A stretch of 64,000 nt of DNA, taken from NCBI RefSeq assembly GCF_000767615.3, contig NZ_CP009553.3:2666001-2730000 (forward strand), written 5' to 3'. The DNA is from Pandoraea pnomenusa (GTDB taxonomy: Bacteria > Pseudomonadota > Gammaproteobacteria > Burkholderiales > Burkholderiaceae). Each line of letters begins with the position of its first letter. Position 1 is the first letter of the stretch. The notes under the pieces are model-generated. The model worked only from the letters and a program-made list of their open reading frames with translations. It did not search any database and was not told where the DNA came from. Made by a program: the position numbers and the translations under genes. This document shows positions 1-64,000 of the stretch, in pieces.

Positions 1-935
1 AACAGCGTGCGCGTGAACTGCAGGACCTGCGTCTCGACCGTGCCCACGGTGCTCAGCAGCACCGCGACAATGGCCACGTAGCCCCACGTTTGACCAAAGA
101 GCTTTTCCGAAATGGCGAAGATGATATTCGTGTTGTAGTGCTGGATCTCGGCGTCGGACAGGCCAAGCAGCGTGATGACGATGAAGACGAGGAAAAACAC
201 CATGAGGAAAACCATCGACCAGAAGGCCGCGCGCCCGGGGGTGCGGTTCGAGTCTCGCGTCTCCTCGCTGAGGTTCATCGTCACGTCCCAGCCGTAGAAG
301 AAGAAAATCGCCACCAGCGCGCCGTTGGCGAACTGCGCGGGCGTGAACGCCAACGGCGAGAACCAGTGCAGTTCGAACGGATGTTGGGGGGCGTGCGGGA
401 AGACCAGGAAGCTCGCCACGATAATCGCCAGCAGGATCACGCCTTCGACGATCGTCATGAGCACCTGCACATAACTGGTGAGCTTGATTCCCTTGACGAC
501 CACGGCACTCACGACGGTGAGCCACGCGGCGGCGATCAGCGTCACGTAATGGACGTTGTTCATCATCGGCCGATCGAAGATGAGCAGCGTGGCGTTGGCC
601 GCCGGAATCATCGCGGACACCATGAACACGCAGCAAAGCACCAGCAACGCCCACCCGGCAAAGAAGCCGAGCGTGCGGCCGAATACCATGCTGACCCATG
701 AGTAGGAGGTGCCGGCACTCGCCACGGCGCGGTTCATATTGATGAACGCGAAGGCGATACCGAACATGATGAGCCCGCACACCAGAATACTTGCGGCAGA
801 GAGCGTGCCGGACGTGCCGATGATGGTCGACGTCGTGATCTCGATGCTGTAGGCCGGCGCCGTGCCGGCAATGCCCATGATCACTGACTCCACGAGGCCC
901 AGCGAATTGGCGTTGAGCTTGACGGGCTGATCCAT
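1..935 (-). CDS. APC-superfamily amino acid permease (C-terminus beyond window)
   Basis: The minus strand is open from an ATG at 935 to the window edge, giving 311 residues without a stop. The N-terminus has the APC helix-1 signature (AGTAPAYS at about residues 23-30), followed by repeated hydrophobic helices typical of proton-coupled amino acid/polyamine permeases of the inner membrane. A full protein would be about 450-500 residues, so roughly a third is missing. It lies 148 bp downstream of an arylformamidase-like hydrolase on the same strand, so an uptake-plus-hydrolysis pair is plausible. The substrate cannot be told. No strong ribosome-binding site precedes the ATG. Confidence 0.85.
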   Translation of the reverse strand, partial: MDQPVKLNANSLGLVESVIMGIAGTAPAYSIEITTSTIIGTSGTLSAASILVCGLIMFGIAFAFINMNRAVASAGTSYSWVSMVFGRTLGFFAGWALLVLCCVFMVSAMIPAANATLLIFDRPMMNNVHYVTLIAAAWLTVVSAVVVKGIKLTSYVQVLMTIVEGVILLAIIVASFLVFPHAPQHPFELHWFSPLAFTPAQFANGALVAIFFFYGWDVTMNLSEETRDSNRTPGRAAFWSMVFLMVFFLVFIVITLLGLSDAEIQHYNTNIIFAISEKLFGQTWGYVAIVAVLLSTVGTVETQVLQFTRTL

Positions 936-1083
936 GGGTGTTCGACTCGGCGTAGTTGACGATGGCTCCTTTTACTCTCACCTGAACCCGCACGCAAGTA
1001 GGGACTTGCCAGACTATCGACGCTTTCTCCACGCGGCCCCGTTCAACGGCGCGGGGCGCACGCCGGCGTGCGGGCGAGGCGGG

Positions 1084-1941
1084 TCAGCGCCCCCGGATCA
1101 TCGCGAGAATCGCCGTCGAAAGATCGCTGCCGGATTCTCCGACACGGTCGACGGCGTCGAAATGGTGGCCGTCACGCTGGCGCACGACCTTGACGTCGAG
1201 CCCATGATCGTCGAGCCGCGTCTGGAATTGCGCCTGAAGCCGGTGAAATTCGTCGGATTCGTCGCCACCCACACTGAGAATATAAGGCAGCGGCACGGGG
1301 GGAAGATGATGGATGGGACTGAAGTCGGCCACTTCGGACGGATCGAGCCGAACCGCCTGGTTCAGGTAGCACAGGCGGATCGGCTCGAGGTCGTAGAGCC
1401 CGCTGATGGCACACGCCCCCTTGATCAGGTTCGCGGGGGCATCGTAGACCGTCCAGTCGGTGCCGGTCAGCACCGCTGTGAGATGCCCGCCCGCCGAACT
1501 GCCGCATACGTACAGCGCATCGCGGTCGATGCCGAGCGCGGTCGCGTTGCGATACAGGTGCAGTAGCGCCTGGCGATTGTCCTCGACGATGTCGCCCATG
1601 CGCACGTTCGGTGCAAGGCGATAGTTCACCACGGCGAAGTTGATGTCGTTGGCCTGATACAGGCCTGCGAGCGCGCTGAAATCGGACTTGTCGAGCGACT
1701 GCCAGTACCCGCCGTGAATGAACACCAGCGTTGGCCTCCCGGTGCGCTGCGCGGGGAACAGGTCGTAGGTCTGCTTCGCGTCGTCGCCATAGGCGACATC
1801 TTCCCTGAACGTCGTGGCGCGGCGGAAGGTTTCCCCCGTGCGAGCCCAACGCGAGAATATCTCGAGATGATCGGGAATTCCTGCGCGTACGTTGTACTGA
1901 AGGTCGAGCGCCTCTTGATCAAACGAACGGTAAACCGGCAT
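1084..1941 (-). CDS. alpha/beta hydrolase, arylformamidase (kynurenine formamidase)-like
   Basis: A 285-residue serine hydrolase with the kynurenine-formamidase-type oxyanion motif HGGYW (76-80), nucleophile S149 in GSSAGG, a family-typical SGLYDLEP stretch (180-187), an acidic GGDESDE segment (225-231) and catalytic His in DGHHF (258-261). I chose the ATG at 1941 because GAGG lies 5 nt upstream; an in-frame ATG at 1956 has no such site. Known relatives hydrolyse N-formylkynurenine or other small esters and amides. No other kynurenine-pathway gene is in view, so the substrate is open. It is followed by the APC permease and divergent from the AraC regulator. Confidence 0.85.
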   Translation of the reverse strand: MPVYRSFDQEALDLQYNVRAGIPDHLEIFSRWARTGETFRRATTFREDVAYGDDAKQTYDLFPAQRTGRPTLVFIHGGYWQSLDKSDFSALAGLYQANDINFAVVNYRLAPNVRMGDIVEDNRQALLHLYRNATALGIDRDALYVCGSSAGGHLTAVLTGTDWTVYDAPANLIKGACAISGLYDLEPIRLCYLNQAVRLDPSEVADFSPIHHLPPVPLPYILSVGGDESDEFHRLQAQFQTRLDDHGLDVKVVRQRDGHHFDAVDRVGESGSDLSTAILAMIRGR

Positions 1942-2066
1942 GCTAGCCTCACTCATCGAAATGGAAGTCGAATTCGCGCCGCGTGGTGGCGACGCAATGT
2001 CCGAATCTAAGAGAGGTGCGCCCCAGCCGCGCGCGAACAAGTGTCAATCGATGCCGAGGTTACGCC

Positions 2067-2849
2067 ATGTTTGGAAAAAGTGAGAACCGGGACGACTATC
2101 AGCGAATTCCGCGCCCGGTGGGCGGCATGGCGCGCGACTTGCCCGATCGGTTCTTCATCGACGATCACGAGCACGTGCGTGGGCAACTGATCTACGCAAG
2201 CTCAGGCTCCATCGTTGTCACCACGTCCAAGGGGACGTGGGTCGTGCCGCCGCTTCGTGCCGTCTGGGTGCCGCCCGGCGTTCGCCATTGCATGCAGGCC
2301 GTCGGCGCCATCGAAATGCGGACGCTGTACTTCGACCCGGCGCACTCGCCGCTTGCGACGGGCGACTGCTGTGTCGTGTCGGTCTCGGCGCTGCTGCGCG
2401 AGCTCATCGCGGCGGTCACGCGCATGCCGCTCGATTACGCGCTCACAGGCCGCGATGCCGCCGTCGTGGATCTGTTGTTTCACGAGATTCGACCCGTGGG
2501 CGTCGAGCCGTTGCATCTGCCGATGCCGTCGGACGAGCGCATTGCGCGCATCTGCCGGTGGATCCTCGCCAATCCGGCGGAAGAGACTTCCGTGGCGGCC
2601 TGGAGCAAAGTCGTCGGAGCTAGCGAGCGGACCATCATCCGCCTGTTTCCCGAGCAGACGGGCATGACCTTCACACGCTGGCGGCAACAGGCCCGGCTGC
2701 TCGAGGCGGTGCAGATGCTCAGCGCCAATCGCCCGGTCACCGACATTGCCTCGTCGCTGGGCTATGACAGCACCAGCGCTTTCAGCGCCATGTTCCGAAA
2801 GGCGCTCGGCTGCACGCCGACGGAATTCTTCCGCATCGACGCCGCCTGA
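2067..2849 (+). CDS. AraC family transcriptional regulator
   Basis: A 260-residue regulator with an N-terminal cupin-like sensing domain (WVVPPLRAVWVPPGVRH) and a C-terminal pair of helix-turn-helices (SVAAWSKVVGASERTIIRLF, then VTDIASSLGYDSTSAFSAMF). The ATG at 2067 has GAGG seven bases upstream; the open frame runs further up but without a better start. It sits between the divergent hydrolase/permease genes and the RidA/PurA-like operon. A 21-bp-spaced direct repeat just downstream is a fitting target, so it probably activates the operon that follows. The effector is unknown. Confidence 0.9.
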   Translation: MFGKSENRDDYQRIPRPVGGMARDLPDRFFIDDHEHVRGQLIYASSGSIVVTTSKGTWVVPPLRAVWVPPGVRHCMQAVGAIEMRTLYFDPAHSPLATGDCCVVSVSALLRELIAAVTRMPLDYALTGRDAAVVDLLFHEIRPVGVEPLHLPMPSDERIARICRWILANPAEETSVAAWSKVVGASERTIIRLFPEQTGMTFTRWRQQARLLEAVQMLSANRPVTDIASSLGYDSTSAFSAMFRKALGCTPTEFFRIDAA

Positions 2850-2862
2850 CGCCAATCGGCGT

Positions 2863-2893
2863 CGGCGCGACAAACGTCGGCGTTGGCGCGACA
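2863..2893 (+). promoter_or_regulatory. putative AraC-type operator, direct repeat 21 bp apart
   Basis: GGCGCGACA occurs at 2864-2872 and again at 2885-2893, a centre-to-centre distance of 21 bp, two DNA turns. AraC-family activators commonly bind such head-to-tail half-sites just upstream of -35. The repeat lies between the AraC gene and the RidA start at 2957. Function is inferred. Confidence 0.45.
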
Positions 2894-2956
2894 TTTTCCG
2901 TAGACCGGATCGCCCAGAATGAATGGCCGCCGTTGCGGCGCCATTCAGGAGATCCC

Positions 2957-3421
2957 ATGAACGTCTACGAACGCATCACCGCCGCCGGGCTCGAGCTGCC
3001 GAAACTCACGCTCGCACCGGCCCCTTTCAAACCCTTCAAGCTGCATGGCGATACGCTGATCGTCTCGGGACAACTGCCGGTGCGCGACGGTGCGCCGGTC
3101 TGCGTTGGCAAGGTGCCGTCGGACGTCTGCGTCGACGACGCGCGACTCGCCGCGCGCCTGTGCGTCATGAACGTGCTGGGCTGGGCCCACGTGGCAACAG
3201 ACGGCCGGCTCGAGCGCGTCGCAGGCGTGTTGCGGGTGGGGGGCTTCGTCGCGACCTCGGAAGGCTTTGCCGACGCGCCGTCGGTCATCAATGCCGCGTC
3301 GGATCTGCTGACGCACATTTTTGGGCACGCGGGCGAGCACGCGCGCATTGCCATCGGGGTGGCCAGCCTGCCGCTGAATGCCCCCGTCGAAGTCGAAGCG
3401 ACCTTCGCGCTGGCGTCATGA
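2957..3421 (+). CDS. RidA/YjgF family protein
   Basis: A 154-residue protein of the RidA (YjgF/YER057c/UK114) fold, with the SGQLP segment and the closing VEVEATFA strand. Where classical RidA enamine/imine deaminases have Arg in the A-R-L-P motif, this one reads ASLP, as in a longer RidA subgroup, so classical imine deaminase activity should not be assumed. The ATG has AGGAG six nt upstream. Its stop overlaps the start of the next gene (ATGA at 3418-3421), indicating translational coupling with the PurA-like enzyme and therefore a shared pathway. Confidence 0.88.
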   Translation: MNVYERITAAGLELPKLTLAPAPFKPFKLHGDTLIVSGQLPVRDGAPVCVGKVPSDVCVDDARLAARLCVMNVLGWAHVATDGRLERVAGVLRVGGFVATSEGFADAPSVINAASDLLTHIFGHAGEHARIAIGVASLPLNAPVEVEATFALAS

Positions 3422-4812
3422 AGACACGCACGGGGTTTGCCGACGTGCTGGTCGGCATGCAGTACGGCGACGAAGGAAAGGCCAAGATCGTCGACCGGAT
3501 CGCCGGCGACTATGACATCGTGGCGCGCTTCAACGGTGGCGCGAACGCCGGGCATACGGTGCAAACGCCGCAAGGACAGGCACGGCTTGCGCAGATCCCC
3601 TCCGGCGTGTTTCATCCGGGCCTCTCGCTCTACATCGGCTCCGGATGCGTCGTGAACCTGATAAAACTGGCCGATGAAATCGCATCGCTCCGGGACGCGG
3701 GGACACGCATCGACGGGCGGCTTTACGTCAATGAACGCTGTGCGGTCATCCAGCCGATGCACCTCGACTTCGACGCCAGGCACGGTGCGGGCATCGGAAC
3801 GACGGGCAACGGCATTGGCCCGTGCTATGCCGACCTGGCACTGCGATGGCACCGCGGGATGCGCTCGGTCGTGCAGGTTCGCGATCTCGTGGCCGATGAC
3901 GCCGGCGCCTTCGAGCAGATGCTTCGATACGCGGCGCAGTTCGACGACGCACCGGCCGCACGCGCCGCCACGGCAGACAGGCTCGCGCGCATGCGCGCCG
4001 CCTGGCGAACATTGCGGGAGACGATTGTCGTGACCGACACGCTCTGGCTGACGCACCGGGTCAAAGCCGGGGCGCGCGTGTTGTTCGAAGGGGCGCAGTC
4101 GGTCATGCTCGATGTCGCGGGAGGTGAACAGCCCTACGTCACATCGAGCCATACGGCGCCGGCGTTCGCATTCGTGGGGGGCGACCTGTCCAACCGTTAT
4201 CACCGCAAAACGATCGGCGTGGCAAAAGCGATCGTCTCGCGTGTGGGCGAGGGGCCGTTTCCCACCGAATTCGGCGGCGAGCGCTCCGCCCGGTACTGCG
4301 CGGACGCGGCGCTACGCGGCACGGGCTGGCGCGAGGAGCGCGACCGCTTCGACGCGGCGTCGATGCTCGCGTCGGAAGACGACTTCGACATGGGAATCGG
4401 GCTGCGCATGCTGACCGGCGAATACGGCACGGGCAGCGGGCGGCCACGGCGCCTGGGGTACCTCGACCTTGCGGCGCTCGCGAACGCGGTTGAGCGCCAT
4501 GCGGTGGACGAGCTCTATCTGAACAAATGCGATTGTCTTTCGTGGTTTGCGAAGACGCATGCGGGAGAGGTGCCGGTCCTGGGCATCGCCCTATCCGAGG
4601 GCGGCCGAAGTGTCCCCGCGATTCGCCGTTTCACGGCGTTCGAAGCATTGCCGCGAAATGTCCGCCGCCCGGAAGATCTGCCGGGCGCACTCCAGGCACT
4701 GCTGCAAGCCGTGGAACAAGCCACGTCATGCCGCATTGCCGGGATCGGCCTGGGCCCGGGCCGCGACCAATTGCTCACCCTTTCAGAAGGAGACGGCGCT
4801 CATGACGCCTGA
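3418..4812 (+). CDS. adenylosuccinate synthetase paralogue (PurA-like)
   Basis: A 464-residue GTP-dependent ligase of the PurA family (housekeeping PurA is about 430). Catalytic Asp18 (QYGDEGK) and His46 (GGANAGHT) are present with the same 28-residue spacing as in E. coli PurA, as are the GEGPFPTE segment (278-285), the SGRPRR loop (340-345) and a GTP-base motif NKCD (369-372). Two positions differ from the housekeeping consensus: GTTGNGIGP replaces GTTGRGIGP, and the aspartate-loop TTGR reads GSGR. This suggests a changed acceptor or amino donor. It is coupled to the RidA-like gene upstream and overlaps the flavoprotein gene downstream by 11 bp. Probably a specialised rather than housekeeping enzyme; the product is unknown. 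Confidence 0.85.
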   Translation: MKTRTGFADVLVGMQYGDEGKAKIVDRIAGDYDIVARFNGGANAGHTVQTPQGQARLAQIPSGVFHPGLSLYIGSGCVVNLIKLADEIASLRDAGTRIDGRLYVNERCAVIQPMHLDFDARHGAGIGTTGNGIGPCYADLALRWHRGMRSVVQVRDLVADDAGAFEQMLRYAAQFDDAPAARAATADRLARMRAAWRTLRETIVVTDTLWLTHRVKAGARVLFEGAQSVMLDVAGGEQPYVTSSHTAPAFAFVGGDLSNRYHRKTIGVAKAIVSRVGEGPFPTEFGGERSARYCADAALRGTGWREERDRFDAASMLASEDDFDMGIGLRMLTGEYGTGSGRPRRLGYLDLAALANAVERHAVDELYLNKCDCLSWFAKTHAGEVPVLGIALSEGGRSVPAIRRFTAFEALPRNVRRPEDLPGALQALLQAVEQATSCRIAGIGLGPGRDQLLTLSEGDGAHDA

Positions 4813-5422
4813 CTATCTCGATCCCGAAATGCGCCGCACCGATCTCGCGTGGACCGACTGGCCCGCCATCGAAGCGTTCCTGCGCGACGAACTGATCTGC
4901 CGGGTGGCAGTCAACGACTCACCGCATCCGTATGTCGTCCCGCAGAGCTTCACGTTTGCCGGCGATGCCTTCCTGATTCACTGTTCGCGCTTCGGAAAAT
5001 TCGCAAAATTGCTCGCCGAGAATCCCCGCGTTACCCTGGTGGTCGACCGTCCGGTCGCGTTGCTCAAAGCGCCAAAAGGGCAGAACACGAGCCTGGAGTA
5101 TTACAGCGTCATTGCGCGATGCAAGGCGATCATGCGCGAGCAAACGCAAGACGTCATTTCGCATCAGAATGCCGCGCTCGATAAATTCCGGCCGGAGAAG
5201 GATTACACGCCGATCGAGTCCGGTGCGGCGAATCAGATCGTGGCCATCCGCTGCGAAATCGAACGGCTGAGCGCCAAGAAGCGCATCCTCGCCGACGGCC
5301 AGTATTCGCCGCCGGGACAGCCTCAGGCGCCGTACATGCGCTTTCCCTTCGAGCGCGGCGCGTCACTGTCCGGCCTCGCAGACGACGCGTTTGATCCGGA
5401 CCGATTTCGTCCTGCGAAGTAG
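4802..5422 (+). CDS. pyridoxamine 5'-phosphate oxidase-like FMN split-barrel protein
   Basis: A 206-residue protein with the FMN-binding split-barrel pattern: an N-terminal helix, then CRVAVNDSPHPYVVPQSF, a SRFGKFAKLLAENP phosphate-contact region and a basic C-terminus. Relatives bind FMN, F420 or haem and act as small-molecule oxidoreductases. AGGAG precedes the ATG, and the first 11 bp overlap the PurA-like gene, so the three genes from 2957 form one transcript. It could oxidise the product of the PurA-like ligase; that is inference. Confidence 0.8.
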   Translation: MTPDYLDPEMRRTDLAWTDWPAIEAFLRDELICRVAVNDSPHPYVVPQSFTFAGDAFLIHCSRFGKFAKLLAENPRVTLVVDRPVALLKAPKGQNTSLEYYSVIARCKAIMREQTQDVISHQNAALDKFRPEKDYTPIESGAANQIVAIRCEIERLSAKKRILADGQYSPPGQPQAPYMRFPFERGASLSGLADDAFDPDRFRPAK

Positions 5423-5538
5423 CCGTATGCGAGCGCTCCGATGAATCGGTCCGCAGGGGCTCGGCATGCACATGGTCGGGGCGGCATACCCCTTGCCATC
5501 GTGCAGCGGGCCGCCGGATTGCTGATAAGATCGCCCGC

Positions 5539-6474
5539 ATGGATTTACTGGCCGCCATGCGCATCTTTGTTCGGGTTGTCGAGCGGGGCAGCATGTCCGG
5601 TGCGGCACGCGATCTCGGCATCGGACAGCCCGCCGTCAGCGAACGCATTGAACGACTGGAACAGTACCTCGGGGTACAGTTGCTTCGTCGCAACTCGCGC
5701 GCGCTCGCCTGCACGGATGAAGGGCTGTTGTTTCATACGAGGTGCCAGCATGTGCTGGACGCTGCCGAGGAGGCTTGCGCGGCCGTCGCCAAAGGTGCGG
5801 ACGGGATCTTCGGCACGGTGCGCATTGCGGCGCCGCAATGCTTCGGGGGCGTCGTGCTTCCCCGGGCGCTCCTGCGCATCCGGGAGCTGCACCCGCGATT
5901 GTGCATCGAGCTCGTCCTGAACGATCTCGTGGTCGACCCGGTGACCGAGGGCGTGGACATGTCGCTACGGCTGGGGGCTACGGGCGAGGGAAACTTCATA
6001 GCGCACCCCCTCGGCCACGTGCGTCGAATGCTGGTATGCGCGCCGGACTACCTCGCCCGCCATGGCGACATCGCGTCCCCCAGGGATCTGGCAAACCATC
6101 CGTTCATTCACGTCAAAGGGCAGTTCAATAACGAGCACCTGCCGCTGATCGGTGCACGACAAAGCGAAATGCTCGTCCCCATTCGCCCGTGCATCGTCGT
6201 CAGTCACTGGCGGCCGATGTACGAAATGTTGCTGGCCGGCGCCGGGGTGGGAGTGGTTCAGGAACCTGCTTGCGCGGACGCCCTTGCCGTCGGCCGTCTC
6301 GTTCGGCTGCTTCCATCGCACGCCGTGCCCGCCGTTGAACTCAATGCTCTCGTCCCCGCCGCGCGGCCCGTGCCATTGAAAACGCAAGCGGTCGTGGCGA
6401 TCCTCAAGGCGCACTTGCCCGGGGCTGCCGCGCTGGGAACCGGCCCGTTAACCGGGCCGGGCCAGCCCATCTGA
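5539..6474 (+). CDS. LysR family transcriptional regulator
   Basis: A 311-residue LysR-type regulator: N-terminal winged helix-turn-helix (AARDLGIGQPAVSERIERLE, about 22-41), then a periplasmic-binding-protein-like effector domain. It is most like the one-domain 'MDLLAAMRIFVRVVERGS' group found next to many oxidoreductases. The neighbouring targets are not evident: the flavoprotein operon lies upstream on the same strand and the adhesin downstream. The last codons contain a perfect 8-bp inverted repeat. Confidence 0.9.
   Translation: MDLLAAMRIFVRVVERGSMSGAARDLGIGQPAVSERIERLEQYLGVQLLRRNSRALACTDEGLLFHTRCQHVLDAAEEACAAVAKGADGIFGTVRIAAPQCFGGVVLPRALLRIRELHPRLCIELVLNDLVVDPVTEGVDMSLRLGATGEGNFIAHPLGHVRRMLVCAPDYLARHGDIASPRDLANHPFIHVKGQFNNEHLPLIGARQSEMLVPIRPCIVVSHWRPMYEMLLAGAGVGVVQEPACADALAVGRLVRLLPSHAVPAVELNALVPAARPVPLKTQAVVAILKAHLPGAAALGTGPLTGPGQPI
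6440..6460 (+). repeat. 8-bp perfect inverted repeat at the end of the LysR gene
   Basis: CCGGCCCG (6440-6447), a 5-nt loop, and CGGGCCGG (6453-6460), within the last codons of the LysR gene. There is no following T-run, so it is at most a Rho-independent-like RNA hairpin or transcript-stabilising end. Confidence 0.4.
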
Positions 6475-6680
6475 GCCGGGCGCAACGCTCGCGCCGCACC
6501 AGCGCCGACCGGCGTTTTCAACGATCTCTTGGTTTTTCCAATACGTGTCATCGGTCGCGTCGGCCAGCCACGCCTTCCGCTTCGACACTAGCCTCATGTT
6601 GGCCAACGCCTTCCGTCTGGTGCCCATCCGAACAAGGGTGCAGGGGGGCAATTTCACATCAACGATGGGGATCGAGAACG

Positions 6681-8858
6681 ATGGGAAAACCAATCAAGAT
6701 TGTGAGAAGCGAGCGGTTCGGAGCGCATGGGACGGCCGCCAAGCAAATCACTTACCGGGAAGTGCCCGCGCGCAGCACTCGTCATCGTTTGCTGCACGCT
6801 GTCCTGGGGACCGCTGCGTTCGGCTGGCTCGCAGCGTCGTCCTGCGTCCAGGCCACCACTTATACCACTTACTGCCCGTCAGTTACGCCCGGTGCAGGCC
6901 CGGACGGCATCGTTCGAGGCGATTCCGCCAAACCTGTCGACGGCACGGGCATTTGGTCGAACGTGATCGGATGCTCGGCCAGTGCCAGCGGCAAACTGGG
7001 CGTTCAGGTGATGGGCCCATTTTCGACTGCCACGGGTAACGGTGCCGTTGTGATCGGGTTCAGCACGACCGGCGCGCAACGGGCTACGGCCGTGGGGATG
7101 GCGGCGCGCGCCACTGGCATGGGGTCGACGGCACTCGGGCAATGGGCGAGCGCGACCGGCACCGGAAGCATCGCGATCGGTGGAAGCGACGCCTCCAACA
7201 CGGCGGCGGCGGGTGCACAGGCCCCGGGCACGAATGCGATTGCGATCGGCGGGGAGTCTCGTGCGGCCGGTGCCAGCGCCATCGCGCTGGGCAGAAATGC
7301 CATCGCCACCAATGCGGGTGACGTGGCCCTCGGTGCTGGCGCCAGGACCGCCGTGGCCGTCGGCACGAGCGGCACGACGCTCGGTGGCAAGACATACACG
7401 TTCGCGGGCGCAACACCATCGGGCACGGTCAGCGTCGGCGATACCGGCAAGGAGCGGACCATCACCAACGTCGCAGCCGGTCGGGTCGACGGCACCAGCA
7501 CCGATGCGATCAACGGCTCGCAATTGTTCGCGACATATCAGGCGCTGCTGTCTGCGTCACCCGCCGCAGGCGCCGTCGAGTACGACAAGACGCCTGAGGG
7601 CACCATCAACTTCAGTCGCGTGACGATGAATCCGGCCGGATCCCCCACGACCGTTACCAATGTCGCGCCCGGCAAACTGAGTCCCTCGAGTACCGATGTC
7701 GTTAACGGGGCGCAGCTCTACGAGACTAACCAGAATCTGCGAAACATTGCCGGCGATGCAGGACAAGCCGGCACAGACGCCAACGGTGTCGGTATTCGCT
7801 ATGTGCGCACAAACGACACGGGGCTCGATCGCAAGGACGCGTCGGCACGGGGGCAGGGCAGCACCGCAGTCGGGTACAACGCCCTGGCGGGTGCGGCGAG
7901 CGCCCTCGCCGTCGGAAGGGAGGCTCAGGCGACCGGTGCGCAAGCGATTAGCCTGGGCAATGGCAGTGTCGTAAGCGGTGCGCAGGCGGTGAGCCTGGGG
8001 GGATCGAACATCGTCAGCGGCGATGGCGCAATCGCGATCGGGAGTCGGAATGTCCTGGTACCGGCGAACGTCCTCGCACTGGGTAACGGCATCGCGGTAC
8101 GCGACGCGACTCTTGCCGGCGCGGTCGTCCTGGGCAACGGATCGACCGCGACCGCTGCGGTGCCGATTCAGGGGCTCGTCGTCGACGGGATGGTCCATTC
8201 GTTTGCGGGCGGCCACCCGGCGCCCGGCGATGTGCTGAGCATCGGCAGTGTCACCGCGCCGCGCCAGATCCAGAACGTCGCGGCTGGCCGCCTGACGCAG
8301 GACAGCATCGACGCGGTCAATGGGTCGCAGCTGTACGTGACCAATCAACTGGTGCGGGCGCTTGACGAGGCTGTGAAAAATATCGGCGAAGGCGGCAATC
8401 GCGCCAAGTACTTCAATGCGAATGGCGGCGTGGCTCCGCCGCTTCCCGATTCACTTGCCGCGGGTCCCGGCAGCGTGGCCGCCGGGCCGATGGCGCTCGC
8501 CAAAGGCGTCGATTCCACCGCCGTCGGCAACGGTGCAATTGCCGGCGAGGATGGCGACGTTGCGCTGGGCGCGGGTGCCCTCGCGGCCCAGGGCAGACAA
8601 CGCTATGTCGGTGACTATTCCGGCGCGATGAACGACACCGTGGGCTCGGTCGCGGTGGGCGCCGCGGGCGCGGAGCGGACCATCAGTCATACCGCCGACG
8701 GCCGCTTCGATACCGACGCGGTGAACAAGCGGCAACTGGACGGCGCCGTCAGTCGAGCCGTCGCGCTGGCCATCGGCCTTACCAATCAGACGCTGGTCAA
8801 GAGCAGCAACTCGCCCGTCAGCCCGGCCCCCCCCTCACGCGGCGCGACGGCAGCCTGA
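6681..8858 (+). CDS. trimeric autotransporter adhesin, N-terminal part (frameshifted by poly-C)
   Basis: A 725-residue passenger of a YadA/Hia-type trimeric autotransporter. A long basic N-region leads to a hydrophobic signal segment ending SSCVQA (about 30-58). Then come many YadA-head repeats (AIAIGG, TAVGMAA, VALGAGA), neck motifs (TNVAAGRVDGTSTDAINGSQL; QNVAAGRLTQDSIDAVNGSQL) and stalk pieces. The frame ends at 8858, 24 bp after a run of eight C at 8827-8834, before any membrane anchor; the anchor continues in another frame. Adding one C joins both frames into one protein of about 948 residues. As sequenced, the product would be secreted to the periplasm without an outer-membrane anchor. 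Confidence 0.88.
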   Translation: MGKPIKIVRSERFGAHGTAAKQITYREVPARSTRHRLLHAVLGTAAFGWLAASSCVQATTYTTYCPSVTPGAGPDGIVRGDSAKPVDGTGIWSNVIGCSASASGKLGVQVMGPFSTATGNGAVVIGFSTTGAQRATAVGMAARATGMGSTALGQWASATGTGSIAIGGSDASNTAAAGAQAPGTNAIAIGGESRAAGASAIALGRNAIATNAGDVALGAGARTAVAVGTSGTTLGGKTYTFAGATPSGTVSVGDTGKERTITNVAAGRVDGTSTDAINGSQLFATYQALLSASPAAGAVEYDKTPEGTINFSRVTMNPAGSPTTVTNVAPGKLSPSSTDVVNGAQLYETNQNLRNIAGDAGQAGTDANGVGIRYVRTNDTGLDRKDASARGQGSTAVGYNALAGAASALAVGREAQATGAQAISLGNGSVVSGAQAVSLGGSNIVSGDGAIAIGSRNVLVPANVLALGNGIAVRDATLAGAVVLGNGSTATAAVPIQGLVVDGMVHSFAGGHPAPGDVLSIGSVTAPRQIQNVAAGRLTQDSIDAVNGSQLYVTNQLVRALDEAVKNIGEGGNRAKYFNANGGVAPPLPDSLAAGPGSVAAGPMALAKGVDSTAVGNGAIAGEDGDVALGAGALAAQGRQRYVGDYSGAMNDTVGSVAVGAAGAERTISHTADGRFDTDAVNKRQLDGAVSRAVALAIGLTNQTLVKSSNSPVSPAPPSRGATAA
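8827..8834 (+). repeat. C8 tract, likely slipped-strand phase switch of the adhesin
   Basis: Eight consecutive C lie in codons for Ala-Pro-Pro. With nine (or six) C the upstream frame runs on as PPLTRRDGSLNEIRHD into the anchor region; with eight it hits TGA at 8856-8858. The run is long enough for slippage. A homopolymer sequencing error is the main alternative. Confidence 0.7.
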
Positions 8859-8887
8859 ACGAGATTCGGCACGATATCGCGCATCGC

Positions 8888-9526
8888 ATGGATGGCAACG
8901 GCGAGATGTTCAAGATCAATCCGGGCAAGACGATCCAGCCGCCAACCAGGGCGTCCGGCGAAAACTCGATGGCCGTTGGCACCGGCGCCGAGGCGTCCGG
9001 CGAGAACAGCGTCGCTGTCGGCAATGGCGCAAAGGCGAGCGGCAACCATTCGACGGCGCTGGGCAATGGAAGTCGCGCGTCGGCGACGCAATCCGTTGCG
9101 CTCGGCGCGGGCTCGGTGGCGACCCGCGACAACACGGTTTCGATAGGCATCGCAGGCGGGGAGCGGCAAATCGCCAACGTTCGGCCGGGAACCGCCGGAA
9201 CGGATGCCGTCAACGTCAACCAGCTTCGCGCCATTCACCGCGACTTCAGTCAGCAACTCGCCGGCGTGCGAGGGGACATGCAGCATCTGGAGGGAGAACT
9301 CAGCGCCGGCATTGCGGCCGCGATGGCCATGGCAGGACTGCCTCAGGCAACCGAACCAGGCAAACACATGTTCAGTTTCAGCGGCGCCACCTGGCGGGGA
9401 GAAGGCGGTCTGGCGATGGCATTGTCGTCGGTTTCCGCGGATGGCCGGTGGGTGCTGAAGGGCGTGGCGAACACGTCATCGCGCGGGGACGTTGGCGCGT
9501 CGGTGGGCGTGGGCTTCCTGTGGTGA
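8888..9526 (+). CDS. trimeric autotransporter adhesin, C-terminal YadA anchor part
   Basis: A 212-residue open frame (open upstream to the poly-C tract at 8834) carries more YadA-head repeats (SMAVGTGAEASGENSVAVG), a last neck (GTDAVNVNQL), a short coiled coil (RGDMQHLEGELSAGI) and the four-strand YadA anchor ending in VGASVGVGFLW. The terminal aromatic residue is the usual outer-membrane insertion signal. It has no signal peptide, so it is only useful fused to the preceding frame; this is the 3' half of one gene, not a separate gene. The ATG at 8888 has no convincing ribosome-binding site. Confidence 0.85.
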   Translation: MDGNGEMFKINPGKTIQPPTRASGENSMAVGTGAEASGENSVAVGNGAKASGNHSTALGNGSRASATQSVALGAGSVATRDNTVSIGIAGGERQIANVRPGTAGTDAVNVNQLRAIHRDFSQQLAGVRGDMQHLEGELSAGIAAAMAMAGLPQATEPGKHMFSFSGATWRGEGGLAMALSSVSADGRWVLKGVANTSSRGDVGASVGVGFLW

Positions 9527-9566
9527 GTCGCATTGGGAGACGGCGCTCGTATTAATCCGTGTTCAC

Positions 9567-9584
9567 TTTTGGGGGCACCCAAAA
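9567..9584. repeat. small inverted repeat after the adhesin
   Basis: TTTTGGG (9567-9573) and CCCAAAA (9578-9584) with a 4-nt loop lie in the 201-bp gap before the MFS gene. The T-run is on the wrong side for a plus-strand intrinsic terminator. Nothing else clear is seen in this gap. Confidence 0.3.
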
Positions 9585-9727
9585 ATAGCATCTTGGCGTA
9601 ACTTCGATTGCGCACGACATTTTCCAGCGCGCCCCTCCGCTTTTGGCGTCCGATATTGATGTAGGCGGTGCCGATCCCGGGACCGACCGACGAACAAAAC
9701 GGCTCGGACCGAAACGGAGGAGGGCGT

Positions 9728-11101
9728 ATGAAAATGAATTCGATTGAAGTAGGCCGCATCACGGCAGCGCAGCGCCTGGAGCGACTGCCGGTATGCGGGT
9801 ACCACCGATGGTTGTTTCTCGTGATTGCGCTGGCGTTCTTCTTCGACAACATCGATCTGGCAACGATGACATTCGTGCTGGGCTCGATCAAGACGGAATT
9901 CGGGTTGTCGAACGTGCATGCGGGGATGATCGGCAGCGCGAGTTTCGTCGGCATGGCGATCGGCGCGGTGTGCTCGGGCATGGCCGCCGATCGTTTCGGG
10001 CGCAAGCCGGTGTTCCAGATCAGCATGGTGGTATGGGGGGCGGGCAGCCTGCTGTGCGCGAGCGCTTCCGGCCCGGTCGAACTGGGCGTGTTCCGGCTGC
10101 TGCTTGGCGTTGGCATGGGCATGGAATTGCCGCTTGCCCAGACGCTGCTGTCGGAGTTCATTCCGACCGCGCGTCGCGGCAAGTACCTGGCGCTGATGGA
10201 CGGCAATTGGCCACTCGCGTTCATCACGGCCGGGTTGCTCTCGTATGCGGTACTGGCACACCACAACTGGCGTGTTCTGTTCGCGCTGGAAGCCATTCCC
10301 GCCTTGTTCCTGTTCGTGATTCGGCGGTACGTGCCGGAATCGCCGCGATGGCTGGAGTCGCAGGGACGCCATGCGCAGGCCGACGCCGTCGTGGGCGCGG
10401 TCGAGACTTCGGTGATGCGCCGTCTCAAGCTCGATGTGCTGCCGCCGATCTCTCCTGCCAGCCCCGACGCCCAGACGCAGGCGCGGGGCATGCGGGTCAT
10501 CTGGTCGCCGAGCTACCGGCGGCGCACGGTGGTCGTGGGCACGCTCTGGTTCTTCGCGTTGCTGGGATTTTACGGACTGAATACGTGGCTCGGCGCACTT
10601 CAGCAGGCGGCGGGCGCCGTGGTGACGCAATCCGTGCTCTTCACGGTGTACATCTCGCTGGGCGGCATTCCCGGATTTCTCGCCGCCGCCTGGGCCGTGG
10701 AGCGTCTCGGACGAAAAGCGACCTGTGTCGGGACGCTCGTGGGCGGCGCGTGTGCGACGTATGCGTTCGGTCAGGTCCTGGTGACCGGTGCGGCGCCCTG
10801 GTCGGTCTATGCGGCAGGCGCGAGCATGCAGTTCTTCGCGTTCGGCATGTGGGCGGTCCTTTACGCCTACACGCCGGAGCTGTTTCCCTCGCGAGCTCGC
10901 GCCACCGGTTGCGGGTATGCGTCGTTCTGCGGACGCATCGGGGCGCTGCTCGGGCCTACGCTCGTGGGCGCGCTCGTGACCTGGTCGACAAGCGGCATGG
11001 TGTTTGCCTTCGGCGCCGCGTGTTTCGGCGTCGCCGCCGTGTGCGTCTGGTGCTTTGGCGTGGAAACGCGGGGCGTTCAGTTGGAGGCGGTGTCGCAGTG
11101 A
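9728..11101 (+). CDS. MFS transporter, metabolite:proton symporter type
   Basis: A 457-residue carrier of about 12 transmembrane helices. It has the 'FFDNIDLATMTFVLG' first helix seen in sugar/aromatic-acid/nicotinate-type MFS symporters and a loop 2-3 motif GMAADRFGRKP. A cytoplasmic loop follows helix 6 (ESPRWLESQGRHAQAD), then the second six helices. GGAGG lies 6 nt upstream of the ATG at 9728. It stands alone between the adhesin and the lxa-like block, so there is no clue to its substrate. Confidence 0.85.
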   Translation: MKMNSIEVGRITAAQRLERLPVCGYHRWLFLVIALAFFFDNIDLATMTFVLGSIKTEFGLSNVHAGMIGSASFVGMAIGAVCSGMAADRFGRKPVFQISMVVWGAGSLLCASASGPVELGVFRLLLGVGMGMELPLAQTLLSEFIPTARRGKYLALMDGNWPLAFITAGLLSYAVLAHHNWRVLFALEAIPALFLFVIRRYVPESPRWLESQGRHAQADAVVGAVETSVMRRLKLDVLPPISPASPDAQTQARGMRVIWSPSYRRRTVVVGTLWFFALLGFYGLNTWLGALQQAAGAVVTQSVLFTVYISLGGIPGFLAAAWAVERLGRKATCVGTLVGGACATYAFGQVLVTGAAPWSVYAAGASMQFFAFGMWAVLYAYTPELFPSRARATGCGYASFCGRIGALLGPTLVGALVTWSTSGMVFAFGAACFGVAAVCVWCFGVETRGVQLEAVSQ

Positions 11102-11178
11102 TACCGCACGCGTCGCGCGCCGTTATCTGATCTCGCCCGCGATGCGCGTCGCACCGGTCGCCCGCCCACCAGAGCTCA

Positions 11179-11478
11179 TCATCCGTCCCGGCAAGGCGGG
11201 CACTCCATGCCCCAACGGAAGTGGCCGCTTCGCAGCAGGATCGGCGCGCCCTGACAGAGCTTGAGATAACGCGCCGTCATTTTCTCGATCGACGGGCGGT
11301 GGGCGCGGAAGGCAACCATCAGGTCTTCGGCATTGATGGACTTGGCGTCGCAGTGGTCTTCGAGCGCCTCGGCAGAAATGGCACACACGATCCGCTTGCC
11401 GTCGCAGTCGACGGCAAACTCGATGGTCATGTCGTCGGCGTTGTAGACGGCGGCGACGCGGGGGAACTCAATCTTCAC
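11179..11478 (-). CDS. DUF1488 family protein
   Basis: A 99-residue cytosolic protein matching the DUF1488 pattern: a first half with FAVDCDGKRIVCAISAEALED, then a helical end with AFRAHRPSIEKMTARYL. The start is GTG at 11478 with AGGAG 7 nt upstream. It overlaps the end of the metallo-hydrolase gene by 11 bp, so both are co-transcribed. The biochemical role of DUF1488 is unknown. Confidence 0.8.
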   Translation of the reverse strand: MKIEFPRVAAVYNADDMTIEFAVDCDGKRIVCAISAEALEDHCDAKSINAEDLMVAFRAHRPSIEKMTARYLKLCQGAPILLRSGHFRWGMECPPCRDG

Positions 11479-12883
11479 GGCCAGGCTCCTGTGGCGGGGG
11501 ACGATGCGCCGACGCGAGGCCCGCGTCGGACAGGCTCACCTGCTCCATGAACTCCACGACATGGCACGGCCAATCGAAGCGTTCGGCGATGCGTCTGCGC
11601 AAACTGTCGGACGCCGCCGGCTCCCCGTGATTGACAAAAATGTGACGCACAGGCCGGTCGAACTTCGCGAGCCAGTTGAGCGTCTCGGCATAGTCGGCAT
11701 GCGCCGACAGTGTATCGAGCTGTACGACTTCGGCCGTCACATGAACATACTCACCGAAGATCTTCACCTCGCTTGCGCCGTCGACCAACGTCGATCCGCG
11801 TGTGCCGGGCGCCTGGAATCCGGTAAACAGGATGGTGTTGCGCCAGTTGCCCGCCATCGCCTTGAGATGGTGCAACACCCGGCCGCCCGTGGCCATGCCG
11901 CTTCCCGCGATGATGACCGACGGCATGGCCCGCGTATCGAGCCACTTCGATTGGTCGACGCTCGTGACAAAGGTGGCCGCGCCACACATTTGCGCGCATT
12001 GCGCCTGGTCCAGTCGCTGGTCAGCCAGATGCGCCGAATAGACGCGGGTCACGTCGATCGCCATCGGGCTGTCGAGAAACACCGGTATGTCCGGGATCTC
12101 GCCGGCCGCCTTCAGTCGGGCGATCCAGTACATGAGGCTTTGCACCCGGCCCACGGCGAACGCCGGCACGATCACGGTGCCACCGCGTGCGAACGTCCGG
12201 TGCAGAATCTCGGCGAGTTGTCCACCAGGATCGGTGCGGTCGTGCAGACGATCGCCGTAAGTGGACTCCAGCACCAGATAGTCGGGCGTCTCCGGATTCG
12301 CCGGCGCCGGCATGATCGGGTCGTCGGCCCGGCCAAGGTCGCCCGAGAAAAGGATCTTTGTCGCGCCGACGTCGAACTGCGCCATGGCCGCGCCGAGAAT
12401 ATGACCCGCGTGGCGGAAGGTGACCTCGATGTCGGGGGAAACGGCGAACGGCGTGTCGAATGCCCTCGGCTTGAGCAGCCCGATGGCCCGCCTGGCATCG
12501 GCAGTCGTGAAGAGCGGAAGGGCGGGGTGATGCTTCGATTTGCCGTGCCGATTCAGAAAGTCGGCCTGCTCCTCTTCCAGATGGGCACTGTCGAGCAACA
12601 TGATCTCGCACAGATCGCGCGTGGCCGCCGTGCAGTACACCGGGCCCTGGAATCCATAGCGAGCCAGCACCGGCAGGTATCCGCTGTGATCGATGTGGGC
12701 GTGAGTGAGCACGACGGCATCGAGACGATGCAGATCGAATGCCGGCGGCGCCCAATTGCGCGCTCGAAGGTTCTTGATGCCCTGAAACGCGCCGCAATCG
12801 ACCAGCAACTGCTTGCCCGCCGCCGAAAGCAGGGTTTTCGATCCCGTGACCGTTCCGGCCGCGCCCAGAAAACTCATCTGCAT
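11468..12883 (-). CDS. MBL-fold/beta-CASP RNA-processing type metallo-hydrolase
   Basis: A 471-residue two-zinc metallo-beta-lactamase protein of the CPSF/RNase J-like beta-CASP group. The HAHIDH motif is at 61-66, SGDLGRADDPIM follows, the beta-CASP insert carries GSGMATGGRVLHHL, and a late SAHADY supplies another ligand. Relatives are endo- or exoribonucleases, though bacterial forms in stress loci are uncharacterised. The ATG at 12883 (GGAGG 7 nt upstream) was preferred to 12937. It is divergent from the stress-protein gene at 13137, with an FNR box between them at the same distance from both -10 elements. Confidence 0.87.
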   Translation of the reverse strand: MQMSFLGAAGTVTGSKTLLSAAGKQLLVDCGAFQGIKNLRARNWAPPAFDLHRLDAVVLTHAHIDHSGYLPVLARYGFQGPVYCTAATRDLCEIMLLDSAHLEEEQADFLNRHGKSKHHPALPLFTTADARRAIGLLKPRAFDTPFAVSPDIEVTFRHAGHILGAAMAQFDVGATKILFSGDLGRADDPIMPAPANPETPDYLVLESTYGDRLHDRTDPGGQLAEILHRTFARGGTVIVPAFAVGRVQSLMYWIARLKAAGEIPDIPVFLDSPMAIDVTRVYSAHLADQRLDQAQCAQMCGAATFVTSVDQSKWLDTRAMPSVIIAGSGMATGGRVLHHLKAMAGNWRNTILFTGFQAPGTRGSTLVDGASEVKIFGEYVHVTAEVVQLDTLSAHADYAETLNWLAKFDRPVRHIFVNHGEPAASDSLRRRIAERFDWPCHVVEFMEQVSLSDAGLASAHRPPPQEPGRED

Positions 12884-12979
12884 GGGAACACCTCCGACAG
12901 GGACCGGAGCGAATATCGTCTCCGGCACTGAGAGCATAGCCGTCCTGGAGCGAATCGCCCGGTCACGCGCGGCGCGACG

Positions 12980-12993
12980 TTGATGTGAGTCAA
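12980..12993. promoter_or_regulatory. FNR/ANR box, divergent promoter
   Basis: TTGATGTGAGTCAA differs from TTGAT-N4-ATCAA at one base. Its centre is 48.5 bp from a minus-strand TATGCT (12938-12933, towards the metallo-hydrolase) and 48.5 bp from a plus-strand TACTGT (13035-13040, towards the stress protein). This spacing is that of class-I FNR activation near -61.5. Confidence 0.75.
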
Positions 12994-13136
12994 TGCCGCG
13001 TCGCGTGCCGACACACGGCGGGTGCGCGTGGCGCTACTGTCTAATCGCCAGCGTAACGTCAGCACAACGCCGGGTGAATCACGTCACCGGCGAGCGTCAC
13101 GCGTATTCACTGAACTCTTCCTGTGAGGACGACGCA

Positions 13137-13652
13137 ATGTCTCATCGAATCCTGCTTGCCACGGACGGCAGCGAGACCTCATGGCACGCCCTGCACGAAG
13201 CGATCCGGTTTGCCATGCCAGACGATGTCGTGCGAGTGGTCAACGTCATCGACGATCCGTTCACCCATTACCAGGCGGCGTTTGCCGCCTACATCGACCT
13301 TGAAGCGATTCGGGAGGGTCTGATCGCCGAGGGCCAACTCACCCTGGCCGACAGTTACAGGAAACTGCACGACGAAGGCCTGCAGGCCGACACGCGTTCG
13401 ATCGATCTGCGCACCTGGGGCGGCACGGTCGCCGATGCCATTTTGCGTGAAGCCCAGCGATGGCAAGCCGATCTGCTGATCCTGGGCACGCACGGGCGCA
13501 GGGGCTTTCGGCGTCTGATGATCGGCAGTGTCGCCGAGCAGGTGCTGCGCCGCGCGCATCGCCCCGTCATGCTGGTCACGGGAGCGGATGGCGCGACGCC
13601 ACGCGCGGCGGGCCTGCCGACGGTCACCGAGGAGGGCGGACATCATGTATGA
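13137..13652 (+). CDS. universal stress protein (UspA family)
   Basis: A 171-residue single-domain USP. It starts with ILLATDGSETS and has the ATP-loop motif GTHGRRGFRRLMIGS near the C-terminus, so it should bind ATP. The ATG at 13137 follows GAGGAC. It overlaps the next USP gene by 8 bp. The upstream FNR box at 12980-12993 implies induction at low oxygen. Confidence 0.92.
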   Translation: MSHRILLATDGSETSWHALHEAIRFAMPDDVVRVVNVIDDPFTHYQAAFAAYIDLEAIREGLIAEGQLTLADSYRKLHDEGLQADTRSIDLRTWGGTVADAILREAQRWQADLLILGTHGRRGFRRLMIGSVAEQVLRRAHRPVMLVTGADGATPRAAGLPTVTEEGGHHV

Positions 13653-14121
13653 ACGAATCCTGGTCGCTATTGACGGCAGTCCGACCGCTGACGCCGCGTT
13701 CGATTACGCATTGACCATGGCAAAGGCACGCCGGGCGCGGCTGCACGTGCTGTTCGTGGTGGACATTCCCGTTGCCTATGTCACTGACGCCGATCCGTTT
13801 CCCTTTATCGAAGCGCTCCGGATGCAAGGGGAGAGCATGCGTGAACTGGCCACGAAGCGGCTCAACGAGGAAGGCGTGAGCGGGGACGTGGAGATTCGCG
13901 ACCTGCTGCCGCTGGGCGGAGACGTGGCGGTGCAGATCAACGCCGCCGCCGACGAGTGGCAAGCCGACCTGATCGTGATCGGCACGCACGGTCGACGGGG
14001 CTTCCGACGATTGGCGCTGGGCAGCGTTGCGGAAAACTGCGCACGGCAGGCGCACCGTCCGGTGCTTCTGATCCCACCCACAGGTGTCGAGTCTCCCGAA
14101 GTCCCCGGAAATGCGCTATAG
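13645..14121 (+). CDS. universal stress protein (UspA family)
   Basis: A 158-residue USP with ILVAIDGSPTA at the N-terminus and the ATP-binding GTHGRRGFRRLALGS near the end. It lies in an 8-bp overlap with the preceding USP, with GGAGGG a short distance upstream of the ATG, so both are translated from one mRNA. The two proteins are paralogues, probably from a local duplication, and may heterodimerise (inference). Confidence 0.92.
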   Translation: MYERILVAIDGSPTADAAFDYALTMAKARRARLHVLFVVDIPVAYVTDADPFPFIEALRMQGESMRELATKRLNEEGVSGDVEIRDLLPLGGDVAVQINAAADEWQADLIVIGTHGRRGFRRLALGSVAENCARQAHRPVLLIPPTGVESPEVPGNAL

Positions 14122-14206
14122 ACGCCACCTGTCGAACGCGTCGGCCAGAGGCGCCACGCCGCGTGTAGAATCGTTTTCATGGACGCCCGGGCACGGGCGT
14201 ACGTGG

Positions 14207-14224
14207 GTATTGCACATGCAATAC
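14207..14224. promoter_or_regulatory. 8-bp perfect dyad in the response-regulator leader
   Basis: GTATTGCA and TGCAATAC are separated by 2 bp, 34 bp upstream of the response-regulator start; a second small hairpin (CGCCCG/CGGGCG, 14185-14200) precedes it. It could be an operator or an mRNA leader structure. Confidence 0.4.
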
Positions 14225-14257
14225 ATCGAACGGGGTATACGACAGAAAGGCGGGCAA

Positions 14258-14902
14258 ATGACTCGCATCATCGTTGCGGACGATCACACGCTGGTACGGG
14301 CAGGATTGCAACGCATCCTGGCCGGCAATGAGGCGCTGGAAATTGTGGGCGAAGCATCGAACGGCGCCGAGGCGATGTCGCTGCTTCAGACCACGCCATG
14401 CGATGTGCTGCTGCTCGATCTTTCGATGCCCGGGCGCAGCGGCGTCGACCTGATCGCCCACATCAAGGCCACGTTCCCCCGGCTCGCCGTGCTCGTGTTG
14501 ACCATGCACGGCGAAGAGCAGTATGCGGTGAGGGCGCTCAAGGCCGGCGCCGCGGGTTACCTGACCAAGGAGAGCGCGCCGGCGGAACTGGTGAGCGCCG
14601 TGCGCAAGGTGCATGACGGCGGGGTGTACCTGAGCCCATCGATGGCCGAACGAATCGCCAGGGATCTGGCGAGCACGATCGACGAAGGCCCGAGCTTCCG
14701 GCGCCTGTCCGACCGGGAATTCGATGTCTTCCTGATGCTCGCACGCGGCCTGTCGCTTTCAGACATCGCGGACAGCCTGTGCGTGAGCGCCAAGACCGTG
14801 AGCACCTACAAGGCCCGCGTCCTCCAGAAGCTCCAGCTCAGAAGTCAGACGGAACTGGTGCATTACGCGATCCGGCACGATCTGCTTCGCGACAATCCCT
14901 GA
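14258..14902 (+). CDS. NarL/FixJ-family response regulator
   Basis: A 214-residue two-component response regulator: receiver domain with acidic pocket D8-D9, phospho-acceptor D54 (LLLDLSMPG), conserved T and K (VLTMHGEEQ; YLTKES), then a LuxR-type helix-turn-helix (LSLSDIADSLCVSAKTVSTYKA split over about 168-190). The ATG at 14258 is preceded by GAAAGG. The likely sensor is the histidine kinase at 17033-19003. Together they resemble the two-component pair in the B. cenocepacia lxa locus; the signal is not known. Confidence 0.92.
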   Translation: MTRIIVADDHTLVRAGLQRILAGNEALEIVGEASNGAEAMSLLQTTPCDVLLLDLSMPGRSGVDLIAHIKATFPRLAVLVLTMHGEEQYAVRALKAGAAGYLTKESAPAELVSAVRKVHDGGVYLSPSMAERIARDLASTIDEGPSFRRLSDREFDVFLMLARGLSLSDIADSLCVSAKTVSTYKARVLQKLQLRSQTELVHYAIRHDLLRDNP

Positions 14903-14911
14903 ACGCACCGT

Positions 14912-14931
14912 TTGTAGTCCAATGCCTACAA
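14912..14931. promoter_or_regulatory. TTGTAG-N8-CTACAA dyad between response regulator and FNR genes
   Basis: A perfect 6-bp inverted repeat with an 8-bp spacer lies 9 bp after the response-regulator stop and about 110 bp before the FNR start. It could be a binding site for the NarL-type regulator itself; no second copy was found in the window. Confidence 0.3.
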
Positions 14932-14957
14932 GCTGTCATCGCGGCTGACACGACGTC

Positions 14958-14979
14958 GCGCCACGCGCTTATTTTTTTT
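14958..14979 (+). terminator. possible weak intrinsic terminator after the response regulator
   Basis: A short GCGC-CAC-GCGC stem (14958-14968) is followed within 3 nt by eight T (14972-14979). The stem is short, so termination may be partial. Confidence 0.4.
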
Positions 14980-15044
14980 CTGCCTGCTCTCTCCAATACT
15001 TCAAGCGTGATGACTTGACTTGAGGCCGTTGCGACGGAGTTGCC

Positions 15045-15890
15045 ATGTACGCCCCATCTTCCCTTTCGAACCTTTCGCCCATCTCCCCGATTTCGCCGTT
15101 CGCACCCGGTCCCCGCGAGCCGGCCGAACCCGCCGAAATCGCTGCGCGAACCATCCGGATCCATCGCGCCTTCGATGACGTCGATGCCAGCGCCCCCCGT
15201 TGCAGCACTTGCCTGCTTCGGCAGTTCTGCCTGGCCGAAGGCCTCTCCGACGAGTCGGCCCGCCGGCTTGACTGCGTGACGCGGGTGCGCCGCACAGTCC
15301 GGCGCGGCGAGGTGCTGTTTCGACCGGGCGACACGCTGGAGTACATATACGCGGTGCGTGCAGGTTCGTTCAAGACCGTGCTGACGCACCCCGACGGGCG
15401 CGAACAGGTCACGGGCTACCTGATGGGCGGCGAGCTGCTCGGCCTGGCCGGGATTGCCGGCGGCCGGTATGTCTCCGAGGCCGTTGCCCTCGAAGACAGC
15501 CAGGTATGCGCCATCCAGTTCGCCGAGCTGGAATCGATCGGCACGCAGGCGCCTGCCGTACAGCACCAGCTTCACCGCCTTATCGCCGCCGGCATCGTAC
15601 GGGAACAGCAGCAGTTGCTGCGCCTGGGCACCGCCCGCGGCGAGGCCCGACTGGCGAGCTTTTTGCTGGATGTGTCCGCCCGGCTGGCCGCGCGGGGCTA
15701 CTCGCCGAACGCCTTCCTGCTGCGCATGACGCGTGAAGAGATCGGCAGTTTCCTCGGGCTGCAACTGGAGACCGTCAGCCGGATGCTCTCCCGAATGCAG
15801 GCACAGAACGCGCTTCGCGTTCGCCAGCGCGAGATTACGCTGCTCGATATCCGGCAGTTGACCCTCATGGCGAACGCAACGCAGTCCTGA
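15045..15890 (+). CDS. FNR-type [4Fe-4S] oxygen-sensing Crp/Fnr regulator
   Basis: A 281-residue regulator with an N-terminal extension and Cys53, Cys56 and Cys62 (C-X2-C-X5-C). The fourth ligand, Cys155, lies 93 residues after Cys62, exactly the C29-to-C122 distance of E. coli FNR. A cyclic-nucleotide-fold domain, a dimer helix and an HTH with the FNR-type recognition residues ETVSR (about 243-247) follow, so it should bind TTGAT-N4-ATCAA. It would be active without oxygen. Twelve FNR-like boxes in the surrounding 30 kb make it the likely local master regulator. No FNR box was found at its own start. Confidence 0.92.
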   Translation: MYAPSSLSNLSPISPISPFAPGPREPAEPAEIAARTIRIHRAFDDVDASAPRCSTCLLRQFCLAEGLSDESARRLDCVTRVRRTVRRGEVLFRPGDTLEYIYAVRAGSFKTVLTHPDGREQVTGYLMGGELLGLAGIAGGRYVSEAVALEDSQVCAIQFAELESIGTQAPAVQHQLHRLIAAGIVREQQQLLRLGTARGEARLASFLLDVSARLAARGYSPNAFLLRMTREEIGSFLGLQLETVSRMLSRMQAQNALRVRQREITLLDIRQLTLMANATQS

Positions 15891-15983
15891 CGGCGGAACG
15901 GGACGGGCCGCGTATGCGGCACGAGACATAAGCACACGTACGGTACGTACGAGACTTGGCGAGGCGCGGCCGCGCGAACCGGT

Positions 15984-16976
15984 ATGCGAGCGATGCAACT
16001 CTCCAGGACAGACCACACGTTGCGGCTGGTGGACATCCCGGTCCCCACGCCAAGTCCCACCCAGGTCCTCATCCGGGTGAGCGTGTGTGGCGTGTGCCGT
16101 ACCGATCTGCACGTCGTCGACGGCGACCTTCCCGACGTTCCCGACAAGATCATCCCGGGGCATGAGATCGTCGGCACGGTCACGGCGCTGGGGGATCGCG
16201 TGCAGGATTTTCGGATTGGCGACCGTGTCGGTGTCCCGTGGCTCGGGGCGACGTGCGGGTCCTGCCGGTTCTGCCTGAGCGGGCGCGAGAATCTGTGCGA
16301 CGACGCACGCTTCACCGGCTACACCCTTAACGGCGGCTATGCGGAGTACGCGGTAGCCGAGTCCCGGTTCACGTTCCGTCTGCCTGATCGCTACGATGAC
16401 GCCACCGCGGCGCCGCTGTTATGCGCCGGCCTGATCGGCTATCGCTCGCTTTCGATGACCGGCGATGCCCGCCGGCTCGGCATTTATGGATTCGGCGCGG
16501 CGGCGCACCTGATCGCGCAGATTGCCAGCGCGCAGTCCCGCGAGGTCTACGCCTTCACACGCCCCGGCGACGTACAGGGGCAGGCGTTTGCACTGGCCCA
16601 CGGCGCCGACTGGGCCGGGCCGAGCGATGCGCCGGCGCCGCGGTTGCTCGATGCCGCCATCCTCTTCGCCCCTGTCGGCGAACTGGTTCCCCAGGCGCTC
16701 GCTTCGATGGACAAGGCAGGCGTCGTCGTCTGCGCAGGCATCCACATGAGCGATATTCCGTCGTTTCCGTACCGTCTGATCTGGGGGGAACGTCAGGTTC
16801 GCTCGGTGGCGAATCTGACCCGAGACGACGGGCTCGAATTTCTCAAACTTGCCGACACGATCGGGCTGAAGGTGACAACGCGCGAATACCCGCTGGAGCG
16901 GGCCGGCGAGGCGCTCGACGATCTACGCCGAGGTGCATTCTCCGGCGCGGCGGTGTTGCGGGTCGGGGCGTCGTGA
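15984..16976 (+). CDS. zinc-dependent alcohol dehydrogenase (MDR family)
   Basis: A 330-residue medium-chain dehydrogenase. The catalytic zinc ligand Cys is in CGVCRTDLH, followed by GHEIVG, the four-Cys structural zinc lobe CGSCRFCLSGRENLC and a nucleotide fold with YGFGAAAH. Relatives oxidise alcohols or reduce aldehydes with NAD(P). An ATG at 15984 opens the frame; another at 15993 is as likely, since neither has a good ribosome-binding site. In the anoxic locus it may act as a fermentative electron sink (inference). Confidence 0.9.
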   Translation: MRAMQLSRTDHTLRLVDIPVPTPSPTQVLIRVSVCGVCRTDLHVVDGDLPDVPDKIIPGHEIVGTVTALGDRVQDFRIGDRVGVPWLGATCGSCRFCLSGRENLCDDARFTGYTLNGGYAEYAVAESRFTFRLPDRYDDATAAPLLCAGLIGYRSLSMTGDARRLGIYGFGAAAHLIAQIASAQSREVYAFTRPGDVQGQAFALAHGADWAGPSDAPAPRLLDAAILFAPVGELVPQALASMDKAGVVVCAGIHMSDIPSFPYRLIWGERQVRSVANLTRDDGLEFLKLADTIGLKVTTREYPLERAGEALDDLRRGAFSGAAVLRVGAS

Positions 16977-17032
16977 GACCGGGACAGGCACGTTCGTTTG
17001 TCTCTTCGGGCCTGGCAAAGCGGGGGATGCCC

Positions 17033-19003
17033 TCAAACCGGCGGGGCGCCGGGTGAGGGCGGCTTCTCCAGCGGAATCACGGAGGTAACGACGGTGCCGC
17101 CCTCGGAAGGACTGCGGACTTCGAGCGATCCGCCGAGCAGGCGAGCTCGCTCGCGCATGCTGATCAGTCCCAGCGCGTCGGGCTTGGGCCGGGTGGGAGG
17201 CAGGCCCCGGCCATTGTCGGAGATGCGCAGCCGGCATTCCCGATCGCAGGACAGTTCGATCGTGATGGACGTCGCTCGCGCGTGTTTTGCCACGTTGTTC
17301 ATCGCTTCCTGAACGATTCGGAACAACGCCGTCGCCACGGCAGGCGGAACGGGCGGCAGGCCCCGCGCGCCCGTGACATCGACGGCGACGCCGTAACGCC
17401 GCGCGAAATCCTGTGCGTACCACTCGATCGCCGGACCGAGCCCGAGATCGTCGAGCATCGGCGGGCGCAGCTCGGCGGCCATCTGTCGCACGGCGCTGAT
17501 CATCCCGTCGATCGCCAGCTCGATGCGTTTCACATCGGCGCTTGCCGGGGCATGGCCGTCGAGCGTGCGCTTGAGCATTGCGGCGTCCATTTTCAGCGCG
17601 GTGAGCCGCTGGCCAAGATCGTCGTGGAGTTCTCGCGCGATGCGCAGCTTTTCGTCCTCACGCACTTCAAGCAAGCGGGCGTTGAGCTTTTCCAGTTCGA
17701 TCCGGGAGTTCTGCAGGGCGTTCGCCATCTGGCGCTGTTCGGTCACGTCGCGCAGCACCACCGTGTAGAACTTCCCGGCCGCGTCGGCGCTCTGGGAAAT
17801 GGACGCCTCCATCGGAAACTCCTCGCCGTCGGAGCGCAGCCCCCACAGCGGCCTGCCGCGCCCCATGAGGCGCTCCGATACGCCGGTCGCCCCGAATCGC
17901 TCGATGTGCCTGAAGTGAGCATCGCGGAACCGCTCCGGGATGAAACGCCCCAGCGGCTCGCCAATGGCTTCCATGGCGCTGCACCGGAAAACGCTCTCGG
18001 CCGTCGGGTTGAAGATTTGGATGCGCTGCCATTCGTCGATGGTAATGATCGCCTCGCGCACCGACTGGATGACGCTGAACAGCCGGCCGTCGGAGCGCCG
18101 CTTGTCGAGTCCCTCACGCTCGGCCACCGCCCGGGCATGCCGTCGTGACATCAGCGCGACCGCCCAGGCGAACAGCGTGGCGGCACTCATGATGATGCCG
18201 AAAACGAGCGCCCAACTGGCCATGCCCGCGCCTCGCAATGCGGCAAATTCGCCGGATGCCGTGTAGGTGAGGTCCAGACCCGCCCTGTTGGCGTAAGGCA
18301 GGTGCGTCGTCGCGCGATAGGTGGCGGACGGCCGCGGCTCAGTCGGCGGGCGAGGGGCCAGACTGTCGAATACCGGCTGGGGCTGATCCGTCGCCCCGGC
18401 CGCGGCAATGGTCAGCGTCAGGTCGTGCAGGAGCGGGCCGATCGACGCGTGCACCAGCATGTCGATGTCGGCGATGGCGTAGGCGCATGACGGCGGCGCG
18501 CTGGCGTTGGCGAGGAAAACGAGATACGTGCGCCCGGTCGACGGCGACTGGCGCGAGAACATGCGCTCCCCCGCGCCGGCCCCACCCGACAGATCCAATG
18601 CCGGTATCGCGCCTCCCATGGGGGAATACGCGGCCACCCGACGGATGCGGTCGCCGCTGCGCTCGCACTCGCCCACGCTGACCAGGCCGGGCAGGCGCTC
18701 CGCGAGCCGCATACGCTGTGCGTACGTCGTCAATATCGTGTCGGTGGGCGCGGGCAAGTCCGCCAGATAATCCGATGCCCCATGGACCGCGTCGCGGTAG
18801 GCGCTCAACGCGCTCGCGAGCTTGTCGGTGGCGGTGCTGGTCCGTTGCGAGAAGCGTGCGTCGACATTGCTGTGCAATACGGAGCGCACCGTCAGCCAGT
18901 TAGCGGTCGCAACGCCTACGCAAAGCAGGCACACGGCAGCGAATAGCAGTCCGTCGGATTGTCGAATGGATCGAAGCATGCCAAGCAGCGTTTTGGCCAT
19001 CAT
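17033..19003 (-). CDS. membrane sensor histidine kinase with extracytoplasmic and PAS domains
   Basis: A 656-residue kinase: a first membrane helix (about 17-40), a periplasmic region of about 250 residues that looks CHASE-like, and a second helix (ALVFGIIMSAATLFAWAVAL). A PAS domain (VIQSVREAIITIDEWQRIQIF) follows, then a HisKA_3 phospho-acceptor RELHDDLGQRL and a HATPase with SDNGRGLP and GLISMRERA. HisKA_3 kinases pair with NarL-type regulators, so the partner is most likely the gene at 14258 even though the FNR and dehydrogenase genes lie between. Two adjacent ATGs (19003, 19000) start the frame. Confidence 0.9.
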   Translation of the reverse strand: MMAKTLLGMLRSIRQSDGLLFAAVCLLCVGVATANWLTVRSVLHSNVDARFSQRTSTATDKLASALSAYRDAVHGASDYLADLPAPTDTILTTYAQRMRLAERLPGLVSVGECERSGDRIRRVAAYSPMGGAIPALDLSGGAGAGERMFSRQSPSTGRTYLVFLANASAPPSCAYAIADIDMLVHASIGPLLHDLTLTIAAAGATDQPQPVFDSLAPRPPTEPRPSATYRATTHLPYANRAGLDLTYTASGEFAALRGAGMASWALVFGIIMSAATLFAWAVALMSRRHARAVAEREGLDKRRSDGRLFSVIQSVREAIITIDEWQRIQIFNPTAESVFRCSAMEAIGEPLGRFIPERFRDAHFRHIERFGATGVSERLMGRGRPLWGLRSDGEEFPMEASISQSADAAGKFYTVVLRDVTEQRQMANALQNSRIELEKLNARLLEVREDEKLRIARELHDDLGQRLTALKMDAAMLKRTLDGHAPASADVKRIELAIDGMISAVRQMAAELRPPMLDDLGLGPAIEWYAQDFARRYGVAVDVTGARGLPPVPPAVATALFRIVQEAMNNVAKHARATSITIELSCDRECRLRISDNGRGLPPTRPKPDALGLISMRERARLLGGSLEVRSPSEGGTVVTSVIPLEKPPSPGAPPV

Positions 19004-19016
19004 GTCGCCCGAATTC

Positions 19017-19048
19017 GATGCAACGGCATCGGATGGTGCCGTTGTATC
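19017..19048. promoter_or_regulatory. 12-bp inverted repeat at the kinase promoter
   Basis: GATGCAACGGCA (19017-19028) pairs with TGCCGTTGTATC (19037-19048) with one mismatch and an 8-bp spacer, 14 bp upstream of the kinase start. It could be an operator or an mRNA leader hairpin. Confidence 0.4.
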
Positions 19049-19173
19049 ACCGTTTGTCCGAATTTCCCATACGCGTCATTCCGCAAATCGTCCCGCCGGT
19101 GCAACAGCGGGCAATCCGTGGTCCATCCTCCGGGCAGTGGGCGCCGCTTCGACGCGACGCCTCGGGGGCGGCC

Positions 19174-19187
19174 TTGATCCGCGTCAA
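19174..19187 (+). promoter_or_regulatory. FNR/ANR box before a tandem universal stress protein
   Basis: TTGATCCGCGTCAA has one mismatch to consensus. Its centre is 29.5 bp before TAGGCT (19210-19215), the geometry of a class-II FNR promoter near -41.5, 33 bp before the ATG at 19248. Confidence 0.75.
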
Positions 19188-19247
19188 TCGACATGCGCCA
19201 ACGCCGTACTAGGCTGGAAACAGATCCTCTCGCCCTGGAGTGACGCC

Positions 19248-20090
19248 ATGACCTATCGGACCTTGCTGGTACACGTCGACAACAGCGCGCGCTGCCGCGC
19301 ACGCGTCGAACTCGCGGCGGACTTTGCCTTTCGGTTGCCCGCGCACCTCACGGGGATCTACCTGCCGTTCCATCCACCCGGATTTCCCGATGTCACGGGT
19401 CTGGCCGGGGCAGGCCTGCCGCCGCCGCCCGTTCCCCTGAGCGATCCCGAACGCCTTGCGAACGCCGAACGGATGTTCATGGACGTCTGTCGTCGTCAGG
19501 CGCTGAGTCCCGAGTGGCTCACCCCGAAATACGATGAGATCCGCGAGATGCGCACGCACGCGCGCTACGCGGACCTCGTGATCATGGGGCAGGAGGACGT
19601 CACCGATCCGGAATCCTCGCCGACTGTGGGCTTCGTCGCTTCGGTCGTGCTCGGTGGCGGCAGGCCTGTCCTGATCGTGCCTTACGCCGGCAAGCTCCCC
19701 AAGGCGTTCAACACCGTGCTGCTCGCCTGGGATGGCGGACGTGAAGCAGCTCGCGCGGCCGTCGACGCCATGCCGTTTCTGCGCGCGGCCAAGCGTGTCG
19801 ATGTCATGCATGTGAGCCGCGGCGATCGCGCCGACGGACTCGGTCCGATTCCCGGACTGGACATCGGCATGTTCTTCGCCCGTCATGGCGTTCAGGTCAA
19901 TGTCACACCGGAGCGCGGCGCCAACGACGTCGCCGTGGCCGAGGCACTGCTCTCGCGCGCCGCGGACATGAACACCGACTTGATCGTGATGGGGGGATAC
20001 GGTCACTCGCGCATGCAGGAATGGGTGCTGGGCGGCGTGACCCGCACCATGCTCGAGAGCATGACCGTGCCCGTTCTGATGTCGCATTGA
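19248..20090 (+). CDS. tandem-domain universal stress protein
   Basis: A 280-residue protein with two USP folds. The first (TLLVHVDNSARC...) lacks the ATP-loop glycine motif; the second (NTVLLAWDGGREAARA...) has GGYGHSRMQEWVLGGVTRTML. This suggests one working nucleotide site per chain. The ATG at 19248 follows CTGGAG. It is 24 bp before the zinc dehydrogenase gene, so both form one FNR-controlled operon. Its closest relative in the window is the USP at 27393-28220. Confidence 0.9.
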   Translation: MTYRTLLVHVDNSARCRARVELAADFAFRLPAHLTGIYLPFHPPGFPDVTGLAGAGLPPPPVPLSDPERLANAERMFMDVCRRQALSPEWLTPKYDEIREMRTHARYADLVIMGQEDVTDPESSPTVGFVASVVLGGGRPVLIVPYAGKLPKAFNTVLLAWDGGREAARAAVDAMPFLRAAKRVDVMHVSRGDRADGLGPIPGLDIGMFFARHGVQVNVTPERGANDVAVAEALLSRAADMNTDLIVMGGYGHSRMQEWVLGGVTRTMLESMTVPVLMSH

Positions 20091-20114
20091 ATCCGTCTTG
20101 CAAGGAGCCATGCC

Positions 20115-21152
20115 ATGAAAGCGCTCGTATTTCACGGTCCCCAACAGATATCGCTCGAAGATCGGCCCATGCCGGAAATCCAGGACCCGACCGACGCCAT
20201 CGTGCGCGTTCTGAAAACGACGATATGCGGCACCGACCTGCACATCCTGAAGGGCGACGTGCCGACGGTCGAGCCGGGCCGGATCCTGGGCCACGAAGGG
20301 GTCGGGGAGGTCGTGCAAACGGGCAACGCCGTCACAGCCTTCAAGCCCGGCGACCGGGTGTTGATCTCATGCATCTCGTCGTGCGGCAAGTGCGCGGCCT
20401 GCCGGCGCGGCATGTATTCGCATTGCGCCGCCGGAGGATGGATTCTCGGCAATCGCATCGACGGCACCCAGGCCGAATACGTCAGAACCCCGCACGCCGA
20501 CACCAGCCTTTACCACGCGCCGGACGGCGTGGACGACGACGCGCTGGTCATGCTGAGCGACATTCTGCCCACGGGCTTCGAATGTGGCGTGCTCAACGGC
20601 AAGGTGCAACCGGGCAGCAGCGTGGCCATCGTCGGGGCGGGACCGATCGGGCTCGCCGCGTTGCTCACGGCGCAGTTCTTCAGCCCGGCCCAGATCATCG
20701 TCGTCGATCCCGACCTCGCGCGGCTGGAGGTGGCCACCCGATTCGGCGCCACCTCCGTGATCTCGCCCACAAGGGAAGATGCGGCCGAGGCCGTCAGGCG
20801 TCTGACCGGCGGGCAGGGCGTCGACACGGCCATCGAGGCGGTGGGCGTACCCGCGACATTCGAACTTTGCGAGGCGATCGTCGCCGCCGGGGGCATCATC
20901 GCCAACGTGGGCGTGCACGGCCGCAAGGTCGACCTGCATCTCGAATCGCTGTGGGACAGGAACATCAGCATCACGACCCGTCTGGTCGATACCGCGGCAA
21001 CGCCGATGCTGCTCAAGACCGTGGCCTCGGGGCGTCTGACGCCGGGTGCACTGATCACTCACCACTTCTCGCTTGCCGATATCCTGAATGCCTACCGGAC
21101 GTTCGGCGATGCGGCCAATACACATGCGTTGAAGGTCATCATCGCGCCATAG
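20115..21152 (+). CDS. zinc-dependent alcohol dehydrogenase (MDR family)
   Basis: A 345-residue medium-chain dehydrogenase with catalytic zinc motifs TTICGTDLHILKG and GHEGVGEV, the structural zinc lobe CGKCAACRRGMYSHC, and an NAD(P) fold VGAGPIGLAAL with a following VVDPD acidic end that favours NAD. It resembles threonine/secondary-alcohol dehydrogenases. AAGGAG lies just upstream of the ATG. Paired with a stress protein under an FNR box, it probably re-oxidises NADH at low oxygen (inference). Confidence 0.9.
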   Translation: MKALVFHGPQQISLEDRPMPEIQDPTDAIVRVLKTTICGTDLHILKGDVPTVEPGRILGHEGVGEVVQTGNAVTAFKPGDRVLISCISSCGKCAACRRGMYSHCAAGGWILGNRIDGTQAEYVRTPHADTSLYHAPDGVDDDALVMLSDILPTGFECGVLNGKVQPGSSVAIVGAGPIGLAALLTAQFFSPAQIIVVDPDLARLEVATRFGATSVISPTREDAAEAVRRLTGGQGVDTAIEAVGVPATFELCEAIVAAGGIIANVGVHGRKVDLHLESLWDRNISITTRLVDTAATPMLLKTVASGRLTPGALITHHFSLADILNAYRTFGDAANTHALKVIIAP

Positions 21153-21234
21153 TGCCGTGCAGGGTCGGTCGGAGGCGCGCAGGAGCGCAGGGACGTTCCC
21201 CGACGCGCCGCCGGCGGTCGGGGCTCATTGCACC

Positions 21235-22143
21235 TCATGGCGTCTCAGGCAGGCTGTCGAGCAGGTCGCGAACGGCGTCGGCCAACAGCGGGGTCACATC
21301 GATCGCGTTCGTGGCGTGCGCGACCGAATTGCAGGTCACGACACGACCGGCGCCCGCGGCAATGAGTTCGTCGACGCTCACGCCGTCGAACAGACCGTGC
21401 ACCGCAACGCATACGGGACTTCCGAACCCCGCTTTCACTAGCGCGCCGACGGTAGCCAGCATGGTTTGGCCGCTGGCGAGAATGTCATCGACGATCACCG
21501 GGTTCCGGTGCGCGAACTTCGCCGGCACGTGCAGGCTCACGTCCACTTTCCTGTCCGCCTCGCGTGTCTTGCGGGCCACGACCGACGGGGCACCGATGCG
21601 GCTGGCGATCTGGGCGATCCAGGCCTCGCTTTCCTCGTCGGGGCCCACGATCAGCGGATCGGCTACGTTTTGCACGATCCAGCTGGCCGTGGCGGCAACA
21701 CTGTGCGGCGCACGCACCGGGATCGGGTAGACGACCGACAGCGAGGGGAGCCTGTGCAGGTGAGGCTCGATCGTCACCAATCCGTCGAACTGCGCGCCGA
21801 GCAATCGGCCGAAACTGTAGGCGGAGATCGATTCGCCCGCATGAAAGCGGGCGTCCTGTCGCAGATAGCACAGGTACGGCGCGACGAGAATGACGTGCCG
21901 CGCGCCGAGGTCTCGCGCCGTGTCCGCCGCGAAGATCAAGGGCAGCAGCTTCGCGTCCGGCCGGTTCAGCGAGCACACGATGACGATGGCTTTTCCGCTC
22001 AGCGGTCCCTCCATCGACACCATCTGTTCCCCGTCGGGGAAGCGATGGACCTCGAGCCGCTGCATGGGAGACTCGATCTGCGCGGCAAGCGAGCGGGCCA
22101 GCGTCTCGTTGCCGGGCAACGCGTAGAGCGCGACGTCTTTCAT
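21235..22143 (-). CDS. ribose-phosphate pyrophosphokinase-like protein (PRPP synthetase paralogue)
   Basis: A 302-residue protein of the PRPP synthetase family, with HRFPDGEQ (about 34-41), RQDARFHAGESIS at the ATP site and the PRPP loop VIVDDILASGQT. The housekeeping RQDR-R-R and DLHA motifs are replaced (TIEPHLHR), placing it in a divergent subgroup. The start codon overlaps the stop of the AMP-phosphorylase-like gene (ATGA, 22140-22143), so the two act together. Possible roles are making PRPP from R5P, or the reverse reaction, which would yield ATP; the direction is not shown. Confidence 0.85.
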   Translation of the reverse strand: MKDVALYALPGNETLARSLAAQIESPMQRLEVHRFPDGEQMVSMEGPLSGKAIVIVCSLNRPDAKLLPLIFAADTARDLGARHVILVAPYLCYLRQDARFHAGESISAYSFGRLLGAQFDGLVTIEPHLHRLPSLSVVYPIPVRAPHSVAATASWIVQNVADPLIVGPDEESEAWIAQIASRIGAPSVVARKTREADRKVDVSLHVPAKFAHRNPVIVDDILASGQTMLATVGALVKAGFGSPVCVAVHGLFDGVSVDELIAAGAGRVVTCNSVAHATNAIDVTPLLADAVRDLLDSLPETP

Positions 22144-23738
22144 GATTCCCTCACTGCGACAATGCCGGGGAAGCGGCAGGCGTATTCGAATGCGTATTCG
22201 AGCTCGCCACGGCTTTCGGCGTAAATGGTGAAGAGCGGCTGGCCGGTTGCGACCATGGCGCCGATCGGCGCCTCGTAGACGACCCCGGCGCGCGCGGCTG
22301 TCGGCGCGCCGGCGAGCTTTGCCAGGCGCGACAGATGCCGGTTGTCGACGGCGGTGACGGTACCGTTGTGTCGAGCGGTCACCGGCCGGCTGTGGCGTCC
22401 GACGACCGGCTCACGCATGCCGCCCTGCGCTTCGCAGATCCGCTGGAACTGCTGCCAGGCGAGCCCGCTGGTCAGCGTGCGACGGGCGCTGACCAGTCCG
22501 TCGCCGGGTAGGGCCTTGCCGCCGATTTCGAGCAATCGGCCGGAAATCTCGAGGCTCTTGTTCATCAAGTCGGACGGCGCACGGCTGAGGTTCTGAAGCA
22601 CCGCGAGCACGTCGCGTGCCTCGAGGCTCGGCCCGATGCCCCGGCCGACCGGTTGTTCGCCCTGACAGACGTAGGTGTCGATCTCGAGCCCCAGGGCGCG
22701 GCCGATTGCGCGCAGGCGCTCGGAAAAGAGCGCGCTCGCGTAACGCGTGCGGATTTTCGCGGTCTCGCCGACCGGAATGTCGATCAGGGCATGGGTCGCG
22801 CCGACAGCCAGCTTCTTCGACAGGATCGACGCCATCATCTGGGCCTCGCTGTCGAGATCGAGCGGGCGCTCCACCTGAATCAGAATGTCGTCGGCGGGAC
22901 TCAGGCCCGCGGCGCCCCCGAACACGATGCAGCCCCCCACCTTGTCGACGACCTGGCGCATCTCCTGCGCGCTGAGGTCGACTGGCGCGAGCGTCTCCAT
23001 CGTATCGGCCGTGCCGGCGGGCGAAGTGATGGCGCGAGACGATGTCTTGGGCATGACCAGTCCCTGCGAGGTCACGATCGCCACGACGATCGGGGTCGTC
23101 CGGTTGCCAGGCAGTCCGCCGATGCTGTGTTTGTCTATGACCGTATCGGCTTGCCATTGCAGCGTTTTTCCGGTGGCCACCATCGCGCGCGTGAGCGCGA
23201 TGATCTCGTCGTCGTCGAGCCGGTTGCCGGTGCAGGCGGTCAAAAACGCGGAAATGTGAATCGACGAGTAACGGCCCGCCGCAATATCGCCGATCACTTC
23301 GTCAAGTGCGGCGGGGGTGAACGCCTCGCCGAACATCCGGCCCCGGACGTGCCGAAACGATTCGACCGGTGGCATATGCCGCACCCGAACCCATTCGCCT
23401 TCGTCCACTTCCAATGCCAGCAGGGCCGCCTCGCTCAAACCGATTTCGTCGAGCTCCAGCCAGTCGCCGATGACCGTCTGAAGCGTGGCAACGACGGTCA
23501 CGTCGCGGAAATCCAGTTGCAGGCGGGTCTGGGCCGCAAATCCTTCGGAGCGACAGATCAGGCTGTCGCGACGAAGGTACGCCACCGCTTCGCGCAGCGT
23601 ATCGACCTGCATGCGTCTCGCACGCAGGCGGCGTCCGGTCAGCGGCGCGCCGTCTTTCGATGCCGCATCACGATCCTCGGCGGCAGCGCGATGCGCATGG
23701 ACCGCGACGTCGGGCGTTCGTTCAAAGTCGTCTGGCAC
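22140..23738 (-). CDS. AMP phosphorylase-like / putative thymidine phosphorylase 2
   Basis: A protein of about 532 residues of the nucleoside phosphorylase-II family in the long archaeal AMP-phosphorylase layout. It has an N-terminal extra domain, then the phosphate and base site (KHSIGGLPGNRT, KTSSRAITSPAGTADTMETL), the GPSLEARDVL region and a C-terminal barrel-sandwich domain. Archaeal relatives split NMPs with phosphate into base and ribose-1,5-bisphosphate. I placed the start at GTG 23738 (AAGGA 9 nt upstream); TTG 23756 is possible. It is coupled to the PRPP synthetase paralogue, and its promoter carries the only perfect FNR box in the window. Confidence 0.85.
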   Translation of the reverse strand: MPDDFERTPDVAVHAHRAAAEDRDAASKDGAPLTGRRLRARRMQVDTLREAVAYLRRDSLICRSEGFAAQTRLQLDFRDVTVVATLQTVIGDWLELDEIGLSEAALLALEVDEGEWVRVRHMPPVESFRHVRGRMFGEAFTPAALDEVIGDIAAGRYSSIHISAFLTACTGNRLDDDEIIALTRAMVATGKTLQWQADTVIDKHSIGGLPGNRTTPIVVAIVTSQGLVMPKTSSRAITSPAGTADTMETLAPVDLSAQEMRQVVDKVGGCIVFGGAAGLSPADDILIQVERPLDLDSEAQMMASILSKKLAVGATHALIDIPVGETAKIRTRYASALFSERLRAIGRALGLEIDTYVCQGEQPVGRGIGPSLEARDVLAVLQNLSRAPSDLMNKSLEISGRLLEIGGKALPGDGLVSARRTLTSGLAWQQFQRICEAQGGMREPVVGRHSRPVTARHNGTVTAVDNRHLSRLAKLAGAPTAARAGVVYEAPIGAMVATGQPLFTIYAESRGELEYAFEYACRFPGIVAVRES

Positions 23739-23865
23739 GGTGAGTGGTCCTTGCAAGTGACGGAGGAGGGCGCCCGGCAGGCATCCTTCGATACGATGCC
23801 CGACACGTGCCTGTCTGCAAGACTAGTTCCGATTCCGCGTGGGGCCCGCGTTGTTCGTTCCGGGC

Positions 23866-23879
23866 TTGATGCGTATCAA
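23866..23879 (-). promoter_or_regulatory. perfect FNR/ANR box upstream of the phosphorylase
   Basis: TTGATGCGTATCAA matches TTGAT-N4-ATCAA in full. On the minus strand its centre is 47.5 bp before TAGTCT (23825-23820), a class-I-like distance, pointing to the phosphorylase/PRPP operon. Confidence 0.8.
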
Positions 23880-23946
23880 GCCCCGCAGCGCGCGGCGAAA
23901 CATTCAGGGAGACAGTGCACGGCAATCCGGGACAACCTCGCGGACG

Positions 23947-23960
23947 TTGAGATATGTCAA
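23947..23960 (+). promoter_or_regulatory. FNR-like box driving a candidate small RNA
   Basis: TTGAGATATGTCAA has two mismatches to consensus. TAAGGT (23983-23988) follows with its first base 29.5 bp from the box centre. The flanking GCGCTAAGGTG is identical to the -10 region of the FNR-linked BON gene (28387-28397). Transcription would begin near 23995. Confidence 0.6.
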
Positions 23961-23994
23961 ACACGGCTATGCGCGGCGGCGCTAAGGTGGAGTC

Positions 23995-24124
23995 GTCGTC
24001 GGTGCGGGTTGGCCGATGCGTCGATTGCCCGATATTGCCGTGTGGTTGGCACTTGCGCCCGGATACGGCCCCGTTCAGGGCGCAAGCAAGTTGGGTCTGT
24101 GCCCGCTACGGCGGGCATTTTTTT
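23995..24124 (+). ncRNA. candidate FNR-controlled small RNA (about 130 nt)
   Basis: No gene occupies 23739-24291, yet this stretch has an FNR-like box with a matching -10, a perfect 9-bp stem CTTGCGCCC/GGGCGCAAG (24052-24060 with 24078-24086) and a strong intrinsic terminator ending in seven T (24118-24124). That is the build of a bacterial trans-acting sRNA: unpaired 5' part, stem-loop, short linker, terminator hairpin with U-tail. The terminator is about 167 bp before the phasin start, which has its own FNR-like promoter, so a simple leader of phasin is less likely. The 5' end is an estimate, and no name or target can be assigned. Confidence 0.6.
24100..24124 (+). terminator. Rho-independent terminator of the candidate sRNA
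   Basis: TGCCCGC (24100-24106), a 4-nt loop, GCGGGCA (24111-24117), then seven T at 24118-24124. This is the clearest intrinsic terminator in the window, and no open reading frame ends before it. Confidence 0.85.
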
Positions 24125-24152
24125 ACTTCGGACAGGCGCGCGAGACGCGACG

Positions 24153-24166
24153 TTGACATGGCGCAA
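24153..24166 (+). promoter_or_regulatory. FNR-like box before the phasin-like gene
   Basis: TTGACATGGCGCAA is a degenerate box, but its centre lies exactly 28.5 bp before TATGCT (24188-24193), the same -10 hexamer and spacing used elsewhere in the locus. Confidence 0.5.
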
Positions 24167-24291
24167 ACGGCCCGCACGGGGTGCCATTATGCTGAAACCT
24201 GCCGCACCACGATTGCGCTTCGCCCGCCAGAAGGCAGAAGGCGCCTCGCCTTCGTCCCGTGTGACCGGCACTTGTCATGGGAGTCGTGAAG

Positions 24292-24846
24292 ATGGCTACG
24301 GAACCGAATCCAATGCTAGGCCTGTGCAAGGCACAGATGCTTGCGCTGGTCGAAGCCCATCGGCACTGGGTTGAAGATCTGCTGTGCCTGCGACAGGTGC
24401 AGTTGCGCACCGACGAAGGCTTGCTAGAAGCCGACAGGACTTTCGGCGCGGAATTGGCGAGCGCCCCGGATTTCAACGCGGTTCTGAACAGCCAGCTCGC
24501 CTTCATCAACCGACAACTGGCGATGCAGCATCGCATTTGGCAGGGGTGGATGCAGATCGGCGCACGTGGCCCCGCGGTGTGGGCCGAACAGTACCAAGGT
24601 GCGCAAATGGCGTGGCAACATGTGTTCTCCGACTCGGCGGCCACCACGTCCTCCGCCTCGGCCGAGAGCGGTTGGCAGGCCTGGGGCGATGTCACCCGAT
24701 CGGCGATGGACGCCCTGAGCGCCATGTCGAGCGAGGCCAATCGGGCCGTAGCGCAGCAGTTGGCCTGGCTTCAGGGTTCCGCGGCAGCCGGCCGGGCGAA
24801 GGTGAAGCCGGCCAGGGCCGGGCGCGCGGCGAATAGCGAAGGATGA
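24292..24846 (+). CDS. phasin-like protein
   Basis: A 184-residue, largely alpha-helical and amphipathic protein with the length and pattern of polyhydroxyalkanoate granule-associated phasins (HRHWVEDLLCLRQ; a long helix near ALSAMSSEANRAVAQQLAWL; Ala/Lys-rich tail KVKPARAGRAAN). I chose the ATG at 24292 because GGGAG lies 9 nt upstream; an ATG at 24277 has none. Phasins coat PHA granules; a PHA store as electron sink or carbon reserve would fit anoxic persistence. No PHA synthase is in the window, so the assignment rests on pattern only. Confidence 0.65.
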   Translation: MATEPNPMLGLCKAQMLALVEAHRHWVEDLLCLRQVQLRTDEGLLEADRTFGAELASAPDFNAVLNSQLAFINRQLAMQHRIWQGWMQIGARGPAVWAEQYQGAQMAWQHVFSDSAATTSSASAESGWQAWGDVTRSAMDALSAMSSEANRAVAQQLAWLQGSAAAGRAKVKPARAGRAANSEG

Positions 24847-24910
24847 TGTCAATCATGCGTTCGAGCCCGCCGCGAGCGTCGGCCACGGCGGTCGGCATAA
24901 GGAGGTTTTC

Positions 24911-25948
24911 GTGAGCCACGTCCAAAACGATTTGCTGCGGGTATGGTCGGTCGACGAACACGGGTTTCCCGAACGGGCGGCGGCGCGGGACAAACTGCGG
25001 TTCTGCCTCCAATATGCGATCCTTGCGCCCTCCACGCACAATACCCAGCCCTGGCGTTTCGTATTGGGCGACGACACCGTGCTGGTATGCGCCGATCGCG
25101 CACGCGGATTGCCGGTGAGCGACACCTACGATCGCGAACTGATTATCAGTTGCGGCGCGGCCCTGTTCAATCTGCGAGTCGCGCTCAGCCATTTCGGCTG
25201 CCCGTATGTGATTCGGGTATTGCCGACATCCGCCGAGCCCGACGTACTTGCCAGCGTTCAACTGTCCGAAGACGGGTTCGTCGACAAGGACATTGCGCCG
25301 CTGTTCGGCGCGATTCCCGAGCGCGTCACGAATCGTCAGGTGTTCGACGACGGGCCGATATCGCCGGTCGTGTTCGATCGGTTACATGCCGCGGCGCAAG
25401 CCGAGGGTGCCCGGCTCGGCCTTGTCACCGCGCACGGCGAACGCCTGCATCTGGCCGAACTCATCGATCAGGCGGACCGGATTCAACTTGGCGATCCTCG
25501 CTTTCGCCGCGAACTGGCGTCCTGGATCAGCGCGTCGCGTCGGGACGACGGCATGGCCGGCTACTCGGCCAATGCCGGCCACTTGCTCGACTTCGCGGCG
25601 CCAATCGTGACTTCCGTCATTCGCACGTTCGACATCGGTGGGGGTATCGCAGCCAGCCATCACCGACTTGCCGAAGGCTCGCCGTTGCTCCTGTGCCTGT
25701 CGACCGCCGCGGATCACCAGGAAAGCTGGTTGAGTGCGGGGCAGGCGATGCAGCGCGTCCTGCTGACACTGACCGCCAGCGGCCTTTGCGCCTCGTTTCT
25801 CAACCAGCCGATCGAAGTGGACGATTTGCGTCGCACGATTGCCCAAGCGATGGGCACGATGGATTATCCTCAGCTACTGCTGCGCGCTGGGCGCGGCCCC
25901 GATGTGGCACATACGCCTCGCCGAACACTCGCCTCGGTCGTTTCCTGA
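24911..25948 (+). CDS. Acg-like nitroreductase-family protein
   Basis: A 345-residue protein of the Acg group, in which two nitroreductase-like halves are fused. It has APSTHNTQPWRF near residue 40 (the FMN-phosphate motif), GSPLLLCLSTAADHQESWLSAGQAMQ in the second half, and a closing PQLLLRAGRG segment. Acg of Mycobacterium tuberculosis belongs to the hypoxia-induced dormancy regulon and sequesters flavin rather than acting as a normal reductase. The start is GTG at 24911 with GGAGG 6 nt upstream. It follows the phasin-like gene closely, so both may share the FNR promoter. Confidence 0.85.
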   Translation: MSHVQNDLLRVWSVDEHGFPERAAARDKLRFCLQYAILAPSTHNTQPWRFVLGDDTVLVCADRARGLPVSDTYDRELIISCGAALFNLRVALSHFGCPYVIRVLPTSAEPDVLASVQLSEDGFVDKDIAPLFGAIPERVTNRQVFDDGPISPVVFDRLHAAAQAEGARLGLVTAHGERLHLAELIDQADRIQLGDPRFRRELASWISASRRDDGMAGYSANAGHLLDFAAPIVTSVIRTFDIGGGIAASHHRLAEGSPLLLCLSTAADHQESWLSAGQAMQRVLLTLTASGLCASFLNQPIEVDDLRRTIAQAMGTMDYPQLLLRAGRGPDVAHTPRRTLASVVS

Positions 25949-25975
25949 TCGCGGCGCCCGACGAGCCGTCGCACG

Positions 25976-27328
25976 ATGCCGCCCGACGTTCAACACTCAC
26001 ACCAAACGACACACGCGGACATGGGAATCGACCTGGGCGATCGACGGTCGCCGACCTTGCGCGAGGCTCTGCGCAAAAGACTCCGGGAGCATCCTCTCGC
26101 CCGGGTTGGGCCGGGACTGATTACCGGCGTGGCCGACGACGACCCCAGCGGCGTCGTAACCTATTCGCAGGCGGGCGCGCAGTATGGCTTCAACATGCTG
26201 TGGACGATGCCGCTGGCGCTCCCGTTCATGGCGGCCATCCAGCTGATCTGCGCCCGCATCGGCAGGGTCACCGGCAAAGGCCTCGCCGCCAACATCGGCA
26301 CCGCGTTTCCACCCGCCGTGCTGCGCATCGTCGTGGCACTGCTTCTCGTGGCGAACACCCTCAACATTGCTGCGGATCTGGCCGCCATGGGCGAGGTGGC
26401 GGAGCTCACCAGCGGCATCGACCGGCACTGGATGACGATCGGCTTCGCCCTCGGCACGCTGCTGCTCCAGGTATTCGTGCCGTATCACCGGTATGTGATC
26501 TTCCTCAAGTGGATGACCATGTCGCTGCTCGCGTACGCGGCTGTCCTGCTTACCGTGCACGTGCCATGGCACACCGTGGCACTGCGAACGGTATGGCCGG
26601 CGTTTCGCCTCGATTCCGCCAGCGCGGCCGTGATCGTCGGGGTCTTCGGTACCACGATCAGTCCCTATCTCTTCTTCTGGCAGACGTCGGAGGAGGTGGA
26701 GGAAATGGCGAGGCATCCGGACGCTCGCCCCTTGCGAGACGATGTCGCTGCCGCGCCCGACGAGCTGCGCCGCATCGGATGGGACACCTGGACCGGCATG
26801 TTCTACTCGAATATCACGGCGTTCTTCGTCATTCTGGCAACGGCGGTGACATTGCATGCGGGTGGGGTCACGAACATCGAGACGGCGGCACAGGCGGCCA
26901 GCGCGCTGCGCCCGCTGGCCGGCGACCTGGCGTACGCGCTTTTCAGTCTCGGCATCGTGAGTGTGGGGCTGATCGGCGTGCCGGTGCTCGCGGGCTCGGG
27001 CGCCTATGCGCTGGCCGAGACCCTGCACTGGGAAGAAGGGCTCGAGCGCAAGCTCACGAGTGCGCAGGGTTTCTACGCCATCATTGCCCTGAGCATCATG
27101 GCCGCCACCGCCATTCAGTACTCCCCCATCAGCCCCATGAAAGCGCTCTTCTGGAGTGCCGTGATCAACGGCGTGGTGGCCGTGCCCGTGATGGCGGTCG
27201 TACTGCTGCTGGCAGCTCGGCGTTCGGTGATGGGACCGTTCACGGCCCGCTGGCCGATCCTTGCGCTGGGCTGGATCGCTACCGCGGTGATGGGCGCGGC
27301 CGCCGTCGTGATGTTGGTCGCAAGTTGA
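25976..27328 (+). CDS. NRAMP-related divalent metal transporter with altered metal site
   Basis: A 450-residue membrane protein of about 11 helices in the NRAMP/MntH superfamily. The first helix reads DDDPSGVVTYSQ where MntH has DPGN, and helix 6 reads TTISPYLFFWQ where MntH has A-x-x-MPH. The metal-binding Met is thus Ser and the conserved His is Tyr. Related Nramp-like magnesium carriers also lack the Met, so the substrate may not be Mn or Fe. Start choice is uncertain: 25976 or 26021 (MGIDLGDR), neither with a strong ribosome-binding site. It ends 5 bp before a large hairpin shared with the facing USP gene. Confidence 0.82.
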   Translation: MPPDVQHSHQTTHADMGIDLGDRRSPTLREALRKRLREHPLARVGPGLITGVADDDPSGVVTYSQAGAQYGFNMLWTMPLALPFMAAIQLICARIGRVTGKGLAANIGTAFPPAVLRIVVALLLVANTLNIAADLAAMGEVAELTSGIDRHWMTIGFALGTLLLQVFVPYHRYVIFLKWMTMSLLAYAAVLLTVHVPWHTVALRTVWPAFRLDSASAAVIVGVFGTTISPYLFFWQTSEEVEEMARHPDARPLRDDVAAAPDELRRIGWDTWTGMFYSNITAFFVILATAVTLHAGGVTNIETAAQAASALRPLAGDLAYALFSLGIVSVGLIGVPVLAGSGAYALAETLHWEEGLERKLTSAQGFYAIIALSIMAATAIQYSPISPMKALFWSAVINGVVAVPVMAVVLLLAARRSVMGPFTARWPILALGWIATAVMGAAAVVMLVAS

Positions 27329-27332
27329 AGGT

Positions 27333-27367
27333 TGCGCCGCCGCCGCAAAGCGCGGCGGCGGCGCAAG
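27333..27367. terminator. 15-bp GC-rich inverted repeat between convergent genes
   Basis: TTGCGCCGCCGCCGC (27333-27347), a 5-bp loop, then the perfect complement (27353-27367). It lies between the NRAMP-like gene (plus, ending 27328) and the USP gene (minus, ending 27393). There is no T-run, so it would block read-through from both sides or protect 3' ends. Confidence 0.5.
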
Positions 27368-27392
27368 GACGAGAAGACCCGGGTGCCAAGTC

Positions 27393-28220
27393 TCAGTGGG
27401 ACAGCAACACGGGCGTGGACATGTGCTTGAGTACCGTGCGGGTGGCGCCGCCGAAGACGAGCTCGCGGGTTGGTCCGTGTCCGTATGCGCCCATGACAAG
27501 CAGGTCGGCCTCGTAGGCTTCGGAGACGGACAGGAGTTGCACACCGTCGCTGGCGTCCGTGTCCTCGCGGATGGATACGGGCTTCGCGCGCAGGCCGTGC
27601 GATTCCATGAGCCTCACGATGTCGGCCAGCGAGGGGTCGTCTCCACCGGGCGAGCGATTGATACCCACCACGAAGATATCCTGGGCCCGGCCCAGCATTT
27701 GCCAGGCATCCCCGATGGCGCGGCGCGCTTCGCGCGAGCCATTCCATGCCACCACGATGCGACGAATCTCCTGTGGCAACGTCACGTTGTGCGGCAGCCC
27801 CATCACCGGCACGCCGCATGAGACGATCACGTCGCCAAGGCCGTCGACACCCAGGGCGCCAACGCCTCCCGGAGCATCCGGCTGACCAACGATACACAGG
27901 TCGGTGGCCTTGGCCACGCTCGAGAGAATGGCGACGGCCGCCCCATAGGGACTGTGCCAGTCGCCCTCGATATCGCTTTCGGCGCACACTTGAGAAAACA
28001 GGTGTTCGGCAGCGTGCAATGCCGTGCGCGAGTGCGCCTCGGTCTGGAAGTGATCGCCCGACGCTTCGCGTTGGCCCGAGTGAACAGCTCCCGGACGGTG
28101 TGGCAGGTAGATGCCGCAGAGACTGGCGTCGTGCTGGCGCGCGAGCCGGGCGCTGAAGCGAACTCGCGCCGCGCCCGTCGCCGTGTCGTCCATATGAACA
28201 CAAATTCTCCGTAGGCTCAT
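27393..28220 (-). CDS. tandem-domain universal stress protein
   Basis: A 275-residue two-domain USP. The first domain (RICVHMDDTATGAARV) lacks the ATP loop; the second (RIVVAWNGSREARRA) has GAYGHGPTRELVFGGATRTVLKHM. The ATG at 28220 has GGGAG 6 nt upstream, so the upstream open frame to 28304 is not used. The promoter has TATAAA (28295-28290), 48.5 bp from the centre of an FNR box shared with the divergent BON gene. It is paralogous to the USP at 19248-20090. Confidence 0.9.
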   Translation of the reverse strand: MSLRRICVHMDDTATGAARVRFSARLARQHDASLCGIYLPHRPGAVHSGQREASGDHFQTEAHSRTALHAAEHLFSQVCAESDIEGDWHSPYGAAVAILSSVAKATDLCIVGQPDAPGGVGALGVDGLGDVIVSCGVPVMGLPHNVTLPQEIRRIVVAWNGSREARRAIGDAWQMLGRAQDIFVVGINRSPGGDDPSLADIVRLMESHGLRAKPVSIREDTDASDGVQLLSVSEAYEADLLVMGAYGHGPTRELVFGGATRTVLKHMSTPVLLSH

Positions 28221-28336
28221 TTCGATCTCCCGACATGGGACTTCGCGAACTCGACCGCGACCTCGCGGCGCACCGAAGCCATGGCTACATTTATAGCGCC
28301 GCACACCACTTCGGTGCGCTCGCGCGGGCCGAACGG

Positions 28337-28350
28337 TTGACGTGAATCAA
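28337..28350. promoter_or_regulatory. FNR/ANR box in a divergent promoter (USP / BON)
   Basis: TTGACGTGAATCAA has one mismatch. It is 48.5 bp from TATAAA on the minus strand and 47.5 bp from TAAGGT (28391-28396) on the plus strand, a symmetric class-I layout serving both genes. Confidence 0.78.
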
Positions 28351-28435
28351 GCGCCGGCAAGACAGGAGCGCGCGGCCAAAGGCGTCGCGCTAAGGTGAAG
28401 AGACCGAAGTAACTGCCCCGACACGGAGACACCTC

Positions 28436-29089
28436 ATGAAAACGGATACCCAGCTCCAGCGCGACGTCATGGACGAACTCGCGCGCGACACCAATATTCA
28501 TGCCACCGACATCGGTGTAGAGGTTCGCGACGGCATCGTCACGCTATCCGGCGACGTGGGGAGCTTTCTGGAGAAGTGCGAGGCCGAACGCGTGGCGAGC
28601 CGCGTGGCTGGCGCACGCGCCATCGTCGTTTCGCTGGAAGTCCAGCCGGCATCGCACGATCGCCATACGGATGCCGACATTGCGCGCGCGGCGCTGGCCA
28701 TCCTGAAGTGGCACGCCGGACTGCCGCCGGACGGCATGCAAGTGAAGGTGGAGAACGGCTGGGTCACCCTCGACGGCAATGTCGAGCTCTACACGCAACG
28801 CGTACAGGCCGAGAGCGCGGTGCGCGCGCTCCGGGGGGTGAAAGGCGTCATCAACGACATCAAGGTGCAAGGCAGCCCGCATCGCCGGGAGATCGTCGGG
28901 CACATCACCGCCGCGCTCACCCGTCAGGCACAGCGCGAAGCCCAGCATCTCGACATCTCCCTGCTCGGCAACGGTGAGGTGCTGCTCACGGGCACGGTGC
29001 ATTCGCTCGCCGAGAAGGAAGCGATTCGGGGCGCGGCCATGTCCACGCATGGGGTCAGCGCCGTGGTCGATCGACTGACGGTCGCCTGA
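28436..29089 (+). CDS. three-BON-domain stress protein
   Basis: A 217-residue protein made of three BON domains in tandem (about 4-70, 78-145, 149-216), each with a V-x-V-x-x-G-x-V-x-L-x-G core such as VEVRDGIVTLSGDV, VKVENGWVTLDGNV and ISLLGNGEVLLTGTV. Unlike OsmY it has no signal peptide, so it should be cytosolic. BON domains bind lipids or polysaccharides or aid stress survival; the exact role is unknown. It is driven by the FNR box at 28337-28350. Confidence 0.9.
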   Translation: MKTDTQLQRDVMDELARDTNIHATDIGVEVRDGIVTLSGDVGSFLEKCEAERVASRVAGARAIVVSLEVQPASHDRHTDADIARAALAILKWHAGLPPDGMQVKVENGWVTLDGNVELYTQRVQAESAVRALRGVKGVINDIKVQGSPHRREIVGHITAALTRQAQREAQHLDISLLGNGEVLLTGTVHSLAEKEAIRGAAMSTHGVSAVVDRLTVA

Positions 29090-29148
29090 CGGGCCTGGCG
29101 CGCCTGGCGCAAACCGCGCGCAATGCGCGTCGGTATCGGAGAGCAGCG

Positions 29149-29622
29149 ATGAACACAGACCTGGAAGCCGTTGTCCTGGACATTCTCGACAGTTGTCGGG
29201 AATTGTCGCTCGCCACGCTCATGCGCGACGGCAACACGCAATCGGACGTCGTGTGCTTCGTGCACCAGGGGCTCGACATCTATTTCGCCACCGCGCGCGA
29301 CAGCCGCAAGATCGCCAATATCGAACACGCCGCACAGGTCTCGTTCTGCATCTACAAACCGTACACAGGATGGCCCGACATCAAGGCGATCTCGAGCCAT
29401 GCGTTCGCGGAGATACTGCCGGACGAGTCACCCGAGCGCTCGCTTGCGATACGTCTGCTCGACACTCGCTTCCCGAACGCGTGGACGCGCATTCCCGAGC
29501 ACGGGTCAAGTCGCACGACCATCGTCAAGCTGGAATCATGGGCGCTCAAGGTGCTCGACTACAGCCGCGGCTTCGGTCACACGGATATGGTCCCGGTGGC
29601 GTCGAAACGCCGCTTCGATTAG
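29149..29622 (+). CDS. pyridoxamine 5'-phosphate oxidase-family flavoprotein
   Basis: A 157-residue split-barrel protein: SLATLMRDGNTQSDVVCF, then FATARDSRKIANIEHAAQVSF, the usual FMN-phosphate contact, and a C-terminal ALKVLDYSRGFGHTD. Likely a small flavin- or haem-binding oxidoreductase. It starts 59 bp after the BON gene and is followed by a USP, so a BON/flavoprotein/USP operon from the FNR box is likely. Confidence 0.83.
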   Translation: MNTDLEAVVLDILDSCRELSLATLMRDGNTQSDVVCFVHQGLDIYFATARDSRKIANIEHAAQVSFCIYKPYTGWPDIKAISSHAFAEILPDESPERSLAIRLLDTRFPNAWTRIPEHGSSRTTIVKLESWALKVLDYSRGFGHTDMVPVASKRRFD

Positions 29623-29673
29623 GCGCGGCGCGACTGGCCGCACGAACTGTTCAGGCGCAGGGGAGGAGTCATC

Positions 29674-30135
29674 ATGTATCGCAACATTCTGGCGGCGTTC
29701 GATGCCAGCGAACCCTCGCAGATCGCGCTCACGCACGCGGCGCGGCTGGCCAAGGCGCTGGGCGCCAGCCTCAGAGTCGCGTATGTAGAGGTTGACCCGG
29801 CCCTGTATTTCCCATTGATGGCTGCCGCGTTGCCCTCGATCGCCGATGTCCGCGACTCGGTCGGCGCGGAGACGCTGGCAGTAAGGGAAGCGGCGCTGGA
29901 CTTGCTTGCGCGAGAAGGGGTTGCAGCGGAATTCGCCACCCTGCCGCTGATCGACAGCCACACCCATATTGCCGACCGGTTGCTCTCGGAAGCGACCCGG
30001 ATGAAGGCGGATCTGGTCATCTCCGGGTCCCACGGCCGCAAGGGTCTGGCGCGCCTCACGCTGGGCAGCGAAGCGAATCGCCTGCTACAGCACGCCTCGT
30101 TGCCCGTGCTCATCGTGAAGTCGCACGCCGCCTGA
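29674..30135 (+). CDS. universal stress protein (UspA family)
   Basis: A 153-residue USP with NILAAFDASEPSQIAL at the start and an ATP loop GSHGRKGLARLTLGSEANRLL. GGAGG lies just before the ATG. It ends 36 bp from the convergent tandem USP and is probably the last gene of the FNR-controlled operon starting at 28436. Confidence 0.92.
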   Translation: MYRNILAAFDASEPSQIALTHAARLAKALGASLRVAYVEVDPALYFPLMAAALPSIADVRDSVGAETLAVREAALDLLAREGVAAEFATLPLIDSHTHIADRLLSEATRMKADLVISGSHGRKGLARLTLGSEANRLLQHASLPVLIVKSHAA

Positions 30136-30171
30136 CCCGAACGTCAAGGTCGCCCGGCGGGGCCGAACGCT

Positions 30172-31131
30172 TCATCCGGCGACATTGACCACCATGAGCG
30201 GGCGATCGATCTCGCGCGCCACGCGTTCGTTTTCATGCCCCCTGAACCACGAGAACATACCGCCACGGTCCTGAGCGCCGATGACCACGATGTCGGCCCC
30301 CCATTGCGCCGCTTCCCGTTTGATGGCGGCTGCCACGTCTTCGGTCATGCGAGTGTGGGATACGAGCCGCTCGACAGCCATGCCGGCGCCGTATTCGGTC
30401 ATGATGGCGACCGCACGATCCAGCACGTTTTCCGCCGACTTCACGTCCTGTGCCGGGGAGAGCACGAATTTCCTGAGTTCCGCCAGATCGACACCCCGGT
30501 CTTCGATGAACATCGCCATCAAATGAGCACGCGCCGGTGCGAGTTGCATGCCCACGCGCACGGCGTGCAACGACGCTTCGCTGCCGTCGACGGCAAAGAG
30601 GATACGCTGCGGCATGCGCAGCGTGGATGCCTCGGCAACGCTGGGCACGACCAGAATTGCCCGGTGCGTATGTTCCGCCAATGAGACGGAAACCTTCGAG
30701 GCCAGTAGCGAGAGGATGCCGGCAGACGGCTCCGCGCCAACGATGACCAGGTCGGCATTCCACTCCTCGGCCACGCGTGCGAGACCGGCCGAGATTTCGC
30801 CTTTCCCAAGCGCGGGCCCCAGCAACCGCAGTTGCACGGAGGCCCCGCTTCGCTGCAATGTCGTGCGTGCGTGCTCCAGCGCCTCGAGTTCGTCCCGTCT
30901 GAGTTCCTCGAAGGCCGCGCTGACATCCGCTTGCGTGCGCGAATGCGGCTTCAGATAAGCGGCCGGGTCTTCGAAGAAACCGAGGACGAGCACGTGCGAT
31001 TGCGGCGAACACAAGCGGCTTGCGTAGTCGACCGCCTTCATTGAGGCGCCGCCGGCGTCGACGGCCACGATCACGCGTTTGAACGGCCGGGGCGCGCCCT
31101 GCGGCGACGCGGGTTTCGATTCGGGGTGCAT
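30172..31131 (-). CDS. tandem-domain universal stress protein
   Basis: A 319-residue protein with two USP domains, KRVIVAVDAGGASMKAV and RILFAVDGSEASLHAV, where the middle and end loops (GAEPSAGILSLLASKVSVSL; GAQDRGGMFSWFRGHENERV) differ from the classical G-x2-G-x9-G(S/T) ATP site. ATP binding is therefore doubtful. Its promoter TATGCT (31186-31181) is 28.5 bp from an FNR-like box shared with the divergent MgtC-type gene. Confidence 0.88.
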   Translation of the reverse strand: MHPESKPASPQGAPRPFKRVIVAVDAGGASMKAVDYASRLCSPQSHVLVLGFFEDPAAYLKPHSRTQADVSAAFEELRRDELEALEHARTTLQRSGASVQLRLLGPALGKGEISAGLARVAEEWNADLVIVGAEPSAGILSLLASKVSVSLAEHTHRAILVVPSVAEASTLRMPQRILFAVDGSEASLHAVRVGMQLAPARAHLMAMFIEDRGVDLAELRKFVLSPAQDVKSAENVLDRAVAIMTEYGAGMAVERLVSHTRMTEDVAAAIKREAAQWGADIVVIGAQDRGGMFSWFRGHENERVAREIDRPLMVVNVAG

Positions 31132-31207
31132 GGTCGATTTCGCCGGGCAGGGCGATCCGTGTGAGGATGTGAACGATTAGAGCATAGATGTCTGGCTGGC
31201 CAAAGCA

Positions 31208-31221
31208 TTGCGCTCCGTCAA
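31208..31221. promoter_or_regulatory. FNR-like box in a divergent promoter (USP / MgtC-type)
   Basis: TTGCGCTCCGTCAA has three mismatches to consensus. Its centre is 28.5 bp from TATGCT on the minus strand and 46.5 bp from a second TATGCT (31261-31266) on the plus strand. Two identical -10 hexamers at the usual distances support it despite the weak match. Confidence 0.55.
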
Positions 31222-31320
31222 TATCCGGACACCAGCCAGCGGCGCATGCCTTGCGCGGCGTATGCTGGATGCGTTTCCGAACGCGGTTCGGGCAACTTTC
31301 GGTGATTTTCAGGGGACGCG

Positions 31321-32571
31321 ATGACCGGAGCCATGCAAGACCTGTTGCCATTCGCCACGGCGCTGGCGGTCGGATTGTTGATCGGCACCGAGCGCGAGCG
31401 GCGCAAGGGCGCCACGCGTGAACGCAATGCGGCCGGCATCCGGACGTTCGCGCTCACGGCAGTGCTCGGCGCGGTGGCCATGCGGGCGGGGGGCGTCTGG
31501 ATCGTCGCATCGGTCGTGCTGGCGGTTGGCGGATTGCTGAGCATTGCGTATATGCGCTCGCACGACGATCCGGGCATCACCACCGAAACCTCCCTGATCC
31601 TGACGTTGCTCCTCGGCGTGCTGGCCCATCGTTCGCCCGGCCTGACGATTGCCATCGGCGTCGCCGTGGCCGGTGTGATGCAGGTACGCTTTCATCTGCA
31701 TCGCCTGGTCACGCGTGTGGTCACGGAGGCCGAGCTGCAGGACATCCTGTTGCTTGCCGTGGCGGCCCTGGTCATAATGCCCGTGCTGCCGGACCACCCG
31801 ATCGATACCTTCCAGTCGTTCAATCCGTACACGATCTGGCGATTTACCGTCGTCATGCTGCTGATCGCCGTGGCGGGACATTTCGTGCAACGGGCCATGG
31901 GGCCCAATGCGGGGTTGTCGGTCACCGGATTCGCGTCCGGATTTGCGTCGAGTATCGCCACCATCAGCGCGATGGGCTCGAACGCGAAACGCAATCCCGA
32001 GTTGGTGATGCCCGCAGCGGCGGGCGCGGTCCTGTCGAGCATTGCCACCATGCTGCAACTGGCCGTGGTGATCAGCGCGATCTTTCCACCGATGCTGGTG
32101 CATCTGGCGCTGCCGCTCGGCGCCGGGGCGCTCGTGGCGCTCGTCTACGGACTGTGGGTGCTGTGGCGCGCGAGCCGCGTCGTCGCGCCACAAGCGCTCC
32201 CGGTCGGCACTGGCATCGATCTCAAGTCTGCGCTGGCACTGACGCTGAGCATTTCGGTCGTGATGTTCGCGTCGGGGGCACTCACGCACTGGTTCGGCAA
32301 CGCCGGTCTGCTCGTCGTGGCACTGGTGGGGGGACTCGCCGACGCACATTCCGTTGCCGCCAGCGCCACGGCACTCGCCGAGCAGGGCCATATGAGCCTT
32401 GCAGGCGCCAGCTTGCCGATCCTCGCCGGCGTATCCTCCAACGCGCTCGTGAAAGGCATCGTCGCAGCGTTCTCCGGAGGCGCGAGATTCTCCCGGATCG
32501 TGGTCCCCGGCATTGCCCTGGTCATCGCCGCCATGTGGGCGGGGTACGCGCTCTCCCTGATGCCGGGGTGA
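31321..32571 (+). CDS. MgtC/SapB-type membrane protein with DUF4010
   Basis: A 416-residue inner-membrane protein of about 12 helices. The N-terminal third matches MgtC/SapB (ALAVGLLIGTERERRKG, RTFALTAVLGAVA), and the rest is DUF4010 with GFASGFASSIATISAMG and LVGGLADAHSVAASATAL. MgtC proteins adjust magnesium or membrane-potential homeostasis under stress; the fused form is uncharacterised. It is divergent from the tandem USP. Confidence 0.87.
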   Translation: MTGAMQDLLPFATALAVGLLIGTERERRKGATRERNAAGIRTFALTAVLGAVAMRAGGVWIVASVVLAVGGLLSIAYMRSHDDPGITTETSLILTLLLGVLAHRSPGLTIAIGVAVAGVMQVRFHLHRLVTRVVTEAELQDILLLAVAALVIMPVLPDHPIDTFQSFNPYTIWRFTVVMLLIAVAGHFVQRAMGPNAGLSVTGFASGFASSIATISAMGSNAKRNPELVMPAAAGAVLSSIATMLQLAVVISAIFPPMLVHLALPLGAGALVALVYGLWVLWRASRVVAPQALPVGTGIDLKSALALTLSISVVMFASGALTHWFGNAGLLVVALVGGLADAHSVAASATALAEQGHMSLAGASLPILAGVSSNALVKGIVAAFSGGARFSRIVVPGIALVIAAMWAGYALSLMPG

Positions 32572-32591
32572 ATGCGGCGCCGTCGCGTCTC

Positions 32592-32605
32592 TTGATCTCG
32601 GTCAA
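32592..32605 (+). promoter_or_regulatory. FNR/ANR box before the small heat-shock protein
   Basis: TTGATCTCGGTCAA has one mismatch. TAGATT (32627-32632) follows at 28.5 bp from the box centre, a class-II layout, with the ATG at 32697. Confidence 0.75.
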
Positions 32606-32696
32606 TCGACCGCACGCCATGGCCTCTAGATTGGATATGTTGCGCACCGGTTCAGACCGGATGCGCACAGCGGCCTTTCAACTTACGGAGTCAGCC

Positions 32697-33125
32697 ATGG
32701 CAAACATCACCCGATTCGACCCCCTGAGCTTCGACGAACCCTTCGAAAACTTTTTCCGCAATGCATTCTGGCGTCCGCTCGCAATGGAGAGCAGCAAGCG
32801 CATGCAGATCAAGCTCGATGTCGAGGAAGACGACAAGCAGTTCACGGTTCGCGCCGATATGCCCGGGGTGAGCAAGGAGAACATCAAGGTGGCGCTCGAC
32901 GGCAACCAGGTTTCCATCAGTGCCCACATCAGCAATTCGACGGAAAAGAAGGACAACGGCAACTTCGTGCATCGCGAACGCTACGAAGGCGACATGTATC
33001 GCAGCTTCTCGCTGTCGCAAGCCGTCGACAAGGATAAGGCACAGGCGAACTACCGCGACGGCGTGCTCGAACTGGTGCTGCCCAAGCGCGCCGACGCTGG
33101 CCAGCGTGAACTGACGATTCAGTAA
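32697..33125 (+). CDS. small heat-shock protein, Hsp20/alpha-crystallin family
   Basis: A 142-residue chaperone with an N-terminal arm (LSFDEPFENFFRNAFW) and an alpha-crystallin domain from about 35 (MQIKLDVEEDDKQFTVRADM, then RSFSLSQAVD and the signature Y-R-D-G-V-L-E-L-V-L-P). The tail ends in LTIQ, a degenerate I-x-I oligomerisation motif. ATP-independent holdase of the cytosol, and here probably induced by low oxygen through the FNR box rather than by a heat-shock element, of which I see none. Confidence 0.92.
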   Translation: MANITRFDPLSFDEPFENFFRNAFWRPLAMESSKRMQIKLDVEEDDKQFTVRADMPGVSKENIKVALDGNQVSISAHISNSTEKKDNGNFVHRERYEGDMYRSFSLSQAVDKDKAQANYRDGVLELVLPKRADAGQRELTIQ

Positions 33126-33420
33126 TCGCCGCGAACCGCTGACAGCGTCCGGCATAAACGGGGGGGCGCCGCCGAGGACGCCTTCCGTATGAAGCGAGGG
33201 CCGAGTCTCATCCGGCGAGGTCGTGGCGGCAAGAGGTGCCCGCCACGCCCTCCCGTCGGCGACCTCGAACGCACCGTACGCCATGACGTGGAACCCGCTT
33301 CGCGGGGTAACGGCCTCGGGCGAAGTCGACATCCCGTCTCATGCCGATTGGCATCCGAACTTCAGCACGGTGCGCACGCGACGCTCATCCGAACATGCAT
33401 CCGCGATGCGTGGGCCGGCC
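33126..33420. other. 295-bp intergenic stretch
   Basis: Between Hsp20 and the secreted glycoside-hydrolase-like gene. A small CCCGC/GCGGG hairpin lies near 33295, but I see no FNR box, no clear promoter and no short gene. Confidence 0.4.
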
Positions 33421-34701
33421 ATGATTAGCCGGCTCCTGCAATTGAGCATGGCATGGCTGTGCCTGCTTGCACAGACGTCATCGGCACAGCAAACCCTGAC
33501 GGCGAGGGTCGTCGATGCCACCTCCCGTCAACCGATTGCAGGGGCAACGGTGGTCGGTGCGGGGGCTATCGTGCACAGCGCGCCGGACGGTTCGTTCGCC
33601 CTCCCGCTGGCGCCGACCGGGGGCGGCGCCAGCGTCCCGTTGTCCCTCAAGGCGGTCGGATTCGCCCGGGTGGAAACCTCGCTTCGTGCCGGCGACGCGA
33701 ACAACGTCGTCGCAATGTCACGGCTGCGCCCGAAAGCCGTCTACCTGTCGGTATATGGCGTGGCAAATCGGACATTGCGCGACGCAGCGCTCGGCCTGCC
33801 GGGGCGCACCGCGATCAACGCATTGGTCATTGATGTGAAGGGCGATCGTGGCATGACGTCCTACCGAAGTCTTGCGCGCGAGCGCATCGGCGCGCAGGCG
33901 TATGCGCCGCCCAGGACGCCTCGCATCGAGAATTTCGCGGCGTGGCTCAAGTCGCTGCATGCGCACGGCATCTATCTCATTGCACGCATCGTGGTGTTCA
34001 AGGACGACCCGTTGGCGCAGGCGCATCCGGAGTGGGCCGTGCGCGACGCGCAGGGCGATGTGTGGCAGGACCGCGAACATCTGCGCTGGCTCGACCCCAT
34101 GCTGCCCGCGGTCTGGGCGCATAACCTCGACGTGGCGGAGGAGGCCGCCCGACTGGGATTCGACGAGATTCAGTTCGACTATCTGCGCTTTCCCGACGCC
34201 CCCGGCCTGAGATTCGCCAGTCCCAACACCGAACCGCAGCGGGTGGCCGCCATTACCGGCTTCCTGTCGGCAGCCAACGCGCGCCTCGCGCCGTACAACG
34301 TCTACACGTCGGCCGACATCTTCGGCTATGTCTGCTGGAATCTGAACGACACGATGATCGGGCAACAACTCGAGACACTGCCGCCGCTCGTCGACTACAT
34401 TTCGCCGATGCTCTATCCGTCCGGTTTCACCTGGGGACTCCCGGGATGCCGGGCCCCGATCGAACATCCCGGCGAGATCGTGTCGCGCACTTTGGCGCAA
34501 GCCGTCGACCGCACCGGGTTGCCCGGCATTCGTTTCCGACCGTGGTTGCAAGCCTTTCGCGATTACGCGTTCGATCGCAGGCCGTTCGGTGCCACGGAAA
34601 TTCGCGCGCAGATCGACGCGTCGGAAGCCGCGCAAACCGACGGCTGGATGCTGTGGAACCCGCGCAATCAGTACGACCCGGCCACGTTACCGCGGCAGTG
34701 A
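33421..34701 (+). CDS. secreted putative glycoside hydrolase (DUF4015-like) with carboxypeptidase-regulatory-like domain
   Basis: A 426-residue exported protein. A signal peptide (about 1-24, cleavage near SSAQQ) leads to a small beta-sandwich of the carboxypeptidase-regulatory type (ARVVDATSRQPIAGATVVGAG), then a TIM-barrel region with INALVIDVKGDRG, DEIQFDYLRFPD and DYISPMLYPSG, the pattern of the DUF4015 'putative glycoside hydrolase' group. Acid residues D and E in these segments are likely catalytic. The ATG at 33421 opens directly into the signal peptide; the long open frame upstream to 33223 is unlikely to be used. The sugar target is unknown. Confidence 0.78.
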   Translation: MISRLLQLSMAWLCLLAQTSSAQQTLTARVVDATSRQPIAGATVVGAGAIVHSAPDGSFALPLAPTGGGASVPLSLKAVGFARVETSLRAGDANNVVAMSRLRPKAVYLSVYGVANRTLRDAALGLPGRTAINALVIDVKGDRGMTSYRSLARERIGAQAYAPPRTPRIENFAAWLKSLHAHGIYLIARIVVFKDDPLAQAHPEWAVRDAQGDVWQDREHLRWLDPMLPAVWAHNLDVAEEAARLGFDEIQFDYLRFPDAPGLRFASPNTEPQRVAAITGFLSAANARLAPYNVYTSADIFGYVCWNLNDTMIGQQLETLPPLVDYISPMLYPSGFTWGLPGCRAPIEHPGEIVSRTLAQAVDRTGLPGIRFRPWLQAFRDYAFDRRPFGATEIRAQIDASEAAQTDGWMLWNPRNQYDPATLPRQ

Positions 34702-34720
34702 CCGCGGCAGTGACCGCGGG
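34689..34720 (+). repeat. 12-bp tandem repeat across a stop codon
   Basis: ACCGCGGCAGTG occurs at 34689-34700 and 34701-34712, with a third partial copy following. Each copy carries the TGA stop of the preceding gene in the same frame, so copy-number change would not alter the protein's end. Confidence 0.6.
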
Positions 34721-34766
34721 CGGCGACGCGCCCCGTGCCATGCCGGGCGGCGCAATGCGAGAGGAT

Positions 34767-34780
34767 TTGATCCAGGCCAA
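34767..34780 (+). promoter_or_regulatory. FNR-like box before the zinc-ribbon gene
   Basis: TTGATCCAGGCCAA has one perfect and one degenerate half. TAGTGT (34802-34807) follows at exactly 28.5 bp from the centre, and the gene starts at 34921. Confidence 0.58.
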
Positions 34781-34920
34781 ATCGCTCGGACTGTCGTCGC
34801 CTAGTGTTGGAGTATCCGGCGCGTGAGCGGCAGGCACGCCGGCATTTCAGCCTAGGTAACACGGGCGCGGCCCGCCGGAACCGGTGCGGAGCCCTCGCCA
34901 GACACTCCAGGAGTCGCATC

Positions 34921-35424
34921 ATGAAATTCAGAGCCCGGTCGGCCACGGTTCGCCCCGTGAGATGGGACCACTTTCCGGAAGAGACGGTCCCGGACAGTTA
35001 CAAGCAACCCGAGGCCGCTCCCGCCCTGGCCGCGTGTCCGGTGTGTCACGCGATTTATCTGCGCGGGCGCTGGCAATGGGGCGTGATTCCGCCCGGCGCG
35101 GCCTCGCTCACTTGTTCCGCATGCCATCGCATCGCCGACGGCGTGGCAGCCGCGAGCATCGCCCTGGAAGGGGCGTTCGAAGCGGCGCATCGCGACGAAA
35201 TTCTGGGGCTCATAAGGCACCGCGCCCAGCGGCTGCATCGGGAGCACCCCGTGGAGCGGGTGATGGCCATCACGTCCAATGAATCCGGAACCACTATCAC
35301 GACCACCGGTGTACACATCGCGCGCGACATCGCCACCGCCATCCATCATGCCTACGGCGGAAAACTCCACTTCGACTATCAACACGCGAAAGCGCAGCTG
35401 CATGTGCGCTGGCAGCGGCCCTGA
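34921..35424 (+). CDS. conserved hypothetical protein with zinc-ribbon
   Basis: A 167-residue cytosolic protein. Two Cys pairs, CPVCHAIY (about 39-46) and CSACHRIA (about 63-70), form a likely zinc ribbon. A helical stretch and a C-terminal domain with VMAITSNESGTTITTTGVHIARDIA follow; that end resembles the fold of ribosome-export factor NMD3-like proteins, but this is weak. AGGAG lies 8 nt upstream of the ATG. It begins an operon with the SagB-like nitroreductase under an FNR-like box. Function unknown. Confidence 0.7.
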   Translation: MKFRARSATVRPVRWDHFPEETVPDSYKQPEAAPALAACPVCHAIYLRGRWQWGVIPPGAASLTCSACHRIADGVAAASIALEGAFEAAHRDEILGLIRHRAQRLHREHPVERVMAITSNESGTTITTTGVHIARDIATAIHHAYGGKLHFDYQHAKAQLHVRWQRP

Positions 35425-35474
35425 CCTTACGCACTCGGCGCCCGCGTCGGCGGGGCCTTGAAAGGATTCCGACC

Positions 35475-36128
35475 ATGAACGAGCTCAGATTCCCACCCTA
35501 CGATGCCTTGACGCATGTCCCCAAGGCGAAAGCCGCGTCGGGCTCACCCGCGCTCATCGATCTGCCGCCCCCGATCCTGGGGGGTGGCACGCCGTTGATG
35601 GTCGCGCTCGCGCGGCGCAAAAGCGTGCGGGAGTTCTCGCAGGCGTCGCTGAGTATCCAGCAGATGAGCGAACTGTTGTGGGCCGCGGACGGCATCAATC
35701 GCGCAGATTCGGGCGGTCGTACCGCGCCGTCGGCGCACGGCGTGAACGAGATCGATGTTTACGCCGCGTTGCCCGAGGGCGTGTATCGCTACGACCCGGC
35801 GGCCCACAAGCTGCGCCTGAAGCATGCCGTCGACGCCCGCAATCTCACCGGCTATCAGGACTTCGTGGCCAGGGCGCCACTGGACCTCGTGTACGTGGTC
35901 AACCACGCCAGGGCCGATCAATTCCCGCAGACCGAGCGCGACACGTTCGCCGGCGTGGCCATCGGCGCCATTTCACAGAACGTATCGCTCTATTGCGCAG
36001 CCTCCGGACTGGCCTGTGTCGTTCGCGGCTGGCTGAATCACCGCTTGCTGGCCAACGCGATGTCGCTCAACGAAGACGAAGTTCCGGTGCTGGCACAAAC
36101 GATCGGGCACGCTGTCGTTCCGGGCTGA
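35475..36128 (+). CDS. SagB/ThcOx-type nitroreductase-family oxidoreductase
   Basis: A 217-residue FMN oxidoreductase of the SagB group, with RRKSVREFSQASLSIQQMSELLWAADG (a nitroreductase FMN signature), a TAPSAHGVNEIDVY segment and the closing GIGH-like 'AQTIGHAVVPG'. SagB proteins oxidise azolines in peptide toxins, but free-standing members have other roles, and no RiPP precursor or partner cyclodehydratase is nearby. It is 50 bp after the zinc-ribbon gene. Confidence 0.88.
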   Translation: MNELRFPPYDALTHVPKAKAASGSPALIDLPPPILGGGTPLMVALARRKSVREFSQASLSIQQMSELLWAADGINRADSGGRTAPSAHGVNEIDVYAALPEGVYRYDPAAHKLRLKHAVDARNLTGYQDFVARAPLDLVYVVNHARADQFPQTERDTFAGVAIGAISQNVSLYCAASGLACVVRGWLNHRLLANAMSLNEDEVPVLAQTIGHAVVPG

Positions 36129-36164
36129 AGGGTTGCCTGATCCGTGTCGTGGGCGCGAGGCGGA

Positions 36165-36626
36165 TCACACCTGATCCTCCTCGTCGCTGCGCACGAGCAG
36201 CACCGGCTTGGTACTGGCGCTGACCACGCCCTGAGCCACGCTGCCCACCACGAGTCGCGCGAGTCCGCGCCGGCCGTGCGTGCCGAGCGCAATCAGATCC
36301 GCGTGCCAGGTCGCCGCATGCGCGAGGATGGTCTGGGCAATGCGCCCCTTGGCAACCGGACGGGCCACGAGTTCGGTCGAGCAGTTCACGCCGGCGGCTT
36401 CGCATAGCCGCTCGCAGGTCTCGAGCACGTCGTGGGCATAAGCCGTCATGCTGCGCACCAGACCGGCCTGATCGATCGCGGCGCTTCCCAACGCAGTGTC
36501 GCTGTCATCGGCGACGTAGATCGCGCGGATGGTGGCATGGCTCAGTTTGGCCAGCTCGATCGCCTGCAGCGTGGCCAGACGCGATGCGTGACTGCCGTCG
36601 ACGGCGATCAGTATCCTGTGCAACAT
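36165..36626 (-). CDS. universal stress protein (UspA family)
   Basis: A 153-residue USP with RILIAVDGSHASRLA and the ATP loop GTHGRRGLARLVVGSVAQGVV. The ATG at 36626 has GGAGG 7 nt upstream, so the longer frame to 36758 is not used. It faces the SagB-like gene convergently (36 bp gap) and is followed upstream by rhomboid on the same strand. Confidence 0.92.
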   Translation of the reverse strand: MLHRILIAVDGSHASRLATLQAIELAKLSHATIRAIYVADDSDTALGSAAIDQAGLVRSMTAYAHDVLETCERLCEAAGVNCSTELVARPVAKGRIAQTILAHAATWHADLIALGTHGRRGLARLVVGSVAQGVVSASTKPVLLVRSDEEDQV

Positions 36627-36721
36627 GGCCGTACCTCCGCTGAGATTTTCGAACCCCTTCGTCGCCTCGCGGCCTCTCCGCCGCACTGCTCCGGCGGTCC
36701 GGCCCCATGAGGCGATACCCG

Positions 36722-37312
36722 CTATCCGGCGCGCCGCCGGGGCTTGCGATACCCCCAATACAGCATGAGCGCGGCACTGCCGAGCATTCCCCCCAAATGC
36801 GCGAAGTGCGCCACGCCGTTGAGCGTTCCCGTGACGCCAAGGGCCAGTTCGGCAATACCGTAGATCAGGGCGAACAGCCAGGCGGGCATGGGGATCGGCG
36901 GCATGAGGATGACGACCGTGCGTCTCGGGAACAGCACGGCGAACGCGAACAACATGCCGAACACCCCGCCTGACGCGCCCACCGTCGGGTAGGGCGATGG
37001 AAATACGAAGGAAGTGACAAGCAGTTGCGTGAGCCCCGCACTCAATACGCTCGCGACATACAACGCCAACAGATGCGCCGATCCGATTTCATTCTCGATG
37101 TCTCTGCCGAAGAGATAGAGACCCCACATATTGAACGCGAGGTGGACCCAGCCGACGTGCAGCAGGCTGTAGGTCAACAGTTGCCAAAGATGAAACGGCG
37201 CGACACCCGTCGAGCCCGTGGGCCAGAGGGCGAGCGCGTTGACTGCCGCATCGGCGGCCGCGAGCTGAAGCAGGAAGGCGACGACGTTGACCAGAACGAT
37301 GACGAGCGTCAT
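36722..37312 (-). CDS. rhomboid family intramembrane serine protease
   Basis: A 196-residue, six-helix membrane protein. The catalytic Ser is in GASGGVFG and the His in AHFAHLGGMLG, with the HLAFNMWGL motif of the second helix. It is a minimal rhomboid without a cytosolic domain. Probably co-transcribed with the small gene at 37333-37677 upstream, whose promoter has an FNR-like box. Its substrates are unknown. Confidence 0.9.
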   Translation of the reverse strand: MTLVIVLVNVVAFLLQLAAADAAVNALALWPTGSTGVAPFHLWQLLTYSLLHVGWVHLAFNMWGLYLFGRDIENEIGSAHLLALYVASVLSAGLTQLLVTSFVFPSPYPTVGASGGVFGMLFAFAVLFPRRTVVILMPPIPMPAWLFALIYGIAELALGVTGTLNGVAHFAHLGGMLGSAALMLYWGYRKPRRRAG

Positions 37313-37332
37313 GGCAGTGCGCCCCCGCTTGC

Positions 37333-37677
37333 CTAATGGAGCGTGCGCGGAAACGGGATGCAGCTCGGGGCCAGGACGGTACCGTCGAACTCGGGAAGCT
37401 GTATGCCGTCGATCACGCGACGCGCATAGCCGATCGCGCAGCGTATCGCGCGGTACGGGTCTGAATCCAGCCGATCGTTCAGCGTGATTTCGATGACGAC
37501 GCCATCGGCCACTCCGTCCTCGGACAGGTCGTCGCCATCGCGCGGCGCAACACCGCGCACGACGGCCACCGGCATATAGCGCCGCTGTGCGCTCGGTACG
37601 GTGTACCCGCCGTTACCGACGAGCCTCGCGTGGGCTTCGATCACAAATTCCTTGTAATGCTGTCGCAGCGAAGACAT
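37333..37677 (-). CDS. small conserved hypothetical protein
   Basis: A 114-residue cytosolic protein, no recognised domain. The visible pattern is a helical start (SLRQHYKEFVIEAHARL), a YTVPSAQRRYMPVAVVRG segment and a central VVIEITLNDRLDSD strand region. AAAGGAG precedes the ATG at 37677, which settles the start. TATAAA (37755-37750) lies upstream with an FNR-like box; the 12-mer CATTTATAGCGC there is identical to that before the USP at 28220. Function unknown. Confidence 0.7.
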   Translation of the reverse strand: MSSLRQHYKEFVIEAHARLVGNGGYTVPSAQRRYMPVAVVRGVAPRDGDDLSEDGVADGVVIEITLNDRLDSDPYRAIRCAIGYARRVIDGIQLPEFDGTVLAPSCIPFPRTLH

Positions 37678-37776
37678 GGACGCTCCTTTGAAAATGAGGG
37701 GCATCGGGCGCGCCATCCGAGCGGTGGCCAGCGCCCTCGATATCTGCCATTTATAGCGCGCTTTGCGATGCGCGCC

Positions 37777-37790
37777 ATGACGCAGGTCAA
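37777..37790 (-). promoter_or_regulatory. FNR-like box for the 37333-37677 gene
   Basis: Read on the minus strand as TTGACCTGCGTCAT. Its centre is 28.5 bp from TATAAA (37755-37750), in a 12-bp context identical to the FNR-linked USP promoter near 28290. Confidence 0.58.
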
Positions 37791-37832
37791 GGCCCGTCAC
37801 CGCCGCCCCGGGAACGACGGATCGACGCCGCG

Positions 37833-37846
37833 TTGACTTGCGACAA
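37833..37846 (+). promoter_or_regulatory. FNR-like box before the CBS-domain gene
   Basis: TTGACTTGCGACAA is a degenerate box 140 bp before the CBS gene. CAAGCT stands 28.5 bp from its centre as a possible -10. It is the weakest of the set. Confidence 0.35.
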
Positions 37847-37985
37847 ACCGCAACGGCGAATCGGTGCCAAGCTTCAATCGTCGTTCCGCCGCTGTGTGCC
37901 AACGCGAGCCGCCGCTCGGCGGGCCGACCCGGCGCGGCGCGATCCGGCGCAGCGCAAATCCACCGGGGACTCAGGAGAAAACCGA

Positions 37986-38450
37986 ATGAAGATCGAGGAA
38001 ATCTGTTCGCGTCAGCCCGTGCATATTCCGAGCTCGCGCACGTTGCAGGACGCGGCGATGCAGATGCGCGACAAGCATGTCGGCGCGTTGATCGTGACCG
38101 AGGCCGCCCCGGCCGGGGAGCGTGCCATCGGCATGCTGACGGACCGCGATATCGCCCTGAACGCGACCGCCAGCGGCCACGATCCGAGCGAGACGGCGGT
38201 CGCCGACGTCATGACGCCGGGGCTCGTTTCCATTGCCGGGAAGGACAACGTGAGCGACGCGTTGCAAGCCATGCTCTCCCACGGCGTGCGGCGTCTGGCC
38301 GTGCTCGACGGCGAGGCGGTGGTCGGCGTGGTCTCGCTCGACGACATCATGGGTGCGCTGGCCGCGGACTGGAATATGCTCGCGGCGCTCATTCGCAATG
38401 AACAGGATCGCGAGCGCGCAGGTAACGTGCAATCGACGCTCCGGGTCTGA
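37986..38450 (+). CDS. CBS-domain-pair protein
   Basis: A 154-residue protein with two CBS motifs forming one Bateman module (about 8-66 and 75-132; GMLTDRDIALN and GVVSLDDIMGAL close each). Such pairs sense adenine nucleotides. It lacks any attached enzyme domain, so it may regulate another protein, perhaps the phosphoribosyltransferase whose gene follows 7 bp downstream. Confidence 0.9.
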   Translation: MKIEEICSRQPVHIPSSRTLQDAAMQMRDKHVGALIVTEAAPAGERAIGMLTDRDIALNATASGHDPSETAVADVMTPGLVSIAGKDNVSDALQAMLSHGVRRLAVLDGEAVVGVVSLDDIMGALAADWNMLAALIRNEQDRERAGNVQSTLRV

Positions 38451-38457
38451 GCGCGCC

Positions 38458-39084
38458 ATGCAATTTCTCGACAGAGCGGACGCCGCACGTCAACTGGCCA
38501 AGGCGCTGAGTCCCTACGCGGACCAGCACCCGCTGGTGCTCGGCGTGCCACGTGGGGGCGTGCCGATCGCGGCGATCGTGGCGCAAGCCCTCGGCGGCGA
38601 TCTGGACGTCGTGCTCGTGCGCAAACTCCGGTCACCCTACGATGAGGAACTGGCCATTGGCGCCGTGGACGAGAGCGGGAACACCTATCTGTTGCCCGAC
38701 GCGCGGCTTGCCGACATCGAGAGCGCGTATATCGAGCGCGAAAGGGCCGTGCAACTCGAGACATTGCGTCGGCGACGTGCGCATCTCACGCCTGGCCGTC
38801 GGAGCACCCGAGCGCAGGGCAGGGTGGTGATCGTGGTGGACGACGGCGTCGCGACCGGAGCGTCCATGCATGCGGCCTTGCAAGCGGTGCGTCGGCAGGC
38901 ACCGGAGAGGCTGATATGCGCCATTCCGGTGGCGCCGCGCGAGGCCGTGCGCGAACTCGCTCACGACGCCGACGAGGTGATCTGCCTGCAAGTGCCATTG
39001 CACTTTGACGCCGTAGGCAGCTTCTATCGCACGTTTTCGCAGGTCGGCGACGACGAGGTGCTGGCATGGCTGCGCGACGCATAG
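38458..39084 (+). CDS. phosphoribosyltransferase family protein
   Basis: A 208-residue type-I PRTase fold protein with an early GVPRGGVPIAA segment and the PRPP loop VIVVDDGVATGASMHAAL. It resembles the stand-alone PRTase-like/hydrolase proteins found in stress loci, and the substrate is not given by sequence. It may use PRPP made by the neighbouring PRPP synthetase paralogue (inference). It is 7 bp after the CBS gene. Confidence 0.85.
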   Translation: MQFLDRADAARQLAKALSPYADQHPLVLGVPRGGVPIAAIVAQALGGDLDVVLVRKLRSPYDEELAIGAVDESGNTYLLPDARLADIESAYIERERAVQLETLRRRRAHLTPGRRSTRAQGRVVIVVDDGVATGASMHAALQAVRRQAPERLICAIPVAPREAVRELAHDADEVICLQVPLHFDAVGSFYRTFSQVGDDEVLAWLRDA

Positions 39085-39136
39085 CGCCCAGTGTGCTTCG
39101 CGGCGGCACGCCCGCGGACCATCCGCGAGCATCGCG

Positions 39137-40957
39137 GTGAAGCGTCCGGCGAACAAGTCGGCCGGGCGCAAGACAGCGGCAGATGACACCGTTGCAACCG
39201 TGACACCCCCGGTCACGATGGCGGCGGGGACTGGCGGCACGACCAATGCGAGGGTCGTCGCCATCTTCAACGAAATCGCGGATCTGCTGGACGTCGAGCA
39301 TGCGAATCCGTTCCGGGTTCGGGCGTATCGCAATGCCGCGCGCACGATGGGTGGACTCACGCAGGACGTGAGCGTGATGCTGGCCAACGGCGTCGATCTG
39401 GACACGTTGCCGGGCATCGGCGCCGACCTCGCGGGCAAGATCGAGGAAGTCGCGCGCACGGGATCGAGCGAGCTTCTCGAACAATTGCGCAGGCAGACGC
39501 CGGGCGAGGTCCAGGCGCTGCTCAGCCTGCCAGGGCTCGGGCCGCGCAGGGTACAGCGGCTCGGCCACGACCTGAATGTGCTGACGATGGACGATCTGGC
39601 GACGGCTGCACGCGAGCATCGTATCAGTCCGCTGCCCGGATTCGGTCCCCGCACGGAACTCAGGCTGCTCGAAGCCGTGCAGGCGAGGCTGAACCGTCAC
39701 CGGCGATTCACGCTGGATGTCGCCTCAAGGGCGGTCGCCCCCCTCGTCGATTACCTGAAGCGCTGCCGCCCCGCGCCAGAGGTGGCCGTCGCTGGAAGTT
39801 TCCGGCGAGGACGGGAAACCGTGGGGGATCTGGATATCGTTGCCGCATCGTCCGCGCCGCAGGCGCTGATCGAGGCGTTTCTCGCCTACGGCGAGCGTCG
39901 CTCCGTGATCTCGGCGGGGCGCACGCGTGCCAGCATCGTGCTCGCGAACGACATGCAGGTCGACCTGCGCGTGGTCTCTGCCGCGAGTTACGGCGCGGCG
40001 CTCGTCTATCTCACAGGATCGAAGCCGCACAACGTCGCGCTTCGGAAAATGGCGCAGGCGCTAGGCCTGAAAATCAACGAGTACGGCGTGTTCCGGCAGG
40101 GAAGAAAGCTGGCGGGCAGGGACGAGGCGTCGGTGTACGCGGCGCTGGCGCTGCCCTGGATTCCTCCCGAATTGAGAGAAGACGCCGGTGAGCTGGACGC
40201 GGCGCGTGACGAAACGCTGCCGCACCTCGTGTGCGCCGGGGACGTCAAAGGCGACCTGCATGTCCACACGTCGTACAGCGACGGCATCGACACACTCGAG
40301 GCCATGGCGACGGCCGCGGGTCGACGCGGCTTTCGGTATCTGGCGATCACGGATCATTCGGCTCACCTTCGGATTGCGCACGGCATGGACGCCAGCCGCC
40401 TGGCTGCCCAGTCGGATGCCATCGACGCGCTCAACGCCCGGGGCGGGCTCCCGACAATTCTCAAGGGCATTGAGGTCGACATTCTGGAAGACGGTTCGCT
40501 GGATCTTCCTGACGGCGTGCTCGGGAAACTCGACCTCGTGGTCGGCGCGATTCACGATCACTTCGACCTGCCCGCGCAAAAGCAGACCACGCGCCTGTTG
40601 CGGACCATCGAGCACCCCCACTTCAGTATCCTCGCGCACCCGTTCGCGCGCCTGATCGACGAGCGCCCTGGCTGCCAGTTCGACGTGGGACGTGTCCTGA
40701 AGGCCATGGCGGAGCGAGGCTGCTTCGTGGAGGCCAACGGACAACCCCGCCGGCTGGACTTCTCCGACACAGGTTGCCGGCTGGCGAAGTTGCACGGCGT
40801 GAAGGTCAGCGTGGCCTCGGACGCACATCGTGTCGCCGATTTCGACAATGTGGCGTGGGCGCTCTCGCAGGCCCGGCGGGGCTGGCTCGAGGCGGCCGAC
40901 GTCCTCAACACCCGCTCCGTCGCGCAGTTGCGAACGCTGTTGCGAAGGACGATGTAA
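39137..40957 (+). CDS. polX: DNA polymerase X with PHP domain
   Basis: A 606-residue repair polymerase. Layout: helix-hairpin-helix region (about 35-145, LPGIGADLAGK, LPGLGPRRVQ), polymerase X palm with catalytic D231 and D233 (GDLDIV) and D276 (VDLRVV), then a C-terminal PHP phosphoesterase domain from about 372 (DLHVHTSYSDG). The start is GTG at 39137. It fills gaps in base-excision repair, with the PHP domain giving 3'-phosphatase or exonuclease activity. It lies between the PRTase and DUF883 genes in the anoxic locus. Confidence 0.93.
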   Translation: MKRPANKSAGRKTAADDTVATVTPPVTMAAGTGGTTNARVVAIFNEIADLLDVEHANPFRVRAYRNAARTMGGLTQDVSVMLANGVDLDTLPGIGADLAGKIEEVARTGSSELLEQLRRQTPGEVQALLSLPGLGPRRVQRLGHDLNVLTMDDLATAAREHRISPLPGFGPRTELRLLEAVQARLNRHRRFTLDVASRAVAPLVDYLKRCRPAPEVAVAGSFRRGRETVGDLDIVAASSAPQALIEAFLAYGERRSVISAGRTRASIVLANDMQVDLRVVSAASYGAALVYLTGSKPHNVALRKMAQALGLKINEYGVFRQGRKLAGRDEASVYAALALPWIPPELREDAGELDAARDETLPHLVCAGDVKGDLHVHTSYSDGIDTLEAMATAAGRRGFRYLAITDHSAHLRIAHGMDASRLAAQSDAIDALNARGGLPTILKGIEVDILEDGSLDLPDGVLGKLDLVVGAIHDHFDLPAQKQTTRLLRTIEHPHFSILAHPFARLIDERPGCQFDVGRVLKAMAERGCFVEANGQPRRLDFSDTGCRLAKLHGVKVSVASDAHRVADFDNVAWALSQARRGWLEAADVLNTRSVAQLRTLLRRTM

Positions 40958-41030
40958 GCGGGTGCGGCGCGGGATGGCCCACGATGGCATGCCGGGTCGC
41001 CCGATCGTGTCGCCCCGACATTGCGCGAAT

Positions 41031-41044
41031 TTGTCCCATGTCAT
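41031..41044 (+). promoter_or_regulatory. degenerate FNR-like box before DUF883/RNR
   Basis: TTGTCCCATGTCAT is a poor match, but TATATT (41066-41071) lies exactly 28.5 bp from its centre, as in the better sites, 58 bp before the DUF883 start. Confidence 0.4.
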
Positions 41045-41128
41045 GGTACGTCGGCACCGACTGCCTATATTGGACTGAGCCGGCGCACCCGCTCCAGGGT
41101 GCGCCAACCCTCGCTTGCGGAGTCAGAC

Positions 41129-41500
41129 ATGAACGACATTCGTCAAAATGATCCACACGATCGCCAGACGCTCATCAACGATGCCGACGCCCTTCTGGCG
41201 GACGTGAAGGCGTTCCTCAAGGACCTTGCCGAGCACGACGAGGCCGGGGTCGCCGAACGTCCCGCCTTCGGCGCACGTCTGCGCGAACTCAATTCGCACC
41301 TCGACTCGCTGCGTCACACGAGCCGCGAAACCGCCGCCCGGCTTGCCAGGACGACCGACGGTTACGTTCACGAACATCCGTGGAAGAGCGTGGCCGCGGC
41401 AGCTTCCATCGCGGCGCTCGCAGGTGTGGCCGGTGCGATGACGATTCCCATGATCGCGCGACGCCAACACAAGGCGGCGTCGGAGGACGTGCGGCTTTGA
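41129..41500 (+). CDS. DUF883 (ElaB/YqjD) membrane-anchored protein
   Basis: A 123-residue protein with a long charged helix, then YVHEHPWKSVAAAASIAALAGVAGAMTI, the DUF883 C-terminal membrane anchor with the usual HPW motif. E. coli ElaB/YqjD bind ribosomes at the membrane in stationary phase. The ATG at 41129 follows GGAG. It is 39 bp before the ribonucleotide reductase gene. Confidence 0.88.
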   Translation: MNDIRQNDPHDRQTLINDADALLADVKAFLKDLAEHDEAGVAERPAFGARLRELNSHLDSLRHTSRETAARLARTTDGYVHEHPWKSVAAAASIAALAGVAGAMTIPMIARRQHKAASEDVRL

Positions 41501-41539
41501 CGCGCCCACCGGCGCGGTCGCGACCCGGGTCGGCCCGAC

Positions 41540-43351
41540 ATGAAAAGCATCCCGGCGCCGGAGATATGCCGCGTCCTACTGAATCAGCGCTACCTGGCGC
41601 CGGGCGAGACGACTCATGACGACGTCTTTCGTCGAGTCGCGCACGCGCTTGCGGCGCCGGAACGCGTCGATCAGCGCGCTCGCTGCACACGTCGGATCTA
41701 CGCGAACCTGATTCGGGGCGCCATCGGTGCCGGGCGAATCATGGCCAACGCCGGCACCCGGAAAGACGCCACGATGGTGAACTGCTTCGTGCATCCGATC
41801 GTGGCGCCCGGAGTACGCGTCGCGTCGCCTGAAAGCGTGTCGCTTGCCTTGACGCAGGCATGTCGTACGCTGCGCATGGGCGGCGGCGTGGGGTACGATT
41901 TCTCGGCGATTGCGCCGGTGGGTGCCCGGACGCACGCCGCGGGCACCGGGATCGGCGGCGTGTGCGCCGTCATCGAGCGCTTCGACGTCGCCTGCCGGTC
42001 GCTGCCATTGCCGGACACGCGAGGCGGCGCCCAGATGGCGGTGTTGCGTTGCGATCACCCGGACCTCGAGGACTTCGTGAGCGCAAAGCGCGGTCGTCGG
42101 CGTTGGGCAACGTTCAATGTCTCCGTGGCCGTCACCGACGATTTCATGACGGCCGTCGAATGCGACACCGCGTGGCCGTTGCGCCATGCTGCGCCACCCG
42201 ACGCGCAACGGCTCGCAAACGGCGCCCGGCTTCTGGCCGACGGGGACTGGTGCTACACGAGCGTGCCCGCGAGACGGCTCTGGCAACGGATCGTCGAGGC
42301 GGCGCGCGACAGCGCTGAGCCGGGGCTGCTATTCATCGACACGATTCGTCGCGCCAACGACCTTGCCGATATCGAATCCATCGACGCGACAAATCCGTGC
42401 GGCGAACAGCCGCTTCCGTCCTGGGGAAGCTGTGTGCTCGGGCCAATCGACCTCGCGCGCCGGGTCCGTCGTCCTTTCGCGATCGGCGGCTCGCCGGCGT
42501 TCGATTTCGTCGAGCTGGGCCGCCTCGTCCATACGCAGGTCAGGATGCTGGACAACGCGATCGACATCACGAAATGGCCGCTGCAAGCCCACGAGGTCGA
42601 AGCCAGGAGCAAGCGCCGGATCGGCGTCGGAGTGACGGCGCTGGGCGATACCCTCACGATGATGGGGCTGCGGTACGACTCGCAGGCCGCACGGGAACTG
42701 GCGAGCGCAATTGGGCGGTGCTTGCGCGACAATGCCTATGCCGCGTCGGCGGCATTGGCGGCGGAGCGGGGGGCCTATCCGTTGTTTCGCGTCGAGCGCA
42801 GCCTGTCGCCCGGTCATTTCGCGTCGGCGCTGCCCGAAGCGGTGCGCGATCTCATCGCCCGGCACGGATTGCGCAACAGCCATCTGCTGTCGTTCGCACC
42901 GACCGGCAGTGTCAGCCTGGCATTCTGCGGCAACTGTTCCAGCGGGATCGAACCGGCTTTCGACTGGGTGTACCGGCGCCGGTTGCGCCTCTCGAACGAC
43001 CCCCAAGTTCTGCCGCGCGATTACCTTCTCGAGAATCGCGCCTATCGCATTTTCCGTGAATTGCGGGGCGATCGCGTCGCCTTGCCTGAAAGCTTCGCGA
43101 CGGCCGCGCAGATTGACGGCCTCGACCATCTGCGAATGCTCGCCGCGCTGCAACCGTTCGTGGACGGCGGCATTTCCAAGACGGTGCCGTTGGCGCCCAA
43201 TGCGTCGGCGGAGCAGGTCGCGGCGCTGTTCCGGCACGCATGGCGGGCAGGGCTGAAGGGCGTGACGGTCTTCCGTCTGGAAGCCGCCGACGCCGTGATG
43301 CACACGCTGATACCGTCGCACGAGCGCCCGATCTGTGATTGCGGACAATAG
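41540..43351 (+). CDS. nrdJ: adenosylcobalamin-dependent class II ribonucleotide reductase
   Basis: A 603-residue monomeric RNR that makes deoxyribonucleotides without oxygen or a tyrosyl radical. The active-site triad N285-C287-E289 is in NPCGE; the redox Cys pair partners are in NCFVHP (C82) and RCDHP (C171). The core GGGVGYDFS and MLDNAIDITKWPL segments are present. It ends in CDCGQ, short of the long zinc-binding tail of other class II enzymes. It needs B12 or its salvage. Within an anoxic locus it would supply dNTPs for repair, fitting the PolX neighbour. Confidence 0.92.
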   Translation: MKSIPAPEICRVLLNQRYLAPGETTHDDVFRRVAHALAAPERVDQRARCTRRIYANLIRGAIGAGRIMANAGTRKDATMVNCFVHPIVAPGVRVASPESVSLALTQACRTLRMGGGVGYDFSAIAPVGARTHAAGTGIGGVCAVIERFDVACRSLPLPDTRGGAQMAVLRCDHPDLEDFVSAKRGRRRWATFNVSVAVTDDFMTAVECDTAWPLRHAAPPDAQRLANGARLLADGDWCYTSVPARRLWQRIVEAARDSAEPGLLFIDTIRRANDLADIESIDATNPCGEQPLPSWGSCVLGPIDLARRVRRPFAIGGSPAFDFVELGRLVHTQVRMLDNAIDITKWPLQAHEVEARSKRRIGVGVTALGDTLTMMGLRYDSQAARELASAIGRCLRDNAYAASAALAAERGAYPLFRVERSLSPGHFASALPEAVRDLIARHGLRNSHLLSFAPTGSVSLAFCGNCSSGIEPAFDWVYRRRLRLSNDPQVLPRDYLLENRAYRIFRELRGDRVALPESFATAAQIDGLDHLRMLAALQPFVDGGISKTVPLAPNASAEQVAALFRHAWRAGLKGVTVFRLEAADAVMHTLIPSHERPICDCGQ

Positions 43352-43403
43352 CGCCTGCCGTCACGTTGGCAATGCGCCCCGGTGCGCGCGACGGAATAGC
43401 GTC

Positions 43404-43448
43404 GGAAAGTCAGGCGACGGAAAGTCAGGCGCCAGAACGTCAGGCGCC
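43404..43448 (-). repeat. three 15-bp tandem repeats at the anti-sigma stop
   Basis: Units at 43404-43418, 43419-43433 and 43434-43448, each ending TCAGGCG(A/C)C after a variable GGAAAG or AGAACG. On the minus strand each unit starts with TGA, the first being the real stop. Possible variable-number repeat. Confidence 0.6.
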
Positions 43449-44171
43449 GCGAATCGCGCCAGACGCGAGTACCGGCCCCGTCGGAAGGCCCGTCGGGGAG
43501 CCGCCCGGCGGCTCCTGGGAGACAGCGAGTACGGCCTTGTCGTCCATTTGCGCAAGAATCTCCGCCGGTATCGGCATCGACGCCGGTTGATTCGAGGGGA
43601 AGACGCCCAGTGCGATCGGCTTGCCGTTGTGCGGAATCAGCCAGAGCTCGGTCGTGTGTCCCGCAGCGACGACTGGCGTCTCGATCGGCACGACGACCAT
43701 GTTGCTGCGGCGGAGATCGACCGTCGCCGTCCACTGCGTCACACCATCCTGCCGCGCCATGGCCGCCACCATGTAGGTGCCGGTCGTCGCGACTTGCTGC
43801 GTGGGCGGAAAGATCAGCGAACTCATGTTGACGGCGACCAGCGCCAGGACGGCGGCACTGGCGGCCAATCCGACCCAGCGCCACAGCCTGACGCTGTCCC
43901 ACAACGAAACGCGCCTTTCCGGGGCGTCGGGCGCGGCCACATCGAAATTCAAATCGCGCTGAATGCGCTGCCAGACGCGCGCCGTCGGCTCGACCGGCGC
44001 CACGTCCTCAGCCAGGCACGCGAGGCGATCCTGCCATTGCGCCAATGCACGTTGCAGACGCGGATCCGCATTGGCGGCTTGTTCGAGCGCTCGCCGTTCG
44101 GACGCGTCGAGCACGCCGAGCGCATATTCGGCGCAGCGCAGATCATCGTCGTGGTTGATGGGGCTATTCAT
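43440..44171 (-). CDS. anti-sigma factor, RskA (anti-sigma-K) family
   Basis: A 243-residue inner-membrane protein: a cytosolic helical sigma-binding part (CAEYALGVLDASERRALEQA), a single membrane helix (WVGLAASAAVLALVAVNM, about 99-116) and a periplasmic RskA domain (TTELWLIPHNGKPIALGVF). It holds the sigma factor inactive until its periplasmic part is degraded. Its start overlaps the sigma gene's stop (ATGA, 44168-44171), the usual pairing. Confidence 0.9.
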   Translation of the reverse strand: MNSPINHDDDLRCAEYALGVLDASERRALEQAANADPRLQRALAQWQDRLACLAEDVAPVEPTARVWQRIQRDLNFDVAAPDAPERRVSLWDSVRLWRWVGLAASAAVLALVAVNMSSLIFPPTQQVATTGTYMVAAMARQDGVTQWTATVDLRRSNMVVVPIETPVVAAGHTTELWLIPHNGKPIALGVFPSNQPASMPIPAEILAQMDDKAVLAVSQEPPGGSPTGLPTGPVLASGAIRGA

Positions 44172-44785
44172 TGTTCAAGGCACCGCTTCAGTTGCAACAG
44201 GCTGCGACGTATCCAGCTCTTCATCGTCCCTTCCGGAACGTCGAGACGGGCGGCCAGCTCGCTGTAGCTCGCCCCGCCGAAGAAGGCCTCGCGCACGGCG
44301 GCGCGCGGTTGCCGGTCGAGTCGTTGCAGGCATTCCTCGAGAAGTCGCCGTTGCTCGCTGGCCTCGGCCAGCGCTGCCGGCGTCGGGTCCTCGGATGGCG
44401 GGTCGGGATCCTCGGCGTCATCGAGGTGTGTCTCCCGCGTCTCCCGCAGCCGATCGATCGTTCGGTTACGGGCGAGCGCGGTGAGCCAGGTCATGGCGTT
44501 GCCTCGCCCGTCATCGAAGGCGTGCGCCCGACGCCACACGCTCACGAAAACATCCTGAAGCAGATCTTCCGCCTCGGCCCGATCCCGCACCATTCTCACG
44601 ATGACGCCGAATAGCCGCGAGGCGGTCAGTCGGTAAAGCTCGGCAAATGCCGTGCGATCTTCCTGGGCCACCGCCAGCAACAGCTGGTTGAGGAATTCGC
44701 GGCGCGCGGTCATGGCAACGCTGTCTCCGGCCGGTACGGAGCCCGAGGCGATGGTGTGGCCGGAATCCTTTGAAATATCGTTCAT
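44168..44785 (-). CDS. ECF family RNA polymerase sigma factor
   Basis: A 205-residue ECF sigma with sigma-2 (FAELYRLTASRLFGVIVRMVRD, LLQDVFVSVW) and sigma-4 (LPA-less but with ASYSELAARLDVPEGTMKSWI). The ATG at 44785 gives a 24-residue extension before MTARREFLN at 44713; the latter has GGAGA upstream and is a possible alternative start. It is paired with the RskA-like anti-sigma factor. Three promoters in the adjacent cluster share a motif suited to it: TGCATCCGA, 14 bp, then CGTAT. Confidence 0.9.
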   Translation of the reverse strand: MNDISKDSGHTIASGSVPAGDSVAMTARREFLNQLLLAVAQEDRTAFAELYRLTASRLFGVIVRMVRDRAEAEDLLQDVFVSVWRRAHAFDDGRGNAMTWLTALARNRTIDRLRETRETHLDDAEDPDPPSEDPTPAALAEASEQRRLLEECLQRLDRQPRAAVREAFFGGASYSELAARLDVPEGTMKSWIRRSLLQLKRCLEQ

Positions 44786-44978
44786 GCGGACGCGGTGGTG
44801 TCTCGGTTCGGGGCTGGGACGCTCCGCGCAATATATCACCTCGGCTGCGCGGCGGCGCGCAGGCATCGGGGAGCCAGGGCATGCTTGCGTCATGGTGTGG
44901 ATCCGTGGCATCGGTGCCGCCTGCTGGCGCTGAGCCGGTCGTTGGCGACGTTGCGACGTTGTTCCTTGATGTCGATCT

Positions 44979-45572
44979 TCAAAGGCACCTCGTGTCGGGC
45001 GATCCGCGGGAGTCCACACGCGACGCTCCCAGGGTCTGTCCGAGCCATACGAGGGCGGGGAGGAAGACCGCCCATCCGCACGCCAGCAATGCATAGGCCT
45101 GCGCTTCCTTCACGAATCGAACCGCCCCCAGCATCGCCCCCGCCCTGAATGACAGGGCACCTCCCACCGCGCCAAGCAGCATCGAGAGCAGGGGATATGG
45201 GCGCAGCCACCCGAGCAACGTACCGACCTGCAGCGCGAATAGCGCCCATAGCCCGGCCATCCAATACGGAGCGCCCCACGCCAGAATCCAGCCGTTCGGA
45301 TACACGAGAACGCCCGTCGCCTGCACGAAGGATTCCCACGTCCAGCCAAGCACGGTCACGACAAGCACGAACCGCGCCTCGCGGGTGGGAAATGGCGCGA
45401 GACGCAAATGGCCCGCCGCGAGGAGCGCCACCGCGCAACACCCCACCCAGCCAACGCCACGCGCCGCACTCGACACGCAGACCAGCCACACCAGTTGCCC
45501 GAGAATGAAATAGCACCACCTCTTGCGTGAGGACACCACGCGCGTTGTGGACGAATGCGTCGACGCCATCAT
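44979..45572 (-). CDS. DUF2878 membrane protein
   Basis: A 197-residue protein with about six hydrophobic helices and the DUF2878 signature GWILAWGAPYWMAGLWALFALQ. It is found with cyclopropane-synthase-like and FAD-oxidoreductase genes in many proteobacteria, but its function is unknown. It begins the base after the chalcone-isomerase-like gene stops. Confidence 0.88.
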   Translation of the reverse strand: MMASTHSSTTRVVSSRKRWCYFILGQLVWLVCVSSAARGVGWVGCCAVALLAAGHLRLAPFPTREARFVLVVTVLGWTWESFVQATGVLVYPNGWILAWGAPYWMAGLWALFALQVGTLLGWLRPYPLLSMLLGAVGGALSFRAGAMLGAVRFVKEAQAYALLACGWAVFLPALVWLGQTLGASRVDSRGSPDTRCL

Positions 45573-46109
45573 TCACGACCCTCCACCAAGCAACCGCTCG
45601 CGCAGCGATGGAGCACGGGTGCGGGGGTCGAGCCAGATACCGAAGAACGCGCGGGCGAACGCCTCGTCGTCGACTTGAGCCGTGGCCACGCCGTTGGCAT
45701 AAAATCGCGCACCCCGCCCGGGCAGGTAAACGCCGCACAGTTCGTCGCCTCGCGATACGTCGCCGAAGGCCCGCTTCATGTCGTTGCGCCAGGCTTGCAC
45801 CGTCGCGCTCGGCAGCGGCTGCGTTGCCAGCCGCTCGATCTCCGAGATGCCTGTCGCGACCATCTTTTCGGCGCTCACGCTGCGCTCATAGTTGAGCACC
45901 AGCGCGAAAGGCGCGTCGGGAGAGAACCGGGGCCGCGCCGACCAGAGTTCCGCCTTGTAGAGGCAGAACCCCAGGACGCAAAACTCCCCCGTGCCCACGC
46001 GTGTCGTCGCAGCGATGTCGCCACGACAACCGATGGCCGAGGCCACCGGGACATGGGCGCCGGCGAGCAGCAGCGCGATCAGGCTGGCGTGGAGTGCGCG
46101 GGCGGCCAT
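45573..46109 (-). CDS. chalcone isomerase-fold protein, exported
   Basis: A 178-residue protein with a signal peptide (about 1-25, cleavage near ASAIG) and the chalcone-isomerase-like fold (GEFCVLGFCLYKAELW, ALVLNYERSVSAEKMVATGISEIERL). Bacterial members are probably non-enzymatic fatty-acid-binding or chaperone-like proteins of the periplasm. It belongs to the same operon as the SAM methyltransferase, whose stop is 2 bp away. Confidence 0.85.
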   Translation of the reverse strand: MAARALHASLIALLLAGAHVPVASAIGCRGDIAATTRVGTGEFCVLGFCLYKAELWSARPRFSPDAPFALVLNYERSVSAEKMVATGISEIERLATQPLPSATVQAWRNDMKRAFGDVSRGDELCGVYLPGRGARFYANGVATAQVDDEAFARAFFGIWLDPRTRAPSLRERLLGGGS

Positions 46110-46110
46110 G

Positions 46111-47322
46111 TCACGCCCCTCGCGTGAGCAGGAACTGATTGACGTCGATGCGCCCCTCGTCGAACGCGGCCTCGCAATACTTCAGGTAAAGGCGCCAGGT
46201 GCGGATGAACGCCTCGTCGAATCCTTGCGCACGGACATCCTCGATTCGCGACGAAAAGGCCGCGTGCCAATGATTGAGCGTACGCGCATAGTCCATTCCG
46301 AATTTCAACGTCTCGCTGGCCTGCAACCCGCAACCGCGCGCCGCCGCGACAAAACGCGACACGCTCGGCAACATGCCGCCCGGAAAGATGAACTCTCGAA
46401 TGAAGTCGCTGGAACCGCGGTAGGCATCGAACGCCGCGTCGGCAATCGTGATCGTCTGAATCAACGCCCGTCCTGCTGGACGAAGGCGCTCCGCGAGAGC
46501 GTTGAAGTACCGCGTCCAGTAGGCTTGCCCGACCGCCTCGAACATTTCGATCGACACCACGGCATCGAACTGTCCCTGAACGTCGCGGTAGTCCGTGAGC
46601 GAGACCGTTGCCATGTTCGCCAGGCCGGCGTCGGCGATACGCGATCGCGCGAGGGCCAGCTGCTCGTGCGACAGGGTGATGCCGTGGACCGAAATGCCCT
46701 GGCGTGCCGCATGCAGGGCAAAGCCGCCCCAGCCGCAACCAATCTCGAGCACCCGGTCGCCGGGGCGCAGGCCGAGCGTGTCGACGATGCGCTGGTACTT
46801 GGCGCGCTGCGCGTCGGCAAGCGAGCGCTGCGCATCCCCTTCGAACAATGCGCTCGAATAGGTCCAGGTCGAATCGAGCCACAAGCCGTAGAACCGGTTG
46901 CCGAGATCGTAGTGGGCATGAATGTTGCGCCGGCTGCCGGCGCGTGAATTCCGGCGCAGGGCGTGCCGCAGGCGGAACCAGATCCGGCTCAGACGCGACC
47001 CGACGATGGACCTGTCGATCGACGAATGATTGCGTAGCGCCAGACGAAGCAATGCGGCAATGTCGGGCGTATCGATCCACCCGGCAATATAGGCCTCTGC
47101 AAAACCAATGTCGCCTGCGCGCATGATTTGCCGGCAGGCTCGCCAGTCGTGGATCTGAAGCGTGGCGCCGGGCGCCTCGCTGGATTTTCCGAAAACCTGT
47201 ATCGAGCCGTCGGGGGCGACGAGCGTCAGATGCCCGACGCGAATCCGCTGCAACAGGGCGCAGAAAACGCGGGCGCCAAGGGGAATGTCAGTGTGCGGCG
47301 AGAGAAGTCGAAGCAGCGTCAT
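46111..47322 (-). CDS. cyclopropane-fatty-acid synthase-like SAM methyltransferase
   Basis: A 403-residue methyltransferase with the CFA-synthase layout: an N-terminal lipid-binding domain, then the SAM motif VLEIGCGWGGFAL and IEMFEAVG. It ends near FLLTRGA and is homologous to the enzyme at 50296-51411. It methylates membrane acyl chains in place, probably to form a methyl-branched or furan fatty-acid precursor rather than a plain cyclopropane (inference from the cluster). The start at 47322 overlaps the DUF1365 stop (ATGA). Confidence 0.87.
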   Translation of the reverse strand: MTLLRLLSPHTDIPLGARVFCALLQRIRVGHLTLVAPDGSIQVFGKSSEAPGATLQIHDWRACRQIMRAGDIGFAEAYIAGWIDTPDIAALLRLALRNHSSIDRSIVGSRLSRIWFRLRHALRRNSRAGSRRNIHAHYDLGNRFYGLWLDSTWTYSSALFEGDAQRSLADAQRAKYQRIVDTLGLRPGDRVLEIGCGWGGFALHAARQGISVHGITLSHEQLALARSRIADAGLANMATVSLTDYRDVQGQFDAVVSIEMFEAVGQAYWTRYFNALAERLRPAGRALIQTITIADAAFDAYRGSSDFIREFIFPGGMLPSVSRFVAAARGCGLQASETLKFGMDYARTLNHWHAAFSSRIEDVRAQGFDEAFIRTWRLYLKYCEAAFDEGRIDVNQFLLTRGA

Positions 47323-48170
47323 GGTCTGATCTCCTGATCGGATGGCGTGGCAGACGGTGACAATTCGCGCACGCGTCCCGCCCCGTGTGTTGGCGTGTCG
47401 ACAAGCGGGCCCGACGGCGACTTCCCATGGAACGGCACCCGCTTGAGCGATAACCGCAGCGCCTGCCAATGAATTCGAAACATGACGTTCAGCGCATTGA
47501 ACGGCGCGCGCACCACGGCGTTGAGCATTCCGGCGCCCGTGAACGGCTCGGCACGCATGCCGATGGCGGTTCGAAGGAGCCACTTGTCGTCCACGCGGTA
47601 ATCGATGCCTACCGACCATGACCGGCCATGCCGATTGACGCGAAAGACATACTCGCCTTCGACCTTGCAGAACGGTGAAACGTGAAATACCTTGCGGCAT
47701 TCCAGCGCAACGTCGCCGCGGATGGCGGCCGCGCCGGGCGCGCACAAAAGGTAGCCGTGATGCTGGCCGAATGTGTTGTTCACGTCGGCATAGATCGCGC
47801 GCAGCTCGCCATCTTTGTCGTGGCAATACCAGAAACTGACCGGGTTGAAGGCATAACCCGCGATACGGGGAATGGTTTGCAGCCAGATGGCACCGTCGGC
47901 GGGTATTGCGGCTTCGGCAAGTCGCTCACGCATCCAGGCATCGAGCGGGCGGCCGTCCCTCGGGCCATAGTCGGACGACCGCAGGCTCAAAATGCGGCGT
48001 CGATCCACCGCGAACCACCAACTCGACAAGGCATCCATGCGCGCAACGTCGCATGAGACCTGGAACAACGGGTACGTGAACCTGTGCCGCACGGGGGACA
48101 GACGCTCGTGCATTACGCGGCCTCGGAGCAGCCAGGCGGCCGGGGCATCGATCGGATCGTTCTGATTCAT
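47319..48170 (-). CDS. DUF1365 family protein
   Basis: A 283-residue protein with the DUF1365 core HERLSPVRHRFTYPLF, ADVNNTFGQHHGYLL, KVFHVSPFCKVEGEYVF. It is almost always beside a FAD-dependent oxidoreductase and a CFA-like methyltransferase, as here. Its enzymatic step in lipid modification is not established. The start at 48170 overlaps the oxidoreductase stop (ATGA); the open frame running up to 49154 is only an extension into the neighbouring gene. Confidence 0.9.
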   Translation of the reverse strand: MNQNDPIDAPAAWLLRGRVMHERLSPVRHRFTYPLFQVSCDVARMDALSSWWFAVDRRRILSLRSSDYGPRDGRPLDAWMRERLAEAAIPADGAIWLQTIPRIAGYAFNPVSFWYCHDKDGELRAIYADVNNTFGQHHGYLLCAPGAAAIRGDVALECRKVFHVSPFCKVEGEYVFRVNRHGRSWSVGIDYRVDDKWLLRTAIGMRAEPFTGAGMLNAVVRAPFNALNVMFRIHWQALRLSLKRVPFHGKSPSGPLVDTPTHGAGRVRELSPSATPSDQEIRP

Positions 48171-49471
48171 AGCGAGGCCCATGACGGGAGTACATCGAAA
48201 TCCCGTGCCACACGCAGTGCGGATTTGAGGCCGTCCTCGTGAAATCCGTAGCCGGTCCAGGCGCCCGCGAACCAGGTCCGTCGACGACCCTGCAACGCCG
48301 GAAGGTGCGACTGGGCGTCGACTGCCGCGAGATCGAGCAGCGGATGCTCGTAAGCGTAGCGGCCGAGCACCGTGCAAGGCGCAGGCTCGCGCACCGGGTT
48401 GAGCGTCACGACGACGGGTGTGCTGAAGGGCAGGGCCTGTAGCTGGTTGATCAGGTAACTCACACAGACCGGATGATCGGAAGCGGTCGTCCGGGTCGCG
48501 TGGCTCACGTAATTCCAGGCCGACCACACGCGCTTGCGCCGGGGGAGCAGTGTCGGATCGGTGTGGAGGACCGCAATGTTCGGTTGATAGCGCACGGCGC
48601 CGAGCACCCGGCGCTCCGTTGGGCATGCGTCTCCAAGCAACTGCAAGCTGGTTGGGGCATGGCTGGCCATCACCACCGCGTCGAAGCGCTCCGCCTGAGC
48701 GTTGCCGAACCGAACCATCACCCCGTCGGCGTCGCGCTCGACCTGCCTCACCGGGCTTCCGAGTCGAACGTCGTCGAGCGTGGCGCAGATGCGCCTGACA
48801 TACTCGCGCCCGCCACCGGCGACCGTACGCCACTGCGGCCGATCCCGGATCTGCAAAAGGGCATGGTTCAGGCAGAACCGCAGGAATGTCACGGCAGGAA
48901 ACCGCAGAATGTCGGCGGCTCGGCTCGACCAGATCGCCGCCGCCATCGGCAGCAGGTAATGCTGCTGGAACGGCTGGCCATAGCCGTGCGCGAGCAACAG
49001 CTCCCCGACCGACTGCCGCTCGCGCGAGGCGCTCTCCAGATGCCGTTCGGCCGACGCGTTGAACCTCAGGATGTCGCGCAGCATGCCGAGAAAGCTGGGC
49101 GAGCACAGATTCCTGCGTTGCGCGAAAACGGTGTTCAGGTTGGTCCCCGCCCATTCGAGCGCGCCGCCGCCGACGGACACCGAGAACGACATGTCGCTGG
49201 CGATGGAGCGCACGCCCAATTCGTCGAACAGGGCGATGAGGTTCGGGTAAGTGCGCTCGTTGAACACGAGGAAACCCGTGTCGACGGGCGCGCGCATTCC
49301 GTCGAGTTGGACGTCGACGGTGTTCGTGTGTCCGCCCGCGTATTGCCCGGCCTCGAATACCGTTACCCGGTACTTTCGTGCGAGGAAATACGCGCTTGCC
49401 ATGCCCGCGATGCCGGCGCCGATCACCGCGATCCGCTTTCCGGGAGGCAGAACGGCCGTCATTGAGCTCAT
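48167..49471 (-). CDS. FAD/NAD(P)-binding oxidoreductase of the DUF1365/CFA cluster
   Basis: A 434-residue flavoprotein with an N-terminal dinucleotide fold (AVIGAGIAGMASAYFL), a GGHTNTVDVQLDG segment, a catalytic core with ALEWAGTNL, and a C-terminal FAD-contact motif WFAGAWTGYGFHEDG. Similar to squalene/phytoene desaturase-like or amine-oxidase-fold enzymes. It probably acts on the modified fatty acid. An ECF-type promoter lies upstream (49546-49576). It begins a four-gene run with overlapping or abutting ends. Confidence 0.9.
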   Translation of the reverse strand: MSSMTAVLPPGKRIAVIGAGIAGMASAYFLARKYRVTVFEAGQYAGGHTNTVDVQLDGMRAPVDTGFLVFNERTYPNLIALFDELGVRSIASDMSFSVSVGGGALEWAGTNLNTVFAQRRNLCSPSFLGMLRDILRFNASAERHLESASRERQSVGELLLAHGYGQPFQQHYLLPMAAAIWSSRAADILRFPAVTFLRFCLNHALLQIRDRPQWRTVAGGGREYVRRICATLDDVRLGSPVRQVERDADGVMVRFGNAQAERFDAVVMASHAPTSLQLLGDACPTERRVLGAVRYQPNIAVLHTDPTLLPRRKRVWSAWNYVSHATRTTASDHPVCVSYLINQLQALPFSTPVVVTLNPVREPAPCTVLGRYAYEHPLLDLAAVDAQSHLPALQGRRRTWFAGAWTGYGFHEDGLKSALRVARDFDVLPSWASL

Positions 49472-49545
49472 CGCGCGATCTCTCCGTCAGTGTGGGCCGC
49501 TCGAACGGCGAAGTCGACCGTAACGAGGCAGTGGGGGCTTGAAGT

Positions 49546-49576
49546 CATATACGTGTGCGAGGCCATGTCGGATGCA
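49546..49576 (-). promoter_or_regulatory. ECF-type promoter P3 for the FAD-oxidoreductase operon
   Basis: On the minus strand TGCATCCGA (49576-49568) is followed after 14 bp by CGTATATG (49553-49546), 75 bp before the ATG. The same two elements with the same spacing occur twice in the divergent region at 52269-52383. Confidence 0.7.
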
Positions 49577-49618
49577 GAAAAATTTCGGAACCGGGTGTGC
49601 TGCGTCGGGTTGCGACGC

Positions 49619-50299
49619 TCAGTCGTCGCGCCCCGGCGTGGCGAATCCGGGCTGACCGAGCTGTTCCGGCAGTTGCGGCACGCGCCGGAAGCGCGATGTG
49701 TCGTAGCCCATGGCCTCGAGTCGGGTCAGCAACGAGCGATACGTCGCATCGTCCATCGTCGGCTCGCGCGAAAATACCCAGCCGAGTGATTTGTCCGGGT
49801 AGCCGAGCAGCGTGTAGCGATAATCCGGATCTACGTACAGCGTGAGTTGGGAGACGTAGATCGGCCAGAAAAGTCGTACACGCCAATGGCCGCCACCGCT
49901 GCCCGGCACGACACTGTCGAGAAACTGGTAATGGCTCTCGGGTTGGTCGAACCCGCCTTTGCGGCCGTAGAAGTGATCGTCGATGCGCCCGTCTTCCCGA
50001 AGCACCCATTCGGCGCGGCTCGCGACGAAGCCGCGCTCGGCGAAGTAGGGAATGTTGGCAATGACGTACCAGCGCCCCATGTAACGGGGCAGATCGACCG
50101 ATGCCACCTTGAGAGGAACATCGGCGAGCGGATTCGGGTTGGGAGGTGCGCCGGAGCAACTGGTCAGCGTGGCACACGCCAGCACGGCGCCGGCCACCCA
50201 GACTCCGCACATCGATTGCGACGCGGCACGCTGCATGCGCGGTGCCAGAGCGACGAGCCTGCCCGCAAGCCGGCGAAGGGTCGTGTAATGTCCGGTCAT
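49619..50299 (-). CDS. lipocalin family lipoprotein
   Basis: A 226-residue Blc-type lipocalin. An N-terminal segment ends in lipobox LTSC, so the mature protein is lipid-anchored. Lipocalin motifs are YMGRWYVIANIPY, then HWRVRLFWPIYVSQLTLYVDPDYRYTLLGYPD in split form and a C-terminal LGWVFSREPTMDD. It binds fatty acids or lipids in the cell envelope. The start overlaps the stop of the CFA-like gene (50296-50299). The second lipocalin of the window is at 54249-54824. Confidence 0.9.
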   Translation of the reverse strand: MTGHYTTLRRLAGRLVALAPRMQRAASQSMCGVWVAGAVLACATLTSCSGAPPNPNPLADVPLKVASVDLPRYMGRWYVIANIPYFAERGFVASRAEWVLREDGRIDDHFYGRKGGFDQPESHYQFLDSVVPGSGGGHWRVRLFWPIYVSQLTLYVDPDYRYTLLGYPDKSLGWVFSREPTMDDATYRSLLTRLEAMGYDTSRFRRVPQLPEQLGQPGFATPGRDD

Positions 50300-51411
50300 G
50301 CCACGTCTCCTGCGTTCGCGCCGCGCTTTTCGAACAGGTAATGCCCCACACCCCACTGTTGGCCCCCCGCGTAGCCGAACAACTCCGCAACGGCCATGTA
50401 GAACATGCGCCAGCGCTGAAATTGAAGCCGCGCCTGCGTCCCATAGTTCGCCTCGAGGATCGGCAGCGTCGTTTCTCTGGACGCATCGAGCGCTTCCAGC
50501 CAATCGTTGGCCGTGCGCGCGTAGTGCCGCCCGTCCACCCACCAGCGCTCGACGATGCGCAGGTCGTCCTGGAAGTGCAGCAGCAGGTCGGCGCTTGGCA
50601 TGGTGCCGCCAGTGAAGAAGTGGCGCGACATCCAGTCGGAGCCGTCACGGTCCTGGAAGTGATAGGCCAGATGGCGATGAGCGAAGATGTGCACGAAAAG
50701 CATTCCCCGATCGTTCAGCCAGTGGGCGATCTTCTTCATCAACGCACCGTAGTTCTTCATGTGCTCGAACATCTCGATCGACAGGACCCGGTCGAACTGC
50801 GCGGGGACGTCGTCCGAAAAGTCGAAGTCGGCCACATTGCCGGTCACGATCCGAAGGTTGCGCAAGCCCCGCTTGGCGGCAGTTGCCTCGATGAAACGGC
50901 GTTGACCATGGGAGTTGGACAGCCCGACGATCTGCGACCCCGGGTAGCGCTCGGCCAGCCAGAGCGCGAGCGAACCCCATCCGCAGCCGAGGTCGAGAAT
51001 GCGCTGGCCGTCGGCAAGCTGAGCGCGCTCGGCATAGCGGGCCAACATCGCCTGCTCGGCCTGCTCCAGTGTCGTCGCCTCACACTCGTAGTAGCAGCAC
51101 GAATACTTCATCGCAGGTCCCAGGTGAGCGAGGAAGAACTCGCTCGGCACCTCGTAATGCTGGGCATTGGCTTCCTGGGACGCGATCGCGATGGGGCTAG
51201 AGCGCAGTTCCTTCACGAGGTCGGCCAGCGCCGACATGCCACGCTCGACATCGTGCGCGTGCTCCTGCTTCAGCCGTTGGCGCATCAACTGACGCATGCC
51301 GGCGCGCAACAGTGCGTCGGGCACCACACCCAGCTCGCAAAGCCGAATGAGTCCCGATTCTTCGGTCGGGTCGGCGCTGGCCGAGGGCGGCCGTGTAAGG
51401 GAGACAGTCAT
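50296..51411 (-). CDS. cyclopropane-fatty-acid synthase-like SAM methyltransferase
   Basis: A 371-residue class-17 methyltransferase with HYEVPSEFFLAHLG, the SAM motif ILDLGCGWGSLALWLA, IEMFEHMKNYG, and a C-terminal FQRWRMFYMAVAELFGY. Shorter than CFA synthase in its N-terminal domain. The start ATG at 51411 was preferred because GGAG lies 9 nt upstream. It is between the DUF1295 and lipocalin genes in one operon from promoter P2. Two homologues in one locus suggest different acyl positions or products (inference). Confidence 0.88.
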   Translation of the reverse strand: MTVSLTRPPSASADPTEESGLIRLCELGVVPDALLRAGMRQLMRQRLKQEHAHDVERGMSALADLVKELRSSPIAIASQEANAQHYEVPSEFFLAHLGPAMKYSCCYYECEATTLEQAEQAMLARYAERAQLADGQRILDLGCGWGSLALWLAERYPGSQIVGLSNSHGQRRFIEATAAKRGLRNLRIVTGNVADFDFSDDVPAQFDRVLSIEMFEHMKNYGALMKKIAHWLNDRGMLFVHIFAHRHLAYHFQDRDGSDWMSRHFFTGGTMPSADLLLHFQDDLRIVERWWVDGRHYARTANDWLEALDASRETTLPILEANYGTQARLQFQRWRMFYMAVAELFGYAGGQQWGVGHYLFEKRGANAGDVA

Positions 51412-51442
51412 AGTGTCGAACTCCATGTGTGCGCGACGTCCG

Positions 51443-52234
51443 TCATGACGATCGCGTCTGACGAGAGGATTTCGGAGGCCAGGGAACCAGCGAGCTGGTG
51501 GTTTGCATGTACTCCCGGTATGCCGGGCGCGTGGCCATGAGGTGCGCCTCCAGCAGCGGGATTCCCGACACTTTCAGCAGCAGCCATGCCATGAGCAGCG
51601 GGGGAATGAGCGTTGTCCAGCCCCCCGGCATCGAGATCGAGAGCGCGGCATAGCTGCACCAATGCAGGCACTCGAAGAAATAATTGGGGTGGCGCGAATA
51701 ACGCCACCACCCCTTGCGACAGACCTGTGCGCGATGCGCGGGATCGCTCACGAAGTCGCGCAACTGGCGATCGGCGCTCGCTTCTCCGATGATCGCCCCC
51801 GCCCAGACGACGACGGCGACGATCAGGTTCAGTGGCGACGCCGCCTGCACGCTGAACGCTGGAACGAAGAACGCGACGGCGAGCAGCATCGCCACCACAC
51901 CCTGGAACTGGAAGAACCAGAACATGTTGCGATCGGCCGCCGCCCCCCATCGTTCGCGAAAGACCCGGTAGCGCGCATCTTCCGGCTTGCCCCAGTTGCG
52001 GCGCCAAAGATGCAGGGCGAGACGCGCGCCCCACAGTCCGCCGGCCACGCCGACGAACGTTCGGTTGAGCGCGTGTCCGGTGCCTTGCGCCGCCACGAAC
52101 ATCGCCGCCAAAGCGAGTGCGGCAGCCCAGACGGGGTCGACCAGGCCGGCGTTTTTCGTGCGTTTCTGGAGGAGCCACGCCAACGCGAAGGCGAAGATCA
52201 TTCCGCAGAAGGTCACTACCGCAGTCGATAGCAT
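51443..52234 (-). CDS. DUF1295 membrane protein (steroid-reductase-like)
   Basis: A 263-residue multi-helix membrane protein of the DUF1295 family, related to 3-oxo-5-alpha-steroid 4-dehydrogenases and isoprenylcysteine methyltransferases. The signature is GWWRYSRHPNYFFECLHWCSYA. It may reduce a double bond of a modified acyl chain (inference). The ATG at 52234 was chosen as start since the frame further up crosses promoter P2. It leads the operon DUF1295, CFA-like, lipocalin. Confidence 0.88.
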   Translation of the reverse strand: MLSTAVVTFCGMIFAFALAWLLQKRTKNAGLVDPVWAAALALAAMFVAAQGTGHALNRTFVGVAGGLWGARLALHLWRRNWGKPEDARYRVFRERWGAAADRNMFWFFQFQGVVAMLLAVAFFVPAFSVQAASPLNLIVAVVVWAGAIIGEASADRQLRDFVSDPAHRAQVCRKGWWRYSRHPNYFFECLHWCSYAALSISMPGGWTTLIPPLLMAWLLLKVSGIPLLEAHLMATRPAYREYMQTTSSLVPWPPKSSRQTRSS

Positions 52235-52268
52235 GGGAGATGTGTCCGGCAATTGAGTGTCGTTGCGA

Positions 52269-52299
52269 CGTATACGTAGATCGGCAGCTTTCGGATGCA
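52269..52299 (-). promoter_or_regulatory. ECF-type promoter P2 for the DUF1295 operon
   Basis: On the minus strand TGCATCCGA (52299-52291), 14 bp, CGTATACG (52276-52269). Its -35 arm is the left half of a 13-bp perfect inverted repeat (CTTTCGGATGCAC at 52288-52300, partner at 52352-52364), formed because two divergent promoters use the same element. An A7T6 tract (52308-52320) lies between. Confidence 0.75.
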
Positions 52300-52352
52300 C
52301 GCTCGATAAAAAAATTTTTTGAGGGCGATCGGCGAAGAATGTGCTCGGCGGG

Positions 52353-52383
52353 TGCATCCGAAAGTCGGTGTCATCCGTATCTG
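52353..52383 (+). promoter_or_regulatory. ECF-type promoter P1 for the fasciclin gene
   Basis: TGCATCCGA (52353-52361), 14 bp, CGTATCTG (52376-52383), 45 bp before the ATG. It matches P2 and P3 in both elements and spacing. Confidence 0.75.
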
Positions 52384-52427
52384 TGATGGCTTCCACATCG
52401 GAGAAGCGCCATCAATCGGGTGAACGA

Positions 52428-53012
52428 ATGAAGACAATCAAGTCAGCCGGATTTCTCGCAGTACTCCTGTCTGTCGGGGCCGCTGCCGGCCTCCAGGCGG
52501 TCACGGCCACAGCCGCCATGGATGCGAAGGAGCCAACGGTCATGGTGGGCGGTGCGGCCATGTACCCGTCGAAGAACATCGTCCAGAACGCCGTCAACTC
52601 GAAGGATCACACGACGCTGGTTGCGGCCGTGAAGGCGGCGGGACTCGTGGACACCCTCTCGGGTCCAGGTCCTTTTACAGTCTTTGCACCGACAAACGAG
52701 GCCTTCGCGGCACTTCCCGCAGGGACGGTCGACGGACTGCTCAAGCCGGAAAGCAAGCCAACCCTCGTCAAGGTGCTGACCTACCACGTCGTGCCGGGCC
52801 GCCTCTCGGCACAGGATCTGATGAAAGCGGTAAGCGATGGCGGCGGCAAGGCGATACTGAAGACGGTCGAAGGCGATTCGCTCACGGTGATGCAACAAGG
52901 CGATCATCTGACCGTGACCGACGACAAGGGCGATACCGCACGCGTGACAATTGGCGACGTCATGCAATCGAACGGCGTGATCCATGTCGTCGACAAGGTA
53001 TTGCTGCCGTAA
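52428..53012 (+). CDS. fasciclin (FAS1) domain exported protein
   Basis: A 194-residue protein with a signal peptide (about 1-32, AVTATAA end) and one FAS1 domain. The FAS1 H1 region is FTVFAPTNEAFAALP, followed by LTYHVVPG and a closing NGVIHVVDKVLLP (H2). FAS1 proteins mediate adhesion or act in periplasmic stress; a relative is in the singlet-oxygen regulon of several proteobacteria. It is driven by ECF-type promoter P1. Confidence 0.9.
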   Translation: MKTIKSAGFLAVLLSVGAAAGLQAVTATAAMDAKEPTVMVGGAAMYPSKNIVQNAVNSKDHTTLVAAVKAAGLVDTLSGPGPFTVFAPTNEAFAALPAGTVDGLLKPESKPTLVKVLTYHVVPGRLSAQDLMKAVSDGGGKAILKTVEGDSLTVMQQGDHLTVTDDKGDTARVTIGDVMQSNGVIHVVDKVLLP

Positions 53013-53135
53013 CGACATGTGACGAAGTGGCGCACGTTGAGTGCGCCGCTTCCAGCCGCCGCGCGATGAGGTGCTTCATCGCGCGCATCCGACCGGCGGG
53101 GAAATGGACCGGCGTTCCCTGCTGAATACTTCACC

Positions 53136-54071
53136 ATGCGCATGGCAAAACTTCATTTCTCCAGCATTCTTTCAGCCCTGTCGGCGTGCGCGACACTTTG
53201 CGCCTGCGCGCCGATCAACATGGTCAACGCGCTCACGCCAAGCAAGACCTACCATGCCGTCACCGACGTGGCCTATGGCGATTCGGAGCGGCAACGGCTC
53301 GATGTCTATGTGCCCACGCGGGCCGAGGCAGCCGTCGGGGGTATGCCGGTCGTCGTGTTCTTCTATGGCGGCAGTTGGCAAAACGGCGACCGTGCGGAGT
53401 ACCGCTTCGTCGGTGAAGCCTTGGCGTCGCAGGGTTTTCTGGCGATTCTGCCCGACTACCGGACGTATCCCGAGGTCACGTTTCCGGCGTTCATGGACGA
53501 TGCGGCAAGCGCGGTGCGATGGGCCGCCGATCACGCCAGGGATTTCGGCGGCGATCCGGGGCGACTGTTTCTGATGGGGCATTCAGCAGGGGCGCAAATC
53601 GCGACCTTGCTGGCAACCGACGAACGATACCTGCTCGGCGCCGGCCTAACGACATGCGCGGTCTCGGGTGTAGTTGGTCTGGCCGGCCCTTACGATTTCC
53701 TGCCGCTGCAAAGCGCGGCGCTTCGCCGGGTCTTCCCGGCGCCCGTGCGTGACGCGAGCCAGCCGATCCGGTTCGTCACGGGACGGGAGCCGCCGATGTT
53801 TCTGGGGGTGGGGGACGCTGACCGCATTGTCGAGCCGGGAAACACCACTCGATTCGGGCAGCGGTTGCGAGAGATGCGGGCCAAGGTCGAGATTCGGCAC
53901 TACGACCTTGGTCACGCGTTGATGCTGGGTGCGATCAGCGCGCCGCTGCGCCGATTCTTCCCGGTGCTGGACGACATCGCCGCGTTCGTGAACGGAAATT
54001 CACAGCGCGCAACCCGTGCGGCCTGCACGCAGACGGACCGGGTCGCCGCTGGCCAGATGTCGCCCCGGTGA
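53136..54071 (+). CDS. alpha/beta hydrolase (esterase) lipoprotein
   Basis: A 311-residue hydrolase with an N-terminal lipoprotein signal (SALSACATLCAC, lipid Cys in lipobox LCAC), oxyanion loop FYGGSWQNGDR, nucleophile in GHSAGAQ and a late GVGDADRIV plus HYDLGHAL as acid and base. Similar to carboxylesterases in the CFA/lipocalin clusters. It is 123 bp after the fasciclin gene and may share its promoter; no own promoter is obvious. Substrate unknown. Confidence 0.85.
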   Translation: MRMAKLHFSSILSALSACATLCACAPINMVNALTPSKTYHAVTDVAYGDSERQRLDVYVPTRAEAAVGGMPVVVFFYGGSWQNGDRAEYRFVGEALASQGFLAILPDYRTYPEVTFPAFMDDAASAVRWAADHARDFGGDPGRLFLMGHSAGAQIATLLATDERYLLGAGLTTCAVSGVVGLAGPYDFLPLQSAALRRVFPAPVRDASQPIRFVTGREPPMFLGVGDADRIVEPGNTTRFGQRLREMRAKVEIRHYDLGHALMLGAISAPLRRFFPVLDDIAAFVNGNSQRATRAACTQTDRVAAGQMSPR

Positions 54072-54106
54072 AGCGTTGGCGCCTGCGCGACCCTTGCGGC
54101 CCGGTG

Positions 54107-54247
54107 TCATGCCGGGGCCCGATGTCGACGACAACGCTCGGAGCAGTACTTCACGTCGTCCCATGTCCTTGCCCACCGTTTTCGCCAGACGAACGGACGA
54201 CCGCACGTCTGGCAAATCTTGCTTGGCAGAAAAGGCTTGCGATGCAT
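54107..54247 (-). CDS. DUF2256 small zinc-ribbon protein (46 aa)
   Basis: A short frame on the minus strand from ATG at 54247 to TGA at 54107 encodes 46 residues with the DUF2256 pattern: an [20 protein letters not shown] stretch, then [11 protein letters not shown]. Four Cys (C-X2-C and C-X3-C) form a probable zinc ribbon. DUF2256 genes usually stand next to photolyase/cryptochrome and lipocalin genes, which fits here. It begins 2 bp after the lipocalin stop. Function unknown. Confidence 0.88.
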
Positions 54248-54248
54248 A

Positions 54249-54824
54249 TCACTGCGCAGGGTCGGTGCGATTGTGGCTCACCCAGATCAGCGACGCCGTA
54301 TCGACGCCCAGCGCCCGCGCGCGCGCCACGATCTGCTTCAGTTGTGCGTCGTCGAGATGCTTCTCCCGGGCCAGGATCCAGCAGTAACCGGTGTCGGGTC
54401 CGAGCACCAGCGCCCATCGATAGTCGGGATCGAGGGCGGCGACATGATAACCACCGTAAAACGGCCCGAAGAACGATACCTTCAACGAGGCGACATCAGG
54501 CGCGCCAGTGAAGCGGGCCTTGCCGATCGCCTCCTTCCAGCGTCCGCTTGCCGGATCGAATCCGCGATTCTGCACCTTGACCGTGCCGTCCGGCTCACGC
54601 GTGTACGTTGCTGAGACGTCGGTCATGCCACGCTCGAACGAATGGTCCAGTCGTGCCAATTCATACCAGCGGCCCTCGTAGCGCCCGATATCGAAAGGCG
54701 ATACGGGAACGACACCCGGCGGCGGCTTTGTGCTCGCGCAGGCGGACAGGAAAATCAGCGCAAACGAGATCAGACCCAACAGCGGCAAGCGCAATGATGC
54801 CTTGGTGCGAATGTTGTCTCTCAT
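54249..54824 (-). CDS. lipocalin family lipoprotein (Blc-like)
   Basis: A 191-residue outer-membrane-type lipocalin. The signal ends in lipobox LSAC. Lipocalin motifs are [18 protein letters not shown] (about 52-69), [22 protein letters not shown] and the C-terminal [14 protein letters not shown] lies 6 nt upstream of the ATG. It is homologous to but distinct from the lipocalin at 49619. It precedes DUF2256 on the same strand, with MerR further upstream. Confidence 0.92.
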
Positions 54825-54943
54825 GGCGTACCTCAAAGCGTTGATGAAAAGAAAACGTTCGGAATCGGTCCGGAGTCGGCAAGACGCACAGCCCATGGTA
54901 TCGGCATGATTCATCCCTTGCGACCTGCATGCGCAGGGAGGGC

Positions 54944-55924
54944 TCAGTCTTCGGACATGTGGCGTGGAGCGGCCGCCGGCACCGACCAGCCCTCTTGCTC
55001 GACAATCGCGGCCAGCGCGTCTTCGAACAGCGCCACGGCACGGTTGGCGGCATCGCCCAGATGCTGGTGGAGCAGGGCGTCGGCGGCGGAGCGCGACACG
55101 CATTCGTCGCTGTAGCGCTCGAAGGCGGCGATCTGCATCACCAACTCGACCAGGTGCTTCGGACATTCGCAAGCGATCGTCGTCGACTGTTGCGCCAGTC
55201 GGGTCAGCGTCGCTTCATCGAACCGACGTGGCGACCTTGACCAGAGCCGTGCTCGACTCGAGCCGACGCCATCCTTGTGCGCCATCGACTGCACGAAATC
55301 GAAAAGTACGTCGTGGGCATGGAGCAGGGCATCGGACGTGCGCGCGAGCTGCATGCCTTCAAGGCGCGCAAGATCGACGGCACGCCGCGTGCCGAATGCG
55401 TAGACGACAAGCACGTGATCGCAATGCGCCCGACGCGCCGCCGCGACGACGGACATCACCGTGTCTTCGTGCAGCGCCTCGACCCGCACGACCATGCCGC
55501 GAGGCGTGCCGCTCGAATCTTCGGCGACAGGAATCTCTTCGGCTTGATGAAATGCCTGATGCGTGACGCCCTCGGGCAACTCGATCGAGACGCCTTCGCC
55601 AAAGCCCACGATGAAGAGATTGGCGCCGTGCGACGCGTCCACCGAAGCGGCGGCCACGGCGGCGCCACTCGCCAATCGGCCCAACTGCGCGTTGTCGAGA
55701 TGCGCGATGGCGCTGATCGCGTGGCCCTTGTCGACCAGCGACTTGATCGTTCTCAGACGGTTCACATCGACGTCGGAATAAAGACGCTGCCCCGAGGCAC
55801 TCGTGGGCGGCGAAATCACGCCATATCGCTGTTCCCAGATCCGCAACGTGGCGGCCGGCATGTCGACGAGCTTTGCGGCCTCGCCACTTCGATAACGCCG
55901 AACTGAATTCACCGTGTCTTCCAT
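54944..55924 (-). CDS. MerR family transcriptional regulator
   Basis: A 326-residue regulator: an N-terminal MerR winged helix (RSGEAAKLVDMPAATLRIWEQRYGV in two parts, about 12-36), then a C-terminal domain with a Rossmann-like stretch (VLVVYAFGTRRAVDL) followed by a helical end. The layout is like LitR/CarH light regulators, but I see no E-x-x-H-x-x-G or D-x-H-x-x-G cobalamin signature, so B12 or light sensing is not supported. It probably controls the lipocalin/DUF2256 genes and itself through the dyad at 55988-56005. Confidence 0.85.
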   Translation of the reverse strand: MEDTVNSVRRYRSGEAAKLVDMPAATLRIWEQRYGVISPPTSASGQRLYSDVDVNRLRTIKSLVDKGHAISAIAHLDNAQLGRLASGAAVAAASVDASHGANLFIVGFGEGVSIELPEGVTHQAFHQAEEIPVAEDSSGTPRGMVVRVEALHEDTVMSVVAAARRAHCDHVLVVYAFGTRRAVDLARLEGMQLARTSDALLHAHDVLFDFVQSMAHKDGVGSSRARLWSRSPRRFDEATLTRLAQQSTTIACECPKHLVELVMQIAAFERYSDECVSRSAADALLHQHLGDAANRAVALFEDALAAIVEQEGWSVPAAAPRHMSED

Positions 55925-55965
55925 CCCGAGCTTGTTGTCATTTCAAAAAATGCACTTTCACTCAA

Positions 55966-56005
55966 ACCTTAACTCGCGAGCCCGATCGAGTCAATAAATT
56001 GACTC
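55966..56005 (-). promoter_or_regulatory. MerR-type operator overlapping the merR promoter
   Basis: A perfect 8-bp inverted repeat with 2-bp spacer (55988-56005, GAGTCAAT/ATTGACTC) contains the minus-strand -35 TTGACT (55994-55989); after 17 bp comes -10 TAAGGT (55971-55966). Autorepression by the MerR protein is likely. The rest of the 331-bp gap to 56255 holds no gene I can see. Confidence 0.7.
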
Positions 56006-56255
56006 ATTCCATGTGTCGCCTCACGGCGTGAGTTTGAAAATAGACTCGGCGTCGCGGTCAGCAGTGTTCGAAATGCGCGTGTCACGAGGTTACCGTGCGC
56101 TGCGGCAGGTGAACGACACCCGGAATCGACGCCGCGCGATACAGGCATATCGGCGTGCGCGTGCGGATCAGGGATAATGGGGACCGGTCGCGGGTGGATC
56201 ATCGTTTCGCCGAAGCGATCACCGTCGCGCGACGTCTTTTTTCCAGAGATTCGTA

Positions 56256-56924
56256 ATGCGTGACATCATCGACGGCTTCCTGCGCTTTCAGCGCGAGGCG
56301 TTTCCTCAACGTGCCGAGCTTTTCAAGCAGCTCGCCACGAGTCAAAACCCCAAGGCGCTCTTTGTCACCTGCTCGGACAGTCGCGTCGTTCCCGAACTGC
56401 TGACGCAGCGTGAGCCGGGGGAGCTGTTCGTCATACGCAACGCAGGCAACATTGTGCCGTCGTACGGTCCTGAGCCCGGCGGCGTTTCCGCCACCGTCGA
56501 ATATGCGGTCGCGGTGTTGGGCGTGCAGGACATTGTGATTTGCGGTCACTCGGACTGCGGCGCCATGGGCGCCATCTCTCGCTGCACCTGTCTGGACCAC
56601 ATGCCGGCCGTCGCCAACTGGTTGCGTCACGCAGACGCCGCGAAAGCGATCAATGCCGCGCACACGTTCGACGATCCGCGCGCCAAGCTCGACGGTCTGG
56701 TGCGCGAGAACGTGATTGCGCAACTGGCAAACCTTCGCACCCATCCGTCGGTGGCGCTCGCGCTGGAGCAGGGGCGCATGACCCTGCACGGTTGGGTCTA
56801 CGACATTGAAAGCGGCGGCATCGTTGCGCTTGACGGCACCACACGCAAGTTCGTCTCGCTTGCGGATTCACCCAGCACGGTGGCCGTCGCGTCCCGCCGC
56901 CCCGACGACAATCCGACAAGGTGA
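56256..56924 (+). CDS. can: beta-carbonic anhydrase
   Basis: A 222-residue beta-class carbonic anhydrase that interconverts CO2 and bicarbonate in the cytosol. Zinc ligands Cys39 (VTCSDSR; D41 and R43 form the dyad), His97 and Cys100 (GHSDCGAM) are all present. It stands alone and is not clearly co-transcribed with either flank. Confidence 0.95.
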
Positions 56925-57007
56925 GGCCGACATTCGGCATCGCGGGACTGCCCTGACTCAGCATCCGCCGAACCCGCCATGCGGCGGGGGCTGGCCCGAC
57001 GTGAACC

Positions 57008-57487
57008 TCAGAGGCCGAGATCGGACAGTCCCGGATGATCGTCGGGCCGACGCCCGAGCGGCCAGTGGAACTTGCGCTCGGACGTCTTGATTGGCAGATC
57101 GTTGATGCTGGAATAGCGATTCGACATCAGACCGTCCGGGCCGAACTCCCAATTCTCGTTGCCGTACGAGCGGAACCAGTTGCCGGAATCGTCCCGCCAT
57201 TCGTACGCGTAGCGCACCGCAATCCGGTTATCGGTGAAGGCCCACAACTCCTTGATCAGGCGATACTCGAGCTCCTTGGCCCATTTGCGTTCGAGGAATG
57301 CCTGGGCGTCGGCACGGTTGTTCACGAACTCGGCCCGGTTGCGCCATTTCGTATCGACGCTGTACGCGAGCGCGACCTTGGCGGCGTCGCGGCTGTTCCA
57401 TCCGTCCTCGGCGAGGCGAACTTTCTGAATTGCGGTTTCAAGCGTGAACGGCGGAAGCGGCGGGCGGGTTTCGTTTGTGGATGACAC
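57008..57487 (-). CDS. DUF1348 (NTF2-like) family protein
   Basis: A 159-residue protein of the DUF1348 group with an NTF2-like cone fold: [30 protein letters not shown] split, [25 protein letters not shown]. The start is GTG at 57487 (GAGG 9 nt upstream). It lies 11 bp after the TetR gene stops, an operon. Function is unknown; TetR pairing suggests a detoxification or small-molecule role. Confidence 0.85.
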
Positions 57488-57498
57488 GATGGGTGACC

Positions 57499-58098
57499 TC
57501 AAAGTTTGGGTTTGGGTTGGGGCACGGCAAGAAGCCGGCACGCTACGCGTGCGGCAGTGTCGGCGGCTTCAGTGCCGCCGAAAACGAGCGCAACCGAAAT
57601 CGCGCCGTCAATCAGGACAAGCAACTCGTCCGCAAGCGAATCGGGCTCGGGCAAGCCGCTCGCGGCGGTAAGTTCGCGCAGGTAGTCGCGCAAACGCAGT
57701 TTGTGCCATTGCGACACCCGCCGGATGCTGTTGGCCGGGTCGCCGATCTCGCCGGCCGCGTTCAGGAACGCGCAGCCGTGGAAGCCCTCGGAGGCGAACC
57801 ATGCGCGAAGCGCGTCGAAACACGACTGCAGGCGCTCGACGGGATCGTCTCTTGTCGATGTCGCCGCAATGAACCACTGCATCCAGCGCTCGTCACGCCG
57901 CAGGAGCGCAGCCTCAACCAATGCCTCCTTGTTCGGATAGTGCCGGTATAGCGTCTTGCGTACCACGCCCGACTCCTTGACGATGGCATCGACGCCCGTC
58001 GCGTGGATGCCGCCCGCATAGACCAGGCGCTCCGTCGTGTCGAGGAGCGCGAGTTGAGCGGGAGAGAGATCGGCGGCTTGGCTGGAGGAAGTCATCAC
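57499..58098 (-). CDS. TetR family transcriptional regulator
   Basis: A 199-residue TetR-type repressor with an N-terminal HTH ([25 protein letters not shown], split over about 30-54) and a C-terminal ligand domain with [13 protein letters not shown]. Two adjacent ATGs (58098, 58095) open the frame. A 16-bp inverted repeat 7 bp upstream of the start is its obvious operator, giving autorepression and control of the DUF1348 gene. Confidence 0.92.
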
Positions 58099-58104
58099 GC
58101 AACA

Positions 58105-58147
58105 GGGAGAATGATCGTTCCCCAGAGTGTAGAACGATCATTCTCCC
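58105..58147 (-). promoter_or_regulatory. 16-bp inverted-repeat operator at the TetR promoter
   Basis: GGGAGAATGATCGTTC (58105-58120) and its perfect complement (58132-58147) with an 11-bp spacer. Each arm contains a quasi-palindrome around GATC, so two TetR dimers may bind side by side. Confidence 0.75.
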
Positions 58148-58218
58148 GAGTCAACGCGATTTTCACTGGGCGCTGTAGCAGCGCCGGAAGCGCCGCGGGA
58201 CGAACAGCATGGCTGCGG

Positions 58219-59136
58219 CTATTCCATGTCCGGGGAGCGCTTAGTCGTTTGGCGCCGCACGATGCGCAACAATGCATCGAGGTCCGATGCGTGTTGGGCA
58301 TTCCTGTAGGCGAGGCCAAATCCGATCCAGAATTCCTTTTCCTTGAGCGGCCTGAAAGTCGCCCCGGCGCGCCGCACTTTGGTCATCGATTTCGGGATGA
58401 AACCAATGCCCCGTCCGTTCGCCACCTCGGCCAGCAGCAAGTGATGATCCACGGGTTCCACGAGTCTGCGGCTCGGCGCATGCCCTAGCTTTGCAAAAAC
58501 TTCCTCGTAATGATCGAAGAATCCGGGATTTGTCCGGCGCTGCGGCCAGAACAGTGTTTGGTCCTTCAACTGCGCGATCGACAGGACTTTGTGCCGCGCG
58601 AGCGGATGCCGTGCAGGGATGACCGCGACCAGCGGCTCTTTATGCAACTGTTCAACCACCAGTTCCCCTGTTGCGCTGGGCAGTCCGATCAAGGCCACGT
58701 CAAGCGCGCCGCGCTGCAGGCGCCGGATAAGTTCGACGGAAACGCCCGCAACGACAACCAGAGCCCCGTCAGGAACCGCCTTCTTGAAGGCGGGCTCGAG
58801 AGAAGGGAAGACCTCCGGATCAAACACCTTCGTGTAACCGATCTTGAGCTGCCGGGACGTGCTCGTGGAATACTGCCGTGCGGTTTCGACCGCCTCCGCG
58901 GCTTGACGCAACGTCTTCCTGGCTCCCTTCAGGAAGGCGCGGCCCGCCGGCGTAAGTTGCGCGCCCGCCGAGTCGCGATTGAGCAATGTCACTCCGAGTT
59001 CGCTCTCGAGCTGCTTCACCTGACGGCTTAGCGGCGGTTGCGACATGTGCAGTCGCTCAGCCGCGGCGCGGAACGTGCCTTCCTCGGCCACGGCAACGAA
59101 GCACTCCAACTGGCGCAGATCGATTCGTATCCTCAT
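58219..59136 (-). CDS. LysR family transcriptional regulator
   Basis: A 305-residue LysR regulator: HTH (RAAAERLHMSQPPLSRQVK, about 23-41), linker and effector domain. The HTH pattern is like CatM/BenM/TfdR-type regulators of aromatic catabolism. It is divergent from the triple carboxymuconolactone-decarboxylase-like gene with a 91-bp gap, and probably controls it. Confidence 0.92.
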   Translation of the reverse strand: MRIRIDLRQLECFVAVAEEGTFRAAAERLHMSQPPLSRQVKQLESELGVTLLNRDSAGAQLTPAGRAFLKGARKTLRQAAEAVETARQYSTSTSRQLKIGYTKVFDPEVFPSLEPAFKKAVPDGALVVVAGVSVELIRRLQRGALDVALIGLPSATGELVVEQLHKEPLVAVIPARHPLARHKVLSIAQLKDQTLFWPQRRTNPGFFDHYEEVFAKLGHAPSRRLVEPVDHHLLLAEVANGRGIGFIPKSMTKVRRAGATFRPLKEKEFWIGFGLAYRNAQHASDLDALLRIVRRQTTKRSPDME

Positions 59137-59227
59137 GCAGAAAAGGTATCACGAATTTGGTCTTAGCCAATGGCCCCTTGTGCCCATATGCTCGGGGCTA
59201 CTGAATTCAACAAGGAGCTGATCAGAC

Positions 59228-60613
59228 ATGGAAACGCGCAATCGCAGAGATACTTTGCAGAGCACTCCCGCAGCCGGAAAGATGCTGGACGCCGAAGGCA
59301 TGCCACGGATGAGCGAATCCGAGGCCCAGCCAGACTTGGCGACTCTCTTTAGTGCACGCGCTGGCGAAACCCGTGCAGAACGTTATTCCCGAGGTACCGA
59401 GGTACTCAAGCGGATCGGTGGCGCGGGCTACGATATCCCGATCCACCGTCTGGCGCAGGTCGCCCCGGATTTGGCACGATTCACGGTTGAATTTGCCTAT
59501 GGAGACATCCTCTCGCGGCCGGGGCTGGATCTGGGCCTCCGCCAGGTCGCCACCGTTGCCGCATTGATGGCCAATGGCAGCGTGCAGCCGCAACTGAAAT
59601 ATCACATGACCGGCTTCCTCAATGTTGGCGGCGAGCCGGCGGAACTGGTCGAAATGCTTTTCCTGGCGATTGCAATCCTGGGGTTTCCGGTGGCGATCGA
59701 TGCGGTGGGCATCGTTCGCGAGATTTTTCGAGAGCGCGGTCTTGTTTTCGATCCGCCGGACCCGGCGTCCGACGATGGCGCAGCACGATACCAGCGGGGC
59801 CTCGAGGTGCTCGACGAACTGATGGCCAATCCCGAGGCGTACATGGAAGCGCTGCAAGGCACTTCACCTGAGCTCGCCCGCTGGTCGGTCGAGTTTGCGT
59901 TCGGTGAGATATTCGGCCGCAAGGGACTCGATCCAAAGGCAAGACAGATCGCGATCGTCTCGATGCTCGGCGCCGCCGGCAATCGCGATGATCTGTTACG
60001 CCTTCATATCGAAGCCGGCGTCAAGGCGGGCCTGTCACCCACGGAAATCACCGAAGCGCTGATGCAACTGGCGATCTATGCCGGATTCCCCAGCGCGCTC
60101 AATGCCTTTGGCATTGCGAACGCCGTCTTCACGAAGACAGACCCACAAGAGCGGGAAGGGGCACGCGGCGGGGTAGGCGGGAATGCGATCGTCTCTGAAA
60201 CTCGCGCGGCTCGCCGCGAACGTGGACTGGCGACACTCGCCAAGACTTCTGCCCAAGCGGGCGCGACCGTGGTCAACAGCTTCAACGACCTGGCTCCGGA
60301 TATCGGCCGCGCGATCATCGAGCACTCCTACGGCGACATCTTCAGCCGTGCGGGGCTCAACGCGATAACGCGCGAACTCGCCGCATGCTCAGCGCTCGCC
60401 GCGGTGGGAAGCAAGGCGACGCAGACGCCGCTGCGGGTCCATGTGAATGCGGCCCTAACTGCGGGCGCGACGCCGGCGGAAATCGTCGAGACGCTGCTAA
60501 ACGTCCTGCCTTACCGAGGATATCCTGCTGTCGAGGAAAGCATGCGTGTCGCCGGCGAGGAATTCAGAAAGCGCGGCGACAACGGCCAAAAGGCGGCGGC
60601 AGAGCGGCAATGA
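59228..60613 (+). CDS. triple-domain carboxymuconolactone decarboxylase family protein
   Basis: A 461-residue protein with three CMD/AhpD-like helical domains in tandem (about 55-155, 185-300, 335-445), each with a helix of the form ARFTVEFAYGDILSRPGL, ARWSVEFAFGEIFGRKGL and GRAIIEHSYGDIFSRAGL. No AhpD-type C-X-X-C is seen, so it is not an alkylhydroperoxidase. The middle and last units are usual for single- or double-domain gamma-CMD; three in one chain is unusual. AAGGAG is 10 nt before the ATG. Divergent from LysR. Confidence 0.87.
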   Translation: METRNRRDTLQSTPAAGKMLDAEGMPRMSESEAQPDLATLFSARAGETRAERYSRGTEVLKRIGGAGYDIPIHRLAQVAPDLARFTVEFAYGDILSRPGLDLGLRQVATVAALMANGSVQPQLKYHMTGFLNVGGEPAELVEMLFLAIAILGFPVAIDAVGIVREIFRERGLVFDPPDPASDDGAARYQRGLEVLDELMANPEAYMEALQGTSPELARWSVEFAFGEIFGRKGLDPKARQIAIVSMLGAAGNRDDLLRLHIEAGVKAGLSPTEITEALMQLAIYAGFPSALNAFGIANAVFTKTDPQEREGARGGVGGNAIVSETRAARRERGLATLAKTSAQAGATVVNSFNDLAPDIGRAIIEHSYGDIFSRAGLNAITRELAACSALAAVGSKATQTPLRVHVNAALTAGATPAEIVETLLNVLPYRGYPAVEESMRVAGEEFRKRGDNGQKAAAERQ

Positions 60614-60841
60614 ATCCCGGTTTTCCAAACGGAAACGCCGGCCGGTCCTAACCCCTTGCAGCCAAGTTGCCGGTTACCCTCCGTTTGCGCTGCGCACTTT
60701 CCTCACCCCGCACCCGCATCCGACACTGATCACGGCCGCGGCACTTGGCGGTGCCCGCCGCGCGACGGCGACGCACCGTTCGCCGACGCCAGGCCCACCC
60801 GGCCGGGTCGTCGAACCCTCCGCTAAGGGTTTCCCATCATC

Positions 60842-60885
60842 TTGACTTCCGATTTTCTTTCGCCAATACTTTGTCCGTACAAAGT
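60842..60885 (+). promoter_or_regulatory. promoter with ACTTTGT-N4-ACAAAGT operator before MaoC
   Basis: TTGACT (60842-60847), 17 bp, AATACT (60865-60870) as -35/-10, and a 7-bp inverted repeat at 60868-60885 over the start site; another ACAAAGT half lies at 60898-60904. A repressor in the GntR or similar family could block initiation here. The rest of the 332-bp gap (60614-60945) has no gene I can see. Confidence 0.6.
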
Positions 60886-60945
60886 AATAAACACCGAACA
60901 AAGTCGGTAGACCTGGCCAAGCATCGTATTCAGGAGGAGGGAGAC

Positions 60946-61455
60946 ATGGACGGACTACAACCCCAGACGGAGACCACCCGACGCATTCGCGCGAGCTACG
61001 GGCGCTATCTCGAGGACTTCGAGATTGGCGACATCTATGAGCATCGCCCCGGGCGCACCATCACGGAAGCCGACAATATCCACTTCTCGCTGCTGACGAT
61101 GAATTTCCATCCGATGCATTGCGATGCCGCGCATGCAGCCAAGAGCGAATTCGGCCAATTGCTCGTCAACAGCGGCCTGACCGTCGCCATCGTGCTCGGC
61201 ATGACCGTCAACGACGTGAGCGGAAAAGCCATTGCCAACCTGGGCTGGAAAGAGATCAAGCTCACCGCCCCGGTGTTCTGCAACGACACGCTCTACGCCG
61301 AATCGCAGGTGCTTGAAAAGCGCGAATCGCGCTCGCGTCCCACGCAGGGTATCGTCACCGTGCATACCCGCGCCTTCAACCAGCACGGCGTGCAGGTCAT
61401 GGAGTTCGTGCGCAGCGCACTGATTCCGAAACGCGGCCACGGTGTCGGCGACTGA
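60946..61455 (+). CDS. MaoC family (hotdog) dehydratase
   Basis: A 169-residue R-hydratase-type hotdog protein, with YLEDFEIGDIYEHRPGRTITEADNIHFS in split form, catalytic D/H in NFHPMHCD and GLTVAIVLGM. Its closest types are mesaconyl-CoA hydratase-like. GGAGGAGG precedes the ATG. It heads a catabolic run with the amidase and carrier, probably acting on a CoA thioester from the imported compound (inference). Confidence 0.88.
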   Translation: MDGLQPQTETTRRIRASYGRYLEDFEIGDIYEHRPGRTITEADNIHFSLLTMNFHPMHCDAAHAAKSEFGQLLVNSGLTVAIVLGMTVNDVSGKAIANLGWKEIKLTAPVFCNDTLYAESQVLEKRESRSRPTQGIVTVHTRAFNQHGVQVMEFVRSALIPKRGHGVGD

Positions 61456-61580
61456 GCAGGGCAGTGCGGCTCACACGGTAGTTCCAATCGACATCACGCG
61501 GGGTGCCCTGAGACGCTTGGCACCCGCCGCTTCACACCCGCGTTACGGCTCGCCGTGATGGCGTGGCGATGGAGGTAAGG

Positions 61581-61910
61581 ATGCAAGGCAATATCCCGCA
61601 AGGGGGTACAGCGCCGAAATCCGACTCGCTCGGGCAATCCCGAGACGCCGGTCGGACCGCGTACCGTTCCGCGCCCTCTGCCGAAGGATCCGGCGAACCC
61701 GACGCCACCAGCGCCGCGCGCTGGGTCGATCAGTTCGGCTCGGCGCCCCTGAGTCCGGTGCATGCGCTCGCACTCGTCAATGCCGCGCATGGCATTACCG
61801 ACGCCGCGGCAGGGGCCGCGCGCGCGCTCGACTGGCTGACGCCCGATGCCTTCCATGCCACGCTGCGCCAGCAGGAGACAAACGATGCGAACGCTGCACG
61901 CCAAGGATAA
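61581..61910 (+). CDS. small AtzG/GatC-like partner of the amidase
   Basis: A 109-residue protein: a variable polar N-terminus (about 1-50), then a helical half with LSPVHALALVNAAHGITDAAAGAARALDWL and AFHATLRQQ. The end overlaps the amidase start by 26 bp, as AtzG/GatC-type small partners do. The ATG at 61581 has GGAGG 5 nt upstream; GTG at 61563 is less likely. The family match is from pattern and context, so only moderate. Confidence 0.6.
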   Translation: MQGNIPQGGTAPKSDSLGQSRDAGRTAYRSAPSAEGSGEPDATSAARWVDQFGSAPLSPVHALALVNAAHGITDAAAGAARALDWLTPDAFHATLRQQETNDANAARQG

Positions 61911-63396
61911 CGGCCCGGCGACGGACGCCGCGGTGGTGCGCGACTTGTCCGGCGCCGGTTGCGTCGAACGCACGACCGTCGCGCTCGATGAGGCGAGGGC
62001 GGCCGGCCTGGCGGGCGGCTTCGTGCGCCTGCGCAACGATTCCGCTCTCGATCAGGCACGAGCCGTCGACCATGCGATCCGCGACGAGGTCGCGCAGCCC
62101 AACCGCCGCTTGCTTGGGGCAATCCTCGCGCACAAGGACATGTTTTTCCGCGCCGGCGAACTGAGCGAATGCGGCAGTCGCATCCTCGCCGGGCATCGGC
62201 CGTCGCAGACGGCCACGGTGCTCTCGCGTCTCGATGCCGCGGGCGCCGTGGACCTCGGTGCCTTGCACATGGCGGAGTTTGCCATGAGCCCGACAGGCTT
62301 CAACGCGCATCTCGGGCACGGCCGCAACGCCTGGTCGCCGGATCACGTCAGTGGCGGGTCGTCCAGCGGCAGCGGCGTGGCCGTCGCGCGTGGCCTGGCG
62401 TTCGCCGCCCTCGGCTCCGATACCGGGGGCTCGGTTCGAATTCCCGCAGCAGTCAATGGCGTCACCGGCATCAAGCCGACCCAGCACGCGGTCTCCACGC
62501 ACGGCGTGATGCCGCTGTCGCCGAGCCTCGATTGTGTTGGCGTGCTGGCACGTACCGCGGCAGACGCGGCGGCGGTGCTTGAAACCATCTGGGGGCCGGA
62601 CGCCAACGATCCTCATTGCCTCGTCAGTCAGGCGCGCGACTTCACGCGCGCGTTGGCGCAACCCTTGAGCGATCGCGATGTCGTTGCAGTGCCCGAGTTC
62701 GACGCCTCGGCGCTGATCTCCGACGAAATTCGTGCGGCCGTTGCCGGGGTGAAGCAGGCGCTCGAAGCCTGTGGCGTGACGATTCGCCAAGTCCCGCTGC
62801 CCGATCTGCGCGAGGCCGGAGCGCTGGCCACGCTGATGCTCGGCGCCGAGGCCGCGTCGATCCACGGTCCGTGGCTGCGTGAGCGTCGAGACGCCTACGG
62901 CGAGCAGGTGTTGCGCCGGCTGGAGCGCGGCCTGCTGTATCCGGCCACCCGTTACGTCGACGCGCTGCGCCTGCGTGCCGGCTACTCGCAATCGTTCGTC
63001 GAACGCTATCTGGCAGGGGCACAAGCGTTGCTGCTGCCGACCTTGCCGTATGCGGTGCCGACGATTGCCGAGACGCTCGACGGCGACGCGGACGCGATTG
63101 AGCGACGCTTCGGCGACTTCTCGTACTGGACACGCGGCATCAACTACCTCGGTCTGCCAGCGGTTGCCTTGCCGGCGGGACGCACACAGAACGGATTGCC
63201 GACCGGAGTTCAGTTGATCGGTCGCGCATGGCGCGAAGCCGCGCTGCTGCGTCTCGCACACCAGTTGCAACAACACACCGGCTGGCATCTGCCGTCGGTG
63301 AACCGAGTTGGACCGCTCGACCGCGCAGCGATGCCGGCGGGTCTTGATACGGCGGGATCGCCAGTGTCGCAGTCATCGATGGAAAGGATGGAGTAA
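61885..63396 (+). CDS. amidase signature-family hydrolase
   Basis: A 503-residue amidase with the catalytic triad: Lys in LAHKDMFF, cis-Ser in GGSSSGSG and the nucleophile Ser in GSDTGGSVRIPA. Similar to AtzE/GatA-type amidases, which work with a small partner such as the gene before it. AGGAG lies 4-8 nt upstream of the ATG. Substrate unknown; the neighbouring MFS carrier probably imports it. Confidence 0.92.
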   Translation: MRTLHAKDNGPATDAAVVRDLSGAGCVERTTVALDEARAAGLAGGFVRLRNDSALDQARAVDHAIRDEVAQPNRRLLGAILAHKDMFFRAGELSECGSRILAGHRPSQTATVLSRLDAAGAVDLGALHMAEFAMSPTGFNAHLGHGRNAWSPDHVSGGSSSGSGVAVARGLAFAALGSDTGGSVRIPAAVNGVTGIKPTQHAVSTHGVMPLSPSLDCVGVLARTAADAAAVLETIWGPDANDPHCLVSQARDFTRALAQPLSDRDVVAVPEFDASALISDEIRAAVAGVKQALEACGVTIRQVPLPDLREAGALATLMLGAEAASIHGPWLRERRDAYGEQVLRRLERGLLYPATRYVDALRLRAGYSQSFVERYLAGAQALLLPTLPYAVPTIAETLDGDADAIERRFGDFSYWTRGINYLGLPAVALPAGRTQNGLPTGVQLIGRAWREAALLRLAHQLQQHTGWHLPSVNRVGPLDRAAMPAGLDTAGSPVSQSSMERME

Positions 63397-63501
63397 CGCA
63401 AGCCGGGAACGAGGACGCCGTCGTTCGCCGCACGTCATTTTTTGCTCGCATTACGTTCGCTTCAGACGAACGGATGCCGCCAACGTTCAGGAGACAACCG
63501 T

Positions 63502-64000
63502 ATGAACGCAACCTCCGTCAACGCAGGGGCCCGGCTCGACCGGCTTCCCCTGGCGAGGTTTCACTGGAAGATTCTCGGACTCATCAGTGGTGGCGCGCTA
63601 CTCGACGCCTTCGATGTCTATCTCGCCGCCGGGGTACTCGCGGCGCTGGTCAAGAGCGGCTTCTCGACACTAGAGCTCAACGCGGCCTTCATCTCGGCCA
63701 CGTTCTTCGGCATGCTGATCGGCTCGGCGCTGGCCGGTTACGTGGGTGACCGTTTCGGTCGACGCTATTCCTACCAAATCAATCTCGCCGTGTTCGGCAT
63801 CGCCTCGCTGCTCGCGTGCTTCGCGCCGAACATGCCCACGCTGATCGTGCTGCGTTTCATCATGGGCCTGGGCCTTGGCGCGGAGCTTGTCGTGGCCGCC
63901 GGTACGCTCTGCGAATTCGTGCCGCCGGCCTATCGGGGGCGCTGGATTTCGTTGATGGGGCTCATCATCAATTCGGGCCTGCTGATCGCCACGAGTGTCG
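63502..64000 (+). CDS. MFS transporter (C-terminus beyond window)
   Basis: A carrier of the metabolite:proton symporter type; 166 residues are present. It opens with ISGGALLDAFDVYLAAGVLAAL and the loop motif GYVGDRFGRRYSYQ. AGGAG precedes the ATG at 63502. It follows the amidase by 105 bp and probably imports the amide-containing substrate. Related to the carrier at 9728-11101 but clearly a different paralogue. Confidence 0.9.
   Translation, partial: MNATSVNAGARLDRLPLARFHWKILGLISGGALLDAFDVYLAAGVLAALVKSGFSTLELNAAFISATFFGMLIGSALAGYVGDRFGRRYSYQINLAVFGIASLLACFAPNMPTLIVLRFIMGLGLGAELVVAAGTLCEFVPPAYRGRWISLMGLIINSGLLIATSV

Follow-up and report, generated by a model that had tools for sequence, protein, structure and literature searches.

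We describe what looks like a so far undescribed regulatory RNA gene of ~130 letters, which Pandoraea probably switches on when oxygen runs low. It lies at positions 23995–24124 of the window, by which we mean the whole 64,000-nucleotide stretch of Pandoraea pnomenusa DNA analysed here, between a divergent phosphorylase gene and a phasin-like gene. In our preferred reading, which we regard as likely, this is a stand-alone, FNR-activated gene for a trans-acting small RNA (sRNA) that would use the loop of its P3 hairpin as a seed. As judged from sequence comparison, positions 23947–24124 are a conserved promoter–RNA–terminator unit. From the phosphorylase gene to the phasin gene, the order is a perfect FNR box, an FNR-like box, a −10 element, the RNA, its terminator, and a third box, and the individual features are as follows.

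22140–23756, minus strand: thymidine/AMP-phosphorylase-like gene, the divergent neighbour (NF003338 and TIGR02645 above cut-off)
23866–23879, no strand assigned: perfect FNR box TTGATGCGTATCAA, 0 mismatches
23947–23960, plus strand: FNR-like box of the putative small-RNA promoter, TTGAGATATGTCAA, with 2 mismatches to TTGATNNNNATCAA
23983–23988, plus strand: −10 element TAAGGT, 22 nt after the FNR-like box
23995–24124, plus strand: small RNA of ~130 nt, both ends predicted (alignment, pair counts, covariance model)
23998–24017, plus strand: 5′ hairpin of the consensus structure
24028–24095, plus strand: three-way junction, in which P1 (24028–24033/24090–24095) encloses P2 (24036–24040/24047–24051) and P3
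24052–24086, plus strand: P3 hairpin with a 9-bp stem
24065–24074, plus strand: P3 loop ACGGCCCCGT, the proposed seed, with GCCC exposed at 24068–24071
24101–24124, plus strand: Rho-independent terminator with T7 (terminator scan, pair counts)
24153–24166, plus strand: third FNR-like box TTGACATGGCGCAA, 21 nt before TATGCT (24188–24193)
24292–24846, plus strand: phasin-like gene, start codon unsettled (24277 is also possible)

The preliminary description of this region had pointed to an FNR-like box with a matched −10 element, and both are present. The position of TAAGGT places the transcription start near 23995, which puts the centre of the box at −41.5. The spacing of 22 nt between the box and TAnnnT is the same in all 11 syntenic genomes, and the box itself has a mean identity to the window of 0.957 across the 10 syntenic relatives. 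When the window was scanned for a box with at most two mismatches followed by N22 and TANNNT, two occurrences were found (19174 and 23947), versus a total of two over 30 whole-window shuffles. The perfect FNR box on the phosphorylase side, absent from the preliminary description, has a mean identity to the window of 0.80 in 10 relatives and probably serves the divergent phosphorylase gene. At the other end of the RNA, the terminator had been described as the best in the window, and a window-wide scan bore this out: only the hairpin at 24099–24118 and its tail combine eight pairs, six GC pairs, and an unbroken T7. The sites at 30624 and 51708 are equal in pairs and GC pairs and have broken T tails, and the site at 46379 has 10 pairs, also with a broken tail.

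Between these ends, the RNA has a conserved fold. For the window RNA, the folding energy is −61.9 kcal/mol (z −2.61), and one of 200 shuffles was as good. The perfect 9-bp stem proposed earlier, CTTGCGCCC/GGGCGCAAG at 24052–24060/24078–24086, was recovered as part of the minimum-energy fold. The consensus structure of the 12 sequences consists of the 5′ hairpin, P1, P2, P3, a small inner helix, and the terminator, with 96.2% of cells paired, and RNAalifold, run independently, returned nearly the same structure with 33 pairs. When the structures were slid along the alignment as a control, 30–44% of cells were paired. The 5′ hairpin, with 91.7% of its cells paired in the consensus, is missing from the window RNA's own minimum-energy fold. 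Across the 10 syntenic relatives, identity to the window averages 0.807 over 24026–24124, 0.59 over the RNA's first 31 nt, and 0.24–0.45 in the flanks outside the boxes.

Conservation in related genomes with compensating changes, which the preliminary description had named as a check on the stem, was found: three pairs of P3 are changed on both sides, including C-G to U-A in four sequences, as is one pair of the 5′ hairpin. P1 and the terminator are nearly invariant across the 12 sequences, so they hold too little change for a pairing test. Over the whole structure, 11 cells are changed on both sides versus a shuffle mean of 4.5, a value as high being reached in one of 500 shuffles, and the covariation score is 0.149 versus 0.117 in shuffles, with none of 500 reaching the observed value. 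Two further measures did not exceed the control, the observed number of pairs changed on both sides being reached in 59 of 500 shuffles and that of further pair types in 479 of 500. Because these two measures are not above the shuffles and the sequences are related, we regard the covariation as good rather than overwhelming.

That the changes track base pairing also bears on whether the region encodes a small protein, which we consider highly improbable. Several open frames do cross the region in the window, but the relatives differ in length by numbers not divisible by three, and no ATG-started frame is common to all 12 sequences, in agreement with the earlier view that the region holds no gene for a protein. 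Three of the genomes (G028, G004, and G022) have no such frame of at least eight codons, and the only start codon that all 12 share, a TTG, lies within helix P1 and opens a frame that enters the terminator.

A further possibility is that the RNA is the 5′ leader of the phasin gene, an attenuator or riboswitch in which the junction would respond to some signal and thereby control formation of the terminator. The layout of the window is favourable to this: the phasin-like gene shares the strand of the RNA and begins 168 bases downstream of it, a phasin homologue lies 3′ of the RNA in the window and in nine of the 11 other carriers, and a three-way junction stands before the terminator, an arrangement typical of riboswitches. 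The assignment of the gene itself depends in part on a distant relative. The window protein matches Pfam Phasin_2 weakly (E 0.1, 13.3 bits; cut-off 24.9), a relative with 26% identity in G025 clears the same cut-off with 39.4 bits, and a scan of genome contigs with the phasin-like protein confirmed no relative. Apart from G017, a phasin homologue is found downstream of the RNA in all nine other syntenic genomes tested.

Two genomes nevertheless break the association, with no phasin homologue beside the RNA, so the RNA does not always stand upstream of a phasin gene. G017 keeps the RNA and its box and has no phasin homologue in the 14 kb examined; the protein encoded downstream of its RNA has no family match. 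In G022, the gene ahead of the RNA (L059:7660–7760, minus strand) on the same strand encodes acetate kinase (TIGR00016 above cut-off) and itself follows a phosphoketolase gene. The next gene there encodes a solute-binding protein and is convergent, so that the RNA has nothing to lead. No FNR box with at most two mismatches was found near this copy. The preliminary description had also given the phasin gene a promoter of its own after the terminator. This stands in part: the third box, which probably belongs to a phasin promoter, is followed by TATGCT in the window, and a similar separate box lies 3′ of the terminator in seven of the 10 syntenic genomes, but it is absent or different in the other three (G028, G019, and G004). 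Where present, such a box argues against a leader, and a non-systematic look revealed no alternative antiterminator pairing. We therefore disfavour a phasin leader and put its probability low. A regulatory sRNA, the shape assigned to the region at the outset, is supported by the conservation of promoter, structure, and terminator, by the persistence of the RNA without a phasin gene in G017 and G022, and by surroundings rich in FNR boxes.

The RNA appears to be confined to part of the genus. BLASTN with the intergenic region gave matches in 10 of 31 other Pandoraea genomes and in none of 29 other genomes; all of the matches fall inside 23943–24166, and six of the 10 start within the RNA. Of 32 Pandoraea genomes, 12 gave a match to a covariance model, namely the 11 of its training set and, as a new one, G017; by the BLASTN and covariance-model searches the remaining 20 lack it. 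The RNA is carried by all 11 genomes with a phosphorylase of at least 74% identity; G022, the one remaining carrier, gave no match to the phosphorylase at E 1e-30. A search of 398 genomes of the family (the 32 Pandoraea and 366 others), in which ten candidates per genome were scored and which has limited sensitivity, matched only G113 outside the genus. This match was driven by the terminator and rests on the common GCCCGC-TTCG-GCGGGC type, and we rejected G113 as a carrier. A pattern scan of species genomes returned 10 loci, nine in Pandoraea and one in Actinomadura, the latter of which we regard as due to chance. The plasmid records searched held no match, and no Rfam family matched the window at its gathering threshold, the weak matches having E values up to 5.

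If the RNA is a stand-alone regulator, its most conspicuous part is the P3 loop. All 12 sequences have the same loop, ACGGCCCCGU, although the underlying stem varies, and the GCCC of the loop is unpaired in all but G017. The loop is likely the seed for target mRNAs. Target searches, covering loop complements, livF and livG, and the starts of window genes, yielded nothing firm. The genome, a single contig of 5.39 Mb, has 24 exact complements of the 10-base loop, counting the one at the RNA itself, which is fewer than the 45 of the reversed control. A perfect 10-base complement in the early codons of livF (L085) is intact in every carrier (12 of 12) and, among the 16 non-carriers compared, in 12. 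Of the 11 genomes in which the motif located a site in the adjacent livG, the window is the only one to have it intact. Against the starts of 61 window genes, picked by a composition rule, the best pairing of the loop was −21.5 kcal/mol, which 87 of 100 shuffled loops equalled or bettered.

The lack of a target in these searches would also suit an RNA that is real but binds a protein or sponges another RNA, instead of pairing with mRNAs through its loop, and a protein ligand would be in keeping with the length, structure, and invariant loop of the RNA. We nonetheless hold this to be unlikely, if a little less so than a phasin leader: no known protein-binding RNA family reached its gathering score, the best being rsmX with 21 bits versus 56. 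A CsrA sponge was considered separately; the GGA in P3 of the window is not conserved, being GTA in four relatives, and such a sponge is therefore unlikely.

Three deeper Pandoraea genomes (G023, G029, and G025; phosphorylase identity 53–54%) have a different RNA beside the phasin gene, located as follows.

L056:10099–10198, minus strand: second RNA (FNR box, exposed GCCCC loop)
L057:1280–1383, plus strand: second RNA (FNR box, exposed GCCCC loop)
L058:7469–7575, minus strand: second RNA (FNR box, exposed GCCCC loop)

In all three, an FNR-like box stands ahead of this second RNA with the 22-nt spacing seen in the window, and the RNA has a long hairpin, the exposed loop, and a similar terminator, with folding z values of −3.06, −3.87, and −2.42. 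In G025, its neighbours are a BON gene on one side and a convergent phasin gene on the other. Covariation among the three close sequences amounts to one pair changed on both sides, a number that 160 of 500 shuffles reach. The window-RNA model scores these RNAs at 24.6–30.8 bits, no better than the unrelated G113 (32.9 bits); as such scores do not separate homology from a shared terminator, we do not claim homology between the two RNAs. A model of the second RNA matched in 51 genomes, 35 of them outside Pandoraea. The seven matches inspected outside the genus rest on a terminator of the GCCCGC-TTCG-GCGGGC type and were rejected. In the places inspected, which besides these seven comprised three further Pandoraea places and G113, no box with at most two mismatches occurs at the position that it has in G029 (−39), and a two-mismatch match lies at −85 in G240. 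It is conceivable, although we think it doubtful, that the window RNA and the second RNA form one fast-evolving family of low-oxygen regulators that has kept little besides the FNR promoter geometry, the phasin neighbour, and an exposed GCCCC loop selecting shared CGGGGC-like mRNA sites. If so, the copy in G022 would be a member made out of a fermentation mRNA's 3′ end, and two routes would lead to the same regulator.

For the window RNA read as a stand-alone sRNA gene, we infer from the letters of the genome its transcription, low-oxygen induction, FNR dependence, target pairing, and a role for Hfq. When oxygen falls, an FNR-type regulator would bind 23947–23960 and switch on transcription in the manner of a class II promoter, to which a box centred at −41.5 corresponds. 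The resulting RNA of ~130 nt, running from about 23995 to 24124 and ended by its own terminator, would fold into the 5′ hairpin and a three-way junction presenting P3. The exposed GCCC of the loop would then likely pair with target mRNAs and probably alter their translation or stability, helped by Hfq at the U-rich end.

To our knowledge, FNR-controlled sRNAs are known from few lineages. FnrS of Escherichia coli is an FNR-activated trans-acting sRNA and should be represented in Rfam; the window RNA differs in that FnrS did not match it in the Rfam search. AniS of Neisseria meningitidis, described in the available text as an FNR-controlled, Hfq-linked sRNA made in oxygen limitation (Fantappie 2011; PMC4423775), resembles the window RNA as a betaproteobacterial sRNA, a likeness drawn from descriptions and from a predicted FNR control on our side. 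NcS25, NcS27, NcS35, and BrrF of Burkholderia cenocepacia are sRNAs of the same bacterial family, and the accessible portions of the sources on them, including PMC10117139, mention no FNR link. According to the same portions, NcS25 is an 84-nt RNA by a porin gene, reported in Pandoraea too (PMC10117139), and this location is not the locus of the window RNA. The window RNA is not described in the available parts of PMC10117139, PMC10987360, PMC5688073, PMC4603805, and PMC4423775, and the literature searched, outside whose scope most subscription papers fell, contained neither a description of it nor any FNR-controlled sRNA for Pandoraea.

The window as a whole is rich in FNR boxes: 26 with at most two mismatches were counted versus 10.3 expected, a number reached in none of 100 shuffles, and five with zero or one mismatch (12980, 19174, 23866, 28337, and 32592) lie within 20 kb (12980–32605). 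The following regulatory genes accompany them.

14084–14899: LuxR-type response regulator
15045–15887, plus strand: FNR-type regulator, the candidate activator (NF008365 189.1 bits, below the NCBI Fnr cut-off of 228)
17033–19003: PAS histidine kinase

The FNR-type regulator has an N-terminal cysteine cluster. At least four genes for universal stress proteins also lie in the stretch, together with genes for an Acg-family oxidoreductase and for BON and Nramp proteins. On the basis of the box enrichment and the FNR-type regulator gene, we consider the stretch a low-oxygen island. Some Pandoraea infect cystic fibrosis lungs, where oxygen is low, and a defined RNA with an invariant loop in an island rich in FNR boxes would offer a directly testable handle on how these aerobes survive the loss of oxygen. 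The island resembles the lxa locus of B. cenocepacia, for which the portion of the literature available reports a gene island with universal stress proteins raised by low oxygen. It differs in the window RNA, which was found in none of the 366 non-Pandoraea genomes of the family bar the one terminator-driven match, at the limited sensitivity of that search. The cysteine cluster of the FNR-type regulator recurs in the product of another gene, near genome position 3075756. A gene for a beta-CASP/RMMBL metallo-hydrolase, of an RNase-like family (11471–12937, minus strand), adjoins the FNR box at 12980.
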